The notes under the pieces: model-generated
Told to the model about the DNA's origin: nothing
The model's input: only the letters and a program-made list of their open reading frames with translations
Database searches by the model: none
Origin: Armatimonadota bacterium
GTDB lineage: Bacteria > Armatimonadota > Hebobacteria > CAIYQO01
Length of the DNA stretch: 64,000 nucleotides
Direction of reading: 5' to 3'
Assembly (NCBI GenBank): GCA_029553475.1
Contig: JAKPKV010000114.1
Coordinates: forward strand, 248,001-312,000
Shown here: positions 1 to 64,000 of the stretch, piece by piece
Layout of the letters: the number at the start of each line of letters is the position of its first letter
Numbering within the stretch: the stretch's first letter is position 1
Translations under genes and position numbers: made by a program

Positions 1-4
1 AAAC

Positions 5-190
5 CTAAGCCTTCCTTTTCGCAACGGCCATCTGGCATTTTTTTATATGCGAGACAAGCCCGCCCGCCTTGAAATCTTCCAACCGGCCCACTTCTCCCCA
101 TAACCGCATGACTTTAGAGTTATACGACACCATAACGCGTAAAGACGGACAACCGTCGTATCGAACCCATACCGCCTTTCTAAAAGCCAA
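5..190 (-). CDS. possible small hypothetical protein
   Basis: A 61-codon frame with a TTG start that begins LAFRKAVWVRY and ends in a basic KRKA tail. I do not recognise it. The frame continues upstream of the TTG to a TAA at 215-217 without an ATG, so the start is uncertain, and a GGGGG stretch near 200 is the only ribosome-site candidate. It lies next to the divergent Gabija-like gene. It may be a real small protein or the remnant of something larger; the evidence is little more than an open frame. Confidence 0.25.
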   Translation of the reverse strand: MAFRKAVWVRYDGCPSLRVMVSYNSKVMRLWGEVGRLEDFKAGGLVSHIKKCQMAVAKRKA

Positions 191-368
191 TAAAAGAGAC
201 CCCCAACAAAAATTTACACGCCATCGGATGAATAGCTAGAGCTGGACACGACTTACCTTAACTGCAAAAGGGATTCATCTAGGCGTCGGAGAAACAATAG
301 CTATATCAGTTTCGGTATTTTTGCACAGTGCATTCTGTAGCATTTCTCCTAATTGGGGGAGCCGGCCC
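191..368. other. short intergenic gap before the Gabija-like pair
   Basis: No gene is visible here. The stretch contains a GGGGGA purine run at about 355-360, nine bases before the ATG at 369, and I use it to place the start of the nuclease gene. A longer reading from TTG 321 is possible, but its extra residues do not look like the family. Confidence 0.4.
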
Positions 369-2192
369 ATGCGTATCTGTCGCCTTGACATTAACGGCTT
401 TCGCGGAATCAAAGAAGGCTCGGTCACTTTCCCAGAGCACGCGCTTCTTCTTGGCCCCAATAATTGTGGAAAAACCACGGTGGCTGAGGCGTTGGCCTTA
501 CTGTTTGGTCGGGAACGCGCTGTGACCCGCCAGTTATCGGATTGGGATTTCTTCGGCGGTACTCCCAAGGCTGATACGCGCTTCACGCTTATTGGGACAG
601 TCACAGACTTCGGCGATGGAACGGTAACAGACCCAGGACAATTCCCCGATTGGTTTTGTGGTGAACGAGGCGCAACGCCTGTTTGGTTTCGTGAAGACAC
701 GGGTGAAGTTCTATACGCTCCTGATCCGCCTCTCGGAACAAAACTGGCGGCGCAGATTGCTTTGACAGGCCGTTATGATGAGGACGCCTGTGAGTTTGAG
801 ACGGTCCGATATTATTACCAGGGGCCTTGTGACCCTTTTACCGATCCCCACTTCGCTGTTCCACTCTTACGGCAACGCGAGATGGGAGTATTCGTCCTTC
901 CATGTAACCGAGAATGGCAGGATGCCCTCTCTTTCAATTCATCAACGTTTCTTAAAGTACTACGGGAGTATGGCGCTGTTCCAGGGAAAAGCATTGACGA
1001 CTTAAAACAGGAGTTACGCTCTCCCGATGCCAAAATTGAAGACGCTACTCCGTTTACCGATATCATTCAGCTTGCAGAGCAAGAATTGCGTGGATTCTCA
1101 TTTCTTGCCCAAACCGATAAACTTGCCTACCGGCCAACGCAGTTAGATTCCCTCGCGGTTATGCGCAGCTTGGTCCCACACATTATGGGCGATGTGATTG
1201 AGTATCTGCCTGTGGCCCGGCAGGGGTCTGGGTTGATTTCACTGCAGACCTTCCTACTCCTCCTTGCCTTTGCTGACTATAATCGGAGGAAAGGCCGCAA
1301 TTTCGTCTTTATCGCTGAAGAGCCTGAGTTGCATCTCCATCCATCACTTCATCGTCGGCTCGCAACGCGCATCCGTGGCCTGAGCACGCAGTCAATCATT
1401 ACGACCCATTCGCCCAATATCGCAGCCGGGTATCAGCCACATTAAGTAATCTACCTGCAAAACCGCGAGGGAACGCTTATTTCTACGGTGCTGAAGCGGG
1501 AAGCTCCACAGACCATTCACCCTAATTCAATCCAAAAACTCTATACGACGAAGCGCCAGGCGCTCTACGATACGCTGATGAGCACATCAGTTGTATTGCC
1601 GGAAGGCGAATATGACCATGATTGGCTCTCTTTGCTACTACGCATTGCTGAAGCGGCTGCTGATCGGAACAATGCCGAGCAATTGAAGCCGTTTACTATT
1701 GTGCCAACGCAAAGTGCCATCATTGAAACATATGTCGAGTTGGTACGTCTACGACCCGATATAATCCCGCTGGTTGATGGCGATTCGCCTGGAAAAGGTT
1801 ACCTTACAACTCTGCAGAACCAGGCGAACCCTCCGCGTGCCATCATTACGTATGGCGATGACGCGGCTATCGAATGCCTTGCGGCATGGGTACTTGAACC
1901 CGCTCTAGCAAGCCCTGGCTCATGTCTCGCAAAGCTTCTCCCTGATCCTTCCACCCATACATTAAAAGGACTTCAGGATGCTTTAATTGGGATCAAGAAA
2001 GATCGTGGGCAACATGAGGAGTTGGCTTGGGAAGCACTTGAGAATCCAACATGCGCCGAACGGATTGTCGCTCTATTCAGTGATATCGCAGCAATTACTA
2101 TTGGAGAACCACCAGCGCGATTACCCTGGGTTACCGATACGACGAATGGACCTGCCGTTGTTTACGCTGCAAGCTTCATTACGCGAGTATAG
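369..2192 (+). pseudogene. gajA: Gabija GajA-like OLD-family nuclease, interrupted by an in-frame stop
   Basis: One reading frame of about 608 codons is broken only by TAA at 1443-1445 (codon ~359). The first part is an ABC-type ATPase: it starts MRICRLDINGFRGI, has Walker A GPNNCGKT at residues 29-36, the EEPELHLHP signature near 316 and the THSPN switch near 345. The second part, readable from just after the stop, is a TOPRIM nuclease with LPEGEYD near 411 and VDGDSPGKGY near 470. ATPase plus TOPRIM followed by a UvrD-like helicase is the Gabija layout, and the combined length is close to GajA. Flanking residues QPH-stop-VIYLQN join smoothly, so this looks like one point mutation rather than two genes. 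A GTG at 1488 could start a separate C-terminal product, but it lies inside the conserved fold. The gene is probably inactive unless the stop is read through or is a sequencing error. Confidence 0.8.
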
Positions 2193-2195
2193 CAG

Positions 2196-3581
2196 ATGGG
2201 ACAGATCATTCTCATTGAAGGACAAGCTGGAACAGGGAAAACGACGCGGCTCTTAGCGAAAGCCAAGGAACTCGGTCCGATTCTTGTGCAGCGCGAGTAC
2301 CAACGTGTGCTGGCAATGTCGTTTATGCATGGGGCGCGACGACGATTGGTGGATAAATTCCATGCCGACTGCCCGCTTCTCCCCACGCATATTACGACGA
2401 TAGATGCCTTTGCGTTGGATATTGTGAACAGGTGGCGGCTGATTTTAGGGTTTTCGCTCCCCGTGAGCATTGGCACGTCTCGCAATTCTGATGATAGCTT
2501 GTATAGCACGCTGTTCGGCTTTTCGGATGTGTTAGGAAAAGCAGCAGAGCTATTAGCCAGCTCATCAGTTGGGCGTGTCATTGGGGATACATTCCCCCTT
2601 GTTGTCATTGACGAATTCCAAGATTGCGACGAAGGCCATATTGCACTTATCGAACAGCTTGCCAAGTATTCAACCCTCGTGCTGGCTGCAGATAGATTCC
2701 AATATTTGAAAGCAGAAGGCGACTCGTGTCCAGCACTTGAGTGGATCGAACGCATTGCGCAGTCACATGACGTAGCATATGAAGTGTTGACGACGATTCA
2801 TCGGACGGATCAGGCGGATATCTTGCAGGCAGCAGCAAATTTACGGTCTAATTGCCAGATAGATGGAGCTATTCAACCTTTGATCTGTCCCAATGCCGGA
2901 CCAGCAGCTTGGAAAATCCTCGAACGTCTGGTCTTGGGGTGGTCTGGTATACGTTGGACAGGAAGTTGTGCATTACTTACTGTCAAGCGGTCAGATCCGC
3001 TGCTTATCAGAACATGCCAATCGCTTGATAAACAAGCGTCGGATAGAAAATATGCCCGATATTTTACGGATAGGAGAGCTGGAATTGCTTGGCATCAAGA
3101 AGTTGATGAATCTGCAGAGTGCGAGCAAGCCTCTTCAGAGCTATGCGTTCTAGATCATGGTATAGCTGTTGAGACCTTGAACGATTTATTGATTGAATCT
3201 CTGTCTCCCACTGCACGCCAAGTACGGGACAGATTGCTACGGTTTGCACAGTTAAAGAGACTCTCTCATCTCCCAGAAGCGTTAGCAACCGGACATATCA
3301 GGCAAGCCGTTCATTCAGCGCGTGCGTTTGGTCGCCAGCAAGGGAAACGTATCATCACAACGGTACATGGGGCGAAAAATCGGGAGTTTGAGCATGTCAT
3401 TATTCTCTGGACGAAGTCTGTACCGCCCAGTCGCGATCTCCAGCGTAAGCTATTATACAATGCGATCACACGTGCGAAGAAAGATTGCCTGCTCCTCGTC
3501 ATTGGCAATGACCGTGACGTGGCCAGTAGTCCGGTGCTTAAATTATTAGGAGAGCCTTTACCTGTATTCCCAGCACGATAA
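2196..3581 (+). CDS. gajB: UvrD-like SF1 helicase, Gabija GajB-like
   Basis: A 461-aa superfamily 1 helicase. It shows Walker A EGQAGTGKTT at residues 8-17, Walker B VVIDEFQDC near 138, a LAADRFQYL motif III region, TTIHRT motif IV-like, TTVHGAKNREFEHVII motif V and YNAITRAKKD motif VI. The ATG begins three bases after the stop of the nuclease gene, so the two are translationally coupled. In Gabija, GajB senses free DNA ends and nucleotides and works with the GajA nuclease in anti-phage defence; that role is taken from the family. The helicase frame is intact although its partner is broken, so the nonsense mutation may be recent. It converges with the minus-strand operon that ends at 3624. 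Confidence 0.8.
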   Translation: MGQIILIEGQAGTGKTTRLLAKAKELGPILVQREYQRVLAMSFMHGARRRLVDKFHADCPLLPTHITTIDAFALDIVNRWRLILGFSLPVSIGTSRNSDDSLYSTLFGFSDVLGKAAELLASSSVGRVIGDTFPLVVIDEFQDCDEGHIALIEQLAKYSTLVLAADRFQYLKAEGDSCPALEWIERIAQSHDVAYEVLTTIHRTDQADILQAAANLRSNCQIDGAIQPLICPNAGPAAWKILERLVLGWSGIRWTGSCALLTVKRSDPLLIRTCQSLDKQASDRKYARYFTDRRAGIAWHQEVDESAECEQASSELCVLDHGIAVETLNDLLIESLSPTARQVRDRLLRFAQLKRLSHLPEALATGHIRQAVHSARAFGRQQGKRIITTVHGAKNREFEHVIILWTKSVPPSRDLQRKLLYNAITRAKKDCLLLVIGNDRDVASSPVLKLLGEPLPVFPAR

Positions 3582-3623
3582 TCCTAGTAGTGAACGGAGC
3601 TAGATGCATATTGGGGATATCCT

Positions 3624-4802
3624 TTATGCGCTCCCTCCGCCATGCATACTCTGGCGTGGTCTGACTTGTACTGGCACGATACTCTCCCGCTCGTCATCTA
3701 TCACAAGGGTCTGGCCTGGGCCGTTCAACAGTTTGATCCTTCCACTCAGATCGCCGGAAAGGTAGTCCTGGCTTAAGGCATCAATGGCCTTATAGTCATC
3801 CCTGGATGTGATCCGATGGACAACCCTAATCCCGCACTGGGTCAATATCTCGGCATCAATGGCCGCTGGCTGCTGGCTGGCAACGATGAGCGATAATCCT
3901 GGTTGGCGCCCTTCCTTTGCCCAGCGAATCAGCACTTCCTTTGATAACGTACTCATACCGCTTGGACAGAAGTTATGCGCCTCATCAATCGCGAACCAGA
4001 CTTTGCGCATATCAGAAGAAAGGCCAAGGGCTTCCCGACGGCGTGCGACCGTGCGAACTTGAAAGATGAAGTTGGCGAGTACTGCCACAACCAGGTTCCG
4101 TAAACCGTAGCGACTTTGGGTCAGCACACTAAGATCAAGAATATTAATCGCGTCAGGCTGGAGAATTTCCCATATTTCGCGGTAGCGCGTTTCCTCGAAT
4201 ATCTGCCAATCATGCGCCATGTCAATTTTGCGTAATAACGCTTCTTTTGTCCGCTCATGCGTCTGAATCTTGCCGATTTCAACCGCAATGTCGTCCAGTA
4301 AGAAGTCGTGCCGGAGCTTCTTCCAACAGTTGCGAACTGCCTTGAACATGGCCGCACCCATCAACTCGTTGATATCCAAATCGAAGAGATCGCACCACAT
4401 CTCAGGGGGAAGATCAGAAGGGTTCAAGCGAAGTCCCTGGATATGGATACCGCGCCGTTCCATCTCAAAGAGAATGTCTTCGCCCCCATACCGTTCAATA
4501 GGATCACCTGGCACCATAACGTTGACACGATAGCCGCGCGGCTCTCGGTCATAATCCCACAAACGCTCTGTCTCTCGGTACGAGGTATTCGCCTGGGCCA
4601 TTGCCCAATATATCCCCTGTGGGTCAGCCAGGAGCACGATATCCTCGCCGATATCGGCAAGCTCCTCGATGAGGACGCCCAGGGTATAAGACTTGCCCGT
4701 CCCAGTCTTCCCACAAATTAAAATGCGCTGTGACTTTTCACAGGCGATGCTAAACGGATCGCCGGTTTCCATATCTTTACCGATAGCGAGACCCTGATTC
4801 AT
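3624..4802 (-). CDS. HerA/DUF87-like ATPase, last gene of the defence operon
   Basis: A 392-aa hexameric-translocase type ATPase. Walker A GKTGTGKS is at residues 31-38, Walker B is WFAIDEAHNF around 270, and a QPGLSLIVASQQP sensor stretch follows, typical of HerA and bacterial DUF87 proteins. HerA-type enzymes pump along double-stranded DNA, and relatives occur in Dnd/Dpt restriction modules (DndH/DptH) and with nucleases. No nuclease domain is fused here. An AGAGG site sits upstream of the ATG. It starts 15 bases after the PglZ-like gene and ends the nine-gene operon. I infer that it supplies a DNA translocation or restriction step. Confidence 0.8.
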   Translation of the reverse strand: MNQGLAIGKDMETGDPFSIACEKSQRILICGKTGTGKSYTLGVLIEELADIGEDIVLLADPQGIYWAMAQANTSYRETERLWDYDREPRGYRVNVMVPGDPIERYGGEDILFEMERRGIHIQGLRLNPSDLPPEMWCDLFDLDINELMGAAMFKAVRNCWKKLRHDFLLDDIAVEIGKIQTHERTKEALLRKIDMAHDWQIFEETRYREIWEILQPDAINILDLSVLTQSRYGLRNLVVAVLANFIFQVRTVARRREALGLSSDMRKVWFAIDEAHNFCPSGMSTLSKEVLIRWAKEGRQPGLSLIVASQQPAAIDAEILTQCGIRVVHRITSRDDYKAIDALSQDYLSGDLSGRIKLLNGPGQTLVIDDERESIVPVQVRPRQSMHGGGSA

Positions 4803-4817
4803 GGTATAACCTCTTCC

Positions 4818-5936
4818 TTACTCGTAGCGCAATATGAATGGGACCAATGATTCCCACGCCGATATGCCCCCGTGGACGCCCCATTCCGTCGCCTTAAATT
4901 TCCGTGTCACGTAAGGCCAGGACAGACACGTGTAGGTATGCTGGCCGTTTTGGAAATACTGTCCAGGCATTTGCCTACGCATTCCACTAAGGTAGCGTTG
5001 ATGATCCGTATCAGAGCTTTGGTATGTTGTAATAACCTCAGCATAAGGTTCAAGGAATTCACGCCATGCAATCCCATGATCGGCGGTGAGGCAGGACAAT
5101 ACCGAATGAGCGTGCTTCTTTGCTGCGGTTATTATGCCGTCAAAGCGCTCCCAAATACGTTGTAAGTATGATTCGCGGAGTGGGTTATCATGATGATTAT
5201 GCGAGCAGTGATCTAATCCCGGCGTTGTGACCTGGATATAGCCATGAGCCAGCTTTGCGAATCGAACAGCCTTAATTGCTTCATCGAACTCACGGATACG
5301 ACGAACTTGTTCCCCGCCGAACAGCGTGAAGAGATCGGCGCTAAGGTCATTGGTCTCAACGTCGTAGAAGGTAAAACCGAGTTGCCGCTTATAGCCTGCC
5401 CGAAACAGATATTGAGATACTGGCGGATTCCCAATGACATCCCGATAACCAATGCTTGTGATACTGCAGCCGTCAACCAAACAAGGTTCCGTCTCAATGT
5501 AAGAAGCCAGGTCGTAATATGACAAGCCGTCAACAACCATTAGCAGAACCACGTCTGGCTGTATCCGGTTCACACTTTCGATCAACCGCTTGCCGATCTC
5601 TCGCTGCTTAAGGAGTAGCCGTTGTGCCAGTGGGTAGCGAATAGCGAGACGTTGCGACAACTCTACTGGGTCTGGACGTTCATGCACGGGATATGCTGGG
5701 AACGGCCAGATCGCATCCTCACCGAATAAGTACTCTCTGCCGTCAGCTTGCAGAGACGGCCCATCAACTTCCCGCAGGTAGGAAAAACCATCGCGAATAG
5801 GTTCAGCATCCTGATCCAGGAACAGCAAATTCAGCGGGTTCCCTTGATAGGCCGCCGGATAGTATTCCAATGCCATTGAGAATGGCCGGAGCTTCTCCTG
5901 AATATACGCAGCAGAATGGTTGAGACCGTCACCCAT
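4818..5936 (-). CDS. pglZ: PglZ-like alkaline-phosphatase-superfamily protein
   Basis: A 372-aa protein with alkaline-phosphatase-superfamily hallmarks: VVLLMVVDGLSYYDL (metal-binding Asp) near residue 150, LTADHGI near 285 and GVHGGIS near 358, close to the C-terminus. PglZ is the only protein shared by all BREX types. This copy is short: canonical PglZ is usually 600-900 aa, so it is close to the catalytic core alone. The ATG overlaps the stop of the large ATPase gene as TGATG, with AAAGGAC as ribosome site, so the two should be made together. Its phosphodiesterase or phosphatase substrate in defence is not known. I am confident of the fold and less so of the subfamily. Confidence 0.75.
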   Translation of the reverse strand: MGDGLNHSAAYIQEKLRPFSMALEYYPAAYQGNPLNLLFLDQDAEPIRDGFSYLREVDGPSLQADGREYLFGEDAIWPFPAYPVHERPDPVELSQRLAIRYPLAQRLLLKQREIGKRLIESVNRIQPDVVLLMVVDGLSYYDLASYIETEPCLVDGCSITSIGYRDVIGNPPVSQYLFRAGYKRQLGFTFYDVETNDLSADLFTLFGGEQVRRIREFDEAIKAVRFAKLAHGYIQVTTPGLDHCSHNHHDNPLRESYLQRIWERFDGIITAAKKHAHSVLSCLTADHGIAWREFLEPYAEVITTYQSSDTDHQRYLSGMRRQMPGQYFQNGQHTYTCLSWPYVTRKFKATEWGVHGGISAWESLVPFILRYE

Positions 5937-8900
5937 CAACGGCGTCCTTTCCGTATGGTAATATCAACCTTCCCGCTGCGGAACAGTTCTGCCATTGCCT
6001 CAAGACACTCGTCGAGCACATGATCGGCACTCTCGCGAGTGTTGAGTAAAGCTAGAACCACTTGCTTCATGTTGAGGTCGCCTTCGGTCTGTTCAACTTG
6101 ATGGAAGACCGTTTGCGCAGTCTCGCCCAGGTCATCCCCAGCCCCGGCCACCGCCTGTCGAATGAGATCATTCGTTTCTTTCGTAAGCCGGCGAGCTTCA
6201 AAGACCGCTGTCTTGAACTCCTCAATGTCGGCCTCTTTAGTTGCACTTCCCACCAGCGCTATGATCCAGTCACTATTTACTGATGCCAGCGTTGTACTCA
6301 ACGTATCACGGATATCATCGAGTCCGGCGACTAGCTCATCAGCCTGATCCGCAGAGACCCGCTTCAAGATGTCACGCGCGTACCGCAGTTCGAGGCTTTG
6401 CTTACTGAGATCGCGCAGGGTCTCAACGAGCAATCCTTGTACAGCCTGTGCGCCCTTTTCATACAGGCGGGTATAGCTGCCCGCAACGTCTTCCTGATCG
6501 AAACCTGCATCCAAGCGGTCTTCGATACCGAACGCGCGCAGGATGCCAAGGATTGCTTCTTTGGCCTCTTTGAAGCGGGCATGAAGGTTCTTCCAGTAGT
6601 CCTCTCGCTCCTGATTCAACTCATCCAGTTGTTTTTTGAATTGCTGATAGGCTCCTAAACCTGCAATATTCTGATACATGAGATGGTCTGATATGTCGCC
6701 CCAAATAACGATGAGACGCTTATAGAGTTCATCTGCCTTCGCTGCATGGTCTGGATCGGCTTTGAGCTTCAGGATGTCGCTGCTTAACTGGTCGGAACTC
6801 CGTAGCAACTGAATCCAGTTGCCCAGCAGCTTCCGCGAACTGTCAAAGGCCCTGGAATCGCCTTCAAGGTCCCCAATAGAGGCACCAAGTTGCTTGATCT
6901 GATCCGCAACGCCTGAAATGGCGGCAATCCTATCCTGCGTCCCAATGGGCAGTTGCGCAAGCTTCGTACTCGCTGCCTCCACAGTGCCCTGGAGTTCAGT
7001 TGCTGTGCTCCGTAGCGCTGTCTTCATTCGGCGAAGATTGGTGACGATATAGGTGTTTAGGTCACTACACCATTTCGATTGACCGGATATATCTCTATCA
7101 AGCGATACCGCATCTCTGCCCGATTGCGCAAGGGCAGTCTGCGTTCGTGTAATGCGATCACTCAAACCACCCAACTGCATGCGGTAATTCGCAACGATTG
7201 ATGATAACTGGTCACTGTTGTGGGCATGGGCCAGCGAAATTCTATGGTTTAACGCCTCATACGCATTTTCATCAGCAACCTGTCGTATCTCGGCAAGCAG
7301 CTCCTCAAGTTTGACAGAAGGTTCAAAGCCTACGAAAGCCGACAGTGTGTTAATTTCCTCTTTAAGCGCATTCCAGCGTTCGAGTAGGCGCTCCCGCATC
7401 TCTTCAGGATTGATGGGCAGGCAGAAGAGAATGCGCGAACCATTGTGCTTCGCAATATCAAACGTTCCCCTTGCTTTACCGATTTCAAAGATGAGTAGGA
7501 GTTCCTCAGCGGTATAGCCGGACGTGAGGAACAAGTCCATGATATCCTTCACGTCAATCCACCAGGTCACTTCCTTACCGTTGACTGTGATCTTCTCGCT
7601 ATCCCCCGGCTCCTGGATTTTATCGCGGATTGCCTGCTCCAACGGGTGAAGTTTGAACTCAATGAGTAGTGGTTTATCACGACCCATCGAGCGGATTATC
7701 AACAGACTTTCATAACCGTCGAAGCCTCCACCGGTCAGGTTCATGACACTGATTCCAAAGACACTTGCTGCCTTCTGCCCAGGAACTTCCCATGTCTGAC
7801 CTCCCCGCTTGCAGACAACAGGAACCTCGGCATGGGCCAGGACGTTGATATAATCCTGAACCTTTTGCTTCCACTGGGGGGTACGTATTAAGGTCACATA
7901 TTCCGGGAAGCGTTTTTTCAGGAGAAATAGTGCAATCCTTCCGATGATCGCAGCGGTAATGTCATGGATCGGCTCGGCCAACGCTTCACCAACTTTATCT
8001 TGGAAGGTCTGATCTGCGAAGAACCGCGTAACGATCTGGCGAAGTAGCGGGTCCTGAATGGCCTTCCATTGACCAGTGACCGCCGTGGGTAACTGAAGGG
8101 CTGCCATTTTCCGCATCAAGAAGAGAATGCCCATCGGCGTGAGAACTGAAGGGTCGAGAATACTCTCCAATCCTTCATGCTGAACCGGATCGCCAACCAG
8201 ATTCATGACGATGCGGATAAAACCGGGACGTTTTTCCGAAGGGCTACCCGCACTGCAATCAAAGGGCACATGGTCCGTAGACGCTTCGACATTCCATCGC
8301 AACGCAAAATGAATAATAATGTCCGGCGCATCGGTATCGCGCCGATTCATGCATTTTCGGAGTTGCCGTGTCTCGACGGTATCAGGTCCGACGGCGATAA
8401 GATACCGCCGCTCCGGGTAATCGCCACGTTGGAAAGCGCCTCTGACATACCGGACGCGCGTATCCCCCATGTCCTGTAATGCAACCCAATCAGCGCCTTC
8501 GTACTCGAAGTCGGTTAATTGTCCGCCACTTCGCTTCTTAATAAGCAGCGGGATCACATAGTCAATAAACGCCAGGCAGGATTCCTTAAACGTGCCAGCG
8601 TGGAGGGCATACTCATCCTTGATGCCGCGTAAGTAGAAAGCCAAATCGTCGTCCGTCACGCCGCCGTCGCCAGGTATAAGCGCGATTAGTCGCACGTATA
8701 AGGGAGGACGATGTTCAATGACGCCGCGACTGTTGCGCGCGAGAGTCAGCATCTCCTCTTTAATGCCCAGCGCGTCCATCAATTGGAAGGTCAGGCCATT
8801 CGGGAATGCAGACAGCAACAAGAACCGATCCCGCGTTGCGTCTGTGACTTCAGGAGACTGAAGGATATCGCCGACTTTCGAGCGATAATCTGGGGTAACT

Positions 8901-10024
8901 AGAATTTCCTGTTCTAAGCAGTCAGTTATAAAGTCAATCGGCTGGTATGGCGAGTGCGTATCATTATAATGATGAATAATTCGATGGAATGCAGAGATCA
9001 CAGAGCGTGGCCCGTATCCCAGGTCCTTCCGTGTAGAGGATGTGACTTGTCCAATCGCCTGCAGCGCTGCTGGCGCGACAATCTGGTCGGGCTGGCTTTC
9101 TAAGCCGAACAACTGCATATAGCGAGACCAGAGTGTGGCTGCAAACTCATCTTTGTAAAGATCATAAAGGCGGGGCAGGCATTGCCGGCACTCCAGGCGG
9201 GCCGGGAGAGACTGCTGTTGTGCTTGCGCCTGCGAGTAGACCTGTTCAGGGATTGAGAAGAAGACGCCATAATTCCCCTGTTGTCGGTAGAGTCCGTCAG
9301 CCAACTCGAACATGATATAGAAGATCTGACTCATACCGATGGCGCGCGCAGCTACTTCCGGCTCGTCAAGCATCACTAGCAGTCCTGCAAAGCCCGCCTG
9401 CTGAATGATCTCTGTCACCTCAGCACAATATGTAAGATAGCGTTCTGGCGTTAAGCTATTCGAGACCAGCCCGCCAGCTTGTTCGGTACGGATATACATC
9501 GCATAGATGTCATCGGCATTACCACCGCTCTGTTCAGCGACCTTATTAGCAATCTCGCGCAGCCCTTGGCCACGGCAACTCTCAAAGAGCCTTTTCGCTT
9601 GTGCCGCAAGTTGCGGGTTTGACTGCATCAGGCAGAAATCAACCCATGCGGCAGTGCCGGCAAGAATGTCATCCAGCGATTGCCAGGAAAATGGCGGAAC
9701 CGCCAGAATACTGCGCGCACGGCTCTGTTCCCACACATGCACTTGAAAGCTCGTTTTGCCTTGCCCGTTGTCGCCGATCACCGCGCCGACGAAGGCTCCC
9801 TGGTTCTGACCGCTGACCCATTTGAAGATCGTATCTACATACTTCTCGGTTGCTGCAAGTTGGATGTAGGTCTTGGCGTGAGTCAGATAGACCGCTTCAA
9901 CATCCCTGGGAGTTCTCTGCAGCGACGAGACAGGGAACGTCGAGATAATCGGCTTCATACCGAGGATGTCTTGAAGGTCGCTCAGTTGAAACTGCTGGGG
10001 AACCGCAACGCTCTCAGGAACCAT
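5936..10024 (-). CDS. 1362-aa P-loop ATPase, BrxC/PglY-like
   Basis: Very large ATPase. From the chosen start (MVPESVAVPQQ) Walker A GDNGQGKTS falls near residues 84-92 and Walker B LLVMLDEPEV near 235. The middle is a large unrecognised region. The last ~450 residues are rich in Glu, Leu, Lys and Gln and look coiled-coil. I chose ATG 10024 over 10069 because GAGAGGAG lies eight bases ahead of it; it overlaps the upstream gene by 11 bases. BREX systems always carry a ~1200-aa ATPase (BrxC/PglY) next to PglZ, and in BREX type 3 a small BrxF ATPase precedes it, exactly the order seen here. Assignment rests on size, P-loop and context; I cannot confirm the DUF family from the sequence alone. Confidence 0.65.
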   Translation of the reverse strand: MVPESVAVPQQFQLSDLQDILGMKPIISTFPVSSLQRTPRDVEAVYLTHAKTYIQLAATEKYVDTIFKWVSGQNQGAFVGAVIGDNGQGKTSFQVHVWEQSRARSILAVPPFSWQSLDDILAGTAAWVDFCLMQSNPQLAAQAKRLFESCRGQGLREIANKVAEQSGGNADDIYAMYIRTEQAGGLVSNSLTPERYLTYCAEVTEIIQQAGFAGLLVMLDEPEVAARAIGMSQIFYIMFELADGLYRQQGNYGVFFSIPEQVYSQAQAQQQSLPARLECRQCLPRLYDLYKDEFAATLWSRYMQLFGLESQPDQIVAPAALQAIGQVTSSTRKDLGYGPRSVISAFHRIIHHYNDTHSPYQPIDFITDCLEQEILVTPDYRSKVGDILQSPEVTDATRDRFLLLSAFPNGLTFQLMDALGIKEEMLTLARNSRGVIEHRPPLYVRLIALIPGDGGVTDDDLAFYLRGIKDEYALHAGTFKESCLAFIDYVIPLLIKKRSGGQLTDFEYEGADWVALQDMGDTRVRYVRGAFQRGDYPERRYLIAVGPDTVETRQLRKCMNRRDTDAPDIIIHFALRWNVEASTDHVPFDCSAGSPSEKRPGFIRIVMNLVGDPVQHEGLESILDPSVLTPMGILFLMRKMAALQLPTAVTGQWKAIQDPLLRQIVTRFFADQTFQDKVGEALAEPIHDITAAIIGRIALFLLKKRFPEYVTLIRTPQWKQKVQDYINVLAHAEVPVVCKRGGQTWEVPGQKAASVFGISVMNLTGGGFDGYESLLIIRSMGRDKPLLIEFKLHPLEQAIRDKIQEPGDSEKITVNGKEVTWWIDVKDIMDLFLTSGYTAEELLLIFEIGKARGTFDIAKHNGSRILFCLPINPEEMRERLLERWNALKEEINTLSAFVGFEPSVKLEELLAEIRQVADENAYEALNHRISLAHAHNSDQLSSIVANYRMQLGGLSDRITRTQTALAQSGRDAVSLDRDISGQSKWCSDLNTYIVTNLRRMKTALRSTATELQGTVEAASTKLAQLPIGTQDRIAAISGVADQIKQLGASIGDLEGDSRAFDSSRKLLGNWIQLLRSSDQLSSDILKLKADPDHAAKADELYKRLIVIWGDISDHLMYQNIAGLGAYQQFKKQLDELNQEREDYWKNLHARFKEAKEAILGILRAFGIEDRLDAGFDQEDVAGSYTRLYEKGAQAVQGLLVETLRDLSKQSLELRYARDILKRVSADQADELVAGLDDIRDTLSTTLASVNSDWIIALVGSATKEADIEEFKTAVFEARRLTKETNDLIRQAVAGAGDDLGETAQTVFHQVEQTEGDLNMKQVVLALLNTRESADHVLDECLEAMAELFRSGKVDITIRKGRR

Positions 10025-10523
10025 AATACGCTCCTCTCTGGATGGCCTCTTCCCGTAAGATTGCGCCAAGGTCAGTACCTGTTGGCGCAGTCTGGAAGGC
10101 CGAAATAATATGGTTTTCGGTTAAGTTCCGCACGAACTGGTTCAGGTCACGCTCAGTTAAGGCAAGTTCAATCTTGGGCATCGGGTCTGAAGGAGGACGA
10201 CGGCTAAGGAGAATAATGCGTGGCAAATCTTTCAATAGCGCTTCATTATGGAGCATCCGTGTATATTCAACCCCATCCAAAACCACATTCTTTGCGCCGG
10301 CGGGGGCGTCTGCCAGGGTATTCACATAGCAATACTCCTGCTCTGCAGCAAGCAGTCGCCCGATAAACGTTTTGCCAACGCCCGGCATACCACTAAGACA
10401 GATGAACTGCGCGGTCGCCCACTTGGAGCACAATGCCTGGTAGACGGCGCGTTGCGCCTCTGTCAGCCACTCGGAAGTGGCCTGGGCTTTGATCGCGTTC
10501 AGCCATGTGATGTATAGGCTCAT
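10014..10523 (-). CDS. small P-loop ATPase, BrxF-like
   Basis: A 169-aa single-domain P-loop protein with Walker A GMPGVGKT at residues 45-52 and the IILLSRRPPSD stretch near 105 as the only further ATPase-like landmark. Size and position directly upstream of a giant BrxC-like ATPase match BrxF of type 3 BREX. The ATG overlaps the previous stop as ATGA, and its own stop overlaps the ATPase start, so it is stitched tightly into the operon. BrxF has no established biochemical role; I infer that it is an accessory ATPase for the neighbouring large protein. It could also be a generic AAA loader. Confidence 0.55.
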   Translation of the reverse strand: MSLYITWLNAIKAQATSEWLTEAQRAVYQALCSKWATAQFICLSGMPGVGKTFIGRLLAAEQEYCYVNTLADAPAGAKNVVLDGVEYTRMLHNEALLKDLPRIILLSRRPPSDPMPKIELALTERDLNQFVRNLTENHIISAFQTAPTGTDLGAILREEAIQRGAYYGS

Positions 10524-11356
10524 AGGTCTTCTACCGTAAATGGACGTTTGAGAGTGAAAGCTGTTCCAGCTAGAGTATCACGTTTACTGATAATATGACT
10601 TGCGATCTGCGTCGCAAGCAGCAAGTTATCATACGAGCACTGCGGGTCAACTAAAAATATACTCCTAATTTGATCGGCAATCTCCTCTGACAGTATGATT
10701 GGATCACCATACCTAATACATGTGCTTGTATATAGATCGTCAAGCGCAAGTAAAGAAAGCTCGTAGTGTTCAATAGATCGTGGAACTAATTGGTGCTGTG
10801 CAAAAGCCGAAGGTGATAACGCCTTAAGCCAAGTACATACAGCACCAACTGCCGTATGATTAAAACGTGCCCCAACCTTTGCGGAAAAATCTAACTCTGG
10901 GAATTCCATTGCCATAAATGACTGAATCATCTGTGCGATATGCTGCTTATCCCCAATACTCTTCATGCTCCAGATTAATTCGCAGCATTTTCGATAGCTC
11001 CACAGAGATTTTCTGCCACGAATCCTATAGCCAGTGTAATGGAGGTAATGCAATATATCATAAGCATAATACTCGTCATAACTAGCGATAGATTGGACTT
11101 TCGAGCCAATGGAACTCAAAGTATAAAATGTCTTACTTGCATTTTTGTACTGCTCTGCTAGGCCTAAATCATACAGTCTTCGCGGCGAGTAGCTATGATC
11201 CTTCTGCATAGAGTAGCCATAGTCGCGAGTTAGTTCAAGCGCAATATCATCTGGTGTTTTCCCGATGGTTGGCGTAAGAATGCGCAATACATTCGCTACT
11301 TCCGTAGGTGATGCATTATCAACGTAAAAATGCTTGTCCTCTTTGGGATTTGACAT
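10520..11356 (-). CDS. unknown operon protein, possible winged-helix
   Basis: A 278-aa protein I do not recognise. The N-terminal third (ELTRDYGYS, then YSPRRLYDLGLAEQ, then FYTLSSIGSKVQ) reads like a winged-helix or DUF4007-type recognition module in which a strand-specific label is read. The rest is helical and Tyr-rich, with a DILHYLHYTGYR patch. A clear AAAGGAG site precedes the ATG. It lies between the SBD-like and BrxF-like genes and shares an ATGA overlap with the latter. Its codon use is noticeably more AT-rich than the 16 kb end of the operon. A role as DNA- or protein-recognition subunit is a guess. Confidence 0.5.
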   Translation of the reverse strand: MSNPKEDKHFYVDNASPTEVANVLRILTPTIGKTPDDIALELTRDYGYSMQKDHSYSPRRLYDLGLAEQYKNASKTFYTLSSIGSKVQSIASYDEYYAYDILHYLHYTGYRIRGRKSLWSYRKCCELIWSMKSIGDKQHIAQMIQSFMAMEFPELDFSAKVGARFNHTAVGAVCTWLKALSPSAFAQHQLVPRSIEHYELSLLALDDLYTSTCIRYGDPIILSEEIADQIRSIFLVDPQCSYDNLLLATQIASHIISKRDTLAGTAFTLKRPFTVEDL

Positions 11357-11373
11357 ATCACTACTCCTTTATT

Positions 11374-12117
11374 CTATACTGCCAGATTTCCACTACCTTT
11401 TGAATGACGTGAGTAACCTAGAAGATATGCGCGCCGCAGATATTCTGCATATACTTCATTATCTCGATTCTCATTACTTGCAATCGCAAGTATTAATTCA
11501 TCAACAAGTCTTTCAATTTGCGTTAAGGATTGCTGATATGCGGCATTCGCCTCATCAAGTTCGAGTAAGCTTGATATACTTGTATAATAACTATCACCAT
11601 CAATAATGACACTAGAAGGTCGAGCTTGATATGGGTTGTCCCATTTAAGTGCTTGCTGTAGCCGTTCCTGTTTATGATCCTCAAATTGAGAGATTATGAA
11701 ATCACGGATCGCTTCTCTCGAATCCCTGTTTATGAATAGACGAAATACATCTTCATCTAGGTATACATAATCTATACCTTCTATAATTCGCTTCTTACCA
11801 CCGCCAGAAGTTTTGAGCGATGCGTAATACTCCTCGTTTCCTGACTTAATTTTGTGCTTCCAAAATGATGCTGTTCTTAAATGAAAGAAAGGCGGAGCTG
11901 GTTGACACCAATCCCCTTCGTCAGCAATCAAAGAAAAATATAGCCGGAATCGTGTTATCAGCGAGTCACTAAAGTACATCTTATTGATGGCAATAAGACC
12001 CGTCTCTGCCATGTCGAGGACAGACAGCAACATCACAAGTTTGTGAGGCTTTAGTCTGTCACCAACTTTTGCTCTACGCAGAGTTTGTAGCTCAGACAGA
12101 AGATCAGGTAGGTCCAT
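11374..12117 (-). CDS. protein with N-terminal sulfur-binding-domain-like module, no HNH
   Basis: A 247-aa protein. Residues ~20-100 carry the pattern of the N-terminal domain found in many HNH restriction enzymes and in phosphorothioate-reading ScoMcrA-type proteins: KPHKLVMLLSVLD, a spaced Phe/Tyr segment, then PAPPFFHLRTASFWKHK. No His-Asn-His motif follows; the C-terminal half is helical (DEANAAYQQSLTQIERLVDE). It is encoded 12 bases after the DndC-like gene with an AAAGGAC ribosome site. The simplest reading is a sensor that recognises a modified or special DNA state without cutting, the nuclease being elsewhere in the complex. That is inference; only the domain resemblance and context are visible. 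Confidence 0.55.
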   Translation of the reverse strand: MDLPDLLSELQTLRRAKVGDRLKPHKLVMLLSVLDMAETGLIAINKMYFSDSLITRFRLYFSLIADEGDWCQPAPPFFHLRTASFWKHKIKSGNEEYYASLKTSGGGKKRIIEGIDYVYLDEDVFRLFINRDSREAIRDFIISQFEDHKQERLQQALKWDNPYQARPSSVIIDGDSYYTSISSLLELDEANAAYQQSLTQIERLVDELILAIASNENRDNEVYAEYLRRAYLLGYSRHSKGSGNLAV

Positions 12118-12129
12118 GCCCCGTCCTTT

Positions 12130-12918
12130 CTATAACGAGCAAATAAGGCACGCCTGGTCGTAACCATCATCAATCGAATCCCACATGGTCGTGGGTTTCG
12201 AGCAAATTCTCTCTGGTCTTGATTGGAACTCTTCAATAATCGCTTCCATCCGGTCTTCTTCCATCATCTCGGCAAGGCTCTCCCGCTCACACCAACAAAA
12301 TCGTTCTCCTGTCACGGGATCAACCTTCTCATACGCCATCGCTTTGTCGTATAACTTGCGATGATGCTGGAAAAGACCAATCCATTCAATCCTCCGTTGG
12401 AAGAAGCAGAAATAGCATCCAGAACGAGAACGCCATTTATAGTATTCTGGATAACCAAGCCCACTTTCGATTAAAATACTATTGACATCCTCCTTGGTAA
12501 TCCCATCCTCAATGAAAGGATACTTCGCTTGGAGATTCGGCCTATGGGAAACATATCCTTCACGATCTTCGTCAGCCCGAATTCCAATGTAGTTAATGAC
12601 GGGATCGCTTCCTACATATCGTTCAAACGGTCGAATCTTTAGCATTCGCGTACACCAGCGGGTTCTTGCATCTGGAAGAACGCCACGGTAGATGTGACGA
12701 AGGTAATCATCAAACGACTTGTCTGGTAGAAGTCTGATGATCTTCTTGCCAAGGAATGCTTCAAGCTTGTTTAGATACTCGTAGGTTTCAGGTAGCTCCT
12801 CGCCGGTATCACAAAAGACATATTCAACACTTTCGAGTCTTCCCCGCATATAGATTGCTAGGGCGGATGAATCCTTACCACCTGAAAGTGAAATAATATG
12901 TCGTACTGGTAATGGCAT
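12130..12918 (-). CDS. PAPS-reductase/DndC-like PP-loop enzyme (BrxP-like)
   Basis: A 262-aa PP-loop ATP pyrophosphatase. The SGGKDSS motif is at residues 11-17, followed by FCDTGEELPETYEY, typical of the PAPS-reductase/DndC family. Cysteines at RTRWCTRMLKI, SGCYFCFFQRR, FCWCER and the terminal CLICSL could bind an iron-sulfur cluster or zinc. DndC/SspD activates DNA (by adenylation or similar) for sulfur insertion, and BrxP is the PAPS-reductase-domain protein of type 4 BREX. Here it is fourth from the end of upstream ATPase genes but has no cysteine desulfurase, DndD or DndE beside it. Chemistry on DNA is therefore inferred. It starts two bases after the stop of the 1120-aa ATPase. Confidence 0.75.
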   Translation of the reverse strand: MPLPVRHIISLSGGKDSSALAIYMRGRLESVEYVFCDTGEELPETYEYLNKLEAFLGKKIIRLLPDKSFDDYLRHIYRGVLPDARTRWCTRMLKIRPFERYVGSDPVINYIGIRADEDREGYVSHRPNLQAKYPFIEDGITKEDVNSILIESGLGYPEYYKWRSRSGCYFCFFQRRIEWIGLFQHHRKLYDKAMAYEKVDPVTGERFCWCERESLAEMMEEDRMEAIIEEFQSRPERICSKPTTMWDSIDDGYDQACLICSL

Positions 12919-12920
12919 GG

Positions 12921-15900
12921 TTACTTTCGCTCCTCTGCAGTGCCTACATGATCCAATAGGGCAATTGCTTCATATAATGAAGCACGGACAATACGAACTT
13001 CACTGCCTGATCTATGCCCGGCGGATTCCAATACCCTGCGTGCAAGCCGTTTGCTTTCCTCAATCTCAGCCTGAGACATAGATTTCCATAGTTCAACTAA
13101 GCCAATACTATTCGATTGTATTGCCCTTCGGTAAAGCGTACCGATGGCTTTTGCATTGATAGGGTAACGCTCGGCATCAGTGTCAGTCCAATGCCGAGGA
13201 GGGTTGTTTGCAATTAACGCTAACACACTCTCAATAACAGCCTCATCGTCCCCTTCCATCGCAGCACGGTTTAGAAAAGGCAGCAAAGAACTATCTGCTG
13301 TTACTGTTAATAACTCGACAGCGGTATGCCTCAGTTTCTGCCATCCAGCCAATCCAGTCGGTTCCCCACATGCATCTAACAATATATCACGTGATCGGAT
13401 AAGGAGCTTGGGTAGTGCTTCTGCCAGTTCTTGTAAGGCAGAATTAAGCGCATTAAAGAAATTGGAGATCGTGCATTCGCTATCTTGAGTCTCGGATAGG
13501 GGAACCTTCAAGGCATTCGGCAAATCTATGAATAACAGTTGTTCTGGCGATTTCGCCCTCTCAACGGCCCGGCGCAAAGACTGGGCTTTGGTCGAGACGC
13601 GATGCGTTTTCCATGCATAAGGGGGTAATGCTTTTAGCCGACGTAATAACTCTCTTACTACAAGGGGCACTTCGGCGCGCAGTCCAAGGCCACGAGCAAT
13701 TCGTTGGAGCATCATCGCCCGAACACCTGTTACTCGGCATCCTGCAACCGTGAATAGGTCAGGCCGACGCATTAAAACCTCATAATCGGCAACTACTGTT
13801 TCGGTCAGGAATGCTCCTTCGCGGTATAGAGTCGCTTCATGGTCATGAACCTGCATAAATGCGCAAAACAGTATCGGCAATATCCCTTCAGTGAGACCGT
13901 AAGGCATTGCGCGCAACGTCTCGAACAGGTCTGCGACGGGTCGAGGTTTCGGCGGCTCCATAAATACAAAATCGGATATAGCCTTCCAACACTCCGCTAA
14001 TTCCTCATCATCTGCTGGATCAGGCGCGCAGAAAGACCATACGCCGGGCTGTATTTCACGATGTAATCCCGTCGCCTGGAGGATGCATTCATACATACTC
14101 CGCTCTGGCGGATAACCTTCAATCCCCAGGTTCTCCTGGCTGGCACACTTCAGCATCGCCTCGATTAGATTCCGCCGCCCAGCAGCGGCAGCCGAGGAAA
14201 ATACCTGCCGGTTGATGAGTTCATTGCGTAAGCGTGGCGAATAGGGATAACTCTCATCAGCCATCGTCGAAAGCTGACTTGAGAAATGGCGTTGCCCTTC
14301 CAAGGGCAGGATACTTCCACGATAGAACCAGGTCGCGCCCCCTGTAGATGGACTGAAAACGCGCTCCCATTCATTCCGAAATGCGGTCTGGGCTTCCAGT
14401 AGACGCAGCGCTAATTCGCGTCGGGCAGCTTCGTCGCCGGCTAATTCCGGCGTGGATTCCTTGACACGGGCTGCCGCCGCCACGTCAAGCGCGGCTTCGC
14501 GCATGATATCCGTTTCCATGCCAATAGCAACCAGGAGGTTTGCATCGCTTTGCAACCGCGCGAGCGCCTCAACCATCTGCGCTTCTTCATTCGTTGTCGC
14601 GAGACAGTAAAGCACGGTCAATGAACCGGAAGATTTTTCTGTCGCGCGCTCTAACTCTTCAGGAGCACAGGGGAGCATTTGGACGGTACGCAGCGTTCCC
14701 GTCTGATAGGAATGCCGGCGGGCGATTTGGCTGGCCTGCGGGCAGAGATTGGATGCAACGTGGAGCGTTGTTCCTGCCGGCAATCCGATACGCGCCGCTT
14801 CCAGCGCGCCAGCGACATCAATATCGCCGCCTTCCCACAAGCGGTACGTGCCGCGAAGCCGGCTTTTGACAATGACGGCACGTTGCTGTAGCTCATTCAG
14901 TGCTTCTGCTACATTCGGGTACTGGCCGTGAGCATCCGTGAGAGCAAGCTCCAGCACTTCTTCCGTCGGCGGCAATTTCGGGTCCCGCAATATTCCAAAC
15001 AGCCCAATGCACTTCAGGAGTTGCATGGCTTCAGGCGATATATTATGCGTTCGCTCGATCAACTCAATGGATTCGACCCACAGACGGCTGATACCCGACG
15101 TGCTCCATCCGCCAACAAGCACTTCCGCTGAATAATCAAAGAGCCGATCAACTGTGAGCAGTGGGAAGTCACCCTCCTCAAAGGAGGACTCTCGCAAAAA
15201 GGCTCCGAGTGCGTAAGGTTCATGACCGGCAAGAAAATTGAACAGGCTCCGATGACTTTGCCCGGTTCGCCGGAAAAGGGTTGGCAGGGCAATCAGCGTG
15301 ACTGGATGCAGGGGGTAGGCAGCATGGGCAACATCGGCAAAACGTTCCTTCAGCCCAACGGGAAGCGAAAGTTGCTCACTGCACTGGTTGACTAACGCCT
15401 CATATGCTTCTGGGTATACGATAGGCTCTCGCTGCTCAATCGCATACCCGATCAGGTCAACTTGTTCGGAATCCGATGGCGAGAATTGATGGGTTCTGAA
15501 CCGTTCACCAACCTTGGCCCATTCCGTTTGATTCGTCTTCCCCAGCTTGCGCGCATAAGCATCCGCGTTCTGATGGAGCACGCCCATGAAGATCAACGGC
15601 GTAGCGCCACTTCGCACGGCAACTTCGGCAATCTCTTGCAACACAAAGATATCTTCGGTATCGGGATGCAGTGCGGCATACTCTAACAGTTTGCCCATCT
15701 CATCCACGATCACCAGTAGGCCAGACGCTTCTTCCAGCCCTGCCTGCTCTGCTGCGAATTTATAGAGATCAGCGACTTGCCGTGAGGTTGGGGTTTGGGA
15801 AGCAAGGACTTCCGCCCATTCCGACGTGATCGCCTCAACCAAATGGATATAACCACCGCGCTTTAATGCGGAAACCAGGCCCTTGACCAGGGTCTTTGTC

Positions 15901-16283
15901 AGCGATTGCCGAGAGCCGACGATCAAGACGGGGATTAACGCACGACTCGGTTGCAGGAGTTTCGCAGCAAGCTCCGCATCCACTAATTCCAGATGATGGG
16001 CAGCGCCGTTACGTGGCTTTCGGGGATTCAGCAACCGAGCGGTATAAACGCACAGGGCGCTTTTCCCAGCGCCATACGGCCCGACCAGGGTAATGGCCCG
16101 TTCACTCTGCTGCTCATATGCGGAGGCGACCAACTGTAAAACAGCATAGGCACAGGGCGTTATATGGTAACCATTCCCTTGTGCGTCGTAGTAGTCACGC
16201 TCCAAGTGAACGGATCGCTGGAACCGTCCACGGATCGAGATGATATCGGCTAAAGATCGCGATTTAATGGCTGGCGTGCTCAT
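12921..16283 (-). CDS. 1120-aa ATP-binding protein of the DUF4007 neighbourhood
   Basis: Large ATPase with Walker A LVGPYGAGKSA at residues 66-76 and Walker B LLVIVDEMGKLLE near 189-201. After this comes a conserved AAA-like segment (GVLHQNADAYARKL, WAKVGERFRTHQF), then a long helical region with no recognisable nuclease or methylase motif. It overlaps the DUF4007 gene by 20 bases and is two bases from the DndC-like gene. Proteins of this size and layout occur beside DUF4007 and DndC-like genes in defence islands. It may use ATP to remodel a DNA-bound complex, in parallel with the second giant ATPase of the same operon. No family name can be given safely. Confidence 0.65.
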   Translation of the reverse strand: MSTPAIKSRSLADIISIRGRFQRSVHLERDYYDAQGNGYHITPCAYAVLQLVASAYEQQSERAITLVGPYGAGKSALCVYTARLLNPRKPRNGAAHHLELVDAELAAKLLQPSRALIPVLIVGSRQSLTKTLVKGLVSALKRGGYIHLVEAITSEWAEVLASQTPTSRQVADLYKFAAEQAGLEEASGLLVIVDEMGKLLEYAALHPDTEDIFVLQEIAEVAVRSGATPLIFMGVLHQNADAYARKLGKTNQTEWAKVGERFRTHQFSPSDSEQVDLIGYAIEQREPIVYPEAYEALVNQCSEQLSLPVGLKERFADVAHAAYPLHPVTLIALPTLFRRTGQSHRSLFNFLAGHEPYALGAFLRESSFEEGDFPLLTVDRLFDYSAEVLVGGWSTSGISRLWVESIELIERTHNISPEAMQLLKCIGLFGILRDPKLPPTEEVLELALTDAHGQYPNVAEALNELQQRAVIVKSRLRGTYRLWEGGDIDVAGALEAARIGLPAGTTLHVASNLCPQASQIARRHSYQTGTLRTVQMLPCAPEELERATEKSSGSLTVLYCLATTNEEAQMVEALARLQSDANLLVAIGMETDIMREAALDVAAAARVKESTPELAGDEAARRELALRLLEAQTAFRNEWERVFSPSTGGATWFYRGSILPLEGQRHFSSQLSTMADESYPYSPRLRNELINRQVFSSAAAAGRRNLIEAMLKCASQENLGIEGYPPERSMYECILQATGLHREIQPGVWSFCAPDPADDEELAECWKAISDFVFMEPPKPRPVADLFETLRAMPYGLTEGILPILFCAFMQVHDHEATLYREGAFLTETVVADYEVLMRRPDLFTVAGCRVTGVRAMMLQRIARGLGLRAEVPLVVRELLRRLKALPPYAWKTHRVSTKAQSLRRAVERAKSPEQLLFIDLPNALKVPLSETQDSECTISNFFNALNSALQELAEALPKLLIRSRDILLDACGEPTGLAGWQKLRHTAVELLTVTADSSLLPFLNRAAMEGDDEAVIESVLALIANNPPRHWTDTDAERYPINAKAIGTLYRRAIQSNSIGLVELWKSMSQAEIEESKRLARRVLESAGHRSGSEVRIVRASLYEAIALLDHVGTAEERK

Positions 16284-17217
16284 AATAGCTCTTCAAAAAT
16301 GCGAATGGCTCGATTGGTCCGGTATCATGACGAAGGACCTGGCGTACTAATGCGGTATCCTGAAAGCTGTATTTGCCTTCTGTCAGCGGCTCAATATCAT
16401 CAAGGTAGGAAAGGATGCTATCTTCATCCAGCTTGAAGACCATGCCCGGACTCCCTTCCGCATATGTCAGGTCCCACACGGAAAGTGCCGTTGAATCGCC
16501 TTGTCGCCACTGCCAGAAGCACAACATGGCATAGTAGAAGATATAGTTCGGAAGCGAAGGCTTCGGGCCAAGCTGAAACCGGAAGTGGCGTGCGTAGCAT
16601 GGTTCGATCAAGTGCAACTGCTGGAGCGGACAATCAATCTCGTCATCCGCTCCCGCTTTTCGCTCAGGCGTCACATAGGTATGGAGCAAGCAGTCAATGT
16701 CGCGCGCAATGGTTCCCCAACTCTTTGATTCTCGATACGATTCAGGGAGGGCGCTAATGACTGACTCCACCAAGGATTCCCGCGAGAATTCGTATTCCCG
16801 ATGCACGTTAAACGTCCAGACCCAGGAGTAGGCTTTCCCTGCTGGTGCGGCTAATCCCCAGTGCAACAGCCAAAGCGTGGCGATATCTTCAAGGTAGGGG
16901 TCCCAGCCTTCGTTATCTGGCCCACCGAATAACGCCTTACCTAATTTGCTCGGATATAGCTCACGGCCACGTGTGCCAGGCGCATCTTCGGCGACACCCG
17001 ACATGAGTAACCAGTGGCGGATACTCTGGACCATGTTCTTTCCAACGCCGAGTGTCACGAGAGCGTCGTCACGGGAAAAGAAGCTTGGACCGCCGACACT
17101 GATATCCTGCAGCGCATCCAGGCCCTTTTTCAGCCATCCTGCTCGGAATGCGAAAGTTTGATGCCCGGCGAATGATGGATTGGTTGGCAATAAGGTTGAG
17201 TGCCTCGGTATAGTCAT
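16264..17217 (-). CDS. DUF4007 protein, first gene of the defence operon
   Basis: A 317-aa protein with clear DUF4007 features: FAGHQTFAFRAGWLKKGLDAL at residues ~16-36, FFSRDDALVTLGVGKNMVQSI, then a WDPYLEDIATLWLLHWGL stretch. DUF4007 proteins are repeatedly found next to DndC/PAPS-reductase genes and are thought to bind DNA or link modification to restriction; no activity is established. It is the promoter-proximal gene. An AGAAGG site lies 12 bases before the ATG. The following ATPase starts inside its last codons. Confidence 0.85.
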   Translation of the reverse strand: MTIPRHSTLLPTNPSFAGHQTFAFRAGWLKKGLDALQDISVGGPSFFSRDDALVTLGVGKNMVQSIRHWLLMSGVAEDAPGTRGRELYPSKLGKALFGGPDNEGWDPYLEDIATLWLLHWGLAAPAGKAYSWVWTFNVHREYEFSRESLVESVISALPESYRESKSWGTIARDIDCLLHTYVTPERKAGADDEIDCPLQQLHLIEPCYARHFRFQLGPKPSLPNYIFYYAMLCFWQWRQGDSTALSVWDLTYAEGSPGMVFKLDEDSILSYLDDIEPLTEGKYSFQDTALVRQVLRHDTGPIEPFAFLKSYYEHASH

Positions 17218-17600
17218 GAACGGTCTGGACCTTCTGGAATGCCAATGGCAGGCTAGGGAACGACCTTCTCCCCTATCCTGATTCGCCGCTACTTACCCGA
17301 TACCTACCGTTGACCGAGAGAAAAATAGCACGTACCCGCCAATCCTTTCCAACCAGCTTCTTTCACTATCTTCTATTATGCCAGTGGCAGAGGGACAGAA
17401 TCTGTCCTCGCAAGGGAAGAAGTAGATTTTTGCATGGGTAGGCATTGCAGACGAGAACAGGGAAGGCAAGAATAAAAGGTCCGGCCCTCATTTTCGGAAG
17501 GCCGGACCTATTGCCGTAGATTCGCCACGGCGGTTCGTATTATTGATTAAGGCGGCTGTAGGGCAAGTCTGCCCGACAGCGGTTGGGAATTGCTGTTCCC
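17218..17600. other. intergenic region upstream of the defence operon
   Basis: A 380-base gap without a convincing gene. It must hold the promoter of the minus-strand operon; A+T-rich TATTTTT near 17326-17333 (minus) is the only weak -10-like candidate I see, with no good -35. The left half is otherwise featureless, and the right part contains the terminator hairpin of the preceding gene. Confidence 0.4.
17471..17509 (-). terminator. rho-independent terminator
   Basis: Perfect 10-bp stem AGGTCCGGCC/GGCCGGACCT (17477-17486 with 17500-17509) and a 13-base loop. On the minus strand the stem is followed by TTTTATT, the U-tract. It lies about 90 bases past the stop of the 134-aa gene at 17601-18005, so it should end that transcript and insulate the nine-gene operon. 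Confidence 0.8.
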
Positions 17601-18005
17601 TCAACGTGGATCATCAATACCCCTGATCGGTAAGTCATGGAAAATGACTGGCTTGATTTTCCCGTGTTGGCATCTGTTCTCGTAAGTTTGCAGAAAGTGC
17701 CTGCAAGCTTCGGCGAAGGTATAGGCTTCCGAATCTCCATACAATTCCAGCACGAAGGAGTCAAGTGGATCAGAACTACCAATGCAGTATTCCATCCCCA
17801 GTTTATCCATCACGTTCAATCTCCAGTGTGTCCCACCAGCGTTACGCAGCCCAAAATAGCTTTTCGTGCTATTATCGAAGCTACCGCCAGTCGCATTGGT
17901 TCCCGCTCTTACATCTAGCATGGAAAGGCCTCCGCTCACACTGCATTCATGGATCGGAAACCCAGTCCTCTCTTCGCCTAGCATTGTAAATATATAGTAC
18001 ATCAT
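17601..18005 (-). CDS. hypothetical protein
   Basis: A 134-aa protein, not recognised: MMYYIFTMLGEERTGF at the start, a central NSTKSYFGLRNAGGTHW stretch and a C-terminal HDLPIRGIDDPR. No signal peptide or membrane segment. It has its own promoter region with tandem repeats upstream and a strong terminator downstream, so it is a single-gene unit that separates the defence operon from the replication genes. Typical of small accessory genes in integrated elements. Confidence 0.55.
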   Translation of the reverse strand: MMYYIFTMLGEERTGFPIHECSVSGGLSMLDVRAGTNATGGSFDNSTKSYFGLRNAGGTHWRLNVMDKLGMEYCIGSSDPLDSFVLELYGDSEAYTFAEACRHFLQTYENRCQHGKIKPVIFHDLPIRGIDDPR

Positions 18006-18358
18006 AGCCTCCCAGGAGAAGTTTACAGCCCTGTTCCTGCTGGAACATCAGTCATTATTATGTATACCCACATTATGTATACCCACTTGGCGCACGTATA
18101 AACAACAAATGTTTGCTATAACTAAAAAATACAAGCTTTTCCAAACGGGCAGTCATTGCTTTTCTTGATAAGCAGGATAGCAGTTACTGATCCAGTCCCC
18201 AATGCGCTACGGCTTTTTTCGTCTGTTTCGTGATGGGAGGGAATAATCGCGAACAGAGGAATAGGCGCAGCAATCTACAGGTCGCAGACGAACGAAATAA
18301 ACGGAAAAACGACCGGGGGAGGTCTTTTCACGTTTTCAGCAGAGCGCGGATAGCATAC
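18006..18358. other. AT-rich intergenic region
   Basis: A 350-base gap between the replication module and the 134-aa gene. It holds the tandem repeats listed separately and a very AT-rich stretch at 18095-18145 (ataaacaacaaatg, tataactaaaaaat). Short frames in it have no coding character. Its position and composition suit a control region or replication origin. Confidence 0.4.
18058..18087. repeat. two tandem 15-bp repeats (iteron- or operator-like)
   Basis: ATTATGTATACCCAC occurs twice head-to-tail with no spacer (18058-18072, 18073-18087), 53 bases upstream of the 134-aa gene. On the minus strand a TTGTTT ... TATACA pair with 18-base spacing overlaps the repeats, so they may be an operator on that promoter. 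Being near a primase/DUF3987 module, they could alternatively be iterons of the element's origin. Confidence 0.6.
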
Positions 18359-19657
18359 CTAGGCAGCGTTTGCCCAGCGTTCAATGAGCCTACCGCTAGT
18401 GCCTGCTATTTTCACACCAGTCACTTTGCCATAATCGAGCAGTAGGTAAAGTGCCCGTGTAATGTCATGCTCTTTCCGGTTGCGCCCCAAGCCGTTGCTG
18501 ATGTCCGTCCGGGTGAGTCCTTCCGACGGAGCGTCTTTCAGCATCTGGTAGATTTCATCGGCAACAGGGTCTCCCAGCTTGTCGCCGAAAATATACCGTG
18601 CGGAATCTCCGCAGTATCGCCATACGGCAAGGGCAGCCTCCAGATGCACGCGCTTGATGTCGGGGGAACCGTCAGTGAGAGCATAGATCAGCGCCAATCG
18701 AATTACCTGGGCTTCTGCACGACTCGTCACGGCCCCGAACAGTCCAAGCTTCCCTTCAGATAGTTGTTGATACCCCGCGATCCATAAATCCCGTGCCTCC
18801 GCATCTCGCTTCACTTCCCGCATCTTCTGGGAAAATTTGACTGCTGCCTGGAGCCGCTTCACGATAGGCTGTAAGGCTGCATCAGGGATACATCCACCCT
18901 CCGGGAGAATGTTCGCCCGTTCGACAAAGACCCATAAAAAGCGGTTTGCGAACCCATTGCCGGCTTCTGTGCGGTTCAGATCACGCAGCAACTCGTCCTT
19001 CGTGCAATGCCCGATAATGGAAATGTGGGCATTTGTCGCTTGGGCGGGACTATTCTTCGAGAGAATCTGGAGATTGCCCGAATCCCACGCATTGCGGACG
19101 ACAGGAGAAAGGGTATTCCCTTCCCTTTCCATCACTTTCAGCATGGAGGCAAACTCGCCCTCCATGCAGAGAAGGCGCTTATCTTCGACACCGTGGTCTA
19201 CGATGACAGAACGATAACCCGTGATTTCCTTCTTCTCCTGGATCGGCTCCAGCTTTTCAATCAGGTCTCGGACCGCCCATACCAGGCCTTCTCCACTGGT
19301 CAAGCCTGACTTGATGCAGTTCTGCGACCAGGTTGCATCAATTTCCTTACACAGGCGTTTAACCTGCCCCCATGACGTACCTTTTCGTCCCTTCGACGTG
19401 CGACCAACTTGCACGACATAAATGTTGGTTGGATGAATGTCAGCCTCGGCCTGGATATAGGCGTTTCGCCCAATCAGGTTGCCAACGGCAGCAAGGGTTG
19501 TCGTGAGAATCGCCGCAGGGTCCGCTTTAGTCTGCGGAGTTACCAGGCGCGTAAAATCCCCGATAGGCCCGTGGAACGCTGCTGCGCCTAACGAAGCTGG
19601 CTTTTCAGCATAACCGCTTGGTAACCTAATTGGCGTTTCGGTGAGCGGGCGTGTCAC
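18359..19657 (-). CDS. DUF3987-family replication protein (probably cut off by an amber codon)
   Basis: A 432-aa frame from GTG 19657. The sequence fits the DUF3987 family of phage and plasmid replication proteins: LVTPQTKADPAAILTTTLAA, VQVGRTSKGRKGTSW, LCMEGEFASMLKVMER, then a C-terminal winged helix (GLTRTDISNGLGRNRKEHD). A usual Walker A is replaced by GRTSKGRKGTS, as common in this family. The same frame stays open upstream to TAG 19817-19819 and encodes AYTVTEAIASLKQAYSREAR, which belongs with the protein, so the GTG start without a ribosome site may be artificial. The protein is thus probably the remainder of a longer gene. It is the last gene of a minus-strand replication cluster. Confidence 0.65.
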   Translation of the reverse strand: MTRPLTETPIRLPSGYAEKPASLGAAAFHGPIGDFTRLVTPQTKADPAAILTTTLAAVGNLIGRNAYIQAEADIHPTNIYVVQVGRTSKGRKGTSWGQVKRLCKEIDATWSQNCIKSGLTSGEGLVWAVRDLIEKLEPIQEKKEITGYRSVIVDHGVEDKRLLCMEGEFASMLKVMEREGNTLSPVVRNAWDSGNLQILSKNSPAQATNAHISIIGHCTKDELLRDLNRTEAGNGFANRFLWVFVERANILPEGGCIPDAALQPIVKRLQAAVKFSQKMREVKRDAEARDLWIAGYQQLSEGKLGLFGAVTSRAEAQVIRLALIYALTDGSPDIKRVHLEAALAVWRYCGDSARYIFGDKLGDPVADEIYQMLKDAPSEGLTRTDISNGLGRNRKEHDITRALYLLLDYGKVTGVKIAGTSGRLIERWANAA

Positions 19658-19816
19658 GACCGGCTCAGTAAGGTCTGGCGTGCCAGCCTCAGGTTCTGTA
19701 GGCGACAGCGATGCTCCACCATAGGTGATCTCCGCGTATTGCAGCGGTTCGCGAGCCTCCCTTGAATAGGCCTGCTTGAGCGAAGCTATAGCTTCAGTAA
19801 CGGTATATGCCTCAAG

Positions 19817-20002
19817 CTATCCCTTTGCATTTCGGTCGCTGACTCCCTGCTGATACCGAAGCATAATCTGCTCGGCTATTGGGTAGGGAACCCCATTATC
19901 GCGCAATTGGCACGAGAGCCAAAGACCCGTATCGTTGCGACATCCAGGTGACCGTGCTAGTGCCTCCTGAAGTAATCCTGTTGGCGCTTCAATCTTATTC
20001 AT
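19817..20002 (-). CDS. small helper domain usually fused to PrimPol/DUF3987
   Basis: A 61-aa frame, MNKIEAPTGLLQEALA then GCRNDTGLWLSCQLRDNG. The RND...CQLRDNG motif is commonly found inside primase-polymerase replication proteins. AGGAGG stands ten bases before the ATG, so it can start on its own. It ends at TAG 19817-19819, after which the frame stays open into the DUF3987 gene. Either an amber mutation split one gene or this element encodes the module as separate small proteins. It lies 19 bases after the PrimPol stop, in the same frame. Confidence 0.5.
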   Translation of the reverse strand: MNKIEAPTGLLQEALARSPGCRNDTGLWLSCQLRDNGVPYPIAEQIMLRYQQGVSDRNAKG

Positions 20003-20020
20003 TACGACGATTCCTCCTGG

Positions 20021-20536
20021 TTACTTACGAATGAGCTGCTGTAGTGCGTTAGGCAGCAGGTTGAAATCATATAGGTCTGGCTCGCGGAGCCAAGTATACG
20101 GCCCGTCAGTATTACGGCCACAAAAAACCGCATACCCGCCATCACCACGGATATCCAGACCAGGAAACAAGCGTGCCAGACCGGGTGTTGATTTCCCGTT
20201 GAGCGTTTTAACCGCATAGCCCGGATGTGCAAAATATACGTGAGCACCACCGCTCCCGGTCATCAAGTGCGGCTCTAAACCTAACTCGGTCAGCAAATGC
20301 AGGCCCTTGAATCCGTCAAAATCCAGGATAACGATCCCGCTGATATCGCCCGTCACGACCGCCCAGGATGGTGGATGATACGTGCCATGCCAACGTGTCA
20401 CGAGCGCTAAATCAGGTCGCGCGCGTTGCCATTCAGTCCATGATGGCAGGCATGGCTTCTTTTTGATTGTAGTAGGGAAAATTGACCAGAAAAGCTCAAG
20501 GGCTTTGCGGGCTGTCATTATCACGGCTGTACTCAT
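20021..20536 (-). CDS. bifunctional primase/polymerase (PrimPol) N-terminal domain protein
   Basis: A 171-aa protein from ATG 20536. PrimPol (AEP superfamily) motifs are visible: AVVTGDISGIVILDFDG with the catalytic Asp pair, TGSGGAHVYFAHPG with the Ser-x-His-like motif II and a GLDIRGDGGYAVFCGR segment. It would start replication of the element by making primers and copying DNA. Family members are usually fused to helper or helicase domains; here it stops after the catalytic domain with TAA and the helper piece follows separately. A GGTGG-like site precedes the ATG; a longer frame from 20608 would overlap the preceding gene and lacks a better site. Confidence 0.75.
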   Translation of the reverse strand: MSTAVIMTARKALELFWSIFPTTIKKKPCLPSWTEWQRARPDLALVTRWHGTYHPPSWAVVTGDISGIVILDFDGFKGLHLLTELGLEPHLMTGSGGAHVYFAHPGYAVKTLNGKSTPGLARLFPGLDIRGDGGYAVFCGRNTDGPYTWLREPDLYDFNLLPNALQQLIRK

Positions 20537-20591
20537 AAAAACCACCCAGAAATACACTTCCCGGCGGAGGAACCGGGAAGCGTTCAGTAGA

Positions 20592-20993
20592 TTAGAACGG
20601 GTCGTCACCCTTTGTTGGCAGCACTGCGGGCTGTTGGGCGCACGGCTTTACGTCTTCGACTTTGGGGAATTGCCCACCGTCTGTTCCTTCTTTCACGCCC
20701 AACACCAGCGTCACAACGCTGCCGATGAGCGTATCAGTGTCCAGGCGCTCACCCAGGCCAATTTCACGGCCCAAGCACGCGCCAGCCCAGCGGATGAATT
20801 TACCTTTCAGGTTCGCCGACGTAGAAGTCCACGCTTTGACTGACCGTCCGGTAAGCTCTCCGGCATTCAGTAGCTCGAAATCCCAGCGGAACTGCGGGCC
20901 ATAGATGCCGTTTTCCAGGTAAATCGCCGTTACTCTGGCGAGATACTCGCCTGCCTGAAGCAGGCTATACGCTAACGTGGTAATAACTGCCAT
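20592..20993 (-). CDS. small phage-like replication protein, possibly ssDNA-binding
   Basis: A 133-aa protein starting at ATG 20993 (AAAGGAG five bases upstream), MAVITTLAYSLLQAGEY. It resembles small phage proteins encoded beside primases (DUF669-like), with a beta-rich core (YGPQFRWDFELLNAG, AWTSTSANLKGKFIRWAGACLG) and an acidic, flexible GDDPF tail like those of ssDNA-binding proteins. The GDDPF end is reminiscent of SSB tips that recruit partners. No direct proof of an OB fold. It precedes the primase by 55 bases in the same transcript. Confidence 0.5.
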   Translation of the reverse strand: MAVITTLAYSLLQAGEYLARVTAIYLENGIYGPQFRWDFELLNAGELTGRSVKAWTSTSANLKGKFIRWAGACLGREIGLGERLDTDTLIGSVVTLVLGVKEGTDGGQFPKVEDVKPCAQQPAVLPTKGDDPF

Positions 20994-21055
20994 AAAACTC
21001 CTTTCGTTGGTTCGCGTTGTGGCGCGGGGGAACGCCATGAGTGGAGATAGAACTA

Positions 21056-21679
21056 TCATTCTTCTCCGAACATCGCGCGCTCTCGTGCCTTTCTGACTTC
21101 CTCATGCCACTCTTCGACAGCCGCGCGATTGATATGTGCGTCTTCTACGACCATAGACTCTGGCCGCCCTTCGTAGCCAGATGGCGCATAGGACTCTTTA
21201 TGCATTTTGCGCGAAAGCGCAAGTTCAAGGCCGCCGTCCTTTCGACGGAGTGTTCCCTTGCTGTAATACCAGTACAGCGGGCAACTGAACGGCTTGTGGC
21301 CAAAGAACCACCTGAGGGTGACAACCTCACGCTGCTCTAGTAGACGATACACCTCATACTCCAGCGCAAGCGCATGGCCACGTGGCTCCATTGCAGCAGG
21401 GAAGGAAATTTCATAGATGAGTTCGCGTGGCCCACGACTATAAAACCTTCCATAATAGCAGGCAACCCCACGGACTAAGAAGTGGCCTGTGACTACAGGG
21501 CATTTCGAGGAATCATATTCTTCGCCATCTTCATATAGCGCGTATGCGATATCGGCGGTTTCTGCACCAAAACATGTCGGCTCAACCGCCATGTATTCTT
21601 GCAGTTTTCGGTCATATTCTTCTCGTGTGAGGCGTACCTGTGCCAGTTGCTCAAGGCTATCGTTTTGCTTATCAGTCAT
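21056..21679 (-). CDS. hypothetical protein
   Basis: A 207-aa protein, not recognised. It has a charged N-terminus (MTDKQNDSLEQLAQVRLTRE), a beta-rich middle with many Tyr and Cys residues (VRGVACYYGRFYSRG, FFGHKPFSCPLYWYYSKG) and a helical, basic C-terminus. It lies upstream of the ssDNA-binding-like gene with 62 bases between, probably co-transcribed in the element's replication cluster. Confidence 0.55.
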   Translation of the reverse strand: MTDKQNDSLEQLAQVRLTREEYDRKLQEYMAVEPTCFGAETADIAYALYEDGEEYDSSKCPVVTGHFLVRGVACYYGRFYSRGPRELIYEISFPAAMEPRGHALALEYEVYRLLEQREVVTLRWFFGHKPFSCPLYWYYSKGTLRRKDGGLELALSRKMHKESYAPSGYEGRPESMVVEDAHINRAAVEEWHEEVRKARERAMFGEE

Positions 21680-21821
21680 TACATACCCTCCTTCTTACAG
21701 GTTCGTTTGATCCAGCAGAGTCAACTTCTGTGAATCGCAATAGTGCCGCATGAGTGCTTATGAAAAACATGCTAATCGCCTGTCAGTCATGAAATTGCCT
21801 CTTTCGGCGACTAGCGCATAG

Positions 21822-22109
21822 TTATGCGACCTCCTTTCTTTCGTCTGGCGTTCCCGTGCCAGAAAGGACTCCGGCAGAAACCGGGCCTGGCTGCTTTGCC
21901 AGCCTATCAGCCAGTTCCTGAACCATGCGTTCCAGGACAGGTCGAAGGGCCTGGTAGATACACCCGCGCACATCAATTGACGGGCCTTCTTCCACGGTTC
22001 GGGAGATCACCCGTCCGGTTCCCCGCTCCACGGTGAGCGTCACAGACACACAGGACGTGGGTTCACGCTTACTCACGATTTCGGGCTGTTGTGGCAGATT
22101 GCTTGGCAC
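21822..22109 (-). CDS. small hypothetical protein, divergent from the zinc-ribbon gene
   Basis: A 95-aa frame from GTG 22109: a basic start, SVTLTVERGTGRVISRTVEEG, then an amphipathic helix (IYQALRPVLERMVQELADRL) and a flexible Gly/Pro tail. Not recognised. A TACTAT box lies six bases upstream of the GTG on the minus strand, so it may be read from a leaderless message. It leads the minus-strand replication cluster. Confidence 0.4.
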   Translation of the reverse strand: MPSNLPQQPEIVSKREPTSCVSVTLTVERGTGRVISRTVEEGPSIDVRGCIYQALRPVLERMVQELADRLAKQPGPVSAGVLSGTGTPDERKEVA

Positions 22110-22143
22110 GCACCGATAGTACCAAATGTTTGCAGCCGATCCA

Positions 22144-22159
22144 TTACGGATATCCGTAA
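22144..22159. promoter_or_regulatory. palindromic operator candidate
   Basis: TTACGGATATCCGTAA is a perfect 16-bp palindrome in the 90-base gap between two divergent genes (22109 minus, 22200 plus). It is followed by a half-site-like TTAGGCGTAA. This is the arrangement expected for a dimeric repressor that controls both directions. The binding protein is not identified. Confidence 0.5.
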
Positions 22160-22199
22160 CTTAGGCGTAACTACAAACTTTTTTCGAGTGAGGTCGTTC

Positions 22200-23138
22200 A
22201 TGGCCTACAAATTTCTTGCAGGGATGCTTAACAAACCAGTAGATGGGTTCCATTGGGAAGACGACAAACACTGGGGAACTCCACGCCGGTTGCTTGTGCC
22301 TAATGGCGAGGAATACACGCAATTCCTCGCTGAAGACGTTCCCCCCCTGATTCAGACCTTTACTTCGTTGGAGGGCAGCAACAACGAGGAAACAGAGCTA
22401 AAGATACTCAAATTTGCCAATCAATATGGCCGCCTTGACGCACGAGCGAATGCCTATCATTCTGTGACGTGTGTTAGTGAAGCTTTCCCTAATTGGGTTG
22501 GGGAAATCCGAACCATGCGTCACCTAGTAGACCTGTGGCGTCTCGCCGAATTTGAAAAGCCGCGTGCGGGAATACCGCAACTGGAGGACTATATCTTCTG
22601 GGATGAAGAAGGCGTGCACTATATAGAATACAACCCGCAGAAGCGAGAAACGATCCTGACCCACCTAAAAACTAATCCACCATCTCGACGCCCAGTTAAG
22701 CAGACGATTGCCTCGCGTGAGAAGAATCCGAAAGTCTTTGCGTCCTTTCCACGTGGCTATCTTTCCGCACCGGCACTCTACTATGTGAGCATACAGATAT
22801 GCACGCAGTTCCAGCCATACTTCGTGCAGGAGGAGGAATATGGCCCGATGCTTATGGCCGAGTATGTACCGGGCTGGGATTATGAAAATGCGACCCCTGC
22901 TCCAACACATCTCGAACCGACCTGTCTGTTAGGATTGCTCTGGGTCCAATTTCAGGAAATGGTCACCGGGCAACGGATAGTGTATCAGTGCGAAGGTTGC
23001 AAGGGATTATTTGAGCGACTAGAGGGGGGGGGCGAAGCAGTCGCAAATATCACAATGAAAGCTGCAGGGTCATGGCGTCAAGGCGAAAACATACCGTGCA
23101 AGGATAGCCAGATACCTTATTTATATAGCGTGACCTGA
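22200..23138 (+). CDS. zinc-ribbon protein, frameshifted at a G9 tract
   Basis: Reading begins at ATG 22200 (GTGAGG upstream) and gives 312 aa. Most of it is an unrecognised region with WEDDKHWGTPRRLLVP near the start. Near the end is YQCEGCKGLFERL, half of a zinc ribbon, directly followed by nine Gs at 23024-23032 and then a run with no zinc ligands. Adding one G (or removing two) gives RKYHNESCRVMASRRKH and a stop, the usual second half (Y-x-x-x-C-R) of such fingers. The annotated 3' end is therefore probably the wrong frame. Proteins of this type in islands are commonly regulators or sensors. It is divergent from the replication cluster. Confidence 0.6.
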   Translation: MAYKFLAGMLNKPVDGFHWEDDKHWGTPRRLLVPNGEEYTQFLAEDVPPLIQTFTSLEGSNNEETELKILKFANQYGRLDARANAYHSVTCVSEAFPNWVGEIRTMRHLVDLWRLAEFEKPRAGIPQLEDYIFWDEEGVHYIEYNPQKRETILTHLKTNPPSRRPVKQTIASREKNPKVFASFPRGYLSAPALYYVSIQICTQFQPYFVQEEEYGPMLMAEYVPGWDYENATPAPTHLEPTCLLGLLWVQFQEMVTGQRIVYQCEGCKGLFERLEGGGEAVANITMKAAGSWRQGENIPCKDSQIPYLYSVT

Positions 23139-23406
23139 TGGAGGTAGAGCGCAGATACTCTTATTTCATGGCGTTGCGGGGAAGTAAGATGGAAACAGGC
23201 TTTCAATAAGCAAAAGTAATTGCCACCTTTGCATCTGGTACTGTTCCGTAGATTAGCCTCCAAGCCTTCGCTCTATCAAAGCACAGGTAATCGGTCGTGA
23301 TTGCATAAATCATGAGGAGCGCGCACAATTGATATGAGAATGCCTATCCGTGTTGGAGAAAGTATTCTGGCAATATACCATCAGAATGGGAGAGTAATAC
23401 GGGCGC

Positions 23407-24990
23407 ATGTATTGCGTGATCTATAGCCGATTCTCCTCGGATAACCAGCGAGAAGAATCTATTACCGCCCAACTTCGCGCGTGCCGGGCCTATGCTGAGC
23501 AGCAAGGCTATGCGGTCATACAGACCTATACGGATGAAGCCCGCAGCGCTACGACAGATGATCGGCCCGCGTTCCTGGCGATGATTGCCGATATCACACA
23601 AGGACGCTGCCGGGCTGATATCGTGCTCGTGCATAAGCTTGATCGCTTTGCCCGCAATCGGTATGACAGCGCCTACTATAAGCGCGAATTGCGCAAAGCG
23701 GGCTGCCGGATAGAGTCTGTGCTAGAACGGCTGGATGATTCCCCGGAATCCGTCCTGATGGAGTCTGTCATTGAAGGAATGGCGGAGTATTACTCCAAGA
23801 ATCTAGCCCGCGAAACAATGAAGGGTATGAAGGAAAATGCGCTACAGGGGCGGCATACCGGCGGACGCTGCCCCCTGGGATACTGCGTGGATGAGCGCGG
23901 GCACTATCAGATAGATGAAACAACAGCCCCTGCCATCCGCCTGCTCTTCCAGAGTTACGCACGCGGCGAAAGCTATAAAATGATCTGCGACCGGCTCAAT
24001 GCTGCCGGGTATCGCACAGCAACCGGTGGTCTGTGGCGTGCGACCTGCCTTCCAGATATTCTGCGGAACGAAAAATACGCCGGCGTCTTTGTCTTTAACC
24101 GTTCTGCGGCGAAAGTGGACGGCAAACGCAACCATCATCGCCAGAAAACCGCTGATGATATTATCCGCGTGCCGGGCGCAATCCCGACCCTGGTTGATGC
24201 CGAAACCTGGCAAGCGGTCCAAGCGCGGATGGAAGCCCATCAGTCACCGCATAATCGCGGACGTAATGGCGCAAAGGTGCTCTACCTGCTCTCCGGTCTG
24301 ATTTACTGCGGTGAGTGCGGCGAGCGGTTGGTCGGCGCGTCTTCCAGTTACCACACGCGCGTCAGCCAGGAATGGCGGCAGCGCAATTACTACAGTTGCC
24401 GTCTGAAATGCGGCCTGAAGCGCATCCAGCAAGAAGAAGTGGAAGCGGTCATCATGCGGGCACTCGAACGAGAAGTGCTCGACCCGGAGAATATGCGGGA
24501 GATGGCTCACAACGCCGTAACCGGCATGGAAGCGCGCCAGCAGACGAATCGTGGCGAAGGCCCGCATCTACAGCAAGAATTACGGCGGGTTGAGGAGCGC
24601 ATTGCCAATCTCGTGCAGGCTATTGCCAGCGCAGGCGGAGCGAATGTCCAGGCGCTCATCGCAGAGATTGACCGGCTGGAGCAGACCAAAGCGACGTTGC
24701 GGACGCGTTTGGACGAGTGGGATATCGTGCAACACATGGCGGTAACAGAGGAGCATATTTACCAGGAGTTACTCAGGCAGCGAGCGACGCTCCTTGAACG
24801 AAACCCGCTGGAAGTGAAACGAATCGTGCAGAATCTCGTGGCGCGGGTGACTGTGACTGTCGCCGATATCAAGGCGCAGTTCGCGCTCACCGCATCCAGC
24901 TTGCTGGACGACTGTGCATTCATATGGTGGAGGCGGGGGGAGTCGAACCCCCGTCCGAAGACCGGGCCACGCTGGCCACTACGAGCGTAG
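23407..24990 (+). CDS. large serine recombinase (integrase) of the element
   Basis: A 527-aa large serine recombinase. The N-terminal resolvase domain has YSRFSSDNQREES (nucleophile Ser at residue 10) and VHKLDRFARNR. It is followed by the recombinase domain (GGRCPLGYCVDERG ... ILRNEKYAGVFVFN), a zinc-ribbon CGECGERL ... YYSCRLKCG and a coiled-coil stretch rich in Glu and Leu. The last 22 or so codons (from about 24925) are read from the antisense of ssrA (the WWRRGESNPRP string), so the natural C-terminus is set by the host junction. The ATG has no strong ribosome site. It most likely integrates and excises the whole left segment at the tmRNA gene. Confidence 0.9.
   Translation: MYCVIYSRFSSDNQREESITAQLRACRAYAEQQGYAVIQTYTDEARSATTDDRPAFLAMIADITQGRCRADIVLVHKLDRFARNRYDSAYYKRELRKAGCRIESVLERLDDSPESVLMESVIEGMAEYYSKNLARETMKGMKENALQGRHTGGRCPLGYCVDERGHYQIDETTAPAIRLLFQSYARGESYKMICDRLNAAGYRTATGGLWRATCLPDILRNEKYAGVFVFNRSAAKVDGKRNHHRQKTADDIIRVPGAIPTLVDAETWQAVQARMEAHQSPHNRGRNGAKVLYLLSGLIYCGECGERLVGASSSYHTRVSQEWRQRNYYSCRLKCGLKRIQQEEVEAVIMRALEREVLDPENMREMAHNAVTGMEARQQTNRGEGPHLQQELRRVEERIANLVQAIASAGGANVQALIAEIDRLEQTKATLRTRLDEWDIVQHMAVTEEHIYQELLRQRATLLERNPLEVKRIVQNLVARVTVTVADIKAQFALTASSLLDDCAFIWWRRGESNPRPKTGPRWPLRA
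24915..24990. other. island/chromosome junction (attachment site)
   Basis: The serine recombinase gene meets the 3' end of ssrA here, GC content rises sharply to the right, and integration at the 3' end of tmRNA is a classic event. The tmRNA 3' end is complete (acceptor stem and CCA), so the element side carries the regenerated end. No second copy of the T-arm/acceptor sequence was noticed between 1 and 24,900, so the other junction should lie left of the window. The exact crossover dinucleotide cannot be read from one side. Confidence 0.65.
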
Positions 24991-25317
24991 TCCGTGGTTG
25001 CATCTCGCGCAGCGGCGGCCCACGGACGGGCCCCGGTTGCGCCAGTTATGATTCAGGTGTCACCCGATGTGCCGCATAACCGAGGCCATCGGTGTAGCCG
25101 GATTTGCTTTCGCCTCGCCGAACCCTACCGGCCCGAACCCGACGAGACGCCCCGTCAAAACGGGGGACAGTGTGCCTTACCGCTGATTAGGCGGCGAGGG
25201 CATACTGCTGTGTGCCAGTGTTGGCATTTGTGTTTGGTGCCCATTGCTAACGGGGTCAGGCGCCCCGGCTCGCGTCCAACGCCACCCATGATCCCCGTCG
25301 AAACCAGGTACGCCCCC
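24925..25317 (-). ncRNA. ssrA: tmRNA (ssrA)
   Basis: Transfer-messenger RNA that rescues stalled ribosomes. The 5' end GGGGGCG pairs with CGCCUCC next to CCA at the 3' end (with one G-U), and the T-arm GGGGGTTCGACTCCCCC is complete. The tag frame reads GCA resume codon, then PNTNANTGTQQYALAA and TAA, ending in the YALAA protease signal. An unusual point is the long Thr/Asn/Gln-rich front of the tag. It is transcribed away from priA, and its 3' end was used as the integration site by the element on the left. Confidence 0.92.
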
Positions 25318-25500
25318 ACGGTTCACGTCTGTGGCAGATGTAGTATACCCGATTTTTACGCGCGCGTGAAGAGATCTCCGGCATCGGCCGGATTTCGCAC
25401 GGGCTGATCTCGGTTTTCGCGTGCGCGCAGCGATCGGCGTCAGCGTGGCGGTGCTGCTGCCGGCGCCGCGCGCGCCCCAGCATCCCGCCACTCCCGCGGC

Positions 25501-25537
25501 TCGACGGCGTCTCGCTCTGCGGAGTATACTGTCCGCG
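25501..25537 (+). promoter_or_regulatory. priA promoter, leaderless start
   Basis: TCGACG (25501-25506) and TATACT (25525-25530) are 18 bases apart. The GTG of priA begins seven bases after the TATACT box, where transcription should start, and no ribosome-binding site exists. This suggests a leaderless mRNA. The same spacing is seen before murF (55915) and the beta-helix gene (40481). Confidence 0.6.
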
Positions 25538-28122
25538 TGTATGCCCTCGTCTTGCCCGATCTCGGAGATGCGGCGGTGCCGCACCCGTATACCTACCTCG
25601 TCCCGCCGCCGCTGGCGGGGGCGGTGGTGGTCGGCGGGCGCGTCACCGTGCCGTTGGGGATGCGGCAGGTGACGGGCTATGTCCTCGGCCTTTCCGAGAC
25701 CGGCGAGGCCCCGCCGGCGAAGCTCAAGCCCGTCATCGCCGTGCGCTCCAGCGCCCCCGCCTTCACCGCCGAGCAGGCGGCACTGGCCCAATGGTTGGCG
25801 GAGGAGTATCTCTGCCCGATCTCCGAGGCGCTGCGCCCCTGCCTGGTGGATCCGGGCGGGCTGTCGCCGCGGCGGCGCTGGGTCTGCGCGGAGGGCCGCG
25901 CGGTGCTGACGCTGCTGCCCGATCCGACGATGCAGGCGGTGCTGGACGACATCCGCGCCCATCCAGAGACGGACAGCCCGCGCATCGCCGCGCGTTTCGG
26001 CGCTGCCGGGGTGGCGGCGCTGGAGGCGCTGCGCCGCGACGGCTTCATCCGCCCGGCGGGGGGGAAACGCGCGACAGCGCGCGCGGTGAGCGCCGTGCTG
26101 CGCGCGCTGCCGCCCGACGCCCTGCGCCGCGTGGCCGACGAACTGCCCCCGCGCGCGGCCAAGCAGGCGGCGCTGCTGCGCTGGGCCGCCGACCACCTGC
26201 CCGGCGATGTCGCCGATCCCCAGTTCGTGCCGCTCACCGCGCCGGAAGTCGCCCGCCGCGCCGGGGTAGGGCCGGCGGTGGCGCGGGCCTGCGTGGAAAA
26301 GGGCTGGCTGCGCCAGGAGCGCGCCGCCGTGCGCCGCAACCCCTGGGAGGGCGTGTACGGGCGCAAGGCGACCCCGCCGGCGCTCACTCCCGAGCAGGCG
26401 CGCGCGGTGGCGGCCATCAGCGCGGCGGCGCGGGGCCGGGAATCCCGCTCCTTCCTCCTTTTTGGCGTGACGGGCAGCGGCAAGACGGAAGTCTTCCTCC
26501 ACGCCATCGAAGCGACGCTGGCGCTGGGCCGCCAGGCCATCGTGCTGGTGCCGGAGATCAGCCTCACCGCGCAGGCGATGGAGCTGTACCACGGGCGCTT
26601 CCCCGGCAAGGTGGCGGTGCTGCACAGCCACCTCTCGTCCGGCGAGCGTTTTGACGAATGGGCGCGCATCGCCGCCGGCGAGGCCCAGGTGGTGCTGGGC
26701 GCGCGCTCGGCGATTTTCGCCCCCTGCCCCGATCCCGGCCTCATCGTCATTGACGAGGAGCACGAGTCCTCCTACAAGCAGGAATCGAGCCCGCGCTACC
26801 ACGCCCGCGAGGTGGCGCTGCGGCGCGGCGCGCTCCGCGGCGCCCCCGTCGTCCTCGCCAGCGCCACCCCCAGCCTGGAGACGATGCGCGCGGCGGAGCT
26901 GGGCCGCCACACGCTGCTGCGGCTGCCGGCGCGCATCGAGGCCCGCCCGCTGCCGACGGTGAAGCTGGTGGACCTGCGCCGGATGACCTCGGGCGCGCGC
27001 GTCCTCTCCGCCCCGCTGCGCCAGGCCATCGCCGCGCGGCTGGCCGCCGGGCAGCAGACCATCCTCTTCCTCAACCGCCGCGGCTTCGCCCCCGTGCTGC
27101 TCTGCGGCGGCTGCGGCCACAAGGTGCCGTGCCCCAACTGCGCGGTGACGGTGACCTACCACAAGGAGGCGCGCGCCGTCCGCTGCCATCACTGCGACTA
27201 CACCGCCCAGCCCCCCGACGTGTGCCCGGTGTGCCGGCACGTGCTCAACGCCTTTCGCGGGGTGGGCACCGAGCAGCTCGAGGAGGAGGTGCGCAAGCTC
27301 TGGCCCGCCGCGCGCGTGGGCCGCCTCGATCGCGACACCACCACCAAGAAAGGCGCGCACCGCGCCATCCTCGGCGCCTTCGGCCGCGAGGAGACGGACA
27401 TCCTCATCGGCACGCAGATGGTGGCGAAGGGGCTCGATTTCCCGAAAGTCACGCTGGTGGGGGTGATCTGCGCCGACAACTCGCTGGCGATCACCGATTT
27501 CCGCGCGCCGGAGCGCACCTTCCAGCTCCTCACCCAGGTGGCGGGCCGCGCCGGGCGCAGCGAATGGCCGGGCGAGGTGATCGTCCAGACCTATCAGCCG
27601 GAGCACGACGCCATCCGCTGCGCGGTGGAGCACGATTACGAGCGTTTTTACCGCTATGAGCTGCGCCGCCGGGGGGAGAGCGCGGCGTGCTGGCCGCCGC
27701 TGACGAACCTGGTGAACATCCTCGTCACCGGCGAGAGCGAAGCCGAGGTGAAGGCCGTCGCCGCCGCGCTGGCCCGCCGCGCCCGCGAGGAAGGCGCGGG
27801 CCGCGTCGCGCTGCCCGCCATGGCGGAAGCCGCCCTCCCCGGCCTGCTCGACTTCCTGCGCGACGGCGAACCCGCCGACGAACCCGAGACCGACCCCTTC
27901 GGCGCCGAAGCCCTGCTCGGCCGCGATATCCCCGACGGCCTGGTCGTCAACGACCCCGCCCCCTGCCCGCTGCCCCGCCTGCGCGGCCGCCACCGCTACC
28001 ACCTCGTCCTCCGCGCCCAGGACCGCGCCGCGCTCAGCAAACTCGCCCGGACCCTCCAGGCGATCACCCCGCCGAAGGGCGTGATGGTGCTGATGGACGC
28101 GGACCCGTTGTCGCTGGCGTAG
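25537..28122 (+). CDS. priA: primosomal protein N' (PriA helicase)
   Basis: An 861-aa superfamily 2 helicase that restarts stalled replication forks by loading the primosome. It shows an N-terminal DNA-binding domain (LVPPPLAGAVVVGGRV), Walker A FGVTGSGKTE near residue 310, Walker B VIDEEHESSYKQE near 407, then the zinc cysteines CGGCGHKVPCPNC ... CHHCD ... CPVC and the motif V region IGTQMVAKGLDFP. Start GTG 25537 was chosen because the TATACT box is directly upstream. It is divergent from ssrA. Length is longer than the ~730 aa of E. coli because of a longer N-terminal part and a GE-rich C-terminal insert. Confidence 0.93.
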   Translation: MYALVLPDLGDAAVPHPYTYLVPPPLAGAVVVGGRVTVPLGMRQVTGYVLGLSETGEAPPAKLKPVIAVRSSAPAFTAEQAALAQWLAEEYLCPISEALRPCLVDPGGLSPRRRWVCAEGRAVLTLLPDPTMQAVLDDIRAHPETDSPRIAARFGAAGVAALEALRRDGFIRPAGGKRATARAVSAVLRALPPDALRRVADELPPRAAKQAALLRWAADHLPGDVADPQFVPLTAPEVARRAGVGPAVARACVEKGWLRQERAAVRRNPWEGVYGRKATPPALTPEQARAVAAISAAARGRESRSFLLFGVTGSGKTEVFLHAIEATLALGRQAIVLVPEISLTAQAMELYHGRFPGKVAVLHSHLSSGERFDEWARIAAGEAQVVLGARSAIFAPCPDPGLIVIDEEHESSYKQESSPRYHAREVALRRGALRGAPVVLASATPSLETMRAAELGRHTLLRLPARIEARPLPTVKLVDLRRMTSGARVLSAPLRQAIAARLAAGQQTILFLNRRGFAPVLLCGGCGHKVPCPNCAVTVTYHKEARAVRCHHCDYTAQPPDVCPVCRHVLNAFRGVGTEQLEEEVRKLWPAARVGRLDRDTTTKKGAHRAILGAFGREETDILIGTQMVAKGLDFPKVTLVGVICADNSLAITDFRAPERTFQLLTQVAGRAGRSEWPGEVIVQTYQPEHDAIRCAVEHDYERFYRYELRRRGESAACWPPLTNLVNILVTGESEAEVKAVAAALARRAREEGAGRVALPAMAEAALPGLLDFLRDGEPADEPETDPFGAEALLGRDIPDGLVVNDPAPCPLPRLRGRHRYHLVLRAQDRAALSKLARTLQAITPPKGVMVLMDADPLSLA

Positions 28123-28215
28123 GTATTGGCAGCACAAACACTTGCGCGGGAACGCCAGTTTGTGTAAAATATGTATAGATATTGGTCGCATTGCTGTACG
28201 GGAGAGCACGGTTCC

Positions 28216-29364
28216 ATGATGGCGAAGTTCCACGACAAAGAGTTTGACTCGGAGACCCTGTTGAAGCTGGATATTTTCAGAGGGTATATCCGCCAATGGC
28301 TGCCGGTCTTCCTCTCGAAGACCAGTTATACTCGCGTCAACATCTATGATTTCTTCGCGGGACCGGGCCATGACCTTCGTGGGCGAGAAGGTTCACCTCT
28401 CATCATCATTGGTGAAGTCGAGCGCTATCTCCTTGACCCTGTCACCCCCAAAGGTGAGGGGATTACGATGACGCTCTACTTCAACGACATTGATCATGAT
28501 AACATGGAGGAACTCAGTGCAGAGATTCGACGGCGACAGAAACGCGGAAGGTATGATGTCTGCTTCCAGAGTAAAGCCTTTGCCGATGCCTTCGCAGAAG
28601 AACTCCCCATAATGCAAAAACAGGAGAGTGCAAACCTTGTCATACTTGACCAATGTGGGATCAAAGAAATTAACGGTGGCATATTCTCTCAATTAGTTCA
28701 TTCTCCTACAACGGATATTCTCTTTTTTATATCCACAACAGCCATTCGACGTTTTATCTCCGAGGACGTTATCCAGCGACATTTCCCTATTCCAGCAGAT
28801 GAAATTAGGAACGTGCCACTGTACCAAATACATCGCTTTATCTGTTCATATTATTATGAAAAGCTAATTCCGCCTGGAAAAAAATATTATCTCGCACCAT
28901 TCTCAATACGTAAGGGAAATCAACCAAATATATACGGCATCATATTTGGAAGTGGGAGCCTGCTTGGCCTCGAAAAGTTCCTCGATGTATGCTGGAGCAT
29001 AGATCCTGTAACAGGTGAGGCCAATTATAATATTGATCAGGATACGATCCGAGAAGGTCAGCTATCAATATTTGAAGAGGAGAACGTGATTCGGAAGCAA
29101 GATCAGTTTGAAAAAGACACGGAAGCGCTTCTTGCAAGCCAGATTACGGATAATCGTCCCCTCTATCGTTTCTGCCTCGAGAACGGATTCCGACCGACAC
29201 ATCTTGTTACGATCCTTCGTAATCTGCAAAGAAGTGGGAAGTTACAAGTGACTGATCCGAAAACTGGCGAACTGCTGCGGAAGGGCACGTTTCACATCTC
29301 GTGGGAGAAGTATGCAGTAGGCCATCCGTCAGCATTGTTTGAGTATCTGGGGGAATCGAAATGA
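28216..29364 (+). CDS. tcmP: three-Cys-motif partner protein TcmP
   Basis: A 382-aa protein from ATG 28216 (GGAGAG nine bases upstream). The N-terminal half resembles the TcmP family: [16 protein letters not shown], then [10 protein letters not shown], a partial methyltransferase-like loop, and an [10 protein letters not shown] motif IV-like stretch. The C-terminal third is helical with a winged-helix look ([20 protein letters not shown]). TcmP genes are found fused or adjacent to the three-Cys Gp37/Gp68-like gene that follows here; this pair is a suspected conflict or anti-phage system with unknown chemistry. The region is clearly AT-richer than priA, which points to transfer. The four last bases overlap the next gene. 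Confidence 0.75.
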
Positions 29365-30077
29365 GAGCAAGCCGTATCGAGTGGACGGAATCAACCTGGA
29401 ATCCGGTAACCGGTTGCACAAAGATCAGTACAGGATGCCGGCATTGCTATGCTGAACGCATGGCCGCGCGTCTACAGGCTATGGGTCAGCCCAACTATGC
29501 TAACGGCTTTACGTTGACGTGCCATCCCCACACACTTGACTTGCCCATGCAGTGGAAATCCCCGCAAATCATTTTTGTGAACTCGATGAGCGACTTGTTT
29601 CATGATGAAGTACCACTCGATTTCATTCAAGCGGTGTTTTCGACGATGCAACGGGCTTCATGGCACCGATTCCAGATTCTGACCAAGCGTTCCGCGCGGA
29701 TGGCGGAAATCGCGCCGGTCCTCACGTGGCCTGATAACGTCTGGATGGGAGTTACTGTCGAGTCTGCAGCGTACAAGTATCGGATTGACCACCTACGCGA
29801 AACACCTGCCAACGTACGTTTCCTCTCTTTGGAACCTCTCCTCAGTCCTCTTGGCACACTCAACCTGGATGGCATCGATTGGGTCATCGTCGGCGGAGAG
29901 TCAGGGCCGGGGGCTCGACCGATGCGTGAGGAATGGGTTCTCGATATCAAACGACAGTGTAGCGCAACGCACACGCCATTCTTTTTCAAACAGTGGGGTG
30001 GGGTGAATAAAAAGAAAAACGGTCGTTTGCTGGAGGGGCGAACCTGGGATGAGACTCCGATTGCCGCGGTTGGATAA
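29361..30077 (+). CDS. phage Gp37/Gp68 family three-Cys-motif protein (DUF5131)
   Basis: A 238-aa protein with the three-Cys motif C-x6-C-x2-C (Cys19, Cys26, Cys29) in [20 protein letters not shown], then [17 protein letters not shown] and [14 protein letters not shown], the standard signatures of the Gp37/Gp68 family. The cysteines suggest an iron-sulfur, radical-SAM-like chemistry, although the spacing differs from the classic C-x3-C-x2-C. It overlaps tcmP by ATGA. Together the two form an AT-richer two-gene insertion between priA and the sugar genes. Confidence 0.85.
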
Positions 30078-30181
30078 TGCCGTGAAAACGCCCCACACTT
30101 CCCATCTCTCGGCAGGTCTTTCCCTCCCTGAAGGGAAATATCCATCCCGTCCCGTGACATATCCGATACCAGGAGGCGCCC

Positions 30182-31147
30182 ATGAGCACCGATAACATCA
30201 CCCTCATCAGCACCCTCGCCGGCTCGCTGCTGGAGGGGTTTTTCCCCGCCGGGTGGGATTTGGCGAAGATTGACGCCTGCTGCGGCAACCCGCCGGAGAC
30301 GGTCCTCGACCGCCAGCCGTGGTGGCACGCGGATTTCACCCCCCTCCCCTGCGCGTCGGTGAGCGATTTCGATACCATGCTCGGGCATGAGATCGCGCTG
30401 CAAATCCGCCGCACGCGCGCGGCAGGCAAAAAACTCGCGCTCATCCTCCCCGTGGGGCCGATGGGCATGTATAAGTGGGCGGTCTACTTCCTGAAGGAGT
30501 GGGGGGTGTCGTGCGACCACGTCTACGGCTTCAACATGGACGAGTGGAGCGACGGCGATGGCAACACCCTGCCGTCCGATAACCCCGGCGCTTTCCAATA
30601 CGCGATGGAGGCGGCCTTTTATGGCCCGCTGGGCGACCTCACCGTGCCGGCGGGCCAGCGCCACTTCGCGGTGAAGACGATGCTGCCCACCTACGCCGAG
30701 CGCATCGCCGCGCTGAAAGCCGACGGCGCCGAGCTGCAGGTCATCTTCGGCATCGGCCGCGTCTGCCACATCGCCTTCTGGGAGCCGCATTTCGCCGCCG
30801 AGTTCTCGTCCGTCGCCGAGTGGAAGAAACAGACCCACCGCCTGGGCGCGAAGCTGCACCCGCTCACCATCGAGCAGAACGCCATCACCAGCTTCAAAAG
30901 CCGCACCACGCTGGTGCCCTGCCGCGCCAACACCATCGGCCCCGGCCTCTTTTTGCAGGCCGACCGCATCATCGGCGGCGCCGACGGCACCCTCGGCCGC
31001 GGCATGCAGTGGCAGGGCATGAGCGTCTGGATGACCCTGCGCTACGGCCCCGATCCCTGGGTGCCCAGCACCTTCATGCCCACCCTTCCCGGCCGCCTCT
31101 TCTTCCTGGAGGAGCTGGCCGGCCCGCTGGTGGCGGAGTGTAACTGA
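30182..31147 (+). CDS. NagB-like sugar phosphate isomerase/deaminase
   Basis: A 321-aa protein of the glucosamine-6-phosphate isomerase/6-phosphogluconolactonase superfamily. It has [13 protein letters not shown] (phosphate-binding loop), [13 protein letters not shown] (catalytic Asp/Glu region) and [13 protein letters not shown], a variant of the family's GIGxxGHIAFNEP. The changed residues in the last motif and its large size suggest a different substrate from GlcN6P. AGGAGG is seven bases before the ATG. It is followed at 59 bases by a UroD-like gene, likely the same transcript. Confidence 0.7.
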
Positions 31148-31206
31148 CGGTCCGGCGGGCGTGCCCGCGGAAACAATGTACCCCGCGTGGGAAAGGAACG
31201 GAAACG

Positions 31207-32190
31207 ATGACCAGCCGTGAACGCATCCTCGCCACCCTGAATTTCTCCGGGCCGGACCGCATCCCGCTCGATTGCTGGATTCTCCCGCGCTCGTGGAAGG
31301 GCCGCGAGGCGGAGTTGCGGGCGATGCTGGCGGAGCATCCGCTGGATATCGCCGGCGCGCCGTATGACAACCCGTACCTGACCATCGGCACCTATCACCT
31401 GGGCGCCTACACCGACGCCTGGGGGTGCGAGTGGCTGAACCTGGCGGAAGGGATCATCGGCGAGGTGAAAAAACCCGTCTTCGCCGATTACGCCGCCCTG
31501 CGCGGCTTCCATTGGCCGATGGCGACCCTCGACCGCGGCTGGGAGCACACCGCCGCCGCCATCGCGCAGCACCGCGACCAATTCATCCTCGGCTACGTCG
31601 GCAACATTTTTGAGCGCATGCAGTTCCTGCGCGGCACCGAGGCGCTCTATATGGACCTGGCGGAGGAGTGCGACGCGGTGTACGAACTGCGCGACCGCCT
31701 CGCCGCCTTCTATCGCGGCGTCGCCGAGCGCTGGGTGAAGTTCGACATTGACGCCCTCAATTTCAGCGACGACTGGGGCAGCCAGCGGTCGCTGCTCATC
31801 CGCCCGGAAAAATGGCGCGAGTTTTTCAAGCCCGTCTACCGAGAGCTGTTCGCCATCGCCCGCGACGCCGGAAAGCACGTCTTCTTCCACAGCGACGGCG
31901 ACATCGCCGACATCTACCCCGACCTCATCGAGATCGGCGTCAGCGCCCTCAACTCGCAGGTGTGGTGCATGGGGCTGGACACCGTCGCCCCCTACGCGGG
32001 ACAGATCACCTTCTGGGGCGAGCTCGACCGCCAGCGCCTCCTCCCCCACGGCACCCCGGCGGAGATCCACGCCGCCGCAAAACAGATGAAAGAAACACTC
32101 TACCGCAACGGCGGCCTCATCGGCCAATGTGAGCTCGACCACCTGACCTCGCTGGAAAATGCGGAAGCCTTTTTCACGGCGTGGTCGTAA
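31207..32190 (+). CDS. uroporphyrinogen-decarboxylase (URO-D) fold protein
   Basis: A 327-aa member of the URO-D/MtaA methyltransferase-type superfamily: MTSRERILATLNFSGPDRIPLD at the start, PYDNPYLTIGTY, then a FHSDGDIADIYPDLIEIG stretch and an ALNSQVW motif. It lacks the full active-site set of HemE and is one of the many URO-D homologues seen in sugar-degrading bacteria, whose substrates are unknown. Its neighbours are a NagB-like protein and a cob(I)alamin adenosyltransferase, and URO-D folds are used by corrinoid-dependent methyltransferases, so a methyl-transfer role is possible. Confidence 0.75.
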   Translation: MTSRERILATLNFSGPDRIPLDCWILPRSWKGREAELRAMLAEHPLDIAGAPYDNPYLTIGTYHLGAYTDAWGCEWLNLAEGIIGEVKKPVFADYAALRGFHWPMATLDRGWEHTAAAIAQHRDQFILGYVGNIFERMQFLRGTEALYMDLAEECDAVYELRDRLAAFYRGVAERWVKFDIDALNFSDDWGSQRSLLIRPEKWREFFKPVYRELFAIARDAGKHVFFHSDGDIADIYPDLIEIGVSALNSQVWCMGLDTVAPYAGQITFWGELDRQRLLPHGTPAEIHAAAKQMKETLYRNGGLIGQCELDHLTSLENAEAFFTAWS

Positions 32191-32232
32191 AGCTAGCGTT
32201 CGTCGTGAGCGACGCCGCGAATGCAATCGCTC

Positions 32233-32324
32233 ACACCAGAACCCGTTCGTCGTGAGGCACGTAGCGGCTTGTCCCCCGTAGCTTTAGCGAAGGGGGGAGT
32301 GCCGTCATAATGGGGACTGTCCCC
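32233..32324 (+). repeat. dispersed repeat B, copy 1
   Basis: About 92 bases starting CACCAGAACCCGTTCGT, with a CCCCCGTAGCTTTAGCGAAGG hairpin-like core shortened here, and ending in the GGGGACTGTCCCC motif at 32312-32324. A second copy is at 40721-40815, same orientation. It lies downstream of the URO-D gene. It looks like a REP element. Confidence 0.75.
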
Positions 32325-32429
32325 AGTGTGCGTGTCTGCAACCGTCAGCAACGCCGAACGCTACTCCGCTCCGCTGCGTAGCTGACTACGAACGGGATGG
32401 GTTGCTACCGGCAGCAAAGGATGATGACC

Positions 32430-32963
32430 ATGTGGTACACCGGCAAAGGTGACGGGGGGGAGACGTCCCTCTTCTTCGGGGGGCGGGTGGCGAAAGACGA
32501 CCCGCGCATCGAGGCGCTGGGGGCGCTGGATGAGGCGTCGTCGGCCATCGGGGTGGCGCGGGCGTTCGCGGCGCGCGCCGACGCGGCGCTGCTCATCCGC
32601 GCGGGGCGCGCGCTGTCGCACATCATGGGCGAGGTGGCGGCGCCCGACCCGGGAAAACTCGCCGCGCGGCTGGAGCCGGCGGCGGTGACGGCGTTGGAAG
32701 CGGAGATCGCGGCGCTGTCCGCGCCGCTGCCCCCCTTCGCCGGCTTCGTCGTGCCCGGCGACACCCCCGCCGGCGCGCTGCTCGATCACGCCCGCGCGGT
32801 GACCCGCCGCGCCGAGCGCCGCGTCATCCCCCTCGTCCGCGACGGACGAGTGAATAACCCCGCCATCCTCGCCTACCTCAACCGCCTGTCTTCGCTCCTC
32901 TACCTCCTCGCTCGCCGGGAGGACGCCGCCGCCGGCGGCAGCACGCCGGTGCGCGACGCGTGA
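32430..32963 (+). CDS. cob(I)alamin adenosyltransferase, PduO type
   Basis: A 177-aa enzyme that transfers the adenosyl group of ATP to cob(I)alamin. It shows the PduO-type start MWYTGKGDGGETSLF, IEALGALDEASSAIG, then RRAERRVIPLV and NPAILAYLNRLSSLLY, the helices that form the trimer. I chose ATG 32430 because AAAGG lies about nine bases upstream; ATGs at 32421 and 32424 are also in frame. Vitamin B12 is presumably used by a methyltransferase or mutase in this cell. Confidence 0.85.
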   Translation: MWYTGKGDGGETSLFFGGRVAKDDPRIEALGALDEASSAIGVARAFAARADAALLIRAGRALSHIMGEVAAPDPGKLAARLEPAAVTALEAEIAALSAPLPPFAGFVVPGDTPAGALLDHARAVTRRAERRVIPLVRDGRVNNPAILAYLNRLSSLLYLLARREDAAAGGSTPVRDA

Positions 32964-32973
32964 CGGCCGCGCG

Positions 32974-33063
32974 AAATTTTTTACGCGCATGGAGAGGGAC
33001 CGAGTACGATAACGAGTACGATGACGATGACGATAAATTTTTCACGCGCACGGGGAGGGACCG
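32974..33063. repeat. direct repeats around triplet-rich spacer
   Basis: AAATTTTTT ACGCGCATGGAG-type sequence (32974-33002) recurs at 33035-33063 with few changes. Between them is a run of ACGA/ATGA triplets (33003-33034) of the kind often seen as EYEY/DDDD-coding repeats. It lies between the PduO-type gene and the GH106-like gene. A related tacgaatacgag run is at about 40955. Confidence 0.6.
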
Positions 33064-33120
33064 TTTCCCGCGAGCGGAATTAACACCAGCAACGTTTACG
33101 CACCCTTCGGAGGTATCGTC

Positions 33121-36100
33121 ATGTCCCTGTCCGTCCTGCGAGAGTTCGCCGCGCCCGGCGCGGCCTATCGCGGCAAGCCCTTCTGGGCGTGGAATGGCAA
33201 GCTGGAGCCGGACGAGCTGCGCCGGCAGATTCGCGCCATGCACCGGGCCGGCCTAGGCGGCTTTTTCATGCACTCCCGCGTGGGGCTGGACACCGCCTAC
33301 CTCTCCGATGACTGGTTCGCCTGCGTGGACGCCTGTCTTGACGAAGCGAAGCAGCTCGGCATGGAGGCGTGGCTGTATGACGAGGACCGCTGGCCCTCCG
33401 GCGCCGCGGGCGGGCTGGTGACGAAAAATCCGCAATATCGCGCCCGCGAGCTGATGATGGATCTCCTGCCAAGCCCGAAGGAGCTGACGTGGGATGATGA
33501 CACGCTGGCCGCCTTCACCGCCACCGTGGCGGGCAGCCAGGCGCGCGACGTGGCGCCCATCGCCCGGGGGACCGCGCCGAACACGCTGGGGGCCGGCCAG
33601 GTGATCCTGCGCTTCCGCGTGCAGGTGCAGGGCTGCAGCTCCTGGTATAACGGCTATACCTACCTCGACACCCTCAGCCACGAGGCGGTGCGGGCCTTCA
33701 TCACGGCCACGCATGACGTGTATCGGCAGCGCGCGGGCAAGGAATTCGGCCGCGCCGTGCCCGGCATCTTCACTGACGAGCCGAACCACGGCCACAAGCT
33801 GGGCGCCGACAACAACACGTTCGATTCCCGCGGCCTGCCGTGGACGGCCACGCTGCTGACGGCCTTCACGCAGCGCTACGGCTACGACCTGCTGCCCCAC
33901 CTCGTGGAGTTGGTCTACGACGTGGACGGCCAGGCGGTCACCCCGGCGCGCTACCACTACCACGACTGCGTCACCCACCTCTTCGTGGATGCCTTCTCCC
34001 GGCAGATCGGCGCGTGGTGCGAGGAGCACAACCTGCTCTTCACCGGCCACGTGCTGGAGGAGGATTCGCTGGTGCGGCAGACGAACGTCGTCGGCTCCGC
34101 CATGCGCTTCTACGAATACATGCAGGCGCCGGGGATGGATCTGCTCACCGAGCACTGGCGCATCTTCAACACCGCCAAGCAGGTGTCCTCCGCCGCGCGG
34201 CAGTTCGGCCGCCGCTGGCGGCTCACCGAGACCTACGGCTGCACCGGCTGGGACTTCCCCTTCGCCGGGCACAAGGCGCTGGGCGACTGGCAGGTGGCGC
34301 TGGGCATCAATCTGCGCTGCCAGCACCTCTCCTGGTACACCATGCAGGGCGAGGCGAAGCGCGATTACCCCGCCGCCATCTTCTACCAGTCGCCGTGGTG
34401 GGAGCTGTACCCGGTGGTGGAGGACTATTTCGCCCGCCTGCACGCCGTGCTCACGCGCGGGACGGAAGTGCGCGACCTGCTGGTGATCCACCCGGTGGAG
34501 AGCGCCTGGCTGCGCTGCAAGAGCGGCTGGATGCAGGATGCGGAGACGTATACGCTGGATGGCCAGTTCTTCGCCCTCTGCGACACGCTGCTCGCCGGCC
34601 ACGTGGATTACGACTTCGGCGATGAAGAGCTGCTCGCCCGCCACGCCCGCGTGCGCGCGACGAATGGCGGCGCCGAGCTCGTCGTCGGCGCGGCGACGTA
34701 CCGCGCGGTGCTCGTGCCGCCGCAGCTCACCATGCGCGCCACCACGCTGGCGCTGCTCGAACAGTTCGCCGCCGCCGGCGGCACGGTGGTTTTCGCCGGC
34801 GAGCCCGCCGCCTACGTGGATGCGTGTGCGTCCCCGGCGGTGGCCGCCTTCGCCGCCGGCTGCCCGCGCGCGCCGCACGAGGGGCCGGAGCTGGTGCGCG
34901 CCGTGGAGGGCGCCTGCCGCCGGCTGTCCATCACCGACGATGCCGGCCAGGAGATCGGCGCCGCCCTCTACCTGCTGCGCGAGGACCGCGAGGCGTATTA
35001 CCTCTTCGTCTGCAACACCGGGGAAGCATTTTGCGGCAATGGGCGCGACGTGATGGACCAGCAGCTGGTGCGCGACCGGACGCTGGCCTTCCCGCAAGTC
35101 GTCATCCGCGGGCTGGGCGACGCCGCCGGCGCCCCGCTGCTCCTCGACCCGGAGCGCGGCACGGTGGCGCGCGCCGACGCGACGAAGACGGAGGCCGGCT
35201 GGGACATCCGCACCAGCCTGCCCGCGCTGGGCAGCCGCCTCTTCGTGCTGCCGAAGCGGGCGGTGGATATGGCGGACATCCCGGACCCGGAGCAGGCGGC
35301 GGAAGTGCGCACGGAGAAAATCGGCGCGCAGCGCTGGCCCATCCGCCTGTCGGAGTCGAACGTGCTGGTGCTCGACCGCGCCCGCCTGCGCGTGGGCGAG
35401 GGCGAGTGGCGCGCGGCGGACGAAATCCTGCGCGTGGACCGCGCCGTGCGGGGCGAGTTGGGCGTGGAAGCGCGCGGCGGCTCGATGGTGCAGCCGTGGG
35501 CGCGCCCAAAGGCGGAAAATCCCCCCGCGCTGCCCATCGCCCTCAGCTACACCTTCACCGCCGACGCGCTGCCCGGCGGCCCGCTGTACCTGGCGCTGGA
35601 GATGCCGCACACCTTCCGCGTCACCGTCAACGGCGTCCCGGTGGATCCCGACGCCGAGTGCGGCTGGTGGACGGATCGCTCGCTGCGCCTGCTGCCGCTC
35701 GACCCGGCGCTGGTGCGGCCCGGCGCGAACGAGATCGTCCTCGCGTGCGACTACACCCCGGCGCACCCCGGCCTGGAGATCGTCTACCTCCTCGGCCAGT
35801 TCGGCGCGGAAGCGCGCGGGGCGGAGGCGGCGATGGTCGCCCTGCCGGAGACGCTGGCCCTCGGCGATTGGACCGCGCAGGGGCTGGCCTTCTATGCCGG
35901 CGCGGTGGCGTATGAGACGACGATCACCCCGGACCTTAACGCCGGCGAGCGCCTCTTCGTGCGCGTGCCCGCCTACCGCGGCGTCGCCGTGCGCGTGCTG
36001 GTGGACGGCCGCCCCGCCGGCGTCATCGCCTGGGAGCCGAACGAGGTGGAGATCACCAGCCTCGTCGGCGACGGCCCGGCGGCCCTGCAGATCGAGGTCA

Positions 36101-36264
36101 TCGGCCACCGCCGCAACTCCCACGGCCCCTTCCACCTCACCGAAAAATGGCCCACCTGGACCGGCCCCGACTCGTACCAGCCCGGCCCCGCCCGGTGGCA
36201 GGACGACTACCAGCTCGTCCCCTGCGGCCTGATGGCGCCGCCGGAGCTGGTGGTGAAGACGTAA
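33121..36264 (+). CDS. GH106-like glycoside hydrolase
   Basis: A 1047-aa protein. The N-terminal half reads like the GH106 alpha-L-rhamnosidase family: YRGKPFWAWNGKLEPDEL, GGFFMHSRVGLDTAYL, AWLYDEDRWPSG, FTDEPNHGHKLG (acidic residue) and YGCTGWDFPFAG. The C-terminal part contains beta-sandwich modules (LYLALEMPHTFRVTVNG). No signal peptide is visible, so it may act in the cytoplasm on imported oligosaccharides. GGAGG stands eight bases upstream of the ATG. Pectin- or rhamnose-containing sugars are likely, given the neighbouring beta-helix gene; exact substrate unknown. Confidence 0.75.
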   Translation: MSLSVLREFAAPGAAYRGKPFWAWNGKLEPDELRRQIRAMHRAGLGGFFMHSRVGLDTAYLSDDWFACVDACLDEAKQLGMEAWLYDEDRWPSGAAGGLVTKNPQYRARELMMDLLPSPKELTWDDDTLAAFTATVAGSQARDVAPIARGTAPNTLGAGQVILRFRVQVQGCSSWYNGYTYLDTLSHEAVRAFITATHDVYRQRAGKEFGRAVPGIFTDEPNHGHKLGADNNTFDSRGLPWTATLLTAFTQRYGYDLLPHLVELVYDVDGQAVTPARYHYHDCVTHLFVDAFSRQIGAWCEEHNLLFTGHVLEEDSLVRQTNVVGSAMRFYEYMQAPGMDLLTEHWRIFNTAKQVSSAARQFGRRWRLTETYGCTGWDFPFAGHKALGDWQVALGINLRCQHLSWYTMQGEAKRDYPAAIFYQSPWWELYPVVEDYFARLHAVLTRGTEVRDLLVIHPVESAWLRCKSGWMQDAETYTLDGQFFALCDTLLAGHVDYDFGDEELLARHARVRATNGGAELVVGAATYRAVLVPPQLTMRATTLALLEQFAAAGGTVVFAGEPAAYVDACASPAVAAFAAGCPRAPHEGPELVRAVEGACRRLSITDDAGQEIGAALYLLREDREAYYLFVCNTGEAFCGNGRDVMDQQLVRDRTLAFPQVVIRGLGDAAGAPLLLDPERGTVARADATKTEAGWDIRTSLPALGSRLFVLPKRAVDMADIPDPEQAAEVRTEKIGAQRWPIRLSESNVLVLDRARLRVGEGEWRAADEILRVDRAVRGELGVEARGGSMVQPWARPKAENPPALPIALSYTFTADALPGGPLYLALEMPHTFRVTVNGVPVDPDAECGWWTDRSLRLLPLDPALVRPGANEIVLACDYTPAHPGLEIVYLLGQFGAEARGAEAAMVALPETLALGDWTAQGLAFYAGAVAYETTITPDLNAGERLFVRVPAYRGVAVRVLVDGRPAGVIAWEPNEVEITSLVGDGPAALQIEVIGHRRNSHGPFHLTEKWPTWTGPDSYQPGPARWQDDYQLVPCGLMAPPELVVKT

Positions 36265-36277
36265 CGCCGAGACCGCT

Positions 36278-36335
36278 GCCGTAGGGAACGCCCGCCGCCT
36301 GCCCCGGTACCGCCGCGGGTGGCGTTCCCTACGGC
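36278..36335. terminator. hairpin after the GH106-like gene
   Basis: Perfect 15-bp arms GCCGTAGGGAACGCC (36278-36292) and its complement (36321-36335) around a 28-base GC-rich loop. It begins 13 bases after the stop codon. There is no U-tract, so it may be a REP or processing element rather than a classic terminator. Confidence 0.5.
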
Positions 36336-36968
36336 TAACGCGCTTCGCGAGGATACGCGCCGGTCCAGCACGGCGCACTCCGCCCGTACCGGAGGGATGT
36401 CCGAATAGAGCACGCCGATGATGCGCTGTGGCACATGGCGCTGGCTTTGCCCGGCATCCTGTCCGTCGGCCCGCTCCGGGGAGTCCACGCCGGTGGACTT
36501 CGTGGCTCCAGCCCCGGATTTCAATCCGGGGGACGCTGGGGCCGCGGAGTTGTACTCCGCACGATGGCGCTATCCGTCCTATCAGACAGATCAGAAATCT
36601 GTGCGGATTGAAAATCCGCGGCCCCAGTAGTGTGCTCCCTGGCCTGACTGAGGCACAGACACGGCGATGCTTCGGGCGGGCGATCCCGATGCAATCGGGA
36701 CGGCTCCGGGAGGAAATGATCGTATGTCGTATGTGTCGTAGGTCGTCACGCTATACCGTGCGGTGGTATCCGTGCCCTCCACGACACGGGTGTGGGGGGA
36801 ATAACAACCAGGGATGCCTGTCGGCACCACGCGCCGCAGAGGGCGCGGACTACAGAGCAAGGTGCAACGTGACGACCCACGACAATTAACAATTGACAAT
36901 TGTCAATTGCCGCTCCAGGGAACGCCGGTCCCGCGCGGGGCACCCGCGAGAGGGGCGGCGCCCCGTGC
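36336..36968. repeat. repeat-rich intergenic region
   Basis: About 630 bases with no gene. It contains stacked small palindromes: CCCCGGATTTCAATCCGGGG (36512-36531), GCGGAGTTGTACTCCGC (36543-36559), outer arms CTGGGGCCGCGGA (36536-36548) and complement (36615-36627), the CACCACGCGCCGC element (36825-36853) that reappears at 61773-61923, and a 20-bp palindrome CAATTGACAATTGTCAATTG (36890-36909). These are typical dispersed REP-like sequences of the host. Confidence 0.7.
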
Positions 36969-39900
36969 TCACGGCGCCATGTCCCCCACCCGCACCGTCC
37001 CCGTGCCCTTGTCCACCACCGGCGTCGCCACGTCTTTCAGCGTGTTGGGGCCGATGACGGTGTGCCAGGCGTAGGATTCGTGAATGTGGATGCCTTCGGG
37101 GACGCCGGCGATGGTGTTGCCGAAGATGAGGGCTTCCTTCCACTGCACGGGGGTGGTCGGATGGCTCCAGCAGGGGTAGAGGCTGATGGCGCCCTTGCCG
37201 TTGTAGTCGCAATCGGTGATGGTGTTGCCGGTGATGACGGTGCCGTAGCCGAGGACGTGCGAGGGCTTGCGCTCTTCCGCGCCGTACCAGAGGAAGATGC
37301 CGCCGTAGGCGCCCGGCCCGGCGGTGCGGCCCTCCAGCCGGTTGCCGCGCACCTCGGTGAAATAATTCGCGGTGAAGGCGGTGGACTTGCCGCAGGTGAA
37401 GAGCATGATGCCCTCGGCGTTGTACTGCCGGTTGCTGTCCACCACGCAGTCGCTGGAGCTGCCGTAGGGGGTGATGACCCCGGCCTTGGCGTTCTTGTTG
37501 CCGTTCCGGCGCTCGTCCACCGTGTTGTCCACGGTGTAGACCTGCCAGTAGAGGTTCGTCACCGCCAGGATGCTGGTGCCGTCGGGGAGCACGTCCCACG
37601 GCACGTCGAGCTGCAGCCGGTTGGCGCCGCCGGCGGTGGCGGAGACGATGCGCCGGCTCTGGCCTAGCCCTTTGCCGTCCACCACGCGCACCCAGGCGCC
37701 GGCGACCGCCGCCGCGTCCGTCCAACCGGCGGGCAGCACGATGGTGTCCGGGGTGGCGGCGAGACTCGGCCCGAGATAGCGCAGCCGATCGCCGTTGGCG
37801 TCGTAGGCGAAGGCTTCGCCGTTGCCGGAGGCTTTGTCGCCGTCGTGCGAGGTGCGGTTGTTGTAGACCAGGTTCTGCTCCACCGAGCCGCCCAGGTTCC
37901 AAAAAAAGCCGTTGCGCCAGCCGCCGTTGACGGTGCCTTCGGCGATATTCTCGCTCACCTCCACCTGCCGCGCGCCGGTGAGCTCGGCGGGGTACGTCCA
38001 CGCCGCCGGGGAGGGGAGGAAGATATTGCGGCGGATGACTACCCCGGAGACGTTGCCGAGCAGCACCCCCTGCTGCCGCGCCTGGAAGACATTTTCATAG
38101 AGCGTCAGGTGGCGGGCGGGGGGCGCCCACACCAGCCGCACGCATTGCGTGGCGTTGAGAATGCGGCAGTGGGTGATGGTGAGGTAATCCGCCGCCGGCG
38201 ACTCCGGGTTGCCGATCTCGCCCAGCGAGATGCCGATGCTGGTGGTGTGCTTCGACGCGTCGCGCGCCTCGCCCAGCGGGTCGAGAATCTCCAGGTCGCG
38301 GATGATCTGGTAGCCGCAGGCGCTGATGAGCCCTTTCGTATTGTCGCTGCCCCAGCCGTCGTGGACGAAGGCGTCGGGATACTGGAAGGTGATGCGCGTC
38401 TGATCCAGCCCGGCGCCCGCCAGGCTCACCCCGCGGGTGAGGACGAACGGCGCGCTGATGAAGTTGCCGGGGGGCAGATACACTTCGCCGTTGCCGGCGG
38501 CGGCGGCGGCGATGATCGCCTGCTGGATGCCGCCGGTGTCGTCCGTCTCGTCGTTCGGCGTCGCGCCGTACTGCGTCACGTCGAAGCGCTGCAGCGGCGG
38601 CAGCGGCGGGAAGATCGTCAGCGTGCGGCCTTCCAGCAGCACCCAGTTCGTCCCATCGCGGCATACCTCCACGGTGTAGACGCCCTGTTTGGCGTCGGCG
38701 GGCAGCGTCACCCGCGCCCGATAGGTTTCAATGGCCGTGTCGGCGCGGCCGTCGTTGGCGGCGGGCAGCGTATAGGTGGCCGGCCCGCGCAGGCGCACCT
38801 GCGTGGTGCCGGCGTCGGCGGGCAGCGGGTCCAGGTTGCGCCCCACCACGGAGACGGCGTTGCCGGCAAAGGCGAAGGACGGCGAAATCCACGCCGGCCG
38901 CGGCGCGTTCACCAGCGCGGGGGCGCTCCAGCCGCGCTCCGGCGCGCCGACCCAGAGCGCGTAGGCCTCGCCGTTCTTCCAGGCGGGCGGCGCCTGCGCC
39001 ACCAGCGAGAACGGCGCGCCTTTCGCGCTGACGAGGGCGAAGCGCCCGTGCTCCGCCGTCGTTTCCGACTGCGCGGCGGCGGGCGGGGCGGCGGGCACGG
39101 CGGCGAGATCGGGCACGCGCTGGTAGACCACCTGCAGCGCCTCCGACAGCGCCGACCCGCAGCATTGCACCAGGTCGCCGGCATCCACCCGCGACGGGCT
39201 CTGGTACAGCGGCGTGCGGAAAAGCCCGACGGCCCCCGGCTCCACGGCGACGCTGTACCAGCGCGCCACCAGCGTGCCGTCCGGCAGGCGCGGATCGTTG
39301 CCCAGGAAGAGGCGGTCGGCGAAGAAGCCCGCGCGCACTGGCCCGGACGCGGTGGAGACGCCTACCTCGCCGCCGTCCGCCGCGATCACCCGCACCGTCA
39401 GCGCGCACGTGCCGTCCGCGGCGGGCGCGTAGCGCGCCTGCAGCCCGTACAGCGTGCGCGGCTTCAGCGGCACCGGCTTGCCGGCGATCTCCAGCTTCGG
39501 CTGGCCGGGGGCGATGACCGCGCGCAGCGACGCCCCCGCGGGCGTGCCGTCCAACGCGACCGCCAATCCCCGGCAGCGGGTGTTGTCGTGCAGCAGGAAA
39601 GACCCCAGGCCGTAGACCAGGGTGGCGCGCTTCGCCGCGCCGAAGGCGGCGTCATGCAGCGTGAAATAGCCGGAGAAGGTCACCGCGTCGCGCTCGGTGA
39701 GCGCCGGCACGTCGTAGACGCGGCAGTATTCATCCACGCCCCCCGCGCCGCCCTTCGTCGTCACCTCCAGAAAACCGTCCGACTTCCAGGTGAAGCTGCC
39801 CCCGCCCTTGCCCCCGCGCTGCCACTCCGCGCCCGGCTTCGCCCAGAACTGCTGGCTGAACCCCGCGCCCGCCGCCGCGCGGCCATACAGCCACGCCCGG

Positions 39901-40481
39901 AAACCGGGCTGCGCGGTGTCGGGATGCTGCCGGAGATAGGCCATGTAGGCGGCGCGCGCCGTCACCGCCTCGAACTCGCGCGCCTTCTTCGCCACCTCGT
40001 CGGCCGCCAGCGCCGGGTAGGTCAGCGCGAAGGTCTCGTGCAGCAGCGTGGCGCGCAGGTCGGCGCCGCCGTTGAGAATGACCACCGGCGCGTCGGGGAG
40101 GGTGAGGTTGAGGGCGTAGATGGCAAGGTTGTGCGCGCGCTCCACCGCGCGGATGCCGTCCAGCAATGCCGGCGGGCCGTGCAGCACGCGCAGGGTGCGC
40201 GCGGTCTCCGCCGCCTCCGTCGCCCCGCCGCGCGCCAACGCCTCCGCCAGCGCCAGCCGCGCGCCGGTGAACGCCGGCAGCTCCCCCCGCGCCGCCAGCG
40301 CCAGGATCGCCGCCTTGCGCCGCTGCAGGTGCGCCGCCAGCGCCCGCATCTCGTCGGCCGCCAGCGCCCGCGACGCGTACGCCGGGTCGGCGGCGGTGCA
40401 CCCCACCTGCGCCCGCGCCCCGGGGAGCGCCCCCAGCAGCAACGCGCAGAGAAGCCATAGAGCGGAAGCGGAATATTTCAC
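36969..40481 (-). CDS. secreted right-handed beta-helix (pectate-lyase-like) protein
   Basis: A 1170-aa exported protein starting at GTG 40481. A signal peptide (LWLLCALLLGALPGARA, cleavage near residue 25) is followed by a helical region, a beta-sandwich part and an IPT/Ig-like segment. From about residue 630 a pectate-lyase-3/GH55-like beta-helix starts (FDVTQYGATPNDETDDTGGIQ), with NGEVYLPPGNFISAPF and many repeated N-x-I/V-x-x-N turns (GVVIRRNIF, ISLYPC). It probably binds or cleaves plant-type polysaccharide outside the cell. Catalytic residues cannot be named with confidence. The promoter is directly upstream, with a leaderless start. Confidence 0.7.
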   Translation of the reverse strand: MKYSASALWLLCALLLGALPGARAQVGCTAADPAYASRALAADEMRALAAHLQRRKAAILALAARGELPAFTGARLALAEALARGGATEAAETARTLRVLHGPPALLDGIRAVERAHNLAIYALNLTLPDAPVVILNGGADLRATLLHETFALTYPALAADEVAKKAREFEAVTARAAYMAYLRQHPDTAQPGFRAWLYGRAAAGAGFSQQFWAKPGAEWQRGGKGGGSFTWKSDGFLEVTTKGGAGGVDEYCRVYDVPALTERDAVTFSGYFTLHDAAFGAAKRATLVYGLGSFLLHDNTRCRGLAVALDGTPAGASLRAVIAPGQPKLEIAGKPVPLKPRTLYGLQARYAPAADGTCALTVRVIAADGGEVGVSTASGPVRAGFFADRLFLGNDPRLPDGTLVARWYSVAVEPGAVGLFRTPLYQSPSRVDAGDLVQCCGSALSEALQVVYQRVPDLAAVPAAPPAAAQSETTAEHGRFALVSAKGAPFSLVAQAPPAWKNGEAYALWVGAPERGWSAPALVNAPRPAWISPSFAFAGNAVSVVGRNLDPLPADAGTTQVRLRGPATYTLPAANDGRADTAIETYRARVTLPADAKQGVYTVEVCRDGTNWVLLEGRTLTIFPPLPPLQRFDVTQYGATPNDETDDTGGIQQAIIAAAAAGNGEVYLPPGNFISAPFVLTRGVSLAGAGLDQTRITFQYPDAFVHDGWGSDNTKGLISACGYQIIRDLEILDPLGEARDASKHTTSIGISLGEIGNPESPAADYLTITHCRILNATQCVRLVWAPPARHLTLYENVFQARQQGVLLGNVSGVVIRRNIFLPSPAAWTYPAELTGARQVEVSENIAEGTVNGGWRNGFFWNLGGSVEQNLVYNNRTSHDGDKASGNGEAFAYDANGDRLRYLGPSLAATPDTIVLPAGWTDAAAVAGAWVRVVDGKGLGQSRRIVSATAGGANRLQLDVPWDVLPDGTSILAVTNLYWQVYTVDNTVDERRNGNKNAKAGVITPYGSSSDCVVDSNRQYNAEGIMLFTCGKSTAFTANYFTEVRGNRLEGRTAGPGAYGGIFLWYGAEERKPSHVLGYGTVITGNTITDCDYNGKGAISLYPCWSHPTTPVQWKEALIFGNTIAGVPEGIHIHESYAWHTVIGPNTLKDVATPVVDKGTGTVRVGDMAP

Positions 40482-40516
40482 CTACTTATCATACCTGCGG
40501 AACGGCAGACGGGCAA
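40482..40516 (-). promoter_or_regulatory. promoter of the beta-helix gene, leaderless start
   Basis: On the minus strand TTGCCC (40516-40511) and TATGAT (40493-40488) are 17 bases apart, and GTG 40481 begins seven bases after the TATGAT. There is no ribosome-binding site. The geometry equals that of priA and murF. Confidence 0.55.
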
Positions 40517-41138
40517 CCATGCGTCGGCAGAATCCGGCGACGCATGGCATGGACACCCCTCGCCCGTCGTGCGCGACCGACGAGAACGTCTTCCCTCACG
40601 ACACAGCTATCAGCACATCAACCCTTGCATTCACGGTTCAGGCAGCCGCCATCGGGGACTGTCCCCCCGCCCGTATCTGTACAACAGAACGCGGAGCGCC
40701 GTCGCCTTTGCCTCCGGTAACACCAGAACCCGTTCGTAGTCAGGCACGCAGCGGCGCGGCTTGTCCCCCGTAGCTTTAGCGAAGGGGGAAGTGCCGTCAA
40801 ATGGGGACTGTCCCCCTGAACGTCGTGATCAGATGATCCACAGGCCGTTCACCGGGACTGTCCCCATGGTGCCCTGAAACGCTGAAACCGTGCCACCGGC
40901 GTCTCCCCTGCACCGGGGCAGGCGGGGGTGCGTTGCGGAAGGGAGCACGGGGTACGAATACGAGCACGAGTTCGGGGGGGAAGGAGTCGGGCGTCGGGTG
41001 GTGAATGGTATACGAAAATGGCGTGTTGCGCCCGGGAGCGGCGCCGGCAGGGAGGCCGCCCGGATGCCTGGAAGCCGTGTTCACGGCTTCCCGCTGGGAT
41101 TAGGCGGCGTTTGCCGCGGGTATAGGATGGTCACGACC
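40517..41138. other. repeat-bearing intergenic region
   Basis: A 620-base gap between divergent genes. It holds three GGGACTGTCCCC motifs (about 40654, 40803, 40854), repeat B copy 2, and a tacgaatacgagcacgag run near 40955. The part next to the LptD-like gene contains TATAGG (41121-41126), a possible weak -10. No coding evidence. Confidence 0.5.
40721..40815 (+). repeat. dispersed repeat B, copy 2
   Basis: Near-identical to 32233-32324: CACCAGAACCCGTTCGT, GGCTTGTCCCCCGTAGC, TTTAGCGAAGGGGGAAGTGC and GGGGACTGTCCCC in the same order and orientation. A GCGG insertion and a few changes distinguish the copies. Confidence 0.75.
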
Positions 41139-43181
41139 ATGCGTGTTCCGCACCGTTTACCGCTGCTCCCCTGCTGGCTGCTGGCCCTGCTCCTGGGCTG
41201 CGCCGCGCCGGCGCTGGCCGAGACGTATGGCATTGACATCTCCGCCAGCCCACAGCGCGTGGTGTACGAGCCGGGGGTGAAGATCACCATCACCGTGACC
41301 GTGCGCGACCGGACGGGCGTGCCGGTGCCGGACGGCCTGCCCGTCTATTTTCACACCACACTGGGCGCGATTCCCACGGTGGCCTATACCTCGCGCGGGC
41401 AGGTCGTGGTGCTGCTGGAGAATTCCACCGGATCGGGCACCGCGATTCTCAGCGCCACGGTGGGCGACAGCCAGCGGCGCCTGAACATTGACTTCGTGGG
41501 GCAGGCCGGTGCTGAAGCCCCAACAGGGACGCCGCTGGCGCGGGTGAGCTATACGCTGAAGGCGAGCACCGTCTACTACAGCGTGGATACGCGCCGCTTT
41601 GACCTGCGCGATGCCGCCCGTTTCACCGCGCCGGCGTTCTCGCTCGCCGCCAACGCCCTGCAATACGATATCGCCAACGGCATCGTCACCGCGCAGGGCG
41701 GCATTACCCTCACCGCCGACGGGCGCGCGCTGACCGGCGAGAAGCTGCACCTGGACCTCTCCCGGCGACGCGGCGCCCTCATCCAGGTGGAGCCGAGCAT
41801 CGCCTACCTGACGTTCACGATGCCGGAGTTGAAGCCGGCCGAGGCCGACGTGGAAGACCCCGGCATCTTCACGCCGCTGGACCCGCTGCCCACGAAGACG
41901 TGGATTATCTGCCAGCGCGCCACCGTCTTCCCCGACGAGCAGATCCAGTTCCGCCGCCCGCAGTTTTACGTGAACGATTTCAATCACCGCCTGTACGCGC
42001 TGCCGTATCACGTGCTCGACCTGCGCTCCACCGACGCCGGCATGCTCTTCAACAGCCGCCTCACCCTCACCTCGGACGCCGGGCTCAACGTGGATTTCCC
42101 CGTCTACTACGCGGCGACCGCGTCCCACATCGGCTCGCTGCACCTGCGGCACGTGACGAAAGGCTCCGAGTTCTACCGCGGCACCTCCGGCCTGCAGCTC
42201 AGCCTGGAAGAGGAATACCTGCTGGGCATGAACGCGGACGGCGCGCTCTATCTGGACGACCTCACCCGCGAGACGCGCAGCGCGTCCTGGGTGCACAGCC
42301 ACGACTTCGGCCCCACGCGGGTGAACCTGAACGCCGCGTATGACCGCTACAACCCGGAGACGCCTTACACCACGCGCGCGGGGGTGGGCATCTCCCGCGA
42401 TGTCGGGCGGACGAACCTCCGCCTCACCGCGAACTGGAGCCACTTCCAGGGGCATCAAAACACCTACGGGGAGCTGGGCGCCTACCTGCCGTCCCTGAAG
42501 ATCGGCCGCACCGGCGCCAGCCTGAATGTCAGCCCGTTTCTCGGCTTCCGGCAGTCGGTGGAGGCCGCCACCGATACCCAGCCCGCGGAGACCACCAGCA
42601 ATTTTTACCAGGGCGTGAGCACCGGCGTGGGCCTGCCGTCCTTCCGCGTGCTCGGCGGCACCATCAGCACCAGCCTCGGCCACGAGATCACCCATGAGCA
42701 GGGCGGCCTCATCACCCATTACTTCGACGCCAGCACCGGCTTCAGCCGGCAGCTCGGGCGCTTCTTCACCGCCTCACTGCGCTATTCCTACAGCCAGTCG
42801 CTCACCAGCGCCGACACCGTGACGGCCGACCCGAGCCAGCGCGTCGGCCTCGACCTCTACGGCGGGCGCGCGCGGGTGTGGAACTTCTCCGGCTACAGCT
42901 CCTATGACCTCAGCTCGGAAACCGTCTTCTCCTCCGGCAGCTTCACCTACTACCTGCCGTGGGACCGCCGCAACCAGACCCCGCGCTGGTTCCTGCGCGC
43001 CAATGCCAGCATCTCCTCCGGCACCCGCTCCTCGTCCGATCAGCTCTTCTCGCTGGGCCGCGACATCGGCGCCTATACGCTGGTGTTGCATTATTCGCCC
43101 ACCGGCAACATGGCCACGACAGGAATCGGCTCCGGCACGGGGAAAAACTGGTCACTGGAGCTGCAGCGGTCCGCGTGGTAG
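41139..43181 (+). CDS. LptD/OstA-like outer-membrane barrel protein with Ig-like front domain
   Basis: A 680-aa protein. A signal sequence (LLPCWLLALLLGCAAPALA) contains a lipobox-like LLGC. Next is an Ig/invasin-like domain (ITVTVRDRTGVPVPDGLPVYFHTTLG), then an OstA/LptA jellyroll (FTAPAFSLAANALQYDIANG, VTAQGGITLTADGRALTGEKL), and a C-terminal barrel of alternating strands ending in the aromatic LQRSAW, the usual outer-membrane insertion signal. This fits lipopolysaccharide transport/assembly or another surface-glycolipid exporter and shows that the cell has an outer membrane. The invasin-like domain in front is unusual for LptD. I chose ATG 41139; an in-frame ATG is 12 bases upstream. Confidence 0.7.
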   Translation: MRVPHRLPLLPCWLLALLLGCAAPALAETYGIDISASPQRVVYEPGVKITITVTVRDRTGVPVPDGLPVYFHTTLGAIPTVAYTSRGQVVVLLENSTGSGTAILSATVGDSQRRLNIDFVGQAGAEAPTGTPLARVSYTLKASTVYYSVDTRRFDLRDAARFTAPAFSLAANALQYDIANGIVTAQGGITLTADGRALTGEKLHLDLSRRRGALIQVEPSIAYLTFTMPELKPAEADVEDPGIFTPLDPLPTKTWIICQRATVFPDEQIQFRRPQFYVNDFNHRLYALPYHVLDLRSTDAGMLFNSRLTLTSDAGLNVDFPVYYAATASHIGSLHLRHVTKGSEFYRGTSGLQLSLEEEYLLGMNADGALYLDDLTRETRSASWVHSHDFGPTRVNLNAAYDRYNPETPYTTRAGVGISRDVGRTNLRLTANWSHFQGHQNTYGELGAYLPSLKIGRTGASLNVSPFLGFRQSVEAATDTQPAETTSNFYQGVSTGVGLPSFRVLGGTISTSLGHEITHEQGGLITHYFDASTGFSRQLGRFFTASLRYSYSQSLTSADTVTADPSQRVGLDLYGGRARVWNFSGYSSYDLSSETVFSSGSFTYYLPWDRRNQTPRWFLRANASISSGTRSSSDQLFSLGRDIGAYTLVLHYSPTGNMATTGIGSGTGKNWSLELQRSAW

Positions 43182-43234
43182 ACGCGACGGCATGTGGGGG
43201 GCGTCCCCTGCCCCGCGCGGGAAGAGGTAGGCGC

Positions 43235-44188
43235 GTGACAGTTCGCCGAATGGGGCTGGAAGAGCGTGACCTGCGCCGGCGCGCGGCGGCGCTGGACCGC
43301 GCCCGCGACACGGCGCTGCGGCGCGCGCCGGCGCGGGACAACCTCGGCGGGGTCGCAGTGGTCTGGCACCGGCGCGGTGACGCGATCATCAGCGAGAAAC
43401 TCGCCATTCAGCCCGGCGTGGCGGACGATGTCCCCTCGCTGCTCACCGCGCTGAGCCGCGAGGTCGGCTGGCCGGGCGCGGCGCCGACGGACGGCACATA
43501 CCCGCCGGAGACGGCGGTGGCCGCCTGGGCGCGCGTCTGGCAGGTGTGCGACGCCGCAGACCTGCGCGTGCTGCTCCGGTGGGATGCCGACGGCGCCTTC
43601 CACGGCACGGCGGCGCTGTGGCCGCTGGAGGGAGAGCCGCGGCCGCTGCTCGATACCGCGGCGTTCAGCCGGCAGCTTGACGACGTCGCCCGCGCCCCGC
43701 GCGGCAGCGCCTCGCCCCACGGGCTGCTGCTGGCCGGCAACGCGGCGATGCGTGACGGCGACTACGCCCGTGCTCGCGACGCCTACGCCCGCGCGGCGGA
43801 CGCGCTGCCCGCCCATCTGGAAGCGCACCGCAACCTCGCCCTCGCCCGCGCGCGGCTGGGCGAGTGGGAGGCAGCCGCAGCGGCGATGCGCGCCGCGCTG
43901 GCGCTGGGCGGCGCCGATCCCGCCCTCGCGCACGAATACCTGGCGCTGGAGACCGACGCCGGGGTGGCCGCCGCCCAGCAGGGCGATCTGGAGCAGGCCG
44001 CCGCCCACTTCCTGCGCATCCTCGAGCGCTGGCCGGACGAGCCGACCGCCCTCGCCAACCTGGGCAACCTGCGCCTGCGCGAGGGGCGTCGCAACGAAGC
44101 CCGCGCCATCTTCCGCCGCTTCCTGACCCACCACCCCGACCACCCCGCCGCCGCGAAGGTCCGCCTGGCGCTGCGGGAGGTGGAGTGA
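43235..44188 (+). CDS. tetratricopeptide-repeat protein
   Basis: A 317-aa protein starting at GTG 43235 (GAGGTAGG six bases upstream). The N-terminal half is an unrecognised charged region with a WHRRGDAIISEKLAIQPG stretch; the C-terminal half has TPR units, e.g. GNAAMRDGDYARARDAYARA, HRNLALARARLGEWEAAAAA and LANLGNLRLREGRRNEARAI. It lies 53 bases after the barrel gene and could assist its assembly or act as a scaffold. A copy of repeat A begins directly after its stop codon. Confidence 0.7.
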   Translation: MTVRRMGLEERDLRRRAAALDRARDTALRRAPARDNLGGVAVVWHRRGDAIISEKLAIQPGVADDVPSLLTALSREVGWPGAAPTDGTYPPETAVAAWARVWQVCDAADLRVLLRWDADGAFHGTAALWPLEGEPRPLLDTAAFSRQLDDVARAPRGSASPHGLLLAGNAAMRDGDYARARDAYARAADALPAHLEAHRNLALARARLGEWEAAAAAMRAALALGGADPALAHEYLALETDAGVAAAQQGDLEQAAAHFLRILERWPDEPTALANLGNLRLREGRRNEARAIFRRFLTHHPDHPAAAKVRLALREVE

Positions 44189-44195
44189 GGGGGGA

Positions 44196-44340
44196 CAAGG
44201 TGAAGAGGTGACAAGGTGAGGGGGTGACGGGGTGACACAGGCCCGACGGGCCGGAAGATGCTAGCCACGGGTGGAGCGATAGCGGAACCCGTGGGTCGGG
44301 TCAGCAATGAGAAGGGAAGTCCTGAAAGGACGACAGCAGA
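44196..44340 (+). repeat. dispersed repeat A, copy 1
   Basis: About 145 bases: a tract of GGTGACAAGG-type units, a GGCCCGACGGGCC hairpin, GCTAGCCACGGGTGGAGCG with AGCGGAACCCGTGG, and GTCCTGAAAGGACGACAGCA. It starts eight bases after the TPR stop. Other copies are at 45956-46108 and 57304-57448, all downstream of genes in the same orientation. Confidence 0.85.
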
Positions 44341-44404
44341 GAACGCCGGTGCAGATAGGGCTTGATAGACGGGGATTTGCATGCGCACGCGTCTGCGCCG
44401 CGGC

Positions 44405-44434
44405 CTGACATTCCCTCCCCGCTTATGGTAGAAT
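44405..44434 (+). promoter_or_regulatory. gatA promoter
   Basis: CTGACA (44405-44410) and TAGAAT (44429-44434), 18 bases apart, fit the sigma-70 consensus well. Transcription would start near 44441 and give a leader of about 15 bases before ATG 44456, where only a weak TGCCTGG site exists. Confidence 0.6.
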
Positions 44435-44455
44435 GAGGCAGACCCTCTTGCCTGG

Positions 44456-45955
<1,500 letters not shown>

Positions 45956-45958
<3 letters not shown>

Positions 45959-46108
45959 GGATGAGGAAGTGACAGGGTGACAGGGGTGAAGCGGTGATAA
46001 AGGCCCGAAGGGCCGTAAGCCACTAGCCACGGGTGAAGCGACAGCGGAACCCGTGGAACAGGAGCCGTAATATTTCCGAGAGTCCTGAAGGGACGACAGC
46101 AGAGCAAG
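45956..46108 (+). repeat. dispersed repeat A, copy 2
   Basis: The same modules as copy 1: GTGACAGGGTGACAGGGG units, GGCCCGAAGGGCC hairpin, CTAGCCACGGGTG with GCGGAACCCGTGG, and AGTCCTGAAGGGACGACAGC. It begins at the gatA stop and its downstream end runs into the nucleotidyltransferase remnant. Confidence 0.85.
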
Positions 46109-46119
46109 AAGGTGACGAG

Positions 46120-46334
46120 GTGACGACCTCGGAAGCCATCAACATCATGGTCGAGCGCATCGTGGAGCAGTTCCATCCGCTGCGGATCACCCTCTTCGGC
46201 TCGCGGGCGCGGGGCGACGCGGGGCCGGACAGCGACGTGGATTTACTGGTGGTGCTGCCGCAGGTGGAGAATAAGTGAGTTCGATACTGCGCCCGGCATT
46301 GCGAGAAGGGAAAGTGCTCTATGAGCAATCCTGA
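46120..46334 (+). pseudogene. remnant of a minimal nucleotidyltransferase (MNT-like)
   Basis: From GTG 46120 one reads SEAINIMVERIVEQFHP then LFGSRARGDAGPDSDVDLLV, the catalytic core of MNT-type nucleotidyltransferases (GSxARGxxxxxSDxD), stopping after 51 codons at 46278. In another frame, from 46284, ILRPALREGKVLYEQ and a stop follow; this is the usual C-terminal end of the same protein. The middle has been lost with a frameshift. Full-length relatives are ~100 aa antitoxin-like proteins paired with HEPN genes; no partner is nearby. The start lies at the edge of repeat A. Confidence 0.7.
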
Positions 46335-46398
46335 ACTACCATCTGCAGGTATATATACTCCTCTGCGCGCTCTGCGTTCTCCGCGGTAAATTCACATC

Positions 46399-47538
46399 AT
46401 GCAACAAAAACTCACCCGGCTTCCCAAATCCGGCGACCTGCCCCTGGAGGGGACGTGGCTGCTCGTCTCCGGCGACGAGGAGTATCTGAAGCGGCGGCTC
46501 GTCGAGCGGCTGCGTGGGCAGCTCCTCGGCGAGGGGGACGAATTCAATCTCGATCAGGTGGATGTGGCCGAGCGCTGGGAGGGGGTGGACGACGGCAAGG
46601 GCGAGCGGTTGCCCGGGCGGGCGGCGCGGATTCTCGCGCTGGCGCAGGCGCTGCCGTTTCTGGGCAGCGGCCGGCTGGTGATCGTGCGCAATGCTGACCT
46701 GCTGGCGACCGATCAGCAGAAAGCCCTGGCCGCCGGGCTGGCCACCGTGCCGCCGATGAACCGCGTGCTGTTGGTGACGGGCGAGGCTGCTCCCGGCAAG
46801 AAAGCCGCGAAACTCGCCGCCGACTTGCAGAAGGCCATCGAGAAACGCGGCACCGTCTACGACTGCGCGCGCATGGGCGAGGACGAGCTGAAGGAATGGG
46901 TGCGCGAGCTGCTGCACGGCTGGGGCCAGACCATCGAGCCCGCCGCGCTGCAGACGCTCATCGCCCGCGCCGGCACCGAGCTGCGCCGGGTGCAGGTGGA
47001 GGTGGAAAAACTGTCGCTGATGGTGGGCGACGGCGGCACCATCCGCGCGGCGGACGTCGAGCTGCTCACCCCGCAACTGGCGGAGGAATCCGTCTTCCAT
47101 CTCGCCGACGCGGTCGCCGCCCGCAACGCCGCGAAAGCGCTGGACATCCTGCGCGACCTGCTGGAAGGCCAGCTCGAATCCCCCTACCGCCTCTTCCCCA
47201 TGCTCGTGCGCCAGTTCCGCCTCATCTGGCAGGCCAAGGTGATGCTCGATGCCGGCTGGCGCCCCACTGCCAACCCCCAGCAATACCCCCAGGCGGTGGC
47301 GCTGCTGCCGGAGAGCAACATCCTCGGCCAGCTCGCGGGCTGGATGGGCAACAAACTCGCCCAGCAGGCGCGCGCGCTGTCCTGGACGCAGCTCGCCAAC
47401 GCCTACGACGCCCTCCTCGCCTGCGACATGGCCAGCAAAGCCATTGACGGCGTCCCCCGCCAGGAGATGGACCTGGCGCTGGAGATGCTATGCGCGAAGC
47501 TGTGCGCGACGGAGCGGGCAGCGGGACGCAGACGGTGA
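46399..47538 (+). CDS. holA: DNA polymerase III subunit delta (HolA)
   Basis: A 379-aa clamp-loader subunit. The typical start LVSGDEEYLKRRLVERL, FLGSGRLVIVRNADLL, ELKEWVRELLHGWGQTIEPAAL and the C-terminal QFRLIWQAKVMLDAG ... LALEMLCAKLCA helices match HolA. It opens the beta clamp in the replisome. No ribosome site of note is visible; the ATG at 46399 gives the family length. It follows a TATACT at about 46350, a possible -10. Confidence 0.85.
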   Translation: MQQKLTRLPKSGDLPLEGTWLLVSGDEEYLKRRLVERLRGQLLGEGDEFNLDQVDVAERWEGVDDGKGERLPGRAARILALAQALPFLGSGRLVIVRNADLLATDQQKALAAGLATVPPMNRVLLVTGEAAPGKKAAKLAADLQKAIEKRGTVYDCARMGEDELKEWVRELLHGWGQTIEPAALQTLIARAGTELRRVQVEVEKLSLMVGDGGTIRAADVELLTPQLAEESVFHLADAVAARNAAKALDILRDLLEGQLESPYRLFPMLVRQFRLIWQAKVMLDAGWRPTANPQQYPQAVALLPESNILGQLAGWMGNKLAQQARALSWTQLANAYDALLACDMASKAIDGVPRQEMDLALEMLCAKLCATERAAGRRR

Positions 47539-47704
47539 AAAAGAGCGGGGAAGCCCTCTCCGTCACGCGGACCGCGCATCATCCGGGGGATCGCATGCCG
47601 ATGTCCGTGGGCGGAGCACGACGGTGCTGGAACGGATCACACCAGCGTGCCAGGGTCAACAGGATTGCGTCACGACGAGATGCGGTATCTCCAGGAGGGT
47701 GGCG

Positions 47705-47983
47705 ATGCACCGTCTTCATGCCATCATCACCGGCCGCGTGCAGGGCGTGCAGTACCGCGCCTTCGTGCGGCGGCACGCGGCGGCGCTGGGGCTCACCGGG
47801 TGGGTGCGCAACCGGGCCGATGGGTCGGTGGAAGTGGTCGCCGAGGGCGACGACGCGCTGCTGGCGGTGCTGGAGCGCCTGCTGCGCGACGGGCCGCCGC
47901 TGGCGCGCGTTGACGGGGTGGCGCGCCTGCTGACGCCCGCCACCGGCGCGTTTCCCGACTTTCAGATCCAGCGGGAGCCGTGA
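47705..47983 (+). CDS. acyP: acylphosphatase
   Basis: A 92-aa acylphosphatase that hydrolyses carboxyl-phosphate bonds. The signature GRVQGVQYRAFVRRHA contains the phosphate-binding Arg (near residue 20) and the GWVRNRADGSVEVVAEG stretch has the catalytic Asn. AGGAGG lies seven bases before the ATG. It sits between holA and murE with 166 bases in front. Confidence 0.92.
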   Translation: MHRLHAIITGRVQGVQYRAFVRRHAAALGLTGWVRNRADGSVEVVAEGDDALLAVLERLLRDGPPLARVDGVARLLTPATGAFPDFQIQREP

Positions 47984-48047
47984 TGTCGCGCCCGACGGCG
48001 ACACGCCGGAATGTTTTTCGCGCATAATACACCAAAAGACGAACAGG

Positions 48048-49556
48048 ATGACGACCATGCCACAGCTGCACACCCTTGCGAACGCGTATCCCGTGACGCT
48101 CATCGGCGACGGCGTCGTCGAGGTCACCGGCATCGCCTACGATTCCCGCCGGGTGCGGCCGGGCGATCTCTTCGCCTGCTTCCCGGTGGGAGCGAAACAC
48201 GGCCATGACTTCATCCCGCAGGCGCTGGCGGCGGGCGCCGCGGCGCTGCTGGTGGAAGATGCGGCGGCCGCGCCGCCCGGCGTGCCGGCGCTGGTGACGG
48301 CGAACGCGGGCGAAGCGGCGACGCTCATCGCGGCGGAGCTGTTCGGCCGTCCCGCCGACGCGCTCACCCTCATCGGCGTCACCGGCACGAACGGGAAAAC
48401 CACCACCACCACGCTGCTGCGGGCGATGCTGGCGGACGCGGGGCTGCGCACCGGCCTCATCGGCACGCTGCGGTATCAGATTGGCGAGGACGTGTTGCCC
48501 GCGCCGAACACCACCCCCTTCGGGCCCGACCTCCACGCCCTGCTCGCGCGCATGCGCGACGCCGGCGTCACCCACGTGGTGATGGAGGTATCGTCGCACG
48601 CCCTCAGCCTGCACCGGGTGGCGGGCTGCCGTTTCCGCGCCGCCGCGTTCATCAATCTCACCCAGGATCACCTGGATTATCACGGGACCATCGCGGCGTA
48701 CCGCGACGCGAAGCTCGCGCTCTTCGCCGACCCGCGCTATCAGCCGGACGGCGGCATGCTGAGCGTGCTCAATGCCGACGACCCGAGCGGCGACGCCTTC
48801 GCCGCCCGCGCGCTGGGGCCGGTGCGGCGCTTCGGAGTGGCCGCGGGCGACTATCACGCCGCCGAGCTGGCCATGCGCCCGGACGGCAGCACCTTCACCC
48901 TGCGGCATCCCGGCGGCGAAACACCCGTCACGCTGCAGCTCGTCGGCGCTTTCAATGTCTCCAACGCCCTGTGCGCGCTGGCGCTGGCGGTGGAGCTGGG
49001 GGTGGCGCCGGCGGCGGCCGCCGCCGCGCTGGCGGCGGCGCCGCCGGTAGATGGCCGCTTCCAGCGCGTGCCCTCCGCGCCGGGGCAGCCGGCGGTGGTG
49101 GTGGACTACGCGCATACCCCCGACGGATTGGACAACGTGCTGGCCACCGCGCACGAAATCGCCCCGGGCCGCGTGGTGGCCGTCTTCGGCTGCGGCGGCG
49201 ACCGCGACCCCGGCAAACGCCCGCACATGGCCGCCATCGCCGCGAAATGGGCGCGCGCGGTGATCGTCACCAGCGATAATCCGCGCACTGAAGACCCGTT
49301 GCGCATCATTGACATGATCCTCGCCGGCTTCACCGCGGCCGACCGCGCCCGCGTCACCGTGGAGCCGGACCGCGCCGCCGCCATCCGCCTGGCCATCCAT
49401 CGCGCCCGCCCCGGCGATCTCGTGGTGCTGGCGGGCAAGGGGCACGAGACCTACCAACTCTTCGCGGACCGCACCATCCACTTTGACGATCGGGAGGAAG
49501 CCGCGCGGGCGCTGGCCGAGTATGCCGGCGCCGCCGAGTGTCATGATCACTCCTGA
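48048..49556 (+). CDS. murE: UDP-MurNAc-tripeptide synthetase (MurE)
   Basis: A 502-aa Mur ligase. It has the N-terminal recognition DSRRVRPGDLFAC, Walker-A GVTGTNGKTTTTTLL near residue 110, and SDNPRTEDP, the DNPR motif that specifies meso-diaminopimelate as the added amino acid. A CATAAT box lies at 48023-48028. The next in-frame ATG is nine bases in. The gene overlaps the histidine kinase that follows; murF is 6 kb away instead of adjacent. Confidence 0.92.
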   Translation: MTTMPQLHTLANAYPVTLIGDGVVEVTGIAYDSRRVRPGDLFACFPVGAKHGHDFIPQALAAGAAALLVEDAAAAPPGVPALVTANAGEAATLIAAELFGRPADALTLIGVTGTNGKTTTTTLLRAMLADAGLRTGLIGTLRYQIGEDVLPAPNTTPFGPDLHALLARMRDAGVTHVVMEVSSHALSLHRVAGCRFRAAAFINLTQDHLDYHGTIAAYRDAKLALFADPRYQPDGGMLSVLNADDPSGDAFAARALGPVRRFGVAAGDYHAAELAMRPDGSTFTLRHPGGETPVTLQLVGAFNVSNALCALALAVELGVAPAAAAAALAAAPPVDGRFQRVPSAPGQPAVVVDYAHTPDGLDNVLATAHEIAPGRVVAVFGCGGDRDPGKRPHMAAIAAKWARAVIVTSDNPRTEDPLRIIDMILAGFTAADRARVTVEPDRAAAIRLAIHRARPGDLVVLAGKGHETYQLFADRTIHFDDREEAARALAEYAGAAECHDHS

Positions 49557-51303
49557 CGAACCCGGATCGCATACTCGCGGCATGCCCCTGCGCCGGCGCC
49601 TGCTGATCTCGTCGCTGTTGGGCGCGCTGCCGCTGGTCGCGCTGGGATTGGTGCTCCTGTTGGTCTATTATCAGCATGCGCGCGCACGCGTCCTGGAACA
49701 GAATCTCGCGCTGGCCCATGTCGGGGCGACGTATGTGCGCGGGTGGGTCGAAGGCAACCTGCGCACCCTGCACACGTTGGCCGGCGCCGATGAGACGCTG
49801 CGCGGGACGACCGCGGCAAAGCAGGCCCTCGTCGAGCGCCAACTGCGCCTGCAGGAGGACTGGGAAAGCCTGTTCATCGTCGGCGCCGCGGGCGAGGTGA
49901 TCGCCACCACCGACCGGCAGCTCCTTGGCGGCAATGTGGCGGAACGCCCCTATTTCACCGAGGCGCGGCGCACGCACGCGCCCGCCGCCACCAATCTCCT
50001 CGCCAGTCTCGCGACGGGAAATCCGGTGGTCATCTTTGCCTACCCCATCATGCAGAATGGGCGGTTCACCGGCGTGGTGGGCGCGGTGGCGCCGTCGCGC
50101 GAGTTGACGGTGACCTTCCGGTATCTCGACCTGCCCGAGGAGACCGTTCTCGCGCTGCTGGGCAGCGACCGCCGGCTCATCGCGCGCACGGACACGCCGG
50201 AATCGCGTATGGGGGAGCGGGTGATGGGTCCGGAAGACGGGCTCATCTTCTCCGGTCGCGCCGGACGCACCGTCGCCACCAGCCCGTTCACGGGCCAGCG
50301 GATGTTTATGGGCTACGTTCCGGTGCGGGGCACGCCGTGGACGCTGGTCATCGCCACGCCCTCGGCGCAGGTGCTGGCGCCCGTCTCCCAGACCCTGGCG
50401 CTGTTTTTGGTGCTGACCTTCCTGGTGCTGGGGCTCACCATCGCCTGGTCGCTCTATTCCGCCGAATACCTGAGCCGGCTGATCGCCGTGCTGGCCGTCG
50501 GCGCGCGGGAGATTGGCCTGGGGAATTTTCATACGCGCGTGCAGAGCCGCGGCGGGCCGGAACTCGATCAGTTGGCGCAGTCCATCAATATGATGGCGGC
50601 AAATCTGGCGGTGATCGAACGGCTGAAATCCGATCTGCTCAGCATGGTGTCCCACGAGTTGAAAACGCCGCTGACCACCATTCGCGGCACGCTGGAGCTG
50701 CTGACCGACGGCGTGGTGCCGCCGGACGATCCCCGCGCGCTCGAGCTGCTGCGCATGGCCGAGCGCCAGACGCTGCGCCTGCAGGATCAGATTGAAAACC
50801 TGCTCAGCGCCGCGCGCGAGGAAGCCGGCGCGCTGGAAATCGCCCCCCGCGCCGTGCCGTTGAACATGATCATCCAGGCCGCCGCCGCGCTGTTCGCCGA
50901 GCCGGCACGCGAACGCGGCCTCACCCTGACCGTGGAAATGCCGGAGGAGCTGCGCGTGCTGGCGGAAGCCCCGAAAGTGGCGCTGGCGCTGAATAACCTG
51001 CTCGACAACGCGGTGAAATTCACCGAAACGGGGGGCATCATCGTGCGCGTGGCCCGCGAAGACGGCCAGGCCGCCATCGCGGTGATTGATACCGGCATCG
51101 GCCTGTCCCCCGAAGTGAAGCGCCACCTCTTCGAACGCTTTTATCAGGCCGAGCCGCTGCTCACCCGCCGCGCGGGCGGCAGCGGGCTGGGCCTGTATAT
51201 CGTCCGCGCCGTCGCCGAAGCGCACGGCGGGCGCGCCTTCGCCGAGAGTGACGGGCCGGGGAAGGGCAGTACCTTCGGGTTCACGCTGCCACTGGCGGAG
51301 TGA
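49543..51303 (+). CDS. membrane sensor histidine kinase
   Basis: A 586-aa kinase from ATG 49543, overlapping the end of murE by 14 bases. Two membrane segments (LLISSLLGALPLVALGLVLL near residue 20-40 and LALFLVLTFLVLGLTIAW near 300) enclose a double-Cache-type sensor (YVRGWVEGNLRTLHTLAG ... GNVAERPYFTEARRT). Then come HAMP, HisKA with SMVSHELKTPLTTIRG (phospho-His) and a HATPase with NNLLDNAVKF, DTGIG and GSGLGLYI. No response regulator is encoded next to it. Coupling to murE suggests a cell-envelope signal, but that is inference. Confidence 0.85.
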   Translation: MITPDEPGSHTRGMPLRRRLLISSLLGALPLVALGLVLLLVYYQHARARVLEQNLALAHVGATYVRGWVEGNLRTLHTLAGADETLRGTTAAKQALVERQLRLQEDWESLFIVGAAGEVIATTDRQLLGGNVAERPYFTEARRTHAPAATNLLASLATGNPVVIFAYPIMQNGRFTGVVGAVAPSRELTVTFRYLDLPEETVLALLGSDRRLIARTDTPESRMGERVMGPEDGLIFSGRAGRTVATSPFTGQRMFMGYVPVRGTPWTLVIATPSAQVLAPVSQTLALFLVLTFLVLGLTIAWSLYSAEYLSRLIAVLAVGAREIGLGNFHTRVQSRGGPELDQLAQSINMMAANLAVIERLKSDLLSMVSHELKTPLTTIRGTLELLTDGVVPPDDPRALELLRMAERQTLRLQDQIENLLSAAREEAGALEIAPRAVPLNMIIQAAAALFAEPARERGLTLTVEMPEELRVLAEAPKVALALNNLLDNAVKFTETGGIIVRVAREDGQAAIAVIDTGIGLSPEVKRHLFERFYQAEPLLTRRAGGSGLGLYIVRAVAEAHGGRAFAESDGPGKGSTFGFTLPLAE

Positions 51304-51383
51304 GCGGACGGGAGCGGATTTCGTCTCCCGGCAGCCGACGGCCTGACCGGGAACGCTGATCGCGCCGGCAAACGTATCGGGGA

Positions 51384-51755
51384 TTACTCCCCCGGGCCCG
51401 TGGGATACGTGCCCACCACGGCGATGGCCATGCCGTCCTCGTGAAAATCCGTCAGCGGGCCTTCGACCAGCGCGCCGCCGGTGGTGAAGCGATAGGCGAC
51501 CTCCGGCGACAGCCGCAGCACGTAGCCTGCAATCGCGCCGAAGTGCGGACAGTCGCCGCCCGTCTCGGCATAATGCGCGCGGATGATCGCGCCCACCGCC
51601 TCCGCGCGCGCCGGCCACGGCAGCGCCGCCATCGCCTCCAGCAGGATCACCCGCTTGTGCCGCTGGCCCATCAGCGCGGCGACCGCGAGGGACGACGGCT
51701 GCGCGCGCGCGGTCTCCACATACAGGTACGGGAAAAAGGTGACCGGTGTCGCCAT
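51384..51755 (-). CDS. conserved-looking hypothetical protein
   Basis: A 123-aa protein from ATG 51755, chosen over the longer frame to 51890 because GGGAGGAG lies four bases upstream. It is not recognised: MATPVTFFPYLYVETA at the start, a central helical RVILLEAMAALPWPARAEAV and a C-terminal DFHEDGMAIAVVGTYPTG. It lies between two convergent or tandem sensor genes on the opposite strand. Confidence 0.6.
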   Translation of the reverse strand: MATPVTFFPYLYVETARAQPSSLAVAALMGQRHKRVILLEAMAALPWPARAEAVGAIIRAHYAETGGDCPHFGAIAGYVLRLSPEVAYRFTTGGALVEGPLTDFHEDGMAIAVVGTYPTGPGE

Positions 51756-52106
51756 GATCTCCTCCCGCATCCCCCACCAAACACCGACGCCACCGACATC
51801 CCGGTGGCGTCGCGCCTGATTCGCCTGGCTCACGACCGGAGAGTCATTTCGAGCAAGCTCGCACATCGCGGGGGATTCCCCGCCGGGCACCGTGCCTCTC
51901 CGCGGTCGGTTGCCTGCGCCTGCCGGCGCATCGGGATGCGAGGGTAGTGTACCGCGTCACCGGAGGATAGTCAAGGCGGGAGATCGCCCAGCTCCCCGGC
52001 CCGGTCCGCGTACCACGGTGCACACCGCCGGCATCGCCGCGGGCGCGAGCGATCAAGGCTGTCGGTCACGCCGTACTGCGATGCGCTCTCCGCCTCGCCC
52101 GTCCCC

Positions 52107-55100
52107 TCACGCGTCCGCGATGGGCAGCGTGAAGGTGAAGAGGCTGCCCCTCCCCGGCGTGCTCTCCACGCCGATGCGCCCGCCGTGGGCTTCCACCAGC
52201 AGTTTGGTGATATACAGGCCCAGCCCGATGCCCTCCGCGCGGCGCTCGCCCCGCGCGCGGTAGAAGCGGTCGAAGAGGTGCGGCAGGTCGTCCGGCGCGA
52301 TGCCGAGGCCCCGGTCGCGGATGGTGACCGCGATCTCGCCGCCCTCGCGTCGCGCGCTGATCCACACCGGCGACTCCCGGTCGGAGTATTTGAACGCATT
52401 CGTCAGCAGATTGAGGATGATGCGCTCCAGCCGCGCGTAATCCGCCCGCACCGGCGGGAGATCGGGGGGGATAGCCATCGCCACCCGCGCCACGGGCAGG
52501 ATGTCGGCCAGGCGGTGCAGCAGGTCAGGCAGATAGTCCTGCAGCGGGACCGACGCCAATGCCAGGGAAAACTGCCGGCCTTCGAGCCGCGCCATATCCA
52601 CCAGGTCCTGGATCATGGTATTCATGCGATGGGCGTTGCGGGTGATGGTGCCGGTGTGCAGCGCCACTTCCCCATCAAGCGTCCGCTCGCGCAGATTCGC
52701 CTCCAGCAGCTCCACGTGTCCGAGGATAATGGTGAGAGGGATGCGCAAATCGTGCGACACCAGCTGCAGCAGCTCCTCCTGGCGCTGCTGCAGCTCGCGG
52801 AGCGGGGTGATATCGGCAAAGGTGGCGACAGCGCCCAGCAGCTCGCCGTCCGGGTTGCGCACCGGCGCGGCGCTCACGGAGAGCCATCGCCGCTCACCGC
52901 GATCCGGCGTCACCGCGAGCACCCTCCCGCGTACCGTTTCCCCGCGCAACGCGCGCACGGGGGGGAAGTCTTCGGCGGCCACGCACATGCCGGCAGCCGT
53001 TTCCATCGTGTACGGCGCCATGTGTTCCTGCGACGGCAGCGCGGCAGTGGCATCGGTCATCCCCAAGACTTCGCGTGCCGCGGCGTTCATGCGCACCATG
53101 GCGCCATCCGGTCCGTAGATAATGATGCCGTCGGCGATGGCGCTGATGGTGGCGTCCATCTCCGCCGCCCACTGCTCCACGCTGTAGAGCAGTTGCTGAA
53201 TCCGCTCTTCCGCTTGCTTGCGCGCGGTGATATCGCGGAAGAGGATCGCGACTTTCCGCGCCGCGGGATCGTCAATGCGGAAGGCATACACGTCGAAGTA
53301 CCGCTGCAACTGCCGCGCGTAATTTTCGAAGCGGCGGGGGATGCCGGTCCTGGCGATGTCGCCATAGATCGCGAACCAGTAGTCCTCATGCTCCGGGGCG
53401 ATCTCCCGCATGCGGCGTCCCACCGCATGCTCAATACCCGTCTGACGCTCAAACGCCGGATTGATGTCGAGAAAACAGTAATCAACCGGCTCGTCGCGCT
53501 CGTTGAAGAGCATTTGAATCACGCAATAGCCTTCGTCTATCGCGGTAAAGAGCCGCCGGTATTTCGCCTCGCTCGCGCGCAGCGCTTCCTCGGCCTGCTT
53601 GTATGGCGTCGTTTCGCGCAGCGACACGACCAACCCCCGCACCGTCCCATCGTCGTCCTTCACCGGCACCAGACTCCAGTCCCAGTAGGTGACGCCGCGT
53701 TCCGGCTGGTCGGGAAACGCAAACGGCTTATCTTTATAGAACACCGGCTCTCCCGTATCGCGGACGCGGCGGAAGATCGCCTCGTCCTCGGTATTCGGGT
53801 AGAGAGCGAAGTAGTTCTGGCCGACCAGCGCCTCGGGTGACTGATGGGTCGAGGCGGCATACGCGGCGTTGACCCAGACGAAATTGAAGTCGGGATCGAG
53901 ATCAACGAGCATGACATCCGTGGCCTGCATGACGCTCGCCAGCAGGGAACGCTCGCGCGCCAGGGCTTCCTGGGTGCGTTTGCGTTCGGTGATGACCTCG
54001 GTGAAGATGATGAGGCCGCCGATGCGGCCATCCGGCTGCCGCCAGGGCACCAGGTCCCAGCGCACCCAGTCCAGCGTGCCGTCGGCGCGCGGGAAGGGGT
54101 CTTCCTCGCAGTGTAGCGTCTCGCCGGCCAGCACGCGCCGGTGCAGGGCTTTCCAGCGTTCGTCTATTTCGGGGAAAATCTCGTAGTGGCTGTGTCCGAG
54201 CAGCGCACGGTCATGCAGCCGATAATCCTCCCGCCAGCGCTGGCTCACCGCCAGATAGCGCATCTCGGTGTCAAACATCGCCACCGCCGCCGGCACGCAG
54301 GTGAAGAACAACTGCAGGATCGCCGTCTGTGCGCGCAGCGCATCTTCGGCCTGCTTGCGTTCCCGCACGTCAACCCCGATGCCGATCATCGTCTCGTTGC
54401 TCAATTTGATATTGGCCCATGCGATGGGCACGTGCGCGCCGTCTTTCGTCGTCGCCACCCACTCGCGCCATCCGACTTGCAGCGAGTGCATGTAGGCGGC
54501 AACCTGGGCGCGATACTCGGCATCCGGATAGACCATCCGCATCAGATCGTCCGCGTTGGCCTCGTCGGTGGTCCATCCCAGCAAGGTCTCGGCATACCGA
54601 TTCAGCGTGAAACGCCGGAGCCGCGGCTCCCAGATCACCAGCAGAATGGGGATGTGGTCGTAAATGTTTTGCAGCAGCTCGCGCTGCAAGAGCAGCGCCT
54701 GCTCCGCCTGCTTGCGCGCGGTCATATCCAGCACGGTGCCGATATACCCCGTCATTGCGCCGCCGGCATCCAGCAGCGGGCGGACGTTGACGCTGATCCA
54801 CTTCTCGATGCCGTCAGGGGTGAGGAAGCGATACTCCAGCTGGCTTTCCCGTCGCTCGCGCGACACCATCTCGCGTCCTCGCAGCACCGCCTCTCGATCA
54901 TCCGGGTGGATGCCGGCCATCCAGCTCGCGCCCAGGCCCTGTGCTCTCGGCCAGCCGGTAATCTCACTCCAGCGCGCATTGACATACGTCACCGCGCCGG
55001 AGGCGTCTCCGACGAAGATGCCCACCGGCGCCAGCTCAGCAAAGGCACGAAAGCGTTCTTCCGACTCCCGCAGCGCCTGGTTGGTGGCGGTCAACTCGGC

Positions 55101-55610
55101 GGTGTGCGCCCGCACCCGTTCCTCCATCTCCGCGTAGGCGTACTGCCGTTCCGCGTCCGCCGCGACGCGCTCGGTGATGTCCACGAGCACGCTTTCGCGG
55201 TGGGTCAGGTTGCCCGCGCCGTCATGCACGGCGACGGTGTGGTCGTCTATCCATCGTGTCTCGCCGCCGCGGGTGACGATACGGTACTGCTGGTGGACGT
55301 GCCGCTCTCCGCGCGTGGTGCAGGCGGCCACTTCAGCTTCCAGGCGGGGCACGTCGTCCGGATGGATCATGCCCGGCCAGGAGACGCGGCCGGACAGAAA
55401 ATCGTCCGGGGTATAGCCAAACCGGCGCACGCCGTCCGAGATGTATTCTACCGGCCAGGCGCCCGGCGCCACCCGCCAGCGCACGACCACCGCGGCGCCG
55501 CGATTGATGAGCTCGGTGAGCTCGCGCAGACGCCGGCGCGTCTCACGCAGCTCACATTCCAGTGCTGCCAGCCGCTCCTCCGCGCCAGGTGACGAGGCAC
55601 TTTCCGCCAT
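52107..55610 (-). CDS. multi-PAS sensor histidine kinase
   Basis: A soluble 1167-aa kinase from ATG 55610 (AAGGAGCAGG upstream; longer starts lack a site). A short coiled coil is followed by about six PAS/PAC sensory units (e.g. VEYISDGVRRFGYTPDDF, IGTVLDMTARKQAEQAL, YWDWSLVPVKDDDGTVRG), then HisKA with SHDLRIPLTIILGHVELL and HATPase with NLLTNAFKYSD, RDRGLGIAPDDL and GIGLGLYITK. No transmembrane segment is obvious. It is divergent from murF, with an AT-rich promoter region (55765-55800) between. Signal unknown. Confidence 0.9.
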   Translation of the reverse strand: MAESASSPGAEERLAALECELRETRRRLRELTELINRGAAVVVRWRVAPGAWPVEYISDGVRRFGYTPDDFLSGRVSWPGMIHPDDVPRLEAEVAACTTRGERHVHQQYRIVTRGGETRWIDDHTVAVHDGAGNLTHRESVLVDITERVAADAERQYAYAEMEERVRAHTAELTATNQALRESEERFRAFAELAPVGIFVGDASGAVTYVNARWSEITGWPRAQGLGASWMAGIHPDDREAVLRGREMVSRERRESQLEYRFLTPDGIEKWISVNVRPLLDAGGAMTGYIGTVLDMTARKQAEQALLLQRELLQNIYDHIPILLVIWEPRLRRFTLNRYAETLLGWTTDEANADDLMRMVYPDAEYRAQVAAYMHSLQVGWREWVATTKDGAHVPIAWANIKLSNETMIGIGVDVRERKQAEDALRAQTAILQLFFTCVPAAVAMFDTEMRYLAVSQRWREDYRLHDRALLGHSHYEIFPEIDERWKALHRRVLAGETLHCEEDPFPRADGTLDWVRWDLVPWRQPDGRIGGLIIFTEVITERKRTQEALARERSLLASVMQATDVMLVDLDPDFNFVWVNAAYAASTHQSPEALVGQNYFALYPNTEDEAIFRRVRDTGEPVFYKDKPFAFPDQPERGVTYWDWSLVPVKDDDGTVRGLVVSLRETTPYKQAEEALRASEAKYRRLFTAIDEGYCVIQMLFNERDEPVDYCFLDINPAFERQTGIEHAVGRRMREIAPEHEDYWFAIYGDIARTGIPRRFENYARQLQRYFDVYAFRIDDPAARKVAILFRDITARKQAEERIQQLLYSVEQWAAEMDATISAIADGIIIYGPDGAMVRMNAAAREVLGMTDATAALPSQEHMAPYTMETAAGMCVAAEDFPPVRALRGETVRGRVLAVTPDRGERRWLSVSAAPVRNPDGELLGAVATFADITPLRELQQRQEELLQLVSHDLRIPLTIILGHVELLEANLRERTLDGEVALHTGTITRNAHRMNTMIQDLVDMARLEGRQFSLALASVPLQDYLPDLLHRLADILPVARVAMAIPPDLPPVRADYARLERIILNLLTNAFKYSDRESPVWISARREGGEIAVTIRDRGLGIAPDDLPHLFDRFYRARGERRAEGIGLGLYITKLLVEAHGGRIGVESTPGRGSLFTFTLPIADA

Positions 55611-55914
55611 GCAGTCCTGCTCCTTCCGTGTTGCTGATGATACCAGCTTACGACTGTTCTGCATGTTGATCCCGAATGGCAACCGGATGAAATGGCGCAT
55701 CCGCCCGGGGATCGTGACCGGATGGCGCCGTGCGGCATCGCGGCCGACACCAGGGCACGATGACGCGCATAACATATACTTAATTTATATAACGATGATA
55801 GGTATTGCCCCGATACCCGTCAAGGGCTTGCCTGCCGTTTGGCGGGAAAAGACGACACATCCGCGCGAATCTCCGCCGCTGGACGCCGTTCGCCCGCTGC
55901 CGTACAATACGGGC
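55611..55914. promoter_or_regulatory. divergent promoter region, PAS kinase and murF
   Basis: A 300-base gap. ACATATACTTAATTTATATAACG at 55772-55794 is strikingly AT-rich for this genome and can serve as -10 region on the minus strand for the kinase. The murF promoter lies at the other edge: TGGACG (55880-55885), 17 bases, TACAAT (55903-55908), with the ATG at the expected start site 55915. Confidence 0.55.
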
Positions 55915-57321
55915 ATGGCCACCTTCACCGTCACGCAGGTGCTCGACGCCACCAAAGGGCAACTGCTGATCTCCGGTCCGCAGCCGCGCTTCACCGGCGT
56001 GTGCACTGACACCCGCGCGCTGCAGCCGGGCGATCTCTTCATCGCGCTGAAGGGCGAGCGTGTTGACGGGCACGATTACCTGGACGCCGCCCGCGAGCAG
56101 GGCGCGGCGGGCGCGCTGGTGCAGCGGGAGGTGCCCGGCGTGGCGCGCCGCAAGACCTGCTGCGGCGCGTGGACGCTCATCGAGGTGACGGACACCCTGT
56201 ATGCGCTGGGCGAGCTGGCGCAGTATCACCGCCGGCGTTTTCAGCTCCCGGTCATCGGCATCACCGGCAGCGCGGGCAAAACCACCACCAAGGAGATGAC
56301 GGCGGCGATCCTCGCGCAGGAATGCGCCGTGCTGAAGACGCCGCGCAACGAGAATAACGAGGTGGGCCTGCCGCACACGCTGCTGCGCCTCACCGCCGAG
56401 CACCAGGCGGCGGTGGTGGAGTTCGGCATGCGCGGGCGCGGGCAGATCGGCTACCTGGCGGCGCTGGCGGCGCCCACCATCGGCGTCATCACCAATATCG
56501 GCGTCACCCACCTGGAGCTGCTCGGCTCGCGGGAAGAGATCGCGCTGGCGAAGGCGGAGCTGTTGGACGAGATGGCGCCCACCGGCGTGGCGGTGCTGCC
56601 GCGCGCGGATGCCTGCTTCGCCCTGCTGCGCGCGCACGCCCCCGGGCCGGTGGTGAGCGTGGGGGAGACGGAGGAGGCGGATTATGCCGCGCGCGCGGTG
56701 ACGCTGGACGACGACGGCCGCGCGCGCTTCACCCTGGTCACCCCGCGCGGCGACGCGCCGGTGCGCCTGGGCGCCGCCGGGCGGCATCAGGTGCCCAATG
56801 CGTTGGCCGCCGCGGCGGCGGCGATGATCGCCGGCGCCAGTCCGGACGCGGCCTGCGCGGGGCTGGCCGCCTATCGCGGCGCCGCCGGCCGCATGCACGT
56901 GGTCGCCGCCCGCCGCGGCTTCCGCGTCATTGACGACACCTACAACGCCAACCCCGACGCCATGCGTGCCACCCTGCGGTGCCTGGCGGAGATGCCGGGC
57001 GCGCGCAAGGTCGCCATCCTCGGCGATATGCGCGAGCTCGGCCCCACCGAGCGCGACCTGCATCGCGAGCTGGGCCGCTACGCCATGACCCTCAACCTCG
57101 ACGCCCTCCTCGCCATCGGCGACCTGGGCCGCGACTACGTCGCCGGCGCCGACGACCCCCGCGCCCGCTGGTACCCCGACCACGCCGCCGCCATCGCCGC
57201 CGCCCGGGCATTCCTCGCCCCCGGCGACCTCGTCCTCGTCAAAGGCTCGCACGCCCTGGCCATGGACCGCATCGTGGCAGCGCTGGTAGAGGGGGGATGG
57301 GATGAAGAGGTGAAGAGGTGA
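55915..57321 (+). CDS. murF: UDP-MurNAc-tripeptide:D-Ala-D-Ala ligase (MurF)
   Basis: A 468-aa Mur ligase that finishes the cytoplasmic muropeptide. DTRALQPGDLFIALKGERVDGHDYL is the family's N-terminal domain, GITGSAGKTTTKEM near residue 115 is Walker A, then PRNENNEVGLP, the MurF-specific DDTYNANPDAMRATL and LKGSHALAMDRIV stretches. The start was chosen by the adjacent TACAAT box (leaderless). The last codons EEVKR and the stop run into repeat A copy 3. It is unusual to find it alone and distant from murE. Confidence 0.92.
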   Translation: MATFTVTQVLDATKGQLLISGPQPRFTGVCTDTRALQPGDLFIALKGERVDGHDYLDAAREQGAAGALVQREVPGVARRKTCCGAWTLIEVTDTLYALGELAQYHRRRFQLPVIGITGSAGKTTTKEMTAAILAQECAVLKTPRNENNEVGLPHTLLRLTAEHQAAVVEFGMRGRGQIGYLAALAAPTIGVITNIGVTHLELLGSREEIALAKAELLDEMAPTGVAVLPRADACFALLRAHAPGPVVSVGETEEADYAARAVTLDDDGRARFTLVTPRGDAPVRLGAAGRHQVPNALAAAAAAMIAGASPDAACAGLAAYRGAAGRMHVVAARRGFRVIDDTYNANPDAMRATLRCLAEMPGARKVAILGDMRELGPTERDLHRELGRYAMTLNLDALLAIGDLGRDYVAGADDPRARWYPDHAAAIAAARAFLAPGDLVLVKGSHALAMDRIVAALVEGGWDEEVKR

Positions 57322-57448
57322 CAAGGTGAAGGGGTGACGGGGTGACAAAGGCCCGAAGGGCCAGAAGCCGTTAGCCACGGGTGGAGCGAGAGCGGAACCC
57401 GTGGGGCAGGTGCGTGATATATCCCAAAGTCCTGAAAGGACGACAGCA
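57304..57448 (+). repeat. dispersed repeat A, copy 3
   Basis: GAAGAGGTGAAGAGGTGACA units, GGCCCGAAGGGCC, TTAGCCACGGGTGGAGCGAG, AGCGGAACCCGTGG and GTCCTGAAAGGACGACAGCA, in the same order as copies 1 and 2. The repeat begins inside the last codons of murF, so it provides the stop codon. Confidence 0.85.
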
Positions 57449-57486
57449 TCGCCTGCCCGCGGCTCGATGGTCTCTCGCCCGCCCGT

Positions 57487-59004
57487 TCACAGTTCCAGCG
57501 ACTCCTTGATGGCGCGGCGGAGGACGTCGTTGGGGACGGTGTCCACGAGCTGCGCCTCGCCGATGCGGGTGGGGAGGACGAAGCGGACCTGGCCGGCGAC
57601 GGCTTTTTTGTCGGTATCCATCAGGCTCATCAGCACGCCGGGGTCGGCTTTGGGGAGGTGCGTGGGCAAGCCAAAACGCTCCAGCAGGCGGGTGATGCGG
57701 TGGACCGGCTCGGCCTTGAGCAGGCCCAGGGCGTGCGCGATGCGCGCGGCCACCACCATGCCGACGGCCACCGCTTCACCGTGCGTATAGCGCTCGTAGG
57801 CGGTGTAGGTTTCCACCGCGTGGGCGGTGGTGTGGCCGTAGTTGAGGATGGCGCGCAGGTTCGCCTCGCGCTCGTCCTGCTCGACCACCCGCGCCTTGAT
57901 CTGGCAGGAGCGGCGGATGATGTGGGTGATGGCCAGCGGCTCGCGCCGCAGCAGGTGATCCACGTGGCTTTCCAGAAAACCGAAGAAGTCGCCGTCGGCG
58001 ATGACGCCGTATTTCACCACCTCCGCGATGCCACTGCGCAGCTCGCGCACCGCCAGCGTGTCCAGCGTGCGCGGGTCAATGAACACCCCCCGCGGCTGCA
58101 GGAAGGCGCCGATCATGTTCTTGCCCAGGGGATGATTCACCCCGACCTTGCCCCCGACCGAGCTGTCCACCTGCGCGAGGAGGGTGGTGGGCACCTGCAC
58201 GAAGCGGATGCCGCGCTCGTAGGTGGCGGCCACGAAGCCGGCGAGGTCGCCGATGACTCCCCCGCCCAGCGCCACGATGACCGCTTGTCGGTCCACCTTG
58301 CGCTGGATGAGGTCGCCGTAGAGGCGGCCGGCGGTCTGCAGGCTCTTGTAGCGCTCGCCCGCCGGCACCGACAGCGCATGGCAGGGCAGGCCCGCCGCCT
58401 CGATGCCCGCGCGCACGGCGTCGCCGTAATGGCGGTACACCGACCGGTGGCTGATGAGCACGACGGAGCTGACTCGCTCGGGCAGCCGCGCGAGGAAGGG
58501 GCCGACATCGGCGTGGCAGCCGTCGGCGATGCGGATATCATACGCGCGCTCGCCGAGGTGCACGCGCACCTGATTGAGCCAGTCGAGCACCTGCTCGACC
58601 GCCTCGACGGGTTCGAGGGTCATGGCATCCACCTCGATGTCCCCAGGGGGAATCGCGGATTGTCGGCTCTCCAGCATCTCTCGCATCTTTGCCAAGGGTT
58701 CAGCCACCTTCTGCTCAGGTCGTGTTCCGGTCCGCGCGCCCGCGCGCCGGGAGGGTGTCATCGCGCCGGCGATCAGCCGCACCAGCGGCCCGGCCCGGCG
58801 CGCCAGCTCCAGGGTGTCCGGCGCCGTCAGCAACGCGCCATCCACGGTTACCACCGCGCTCGTCTCGTCGGCGATGAGCGCGGCCATGCCTTCCGCGTCC
58901 AGCGTCATCGCGTCCAGGAAGGGCAGCCGCAGTCGCGCCGCCAGCATGCGGCCCACGGCGGGGGCGTCCGTTCCCGGGAATCCGGCCAGCAAGAGGTGCG
59001 TCAT
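57487..59004 (-). CDS. aroB: degenerate shikimate-kinase domain fused to 3-dehydroquinate synthase
   Basis: A 505-aa fusion. The C-terminal ~355 residues are a complete AroB: SHRSVYRHYGDAV, SVPAGERYKSLQTAG, VALGGGVIGDLAGFVAATY, VQVPTTLLAQVDSSVGGKVGVNH, LNYGHTTAHAVE with the metal-binding residues. The first ~140 residues look like an AroK fold (LLAGFPGTDAPAVGRMLAARLRLPFLD) whose Walker A has lost GK[S/T], so it cannot bind ATP normally. It may be structural or regulatory. The start overlaps the aroC stop as ATGA, so aroC-aroB are one shikimate operon. Confidence 0.85.
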   Translation of the reverse strand: MTHLLLAGFPGTDAPAVGRMLAARLRLPFLDAMTLDAEGMAALIADETSAVVTVDGALLTAPDTLELARRAGPLVRLIAGAMTPSRRAGARTGTRPEQKVAEPLAKMREMLESRQSAIPPGDIEVDAMTLEPVEAVEQVLDWLNQVRVHLGERAYDIRIADGCHADVGPFLARLPERVSSVVLISHRSVYRHYGDAVRAGIEAAGLPCHALSVPAGERYKSLQTAGRLYGDLIQRKVDRQAVIVALGGGVIGDLAGFVAATYERGIRFVQVPTTLLAQVDSSVGGKVGVNHPLGKNMIGAFLQPRGVFIDPRTLDTLAVRELRSGIAEVVKYGVIADGDFFGFLESHVDHLLRREPLAITHIIRRSCQIKARVVEQDEREANLRAILNYGHTTAHAVETYTAYERYTHGEAVAVGMVVAARIAHALGLLKAEPVHRITRLLERFGLPTHLPKADPGVLMSLMDTDKKAVAGQVRFVLPTRIGEAQLVDTVPNDVLRRAIKESLEL

Positions 59005-60182
59005 TCGTCCGCGCTCCGTCGTGTCGTCATCCGGGCGGCGCGCTCCGCGGTCCGCGCCCATGATACATGGAGTTCGTCGAGCGAATCGCCGGAAAAACAC
59101 TCAAGGATGCTGGCGGAGAGCACAAACGCGACCATCGCCTCCGCGACGACCCCGGCAGCGGGGACCGCGCAGACGTCAGAGCGCTCGGAATGCGCCGAAA
59201 CCGCTTTCCCGGTTGCCAGGTCCACTGACGGCAACGGCGTGATCAGTGTCGGGATGGGCTTCATCGCCACCTGCACAACCAACGGCTCACCGTTGGTTAT
59301 ACCACCTTCCAGCCCGCCGGCGTTGTTCGTTTGTCGCACAATGCCCCCCGGACCGGGATAGATGGCGTCGTGCACCGCTGACCCCGGGCGGTGCGCCACC
59401 CCGAAGCCGAGGCCGATCTCCACCCCCTTGATGGCCGGGATGCTCATCAGCGCGCCGGCCAGTTGGCCGTCCAGCTTGCGGTCCCACTGCACGTGGCTGC
59501 CCAGCCCCACGGGCAGGCCGGTGGCCACCACCTGCACCACCCCGCCCAGCGTGTCGCCGGCGGCGCCCGCCCGGCTGATGGCCGCGCGCATGCGCTCCGC
59601 CGCGTCCGGATCGGCGCAGCGCACGTCGGAGGCATCCGCCGCCGCTTCCAGCGCAGCGTAATCGCGCGTGTCGGGATGGGCGTCCACCCCGCCGATGACC
59701 AGCACGTGGCTGAAGACGCGGATGCCCAGCGCGCTCAGCAGGCAGCGCGCCAGCGCCCCCACCGCCACTCGCGCCGCCGTCTCGCGCGCGCTGGCGCGCT
59801 CCAGGATGTTGCGCAGGTCAGCGGTGCCGTATTTCACCATCCCCGCCAGGTCGGCATGGCCGGGGCGCGGCATGGTGATGGGCGGCGGCGGCGCCGCCGG
59901 CTCGTCGAACTGGGCCATGCGCTCCGTCCAGTTCGCCCAGTCGCGGTTCTCAATCGTCAGCGCGATGGGGGAGCCGAGCGTCGTGCCGAAACGCACGCCG
60001 GCGGTGATGCGCGCGGTGTCGCGCTCGATGCGCATGCGCTGCCCGCGCCCAAACCCCACCTGCCGCCGCGCCAACTGCGCGTTCACCGCCTCTTCCGTCA
60101 CCGGCACCCCGGCGGGCATCCCTTCGAGGATGGCCGTCAGCGCGGGGCCGTGCGACTCGCCGGCTGTTAAAAATCGCAACAC
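59001..60182 (-). CDS. aroC: chorismate synthase
   Basis: A 393-aa FMN-dependent lyase that makes chorismate from EPSP. It has LRFLTAGESHGPALTAILEG at the start, GRGQRMRIERD, RPGHADLAGMVKYG, ARETAARVAVGALARCLL and TNNAGGLEGGITNGEP, all family signatures. Start GTG 60182 with CGGAG upstream. It leads a two-gene operon with the aroK-aroB fusion. The intervening palindrome lies upstream of this start. Confidence 0.92.
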   Translation of the reverse strand: MLRFLTAGESHGPALTAILEGMPAGVPVTEEAVNAQLARRQVGFGRGQRMRIERDTARITAGVRFGTTLGSPIALTIENRDWANWTERMAQFDEPAAPPPPITMPRPGHADLAGMVKYGTADLRNILERASARETAARVAVGALARCLLSALGIRVFSHVLVIGGVDAHPDTRDYAALEAAADASDVRCADPDAAERMRAAISRAGAAGDTLGGVVQVVATGLPVGLGSHVQWDRKLDGQLAGALMSIPAIKGVEIGLGFGVAHRPGSAVHDAIYPGPGGIVRQTNNAGGLEGGITNGEPLVVQVAMKPIPTLITPLPSVDLATGKAVSAHSERSDVCAVPAAGVVAEAMVAFVLSASILECFSGDSLDELHVSWARTAERAARMTTRRSADE

Positions 60183-60198
60183 GATCGTCTCCGTAGTA

Positions 60199-60267
60199 GC
60201 GGGTTCACCTCTCCCCCCGGCCCCCTCCCCTAAGCGGGGAGGGGGCCGGGGGGAGAGGTGAACCCGC
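60199..60267. repeat. perfect 32-bp inverted repeat
   Basis: Arms of 32 bases (60199-60230 and 60236-60267) are exact complements around TAAGC. The arms read GCGGGTTCACCTCTCCCCCC onwards. It lies just upstream of aroC and downstream of the MidA-like gene. Such perfect CTCTCCCC-type palindromes are usually spread REP/MITE units; it can also act as a strong terminator for the minus-strand gene to its right. Confidence 0.8.
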
Positions 60268-60331
60268 GCGATGGTCTATTGTACCCCGCGCGGCGCGGCG
60301 AGGACAAGGGCGGCGGTGAATGGGCGATAAG

Positions 60332-61504
60332 TTACAGCCGCGGCGGGGGGATGTCGCGCAGCGCGGCGGCGTTGGCCCGGCGGGCGGCGGGGCGCAGGGC
60401 ATCGAGGTCGCCGCCGGCGCCGCGCGCCTGGACGAGCAGCTTCGCGTCACCGAGGCCGTTCTCGCCGGTGCGCACCAATTCCAGCATGGCGCGGCGGTCT
60501 CGCGGGCCGGCCTGCGCGAGCCAGCCCTCGATGCCGAGGTCGAGGAGGGCATGGTGCTGGGTCACCAGCCCGAGCGGAGCCAGTCCGCCCTCTTTCCCGA
60601 TGGCGACCAATGTGGAAAAATCCACCTGCGCGAAGAGATCCTGCCTGCCGAGCCGCGCCAGCAGGTCATCGCTGGCCGTCTGCCGGTAGTAGGCGATGAG
60701 GGAGCCGTATTTGCGCGCGGGCGTGAACAGCGCCGTCGCCAGGTGGCCGAAATCCATGGTGAGCACGAACCCGCGCTCCAGCGCCCGCGCCGCCTGGCGC
60801 ATCCACGTCACCGCCGCCAGGTTCACGTCGGCGATCTGCCCCTCAGCCAGCGTGATGCCGAGGCGGTCGAAGTAGGCCCGCAGGTCGGGGGTGGAGAGAG
60901 CGCCGTCCTGCCAGCAGCCCTCATCCCCCTGGCCCAGCGGTTGAGGGGGGACGGCGGTGACATACCGCTCGCGCAGTTCTCCCCCGCGCATCACCACCCG
61001 ATGCACGGGAAAGGCATCCACGAGCTCGTTGGAGAGGATGAGGCCGGTGACGTTTGGGGGGAGGATGTCGGTCCAGGTGACCCGGTCGCCCCCCTCCGAA
61101 AGAGAGCTCCGCAAGCGTTCCCGCTGCATCGCCCGGTGGCGGGGGGAGCGTTCCAGCATGACGTAGCGCAGCGCCGCGAACATCGCCGGCAGGCGCGCCC
61201 GCGCGTGGTCGAGGAACGCCGCCGCCAGCGCCCCGCGCCCGCCGCCCATCTCCAGCACGCAAAATGGGTCGGGGTGCCCCAGCAGCGCCCAGCACTGCGC
61301 CGCCTGCCGCGCCAGCAGCGCCCCGAAGGCGGGATGCTCCTCCGGCGCGGTGACGAAATCCCCCTCAGGCCCGAGCAGCGCGTGCGCCGTGTAATACCCG
61401 CCTTCGGGGTGATACAGCGCCACCTCCATCACCTCGGCGAAGGTGAGGGGGCCGTGGTCGGCGAGGCGGCGCTGGAGTTCGGCGAGGACGGCGGGGTCAT
61501 GCAT
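60332..61504 (-). CDS. MidA/NDUFAF7-like SAM-dependent methyltransferase
   Basis: A 390-aa protein from ATG 61504 (MHDPAVLAELQRRLADHGPL). It has LTFAEVMEVALYHPEGGYYTA, DFVTAPEEHPAFG, the SAM-binding LEMGGGRGALAAAFLDH and ILSNELVDAFPVHRV, signatures of the DUF185 family to which mitochondrial NDUFAF7 (arginine methylation of complex I) belongs. The bacterial substrate is uncertain. No good ribosome site is seen, so the start may be further up at 61531 or 61549. Confidence 0.85.
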   Translation of the reverse strand: MHDPAVLAELQRRLADHGPLTFAEVMEVALYHPEGGYYTAHALLGPEGDFVTAPEEHPAFGALLARQAAQCWALLGHPDPFCVLEMGGGRGALAAAFLDHARARLPAMFAALRYVMLERSPRHRAMQRERLRSSLSEGGDRVTWTDILPPNVTGLILSNELVDAFPVHRVVMRGGELRERYVTAVPPQPLGQGDEGCWQDGALSTPDLRAYFDRLGITLAEGQIADVNLAAVTWMRQAARALERGFVLTMDFGHLATALFTPARKYGSLIAYYRQTASDDLLARLGRQDLFAQVDFSTLVAIGKEGGLAPLGLVTQHHALLDLGIEGWLAQAGPRDRRAMLELVRTGENGLGDAKLLVQARGAGGDLDALRPAARRANAAALRDIPPPRL

Positions 61505-61600
61505 GCGGAGTTGATGCCAACTCGGCATGCATGAGTTCAATCGCCGCAATTTGGATGACGATGAAGTCTATAGCGTAAGGTTTCACCCTGTCCTCTTCTC

Positions 61601-61769
61601 AGAGCCTGTTGGCGAATATTTGTTCGCTAACTCGCTTGATCTCACCACGCCAGGCTGTGTCACGATTGTTCGCGGTATCGGGCCTGGATACGACCGAAAA
61701 ATCGTGACACAGCCTGACACGCCGATCTCGGCGCGATCTGACAAACAACTATTTGTCAACAGGCTCTCA
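61601..61769. mobile_element. MITE-like element with long imperfect inverted repeats
   Basis: A 169-base element with ~70-base terminal inverted repeats that start AGAGCCTGTTG and end CAACAGGCTCT. The arms share CAGGCTGTGTCACGATT in the middle. No coding capacity. This resembles non-autonomous transposable elements (MITEs), which need a transposase made elsewhere. Confidence 0.7.
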
Positions 61770-61772
61770 GCA

Positions 61773-61923
61773 ATCGTAGTCCGCGCCCTCCGCGGCGCGT
61801 GGTGTCGAGTTTCCACACCGTGTTGCGGGTAGACGCGCTGCCGCGACGGCAGGCATTTCCCGCTTGGCGACACGGGGTGTATGATTCGACACCACGCGCC
61901 GCGGAGGGCGCGGACTACGATTG
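61773..61923. repeat. 38-bp perfect inverted repeat pair
   Basis: Arms 61773-61810 and 61886-61923 are exact complements (CAATCGTAGTCCGCGCCCTC ...), around a 75-base spacer that continues with weaker pairing. The arm core CACCACGCGCCGC also occurs singly at 36825-36853. It is adjacent to the MITE-like element, so the gap 61505-61997 is almost entirely repeats. Confidence 0.75.
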
Positions 61924-61997
61924 ATGTTATTACGGGACGCGTCGTCCCCCATCGCGGGCGGACGACACGCGGGCGGATGGCCAATCCGCGCTCCCGG

Positions 61998-63329
61998 CTA
62001 CGCCCGTGCCCCCACCGTGAATTGCGGCAGGTAGGCCGCGTTCTGCTGCAGCATGGCGTCCACCATCTCCTTGATTTCGGCGAGGGAGAGGACGGCGCTG
62101 GTGAGCGGATCGTAGCAGATGGCCTGGTAGAGCAGGCGGGCGTCGCCGGTGAGGGCGGCGTCCACCGCCATCTCTTCCACCGCCACGGACAGGTTGTTGA
62201 GCGCGGCGAGCTGCGGGGGCAGCGCGCCGACGTGGATACAGTTGAAGCCGCGGCGGTTCACCACCACCGGCACCTCCACGCAGGCGCCCGCCGGCAGGTT
62301 GGTGATGAGGCCGGTGTTCGGCACGTTGCCGTTGAACGCATACGGCTCCCCGCCCAGGTAGGCGTTGATGATGGAGGCGGCGTATTCATGGCCGCGCGCC
62401 AGGCTGATGGGCTCGTCCTTGGCCAGCCACGCCTCGGTCTCTTGCCGCCACACGTCCTCGCGCCGCAGGTATTCGTTGAGGATGTAGGCGTAATGGCCGG
62501 GATTCCAGCCGGTGCCGTGGGTGCAGTATTGCTCGATCAGGTCGGGGCGCTTGCGGAACCAGGGATTGTACTCCGAGTTATGCCCGCTGGATTCGGTGAC
62601 GTAGTAGTCCAGCGCCAGGAACATCTCGTTGCGCACCTGCTCCTCGTTGTAGACGTCGGGACGGCTGGTGATCGCCTCGCGAATGAGCGGGTAGGCGTCT
62701 TGGCCTTTCCAGAGGAAGTGCAGATACCACGCCTGGTGGTTGATGCCCGCGCAGACGTAATCAATCTCCGCCATCGGCGCGCCGATCCAGGTGGCGAGCA
62801 TCCCCGCCGTGCCCTGCACGCTGTGGCAGAGGCCGGTCACCTGAATCGTCGAGGTGCGCTGCATGGCGCGGCAGAGCATCGCCATCGGGTTCGTGTAGTT
62901 GAGCAGGATGGCGCGCGGGCACAGGCGCTCCATGTCCCGGCAGATCTCCACCATCACCGGGATGGTGCGCAGCGCGCGAAAAATCCCGCTGGGCCCGCGG
63001 GTGTCGCCGACATTGGTATCCACCCCGAACGCTTTCGGGATTTCAATGTCGTGGCGCCATACCTGCACGCCGCCGGCGAGGATGGTGCAGAGCACGGCGT
63101 CCGCGCCGTCCAGCGCCGCCGCGCGGTCGGTCGTCGCCGTCACCGTCGCGGGATAGTTCCCCTGGGCGATGATCTTTTCCGTCGCCCGCTGCGCGAAGTC
63201 GAGGCGCTGCGGGTTGACGTCCATGAGCGCGATCTCCGCGTCGCGCATCGCCGGGAAGGTGAGGATATCGCGCACCAACCCGCGGGTGAACCCGAGACTG
63301 CCGGCGCCGATGAAGGTGACTTTCGCCAT
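61998..63329 (-). CDS. GH4 family alpha-galactosidase/6-phospho-glycosidase
   Basis: A 443-aa NAD+- and Mn2+-dependent glycosidase. It has [20 protein letters not shown] (Rossmann), [39 protein letters not shown], the metal-binding [11 protein letters not shown] (Cys near residue 174) and [11 protein letters not shown]. The sequence fits the AglA/MelA-type alpha-galactosidases. GGAGG precedes the ATG. It fits the carbohydrate-degrading lifestyle indicated by the other genes. Confidence 0.88.
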
Positions 63330-63528
63330 GGCATGGCCTCCAATGTGGGCTGGAGGTTATTTCGCGGCGGGACGCCCGGTTCCTTCCCGATTGGAAAAAT
63401 GACGCATAGAGTGTAGAGACCACACTTACCCGCGACTACCCGCCAGCCGTTTGGCATTTAGCAGCGCGAAACGCAACTCTGGTCGCAGCTGGTAGCGCCG
63501 GCGGCAAAGCGCAGGTCCACCGGGGCGG

Positions 63529-63634
63529 TAAAACGTCTTCCCGCTGTCCAGCAGGATGGTGACGCGACTGTGCCGGTGGGGACACCGGCGCTCCCAGGTT
63601 AAAACGCCTTCCCGCTGTCCAGCAGGATGGTGAC
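63529..63634. repeat. duplicated tail of dtd
   Basis: TAAAACGTCTTCCCGCTGTC and the following 15 bases (63529-63563) match 63600-63634 with one difference. The right copy is the stop codon and last codons of dtd, the left a detached duplicate 71 bases away in the non-coding gap. Confidence 0.8.
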
Positions 63635-64000
63635 CGGGCCGTCGTTCACCAGCGCCACGCGCATCATCGCCTGGAAGACGCCCTGTTCGACGGGGACGCC
63701 GTGGGCGCGCAGGCGGGCGCAGAAGTACTGGTAGAGGCGATCCGCTTCATCGGGCGGGGCGGCGGCGCTGTAGCCGGGGCGGCGGCCGCGGCGGGCGTCG
63801 CCGTACAGGGTGAACTGGGAGACGACCAGCGCGGCGCCGCCGGTGTCCAGCAGGCCGCGGTTCATCTTCCCGTCATCGTCGAGGAAGATGCGCAGGTGGG
63901 CGATCTTCTCCGCCAGGTAGTCAGCGTCCGCCTCATCGTCCCCCTGCCCGACCCCCAGCAGCACCAGCACCCCGGCGCCGATGGCGCCGACGATCTTGCC
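63599..64000 (-). CDS. dtd: D-aminoacyl-tRNA deacylase, 5' part outside the window
   Basis: The last ~133 residues of Dtd, which removes D-amino acids from tRNA. Visible are [48 protein letters not shown] (the SQFTLY motif) and the C-terminal [15 protein letters not shown]. About 15 N-terminal residues lie right of 64,000. It appears co-directional with the GH4 gene, with 270 bases between. Confidence 0.9.

What the first reader, a model, noticed from the sequence alone, without database searches (positions are those of the whole stretch)
3624..17217. Nine-gene BREX/phosphorothioation hybrid operon
Directly seen: nine tightly packed minus-strand genes (several ATGA-type overlaps) encoding DUF4007, a 1120-aa ATPase, a DndC/BrxP-like PP-loop enzyme, an SBD-like protein, an unknown, a BrxF-like ATPase, a 1362-aa BrxC/PglY-like ATPase, PglZ and HerA. 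Known: PglZ plus a giant BrxC ATPase defines BREX; PAPS-reductase proteins define BREX type 4 (with BrxL) and Dnd/Ssp. This cluster lacks PglX, BrxL, DndA, DndD and DndE, so it fits no named type I know. Inference: a defence system joining PP-loop DNA chemistry with PglZ and HerA effectors.
Basis: partly seen in the sequence, partly recalled or inferred. Interest (0 to 1): 0.88.

Follow-up and report, generated by a model that had tools for sequence, protein, structure and literature searches.

The report
Sulfur-marking genes joined to BRC defence
This is a nine-gene bacterial defence operon in which enzymes that mark the cell's own DNA with sulfur are joined to a five-gene DNA-destroying machine so far described only with base-modifying enzymes; the pairing recurs in four bacterial phyla and gives the widespread sulfur-marking genes a new likely restriction partner.

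Summary
The nine-gene operon is real (largest gap 17 bp). Genes 1-3 are SspB, SspC and SspD, the phosphorothioate (PT) writers of the Ssp system. Gene 4 is a sulfur-binding-domain protein (E = 1.5e-21 to the solved SBDHga) without a recognised nuclease. Genes 5-9 (winged-helix protein, small ATPase, 1362-aa BrxC-like ATPase, compact PglZ, HerA) are, in order, the core of the 'BREX-Related Capture' (BRC) system published in January 2026. BRC was described with TGT/GNAT base-modification genes; that paper calls PT marking specific to type 4 BREX. The PT-BRC pairing is not an accident of one genome: the core is PT-linked in six genomes of four phyla (five next to ssp genes, one next to a cysteine desulfurase and DndB). 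Their giant ATPases form one clade (100/100), whereas 18 of 21 other loci carry TGT and none has Ssp genes nearby. SspC relationships do not follow the core, so writer modules were probably exchanged. The operon sits in a mobile element integrated at the tmRNA gene. Most likely mechanism: PT marks self, and the HerA/PglZ core attacks DNA without the mark, as SspFGH and DndFGH do. Function is inferred, not tested.

The parts
16264..17217 (-). SspB (DUF4007), DNA-binding part of the PT writer
   Evidence: PADLOC SspB 2.6e-87; Pfam DUF4007 1.8e-78
12921..16283 (-). SspC, ATPase of the PT writer, Walker A GPYGAGKS
   Evidence: PADLOC SspC 7.5e-287; motif
12130..12918 (-). SspD, PP-loop (PAPS-reductase-like) sulfur transferase, SGGKDS
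   Evidence: PADLOC SspD 1.1e-103; Pfam PAPS_reduct 1.4e-12; motif
11374..12117 (-). Sulfur-binding-domain protein, predicted PT reader without a recognised nuclease domain
   Evidence: phmmer to 8h0l SBDHga 1.5e-21 over residues 20-140; HK and PF..L..W motifs
10520..11356 (-). Predicted multi-winged-helix DNA-binding protein, counterpart of the DUF4007-like component of BRC
   Evidence: profile recovers the held-out Haloplanus BRC gene at 2.7e-38; model pLDDT 78 with weak winged-helix matches incl. SspB
10014..10523 (-). Small P-loop ATPase, counterpart of the BRC STAND NTPase
   Evidence: Walker A; profile recovers the held-out Haloplanus gene at 1.1e-14; weak AAA/nSTAND3 matches
5936..10024 (-). 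1362-aa BrxC/DUF6079-like giant ATPase
   Evidence: Pfam BrxC_BrxD in 7 of 8 family members, best 3.3e-6; held-out Haloplanus gene 3.7e-188
4818..5939 (-). Compact PglZ, predicted metal-dependent nuclease
   Evidence: Pfam PglZ in 5 of 8 members, best 0.0019; predicted fold matches PorX, NPPs and BREX PglZ; seven active-site residues invariant
3624..4802 (-). HerA-type DNA translocase
   Evidence: Pfam HerA central domain 4e-13; 69-75% identical to the other PT-BRC HerAs, 49-50% to haloarchaeal BRC HerA
17477..17509 (-). Terminator-like hairpin upstream of the operon (13 pairs, then TTTATT)
   Evidence: consensus match only
24922..24938 (.). Right end of the carrying mobile element: 17 bp spanning the tmRNA 3' end, repeated exactly at contig position 243243-243259 (4.76 kb left of the window)
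23407..24990 (+). Large serine recombinase of the carrying element
   Evidence: NCBIfam CcrB/XisF/CcrC family matches up to 2.9e-36

Best explanation
A PT-marked BRC system ('PT-BRC'), a restriction-modification-like anti-invader system. (1) SspD, fed by a housekeeping cysteine desulfurase, together with SspB and SspC writes phosphorothioates into host DNA at short motifs. (2) The winged-helix protein, small ATPase and giant BrxC-like ATPase form a complex that surveys DNA for target sites. (3) If PT is absent, HerA pumps the DNA while PglZ, a metal-dependent nuclease, nicks or cuts it. (4) PT on self DNA blocks step 2 or 3. The SBD protein, found only in the Armatimonadota version, reads PT and probably sharpens self-recognition. 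Shown here: gene identities, conserved order, clade structure, intact active sites. Inferred from characterised relatives: PT writing and nuclease activity. Pure inference: complex assembly, the PT-protects logic, the SBD protein's role.
For: SspBCD by profile. Core identity to BRC by held-out profiles and by description. Conserved operon in G226 and deltaproteobacteria. PT-linked cores form one clade 100/100. Active sites intact. SBD match. For the direction: the same core is paired elsewhere with TGT, an unrelated mark, so recognition of unmodified DNA is simpler than positive reading of two chemistries; SBD is dispensable; translocase-containing SspFGH and DndFGH are PT-protected.
Against: No functional data. 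The adjacent SBD reader would also fit a PT-triggered system. The winged-helix and small-ATPase assignments rest on weak structure or profile matches outside the family. The Anaerolineales member has sspDBC on a different contig.
Confidence: 0.68

Rival explanations
1. PT-activated system: PT is the trigger. The SBD protein or the core senses PT and switches on PglZ/HerA against invading DNA, as PT stimulates SspE.
For: An SBD protein lies inside the operon; SspE shows the precedent of PT-sensing restriction with SspABCD.
Against: SBD is missing from four of six PT-linked genomes; the core also works, presumably, with TGT-type marks; the architecture resembles SspFGH/DndFGH, not SspE.
Confidence: 0.2
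2. Two independent modules lying together: sspBCD with epigenetic or regulatory roles, next to a PT-independent BRC core.
For: sspBCD is often found without a known partner; SspC and core phylogenies disagree.
Against: One operon with overlaps and short gaps in two genomes whose giant ATPases are 37% identical; the same junction in deltaproteobacteria; all members of one core clade are PT-linked although writers were exchanged.
Confidence: 0.07
3. A type 4 BREX variant in which HerA has replaced BrxL.
For: Type 4 BREX shares SspB/SspC/SspD homologues and PglZ; the Thermomicrobium locus has a parallel layout ending in PglZ-BrxL, and its SspC is a close relative of the window's.
Against: The core is the BRC core, gene for gene; the Thermomicrobium giant and small proteins show no detectable relation to it, only the PglZ catalytic core aligns; BrxL absent from the genome.
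Confidence: 0.05

Closest known systems
BREX-Related Capture (BRC) system (Rakesh & Krishnan, NAR 2026, PMC12839542)
   Same: Five core genes in the same order: DNA-binding protein, small NTPase, BrxC/DUF6079-like ATPase, compact PglZ, HerA.
   Different: BRC is described with TGT and GNAT genes; here there is SspBCD plus an SBD protein, and the giant ATPase belongs to a separate PT-linked clade.
SspABCD-SspFGH (PMC8092258)
   Same: SspBCD writer; restriction half with ATPases and an FtsK/HerA-type motor.
   Different: No SspF, SspG or SspH match in the window although the same models hit an Agrobacterium control; nuclease is PglZ.
SspABCD-SspE
   Same: SspBCD writer.
   Different: No SspE match among the nine proteins.
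Type 4 BREX
   Same: PT chemistry with SspB/C/D homologues, PglZ and, in Thermomicrobium, a parallel gene layout.
   Different: No BrxL in the genome; HerA present; core genes are BRC-type.
DndABCDE-DndFGH
   Same: PT-based defence with a HerA-type motor (DndH, 2.8e-6 to HerA).
   Different: No DndD/DndE/DndF/DndG proteins; writer is SspD, not DndC.
MADS
   Same: HerA resembles Mad8 (82 bits), as does the end of SspH.
   Different: None of the nine proteins matches another Mad protein.

Membership tests
BRC | HerA/FtsK translocase (universal) | tested here: met
BRC | PglZ lacking the C-terminal extras of BREX PglZ | tested here: met
   373 aa, PglZ fold and active site; presence of the N-terminal inactive helicase domain not resolved
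BRC | DUF6079 / BrxC-like ORC/Cdc6 ATPase | tested here: met
   BrxC_BrxD in 7 of 8 members; held-out BRC giant ATPase 3.7e-188; no direct DUF6079 match was seen
BRC | Active STAND NTPase | tested here: inconclusive
   Orthologous position and profile, Walker A; STAND membership only weakly supported
BRC | DUF4007-type tripartite DNA-binding protein | tested here: inconclusive
   Orthologue of the BRC gene but no Pfam DUF4007 match; fold match to SspB weak, TM 0.39
BRC | GNAT and TGT (in a subset) | tested here: not met
   None in the operon; sspBCD in their place. The publication treats them as optional
Ssp (SspABCD) | SspB, SspC and SspD | tested here: met
Ssp (SspABCD) | Cysteine desulfurase SspA or housekeeping substitute | tested here: inconclusive
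   Not in the operon; five strong class V aminotransferase-family genes elsewhere in the genome, their role untested
Ssp (SspABCD) | PT in host DNA | not testable with these tools
   needs mass spectrometry
Ssp (SspABCD) | SspE or SspFGH as restriction partner | tested here: not met
BREX type 4 | BrxL | tested here: not met
   no match in the whole genome
BREX type 4 | PAPS reductase, DUF4007, BrxC(SspC), PglZ | tested here: met
   PglZ is the compact BRC type
BREX type 1 | PglX methyltransferase and BrxL | tested here: not met
   no methyltransferase among the nine proteins; BrxL absent
Dnd | DndC, DndD, DndE | tested here: not met
   SspD 1.1e-103 against DndC 1.9e-4; no DndD or DndE match

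The most novel reading that the evidence does not exclude
The five-gene core is a mark-agnostic restriction engine that recognises unmodified DNA and has been paired with two chemically unrelated self marks, backbone sulfur and 7-deazaguanine; within the PT-paired lineage the writer cassettes have been swapped, and the Armatimonadota branch added a dedicated sulfur reader.
Probability: 0.45. Interest if true: 0.78.

Novelty: new variant of a known kind. Interest (0 to 1): 0.62.

Why it matters
In 2021 about 84% of sspBCD clusters had no recognised restriction partner (PMC8092258); PT-BRC is a concrete candidate for some of them. It also shows that the BRC core is not tied to base modification, so what a restriction machine must read to tell self from non-self becomes testable by exchanging writers on one core. 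The SBD protein is a predicted PT reader without a recognised nuclease beside PT writers, unlike the SBD-HNH enzymes that cut PT DNA.

Tried and rejected
Core as SspFGH, DndFGH or MADS: no matches apart from HerA to Mad8 and weakly to DndH. Viral contigs with the HerA profile: no relatives. Plasmids with the winged-helix protein: none. PDB search with the giant-ATPase profile: only coiled-coil matches, ignored. PDB search with the winged-helix profile: nothing significant. Homology of the core to the Thermomicrobium BREX-4-like genes: not detectable except the PglZ catalytic motifs (single sequences on that side, so sensitivity was low). BRC core in six plasmid sspBCD loci as a negative control: absent. 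About 50 further HerA loci, mostly archaeal, lack the other core genes apart from marginal hits and were not pursued.

Full report
OBSERVATION. The window holds nine adjacent minus-strand ORFs between 3624 and 17217 with gaps of at most 17 bp and four overlaps, so one transcription unit is likely. A strong terminator-like hairpin lies just upstream of the first gene (17477-17509), although the scan as a whole finds no excess of such sites.

WRITER GENES. The first three genes are SspB, SspC and SspD by PADLOC profiles (2.6e-87, 7.5e-287, 1.1e-103); SspB also matches Pfam DUF4007 at 1.8e-78. SspD keeps the SGGKDS PP-loop and SspC its Walker A. BrxP and DndC score far lower. No SspA is in the operon; five strong class V aminotransferase (cysteine-desulfurase superfamily) genes lie elsewhere in the 5.27-Mb genome, and IscS is known to serve SspBCD in Vibrio anguillarum (PMC8092258).

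READER GENE. The fourth protein matches the solved sulfur-binding domain SBDHga (8h0l) at 1.5e-21 over residues 20-140. The HK pair and the PF..L..W type motif described for SBDs in PMC7461809 are kept in the window and G226 proteins. No nuclease family was matched. Of the six PT-linked genomes only the two Armatimonadota carry it, so it is an accessory.

RESTRICTION CORE. Genes 5-9 were recognised through homologues. A tblastn against plasmids found a Haloplanus locus with QueC, QueE and a QueD-like gene nearby, then a TGT, two small genes, a giant 'BREX ATP-binding' protein, PglZ-like and HerA-like genes and a GNAT. This is the BRC system of PMC12839542, whose parts are PglZ, DUF6079, STAND NTPase, DUF4007-type DNA-binding protein, HerA and, in a subset, GNAT and TGT. 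Profiles built without the Haloplanus locus recover its five core genes at 2.7e-38, 1.1e-14, 3.7e-188, 3.3e-64 and 7.7e-181. PglZ: Pfam PglZ in five of eight family members, predicted fold like PorX, NPP phosphodiesterases and a BREX PglZ, and seven positions (D137, T161, D243, H247, D287, H288, H356) invariant in eight of eight; they have the spacing of the alkaline-phosphatase/NPP active site as I know it. By position T161 and H356 correspond to T538/H741 of E. fergusonii PglZ, shown to be a metal-dependent nuclease (PMC12205998); that correspondence is inferred. Giant ATPase: BrxC_BrxD in seven of eight members. The winged-helix protein is modelled at pLDDT 78; its fold matches are weak, largely winged-helix proteins, and SspB gives the best query-normalised TM among those listed (0.39). 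The small ATPase has a Walker A and only weak AAA/STAND matches.

CONSERVATION. G226, an Armatimonadota genome of another family, has all nine genes in order; its giant ATPase is 37% identical. A genome-wide HerA scan gave three deltaproteobacterial loci: L011 and L015 with sspB-sspC-sspD directly before the five-gene core, and L013 whose contig begins in sspD. An Anaerolineales locus (L012) has the core preceded by an SspA/DndA-like cysteine desulfurase, a small GIY-YIG-like protein and DndB; SspD-, SspB- and SspC-like genes sit on another contig of that genome. Searches of 291 Armatimonadota genomes, 390 of the class of L011, 396 of the class of L012 and 294 of the class of L014 gave 17 further loci that were read, none PT-linked. 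Of the 21 non-PT loci in the tree, 18 have a TGT beside the core and none has an Ssp gene nearby; L117, L118 and L010 have neither.

PHYLOGENY. In a tree of 27 giant ATPases the six PT-linked ones form one clade (100/100) on a long stem. In a tree of 11 SspC proteins the same hosts fall in separate places: the Armatimonadota pair near Thermomicrobium (support below the tool's mark), the deltaproteobacterial pair as sister to a cyanobacterial SspC (100/100), and the Anaerolineales one apart on a long branch; supported branches force at least two changes. The sample is small. The simple reading is that one core lineage became PT-coupled and its writer cassette was later replaced.

CONTROLS. Six plasmid sspBCD loci contain no BRC core. 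In one of them PADLOC finds SspF, SspG and SspH, which shows that its models work and that the window lacks these. BrxL is absent from the genome. The Thermomicrobium locus has a parallel layout with BrxL at the end; its giant and small proteins show no detectable relation to the BRC core, and only the PglZ catalytic core aligns. The likeness of layout may reflect a deep relation that these tools do not show.

SETTING. The host is Armatimonadota, inferred because G226, in the same phylum, corresponds to a named Armatimonadetes MAG. GC falls from about 69% to about 51% across the region. A serine recombinase abuts the tmRNA gene, and 17 bp spanning the tmRNA 3' end recur exactly 4.76 kb left of the window, giving a likely 29.7-kb element integrated at ssrA with primase-type genes, a Gabija-like locus and PT-BRC.

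MECHANISM. Committed view: PT is the self mark and the core attacks DNA without it. Reasons: the same core is paired elsewhere with an unrelated mark, so recognition of unmodified DNA is simpler than positive reading of two chemistries; the SBD reader is dispensable; FtsK/HerA-type motors accompany the PT-protective systems SspFGH and DndFGH. Confidence for this direction alone is about 0.7; for the identification as SspBCD plus BRC core about 0.95.

NOVELTY. PMC12839542 states in its main text that PT modification is specific to type 4 BREX and that BRC uses GNAT/TGT. Literature searches found no paper on SspBCD with a BRC core. Supplementary tables could not be read and preprints are not held. 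Each half is a known kind; the combination, its conservation and the exchange of writers are new to the sources available here.

Noticed in passing
window 321-3581 (+): Gabija-like locus: GajA-type ATPase (PADLOC 8.3e-38) and GajB-type UvrD helicase (1.7e-19); the GajA frame carries one in-frame stop at codon 375 that separates it from its remainder.
   Followed up: partly
contig 243243-243259 and window 24922-24938: Exact 17-bp repeat spanning the tmRNA 3' end marks a likely 29.7-kb element at ssrA; the low-GC tract goes on a further 11 kb or so to the left, perhaps a second insertion.
   Followed up: partly
window 28171-30077 (+): A second low-GC islet (49% GC) with a TcmP three-Cys-motif partner protein (6.5e-40) and a radical-SAM-mobile-pair-A/DUF5131-like gene (4e-25).
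   Followed up: no
L135 14030-29593: Thermomicrobium roseum plasmid: sspBCD followed by a second DUF4007 protein, 166-aa and 1401-aa proteins, PglZ, BrxL and a cysteine desulfurase; the 1401-aa protein matches no PADLOC or NCBIfam model.
   Followed up: partly
L007 11738-17894: Oscillatoria plasmid with a GNAT-TGT fusion-like gene, winged-helix protein and giant ATPase but no PglZ or HerA beside them.
   Followed up: no
L118 4106-12542: Chloroflexota locus where winged-helix protein, small ATPase and giant ATPase follow a DUF2357/PDDEXK_7 nuclease, with neither TGT, Ssp, PglZ nor HerA: a possible third pairing.
   Followed up: no
L011 11234-12993; L012 1062-2881: A small GIY-YIG-like protein next to a DndB homologue accompanies PT-BRC in two phyla; role unknown.
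   Followed up: no
L116 14289-16532; L119 290-2857: Large proteins with repeated RNA-polymerase alpha-CTD domains, sigma-70 region 4 and HARE-HTH directly upstream of TGT-linked BRC cores in Chloroflexota.
   Followed up: no

Follow-up and report, generated by a model that had tools for sequence, protein, structure and literature searches.

A nine-gene operon, in which an SspBCD set for phosphorothioate (PT) modification is followed by a stand-alone sulfur-binding domain (SBD) protein and by a five-gene module of the BREX-Related Capture (BRC) type, was found in the 64,000-nt stretch of Armatimonadota DNA analysed here (the window; numbers with L and G denote our loci and genomes). As judged by its sequence and its predicted structure, the SBD protein is most likely a PT reader that would tell the effector module which DNA is self. 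We lean towards the view that the nine genes together form a PT-based restriction-modification system, whose SBD acts as a self-recognition subunit and, when bound to PT, would restrain the BRC-type machine. The fold and the pocket of the SBD, the identity of SspBCD, the operon itself and the BRC homology of its ATPase, PglZ and HerA were all computed here.

All nine genes lie on the minus strand in the order sspB, sspC, sspD, SBD, 278-aa protein, 169-aa P-loop protein, BrxC-like ATPase, PglZ and HerA (Table 1). They are joined by overlaps (20 nt between sspC and sspB) or by gaps of at most 17 nt, with the exception of a longer overlap at the large ATPase, the reading frame of which was listed from a TTG start that may not be the true one, the latter possibly lying downstream. 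The terminator-like hairpin upstream of sspB fits an independent nine-gene operon, which is suggestive only, the total of the hairpin scan (12 found) not being above that of shuffled sequences (14.1 expected).

Table 1. Features of the nine-gene operon, with their positions in the window and the matches on which each assignment is based.
Feature	Position	Strand	Evidence
sspB, DUF4007 protein of the PT-modification set	16264..17217	-	Pfam DUF4007 1.8e-78; PADLOC SspB 2.6e-87; PDB SspB 6juf 1.8e-35
sspC, BrxC-like ATPase of the modification set	12921..16283	-	PADLOC SspC 7.5e-287; Walker A GPYGAGKS
sspD, PP-loop (PAPS-reductase-like), predicted DNA sulfur transfer	12130..12918	-	PADLOC SspD 1.1e-103
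Stand-alone SBD protein	11374..12117	-	phmmer to 8h0l 1.5e-21; AF2, Foldseek and VIA fold comparison
278-aa protein, in the slot of the BRC BrxA/DUF4007-like wHTH protein	10520..11356	-	BLAST 3e-7 to the same-position Haloplanus BRC protein
169-aa P-loop protein (GMPGVGKT), in the slot of BRC active STAND / BREX BrxB	10014..10523	-	Walker A; position
Large BrxC/DUF6079-like ATPase, 1377 aa	5936..10069	-	Pfam BrxC_BrxD 6.5e-4; Walker A GDNGQGKT
Short PglZ-type metal-dependent enzyme, candidate nuclease effector, 373 aa	4818..5939	-	BLAST, profile-profile
HerA-type translocase ATPase	3624..4802	-	Pfam DUF87 4e-13
Terminator-like hairpin, 13 bp, upstream of sspB	17477..17509	-	Hairpin scan

Several other genes of the window deserve mention in their own right. 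A Gabija-like trio lies at 321-3581 on the plus strand, consisting of a GajA-like ATPase of 374 aa, which covers its model over the first part only, a GajB-like helicase and a 234-aa protein with no Pfam or PADLOC match. DUF3987 and Prim-Pol genes, possibly the remains of a mobile element, are found beside the operon (18359-20608), and two adjacent genes at 28171-30077 match the candidate defence models PDC-M30A and PDC-M30B/M41B. The gene of a large serine recombinase (23407-24990) extends over the end of the tmRNA gene (24925-25317). The 17 nt of 24922-24938 occur again on the same contig, about 29.7 kb further left (C186:243243); weak when taken alone (E 0.09 genome-wide), this repeat is possibly the att repeat of an integrated element.

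The PP-loop enzyme had been called DndC-like in the first-pass annotation. Its SGGKDS loop and Cys groups were present as described (SGGKDS at residues 12-17, RWCT at 87-90, CYFC at 168-171 and CLIC at 257-260 of 262 aa), but the name had to be given up: by its family matches, the enzyme is SspD and not DndC. The PADLOC match to DndC was weak (E about 2e-4, against 1.1e-103 for SspD), the DndC equivalog TIGR03183 gave 12.4 bits against a cut-off of 290.4 bits, and a search of the whole genome returned no DndC. Retention of the residues needed for modification had been named as a point to check, and SspD does keep those conserved across its homologues, i.e., the PP-loop and C89 (85 of 86 homologues) and C168, C171, C257 and C260 (all 86). 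Together with SspB and SspC in the same operon it is, again by family matches, the SspBCD PT set, and the operon probably marks host DNA with sulfur. No cysteine desulfurase (SspA or IscS-like) is encoded inside the operon, and six class V aminotransferase matches above the Pfam cut-off elsewhere in the genome provide candidate desulfurases, which is consistent with the housekeeping desulfurases used by published systems (PMC12839542).

Twelve nucleotides downstream of sspD stands the SBD gene, just as the first reading of the sequence had placed the two frames (11374-12117 and 12130-12918, minus strand, 247 and 262 aa). The SBD-family pattern claimed for its product is there as well (PHK at residues 24-26, PPFFHLR at 75-81 and FW at 85-86). 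On its own, the protein finds PDB 8h0l, a structure of the Hga SBD together with PT-DNA (phmmer E=1.5e-21), and a 16-row SBD profile finds the SBDs of ScoMcrA (E=1e-11) and SprMcrA (E=7e-8). In the AlphaFold2 model, made from the 16-row alignment, pLDDT exceeds 90 across most of residues 1-160, the approximate span of the SBD, and a helical C-terminal tail of low confidence follows (161-247). Foldseek ranked 8h0l first (TMt 0.89-0.90, E 4e-11), and VIA-align gave Z 22.2 with an rmsd of 1.6 over 148 residues for the same structure. The comparison with ScoMcrA-SBD (5zmo), put forward earlier as a check of the fold, likewise returned the SBD fold (Z 14.0).

Five residues hold the sulfur in ScoMcrA, namely H116, R117 (replaced by K in the majority of homologues), Y164, P165 and A168 (PMC6224610). 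According to the profile alignment, H116, R117 and P165 correspond to H25, K26 and P76 of our protein, while Y164 and A168 correspond to P75 and H79; the A168 position is H in SBD-Hga as well. Within the 16-row set, K26 and P76 never vary, and H25 is almost invariant. On the strength of sequence and model, the product of 11374-12117 is thus a genuine sulfur-binding domain, beyond SBD-like. Family-model searches, including Pfam, PADLOC and NCBIfam, gave no HNH or other nuclease family match, in agreement with its earlier description as nuclease-free, and the sole family match was a weak one (E=0.011, residues 6-128) to the PT-DNA-binding restriction enzyme model (PT-DNA_restrict). An identity as a PT-dependent type IV endonuclease of the ScoMcrA type was rejected, as these searches found no HNH domain in the chain. 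One might still imagine that the SBD recognises foreign DNA with PT as it enters and has it destroyed, given that the described SBD enzymes ScoMcrA and SprMcrA are PT-dependent type IV nucleases (PMC6224610). However, with a PT writer in the same operon the host itself would become the target, and together with the absent HNH domain this makes such a role highly improbable.

The SBD is followed by five genes that correspond, one after another, to the module of the BRC systems described by Rakesh and Krishnan 2026 (PMC12839542), which likewise runs from a wHTH-like and a small P-loop protein to a BrxC-like ATPase, a short PglZ and HerA; the first of the five and the last three are homologous in sequence. 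Our comparison locus, on a Haloplanus plasmid (L110), contains the same five genes in the same order; a TGT gene precedes them, GNAT and QueF-like genes follow, and deazaguanine genes (QueC, QueE and QueD-like) lie near by. HerA is 48% identical to the Haloplanus HerA, and BLAST links the large ATPase to the Haloplanus BREX ATP-binding protein (1.2e-45), PglZ to the BRC protein (4e-27) and the 278-aa protein to its BRC counterpart (3e-7). The ATPase, PglZ and HerA are homologous to those of BRC. The 169-aa P-loop protein showed no significant BLAST homology to its Haloplanus counterpart; it has an intact Walker A motif, sub-threshold Pfam matches to AAA/nSTAND3 and the same position in G241 (see below) and Haloplanus. 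For the 278-aa protein, the DUF4007 profile gave E 0.025 and a single-sequence AF2 model reached a pLDDT of 38. Profile comparisons of these two small module genes with DUF4007 and BrxB were not significant, and the labels DUF4007 and STAND are accordingly putative.

As for PglZ, the motifs DG137, DHG287 and HGG356 are present, and a profile-profile comparison with BREX PglZ covers the DHG and HGG motifs (E=8e-6, prob 83%; NCBIfam BREX-4 PglZ, 0.033). Since nuclease activity is reported for type I BREX PglZ (PMC12205998), PglZ may by analogy be the nuclease of the module. The published BRC systems carry TGT/GNAT in a subset, whereas SspBCD and the SBD take that place in the window. Family-model searches found neither TGT nor GNAT among the operon proteins, and the BRC paper mentions neither PT nor an SBD for BRC.

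The nine genes stand in this order in a second genome of the phylum, G241, so that 2 of 291 phylum genomes have the full system (a HerA match occurs in 4 of the 291). HerA is 75% identical between the two and the remaining genes about 33-54%. The HerA relatives at 45% (L018 and L019) were set aside, as their neighbours differ from the nine-gene system or the contig ends. A wider search for the module with HerA, covering two further phyla (392 and 396 genomes), gave no instance among the best four candidates per genome, and viral contigs gave none either. The flank of the system copy in G241 (L016, 1318-9776) contains a SAVED-domain effector gene and a HATPase protein.

SspBCD followed by an SBD and then a BREX core is seen in L030 and L032, with BrxL confirmed in both, and in the partial locus L031 (SspD scan); L021, L023 and L024 of the phylum are similarly arranged. 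The SBD of G054 in L024 (9929-10279) is only 116 aa, with a TGA inside the match, and may be truncated. Six SspBCD plus BREX-core loci have no SBD (L036, L042, L043, L053, L055 and Thermomicrobium roseum DSM 5159, L111), BrxL being present in L055 and T. roseum too, and the SBD is therefore optional; many SspBCD sets likewise come without any SBD gene.

The trees point to traffic between these loci. In the SspD tree, the window lies apart from G241 (96/96) and among BREX-type loci; the SspB tree places it with L021 and L022 (100/98) and leaves G241 outside; the SBD trees gave no resolution at the window/G241 node. The closest relatives of the window SBD, SspB, SspC and SspD come from BREX-type loci and not from G241, and the effector module is common to the window and G241. 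This combination suggests a block-wise exchange of writer and effector. Such exchange, like the other defence-like genes of the window, would also suit an accidental combination, in which an SspBCD-SBD cassette landed beside an independent BRC system and the two are not functionally coupled. Yet the nine genes are co-directional and tightly spaced, and their order recurs in G241 in spite of the low identity of all genes other than HerA, so that we consider mere chance very unlikely.

Elsewhere, the SBD keeps telling company. Among 17 SBD genes, taken from named loci that had been selected by SspD only, 12 lie on the same strand and at most 1.25 kb downstream of sspD; if placement were uniform, the binomial P would be about 1e-13 (uncorrected for relatedness among loci). 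Its fusion partner is a DUF4007 protein in L021 and a protein matching NERD/kinase models in L022, and L084 has separate SBD and NERD-kinase genes. In L033, L058 and L061 the SBD forms the front part of a fusion with SspF, the SspF models beginning right after it, and L039, to go by its layout, resembles them. These SBD-SspF fusions sit in SspFGH-like loci, at the N-terminus of SspF-like ATPases. By its fusions to SspF and to the DUF4007 protein, the SBD is therefore physically tied to effector-side or DNA-binding proteins in these loci. In L058, a desulfurase lies between SspD and the fusion. In two Poribacteria loci (L068, 951-1844; L069, 1778-2683), the gene directly after sspD encodes an SBD-HNH-like protein of ~300 aa; such a pairing of a writer with a predicted PT-dependent nuclease looks self-destructive unless regulated.

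Could the SBD instead belong to the writer, guiding, limiting or maintaining SspBCD modification via PT sites with no contact to the effector? Its position directly after sspD in both nine-gene loci and several others would agree with this, as would the kinship of the window SBD and SspBCD with BREX-type loci. The effector-side fusions speak against it, however, and the many SspBCD sets without an SBD gene indicate that the SBD is not needed for modification; we find a writer part unlikely. More tentatively, and as a reading that is quite conceivable, we propose that the SBD is an exchangeable PT-reading adaptor linking SspBCD to unrelated effectors, and thereby a common self-recognition subunit of a large share of the PT systems for which no reader or partner was known. 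The effectors so linked would be BRC with HerA, the BREX core with BrxL, SspFGH via SspF, and NERD-kinase proteins. In the open-access literature (most subscription journals and bioRxiv lie outside this scope), we found neither a stand-alone SBD with SspBCD nor an SBD-SspF fusion.

The first-pass annotation had supposed that a reader beside its writer senses the writer's product, or its absence, and passes the signal to the ATPase/PglZ/HerA part. Sequence, fold and context uphold the presence of a nuclease-free SBD, a PT-type writer and such a module in one operon; the writer turned out to be of the SspBCD type instead of DndC, and the SBD to be optional, as it is absent from six related loci. 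In the scheme that we favour, SspBCD and a desulfurase encoded elsewhere would place the sulfur mark on host DNA, and the stand-alone SBD would bind it, probably docking on the DNA-binding or ATPase proteins of the module. The SBD on PT sites would then restrain the BRC-type machine, leaving DNA without PT for HerA to engage and for PglZ to cut. What we infer here is the synthesis and the binding of PT, the formation of a complex and the sign of the signal, and signalling from the SBD to the effector is suggested by operon order and by the fusions in relatives (SBD-DUF4007 and SBD-SspF).

With respect to the sign of that signal, the literature offers both precedents. SspFGH attacks and damages non-PT DNA and is toxic to PT-less cells (PMC8092258), whereas PT stimulates SspE, which does no harm in its absence (PMC9646914; PMC8092258), and Pbe likewise requires PT for activity (PMC6459918). 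Following the latter, the PT-bound SBD on host DNA might arm the ATPase/PglZ/HerA module, which would then move off self DNA and attack unmarked DNA. This is possible but rather unlikely in our estimation: the SspE and Pbe effectors are unrelated to the window module, and SspFGH, which bears a HerA/FtsK-type protein and whose loci harbour the SBD-SspF fusions, acts in the opposite way. Because of that shared protein type and these fusions, we have, by analogy, a modest preference for restraint by PT over activation. Counting against the favoured scheme as a whole, PT can be sensed in another way in the six SspBCD plus BREX-core loci without an SBD, the DUF4007 and STAND labels of two module genes are putative, and the exact nine-gene system was seen in two genomes only.

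Other known systems resemble the operon in part. SspABCD-SspE and SspABCD-SspFGH (PMC9646914, PMC8092258) share with it the SspBCD writer and a PT-based partner module, and SspFGH also the FtsK/HerA-like protein, but the effector of the window is BRC-type and its PT reader a separate SBD, not the SspE cavity; PADLOC matched no operon protein to SspE, SspF, SspG or SspH. Type 4 BREX and the SspBCD plus BREX-core loci (L030, L032 and T. roseum L111) likewise run from SspBCD, with or without an SBD, to DUF4007, BrxB-like, BrxC-like and PglZ proteins; unlike the window, those three loci have BrxL and a PglZ of about 730 aa, and neither Pfam nor PADLOC found BrxL among the operon proteins. ScoMcrA, SprMcrA and SBD-Hga share the SBD fold and sulfur-pocket residues, whereas the window SBD has no HNH or SRA domain and is encoded with its own writer. 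The window HerA matches the mad8 model of MADS (1e-23, PADLOC); MADS was rejected, as PADLOC found no methylase, specificity subunit or further mad match in the operon. PbeABCD (PMC6459918) is also a PT-linked multi-gene defence, but with a Dnd-type writer and with PLD-helicase and SMC-like components, and PADLOC found no Pbe match in the operon.

Of 2,678 sspBCD modules counted in the SspFGH study, about 84% lacked both SspE and SspFGH in their vicinity, and the possibility of other restriction partners was raised there (PMC8092258). The window locus and its relatives supply candidates for such partners, namely the BRC module and the BREX core, together with a candidate PT reader that can be checked by single residues. 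The finding suggests, moreover, that different DNA marks can be paired with the BRC machine, and how some sulfur-marking systems without a known partner may tell self from foreign DNA.
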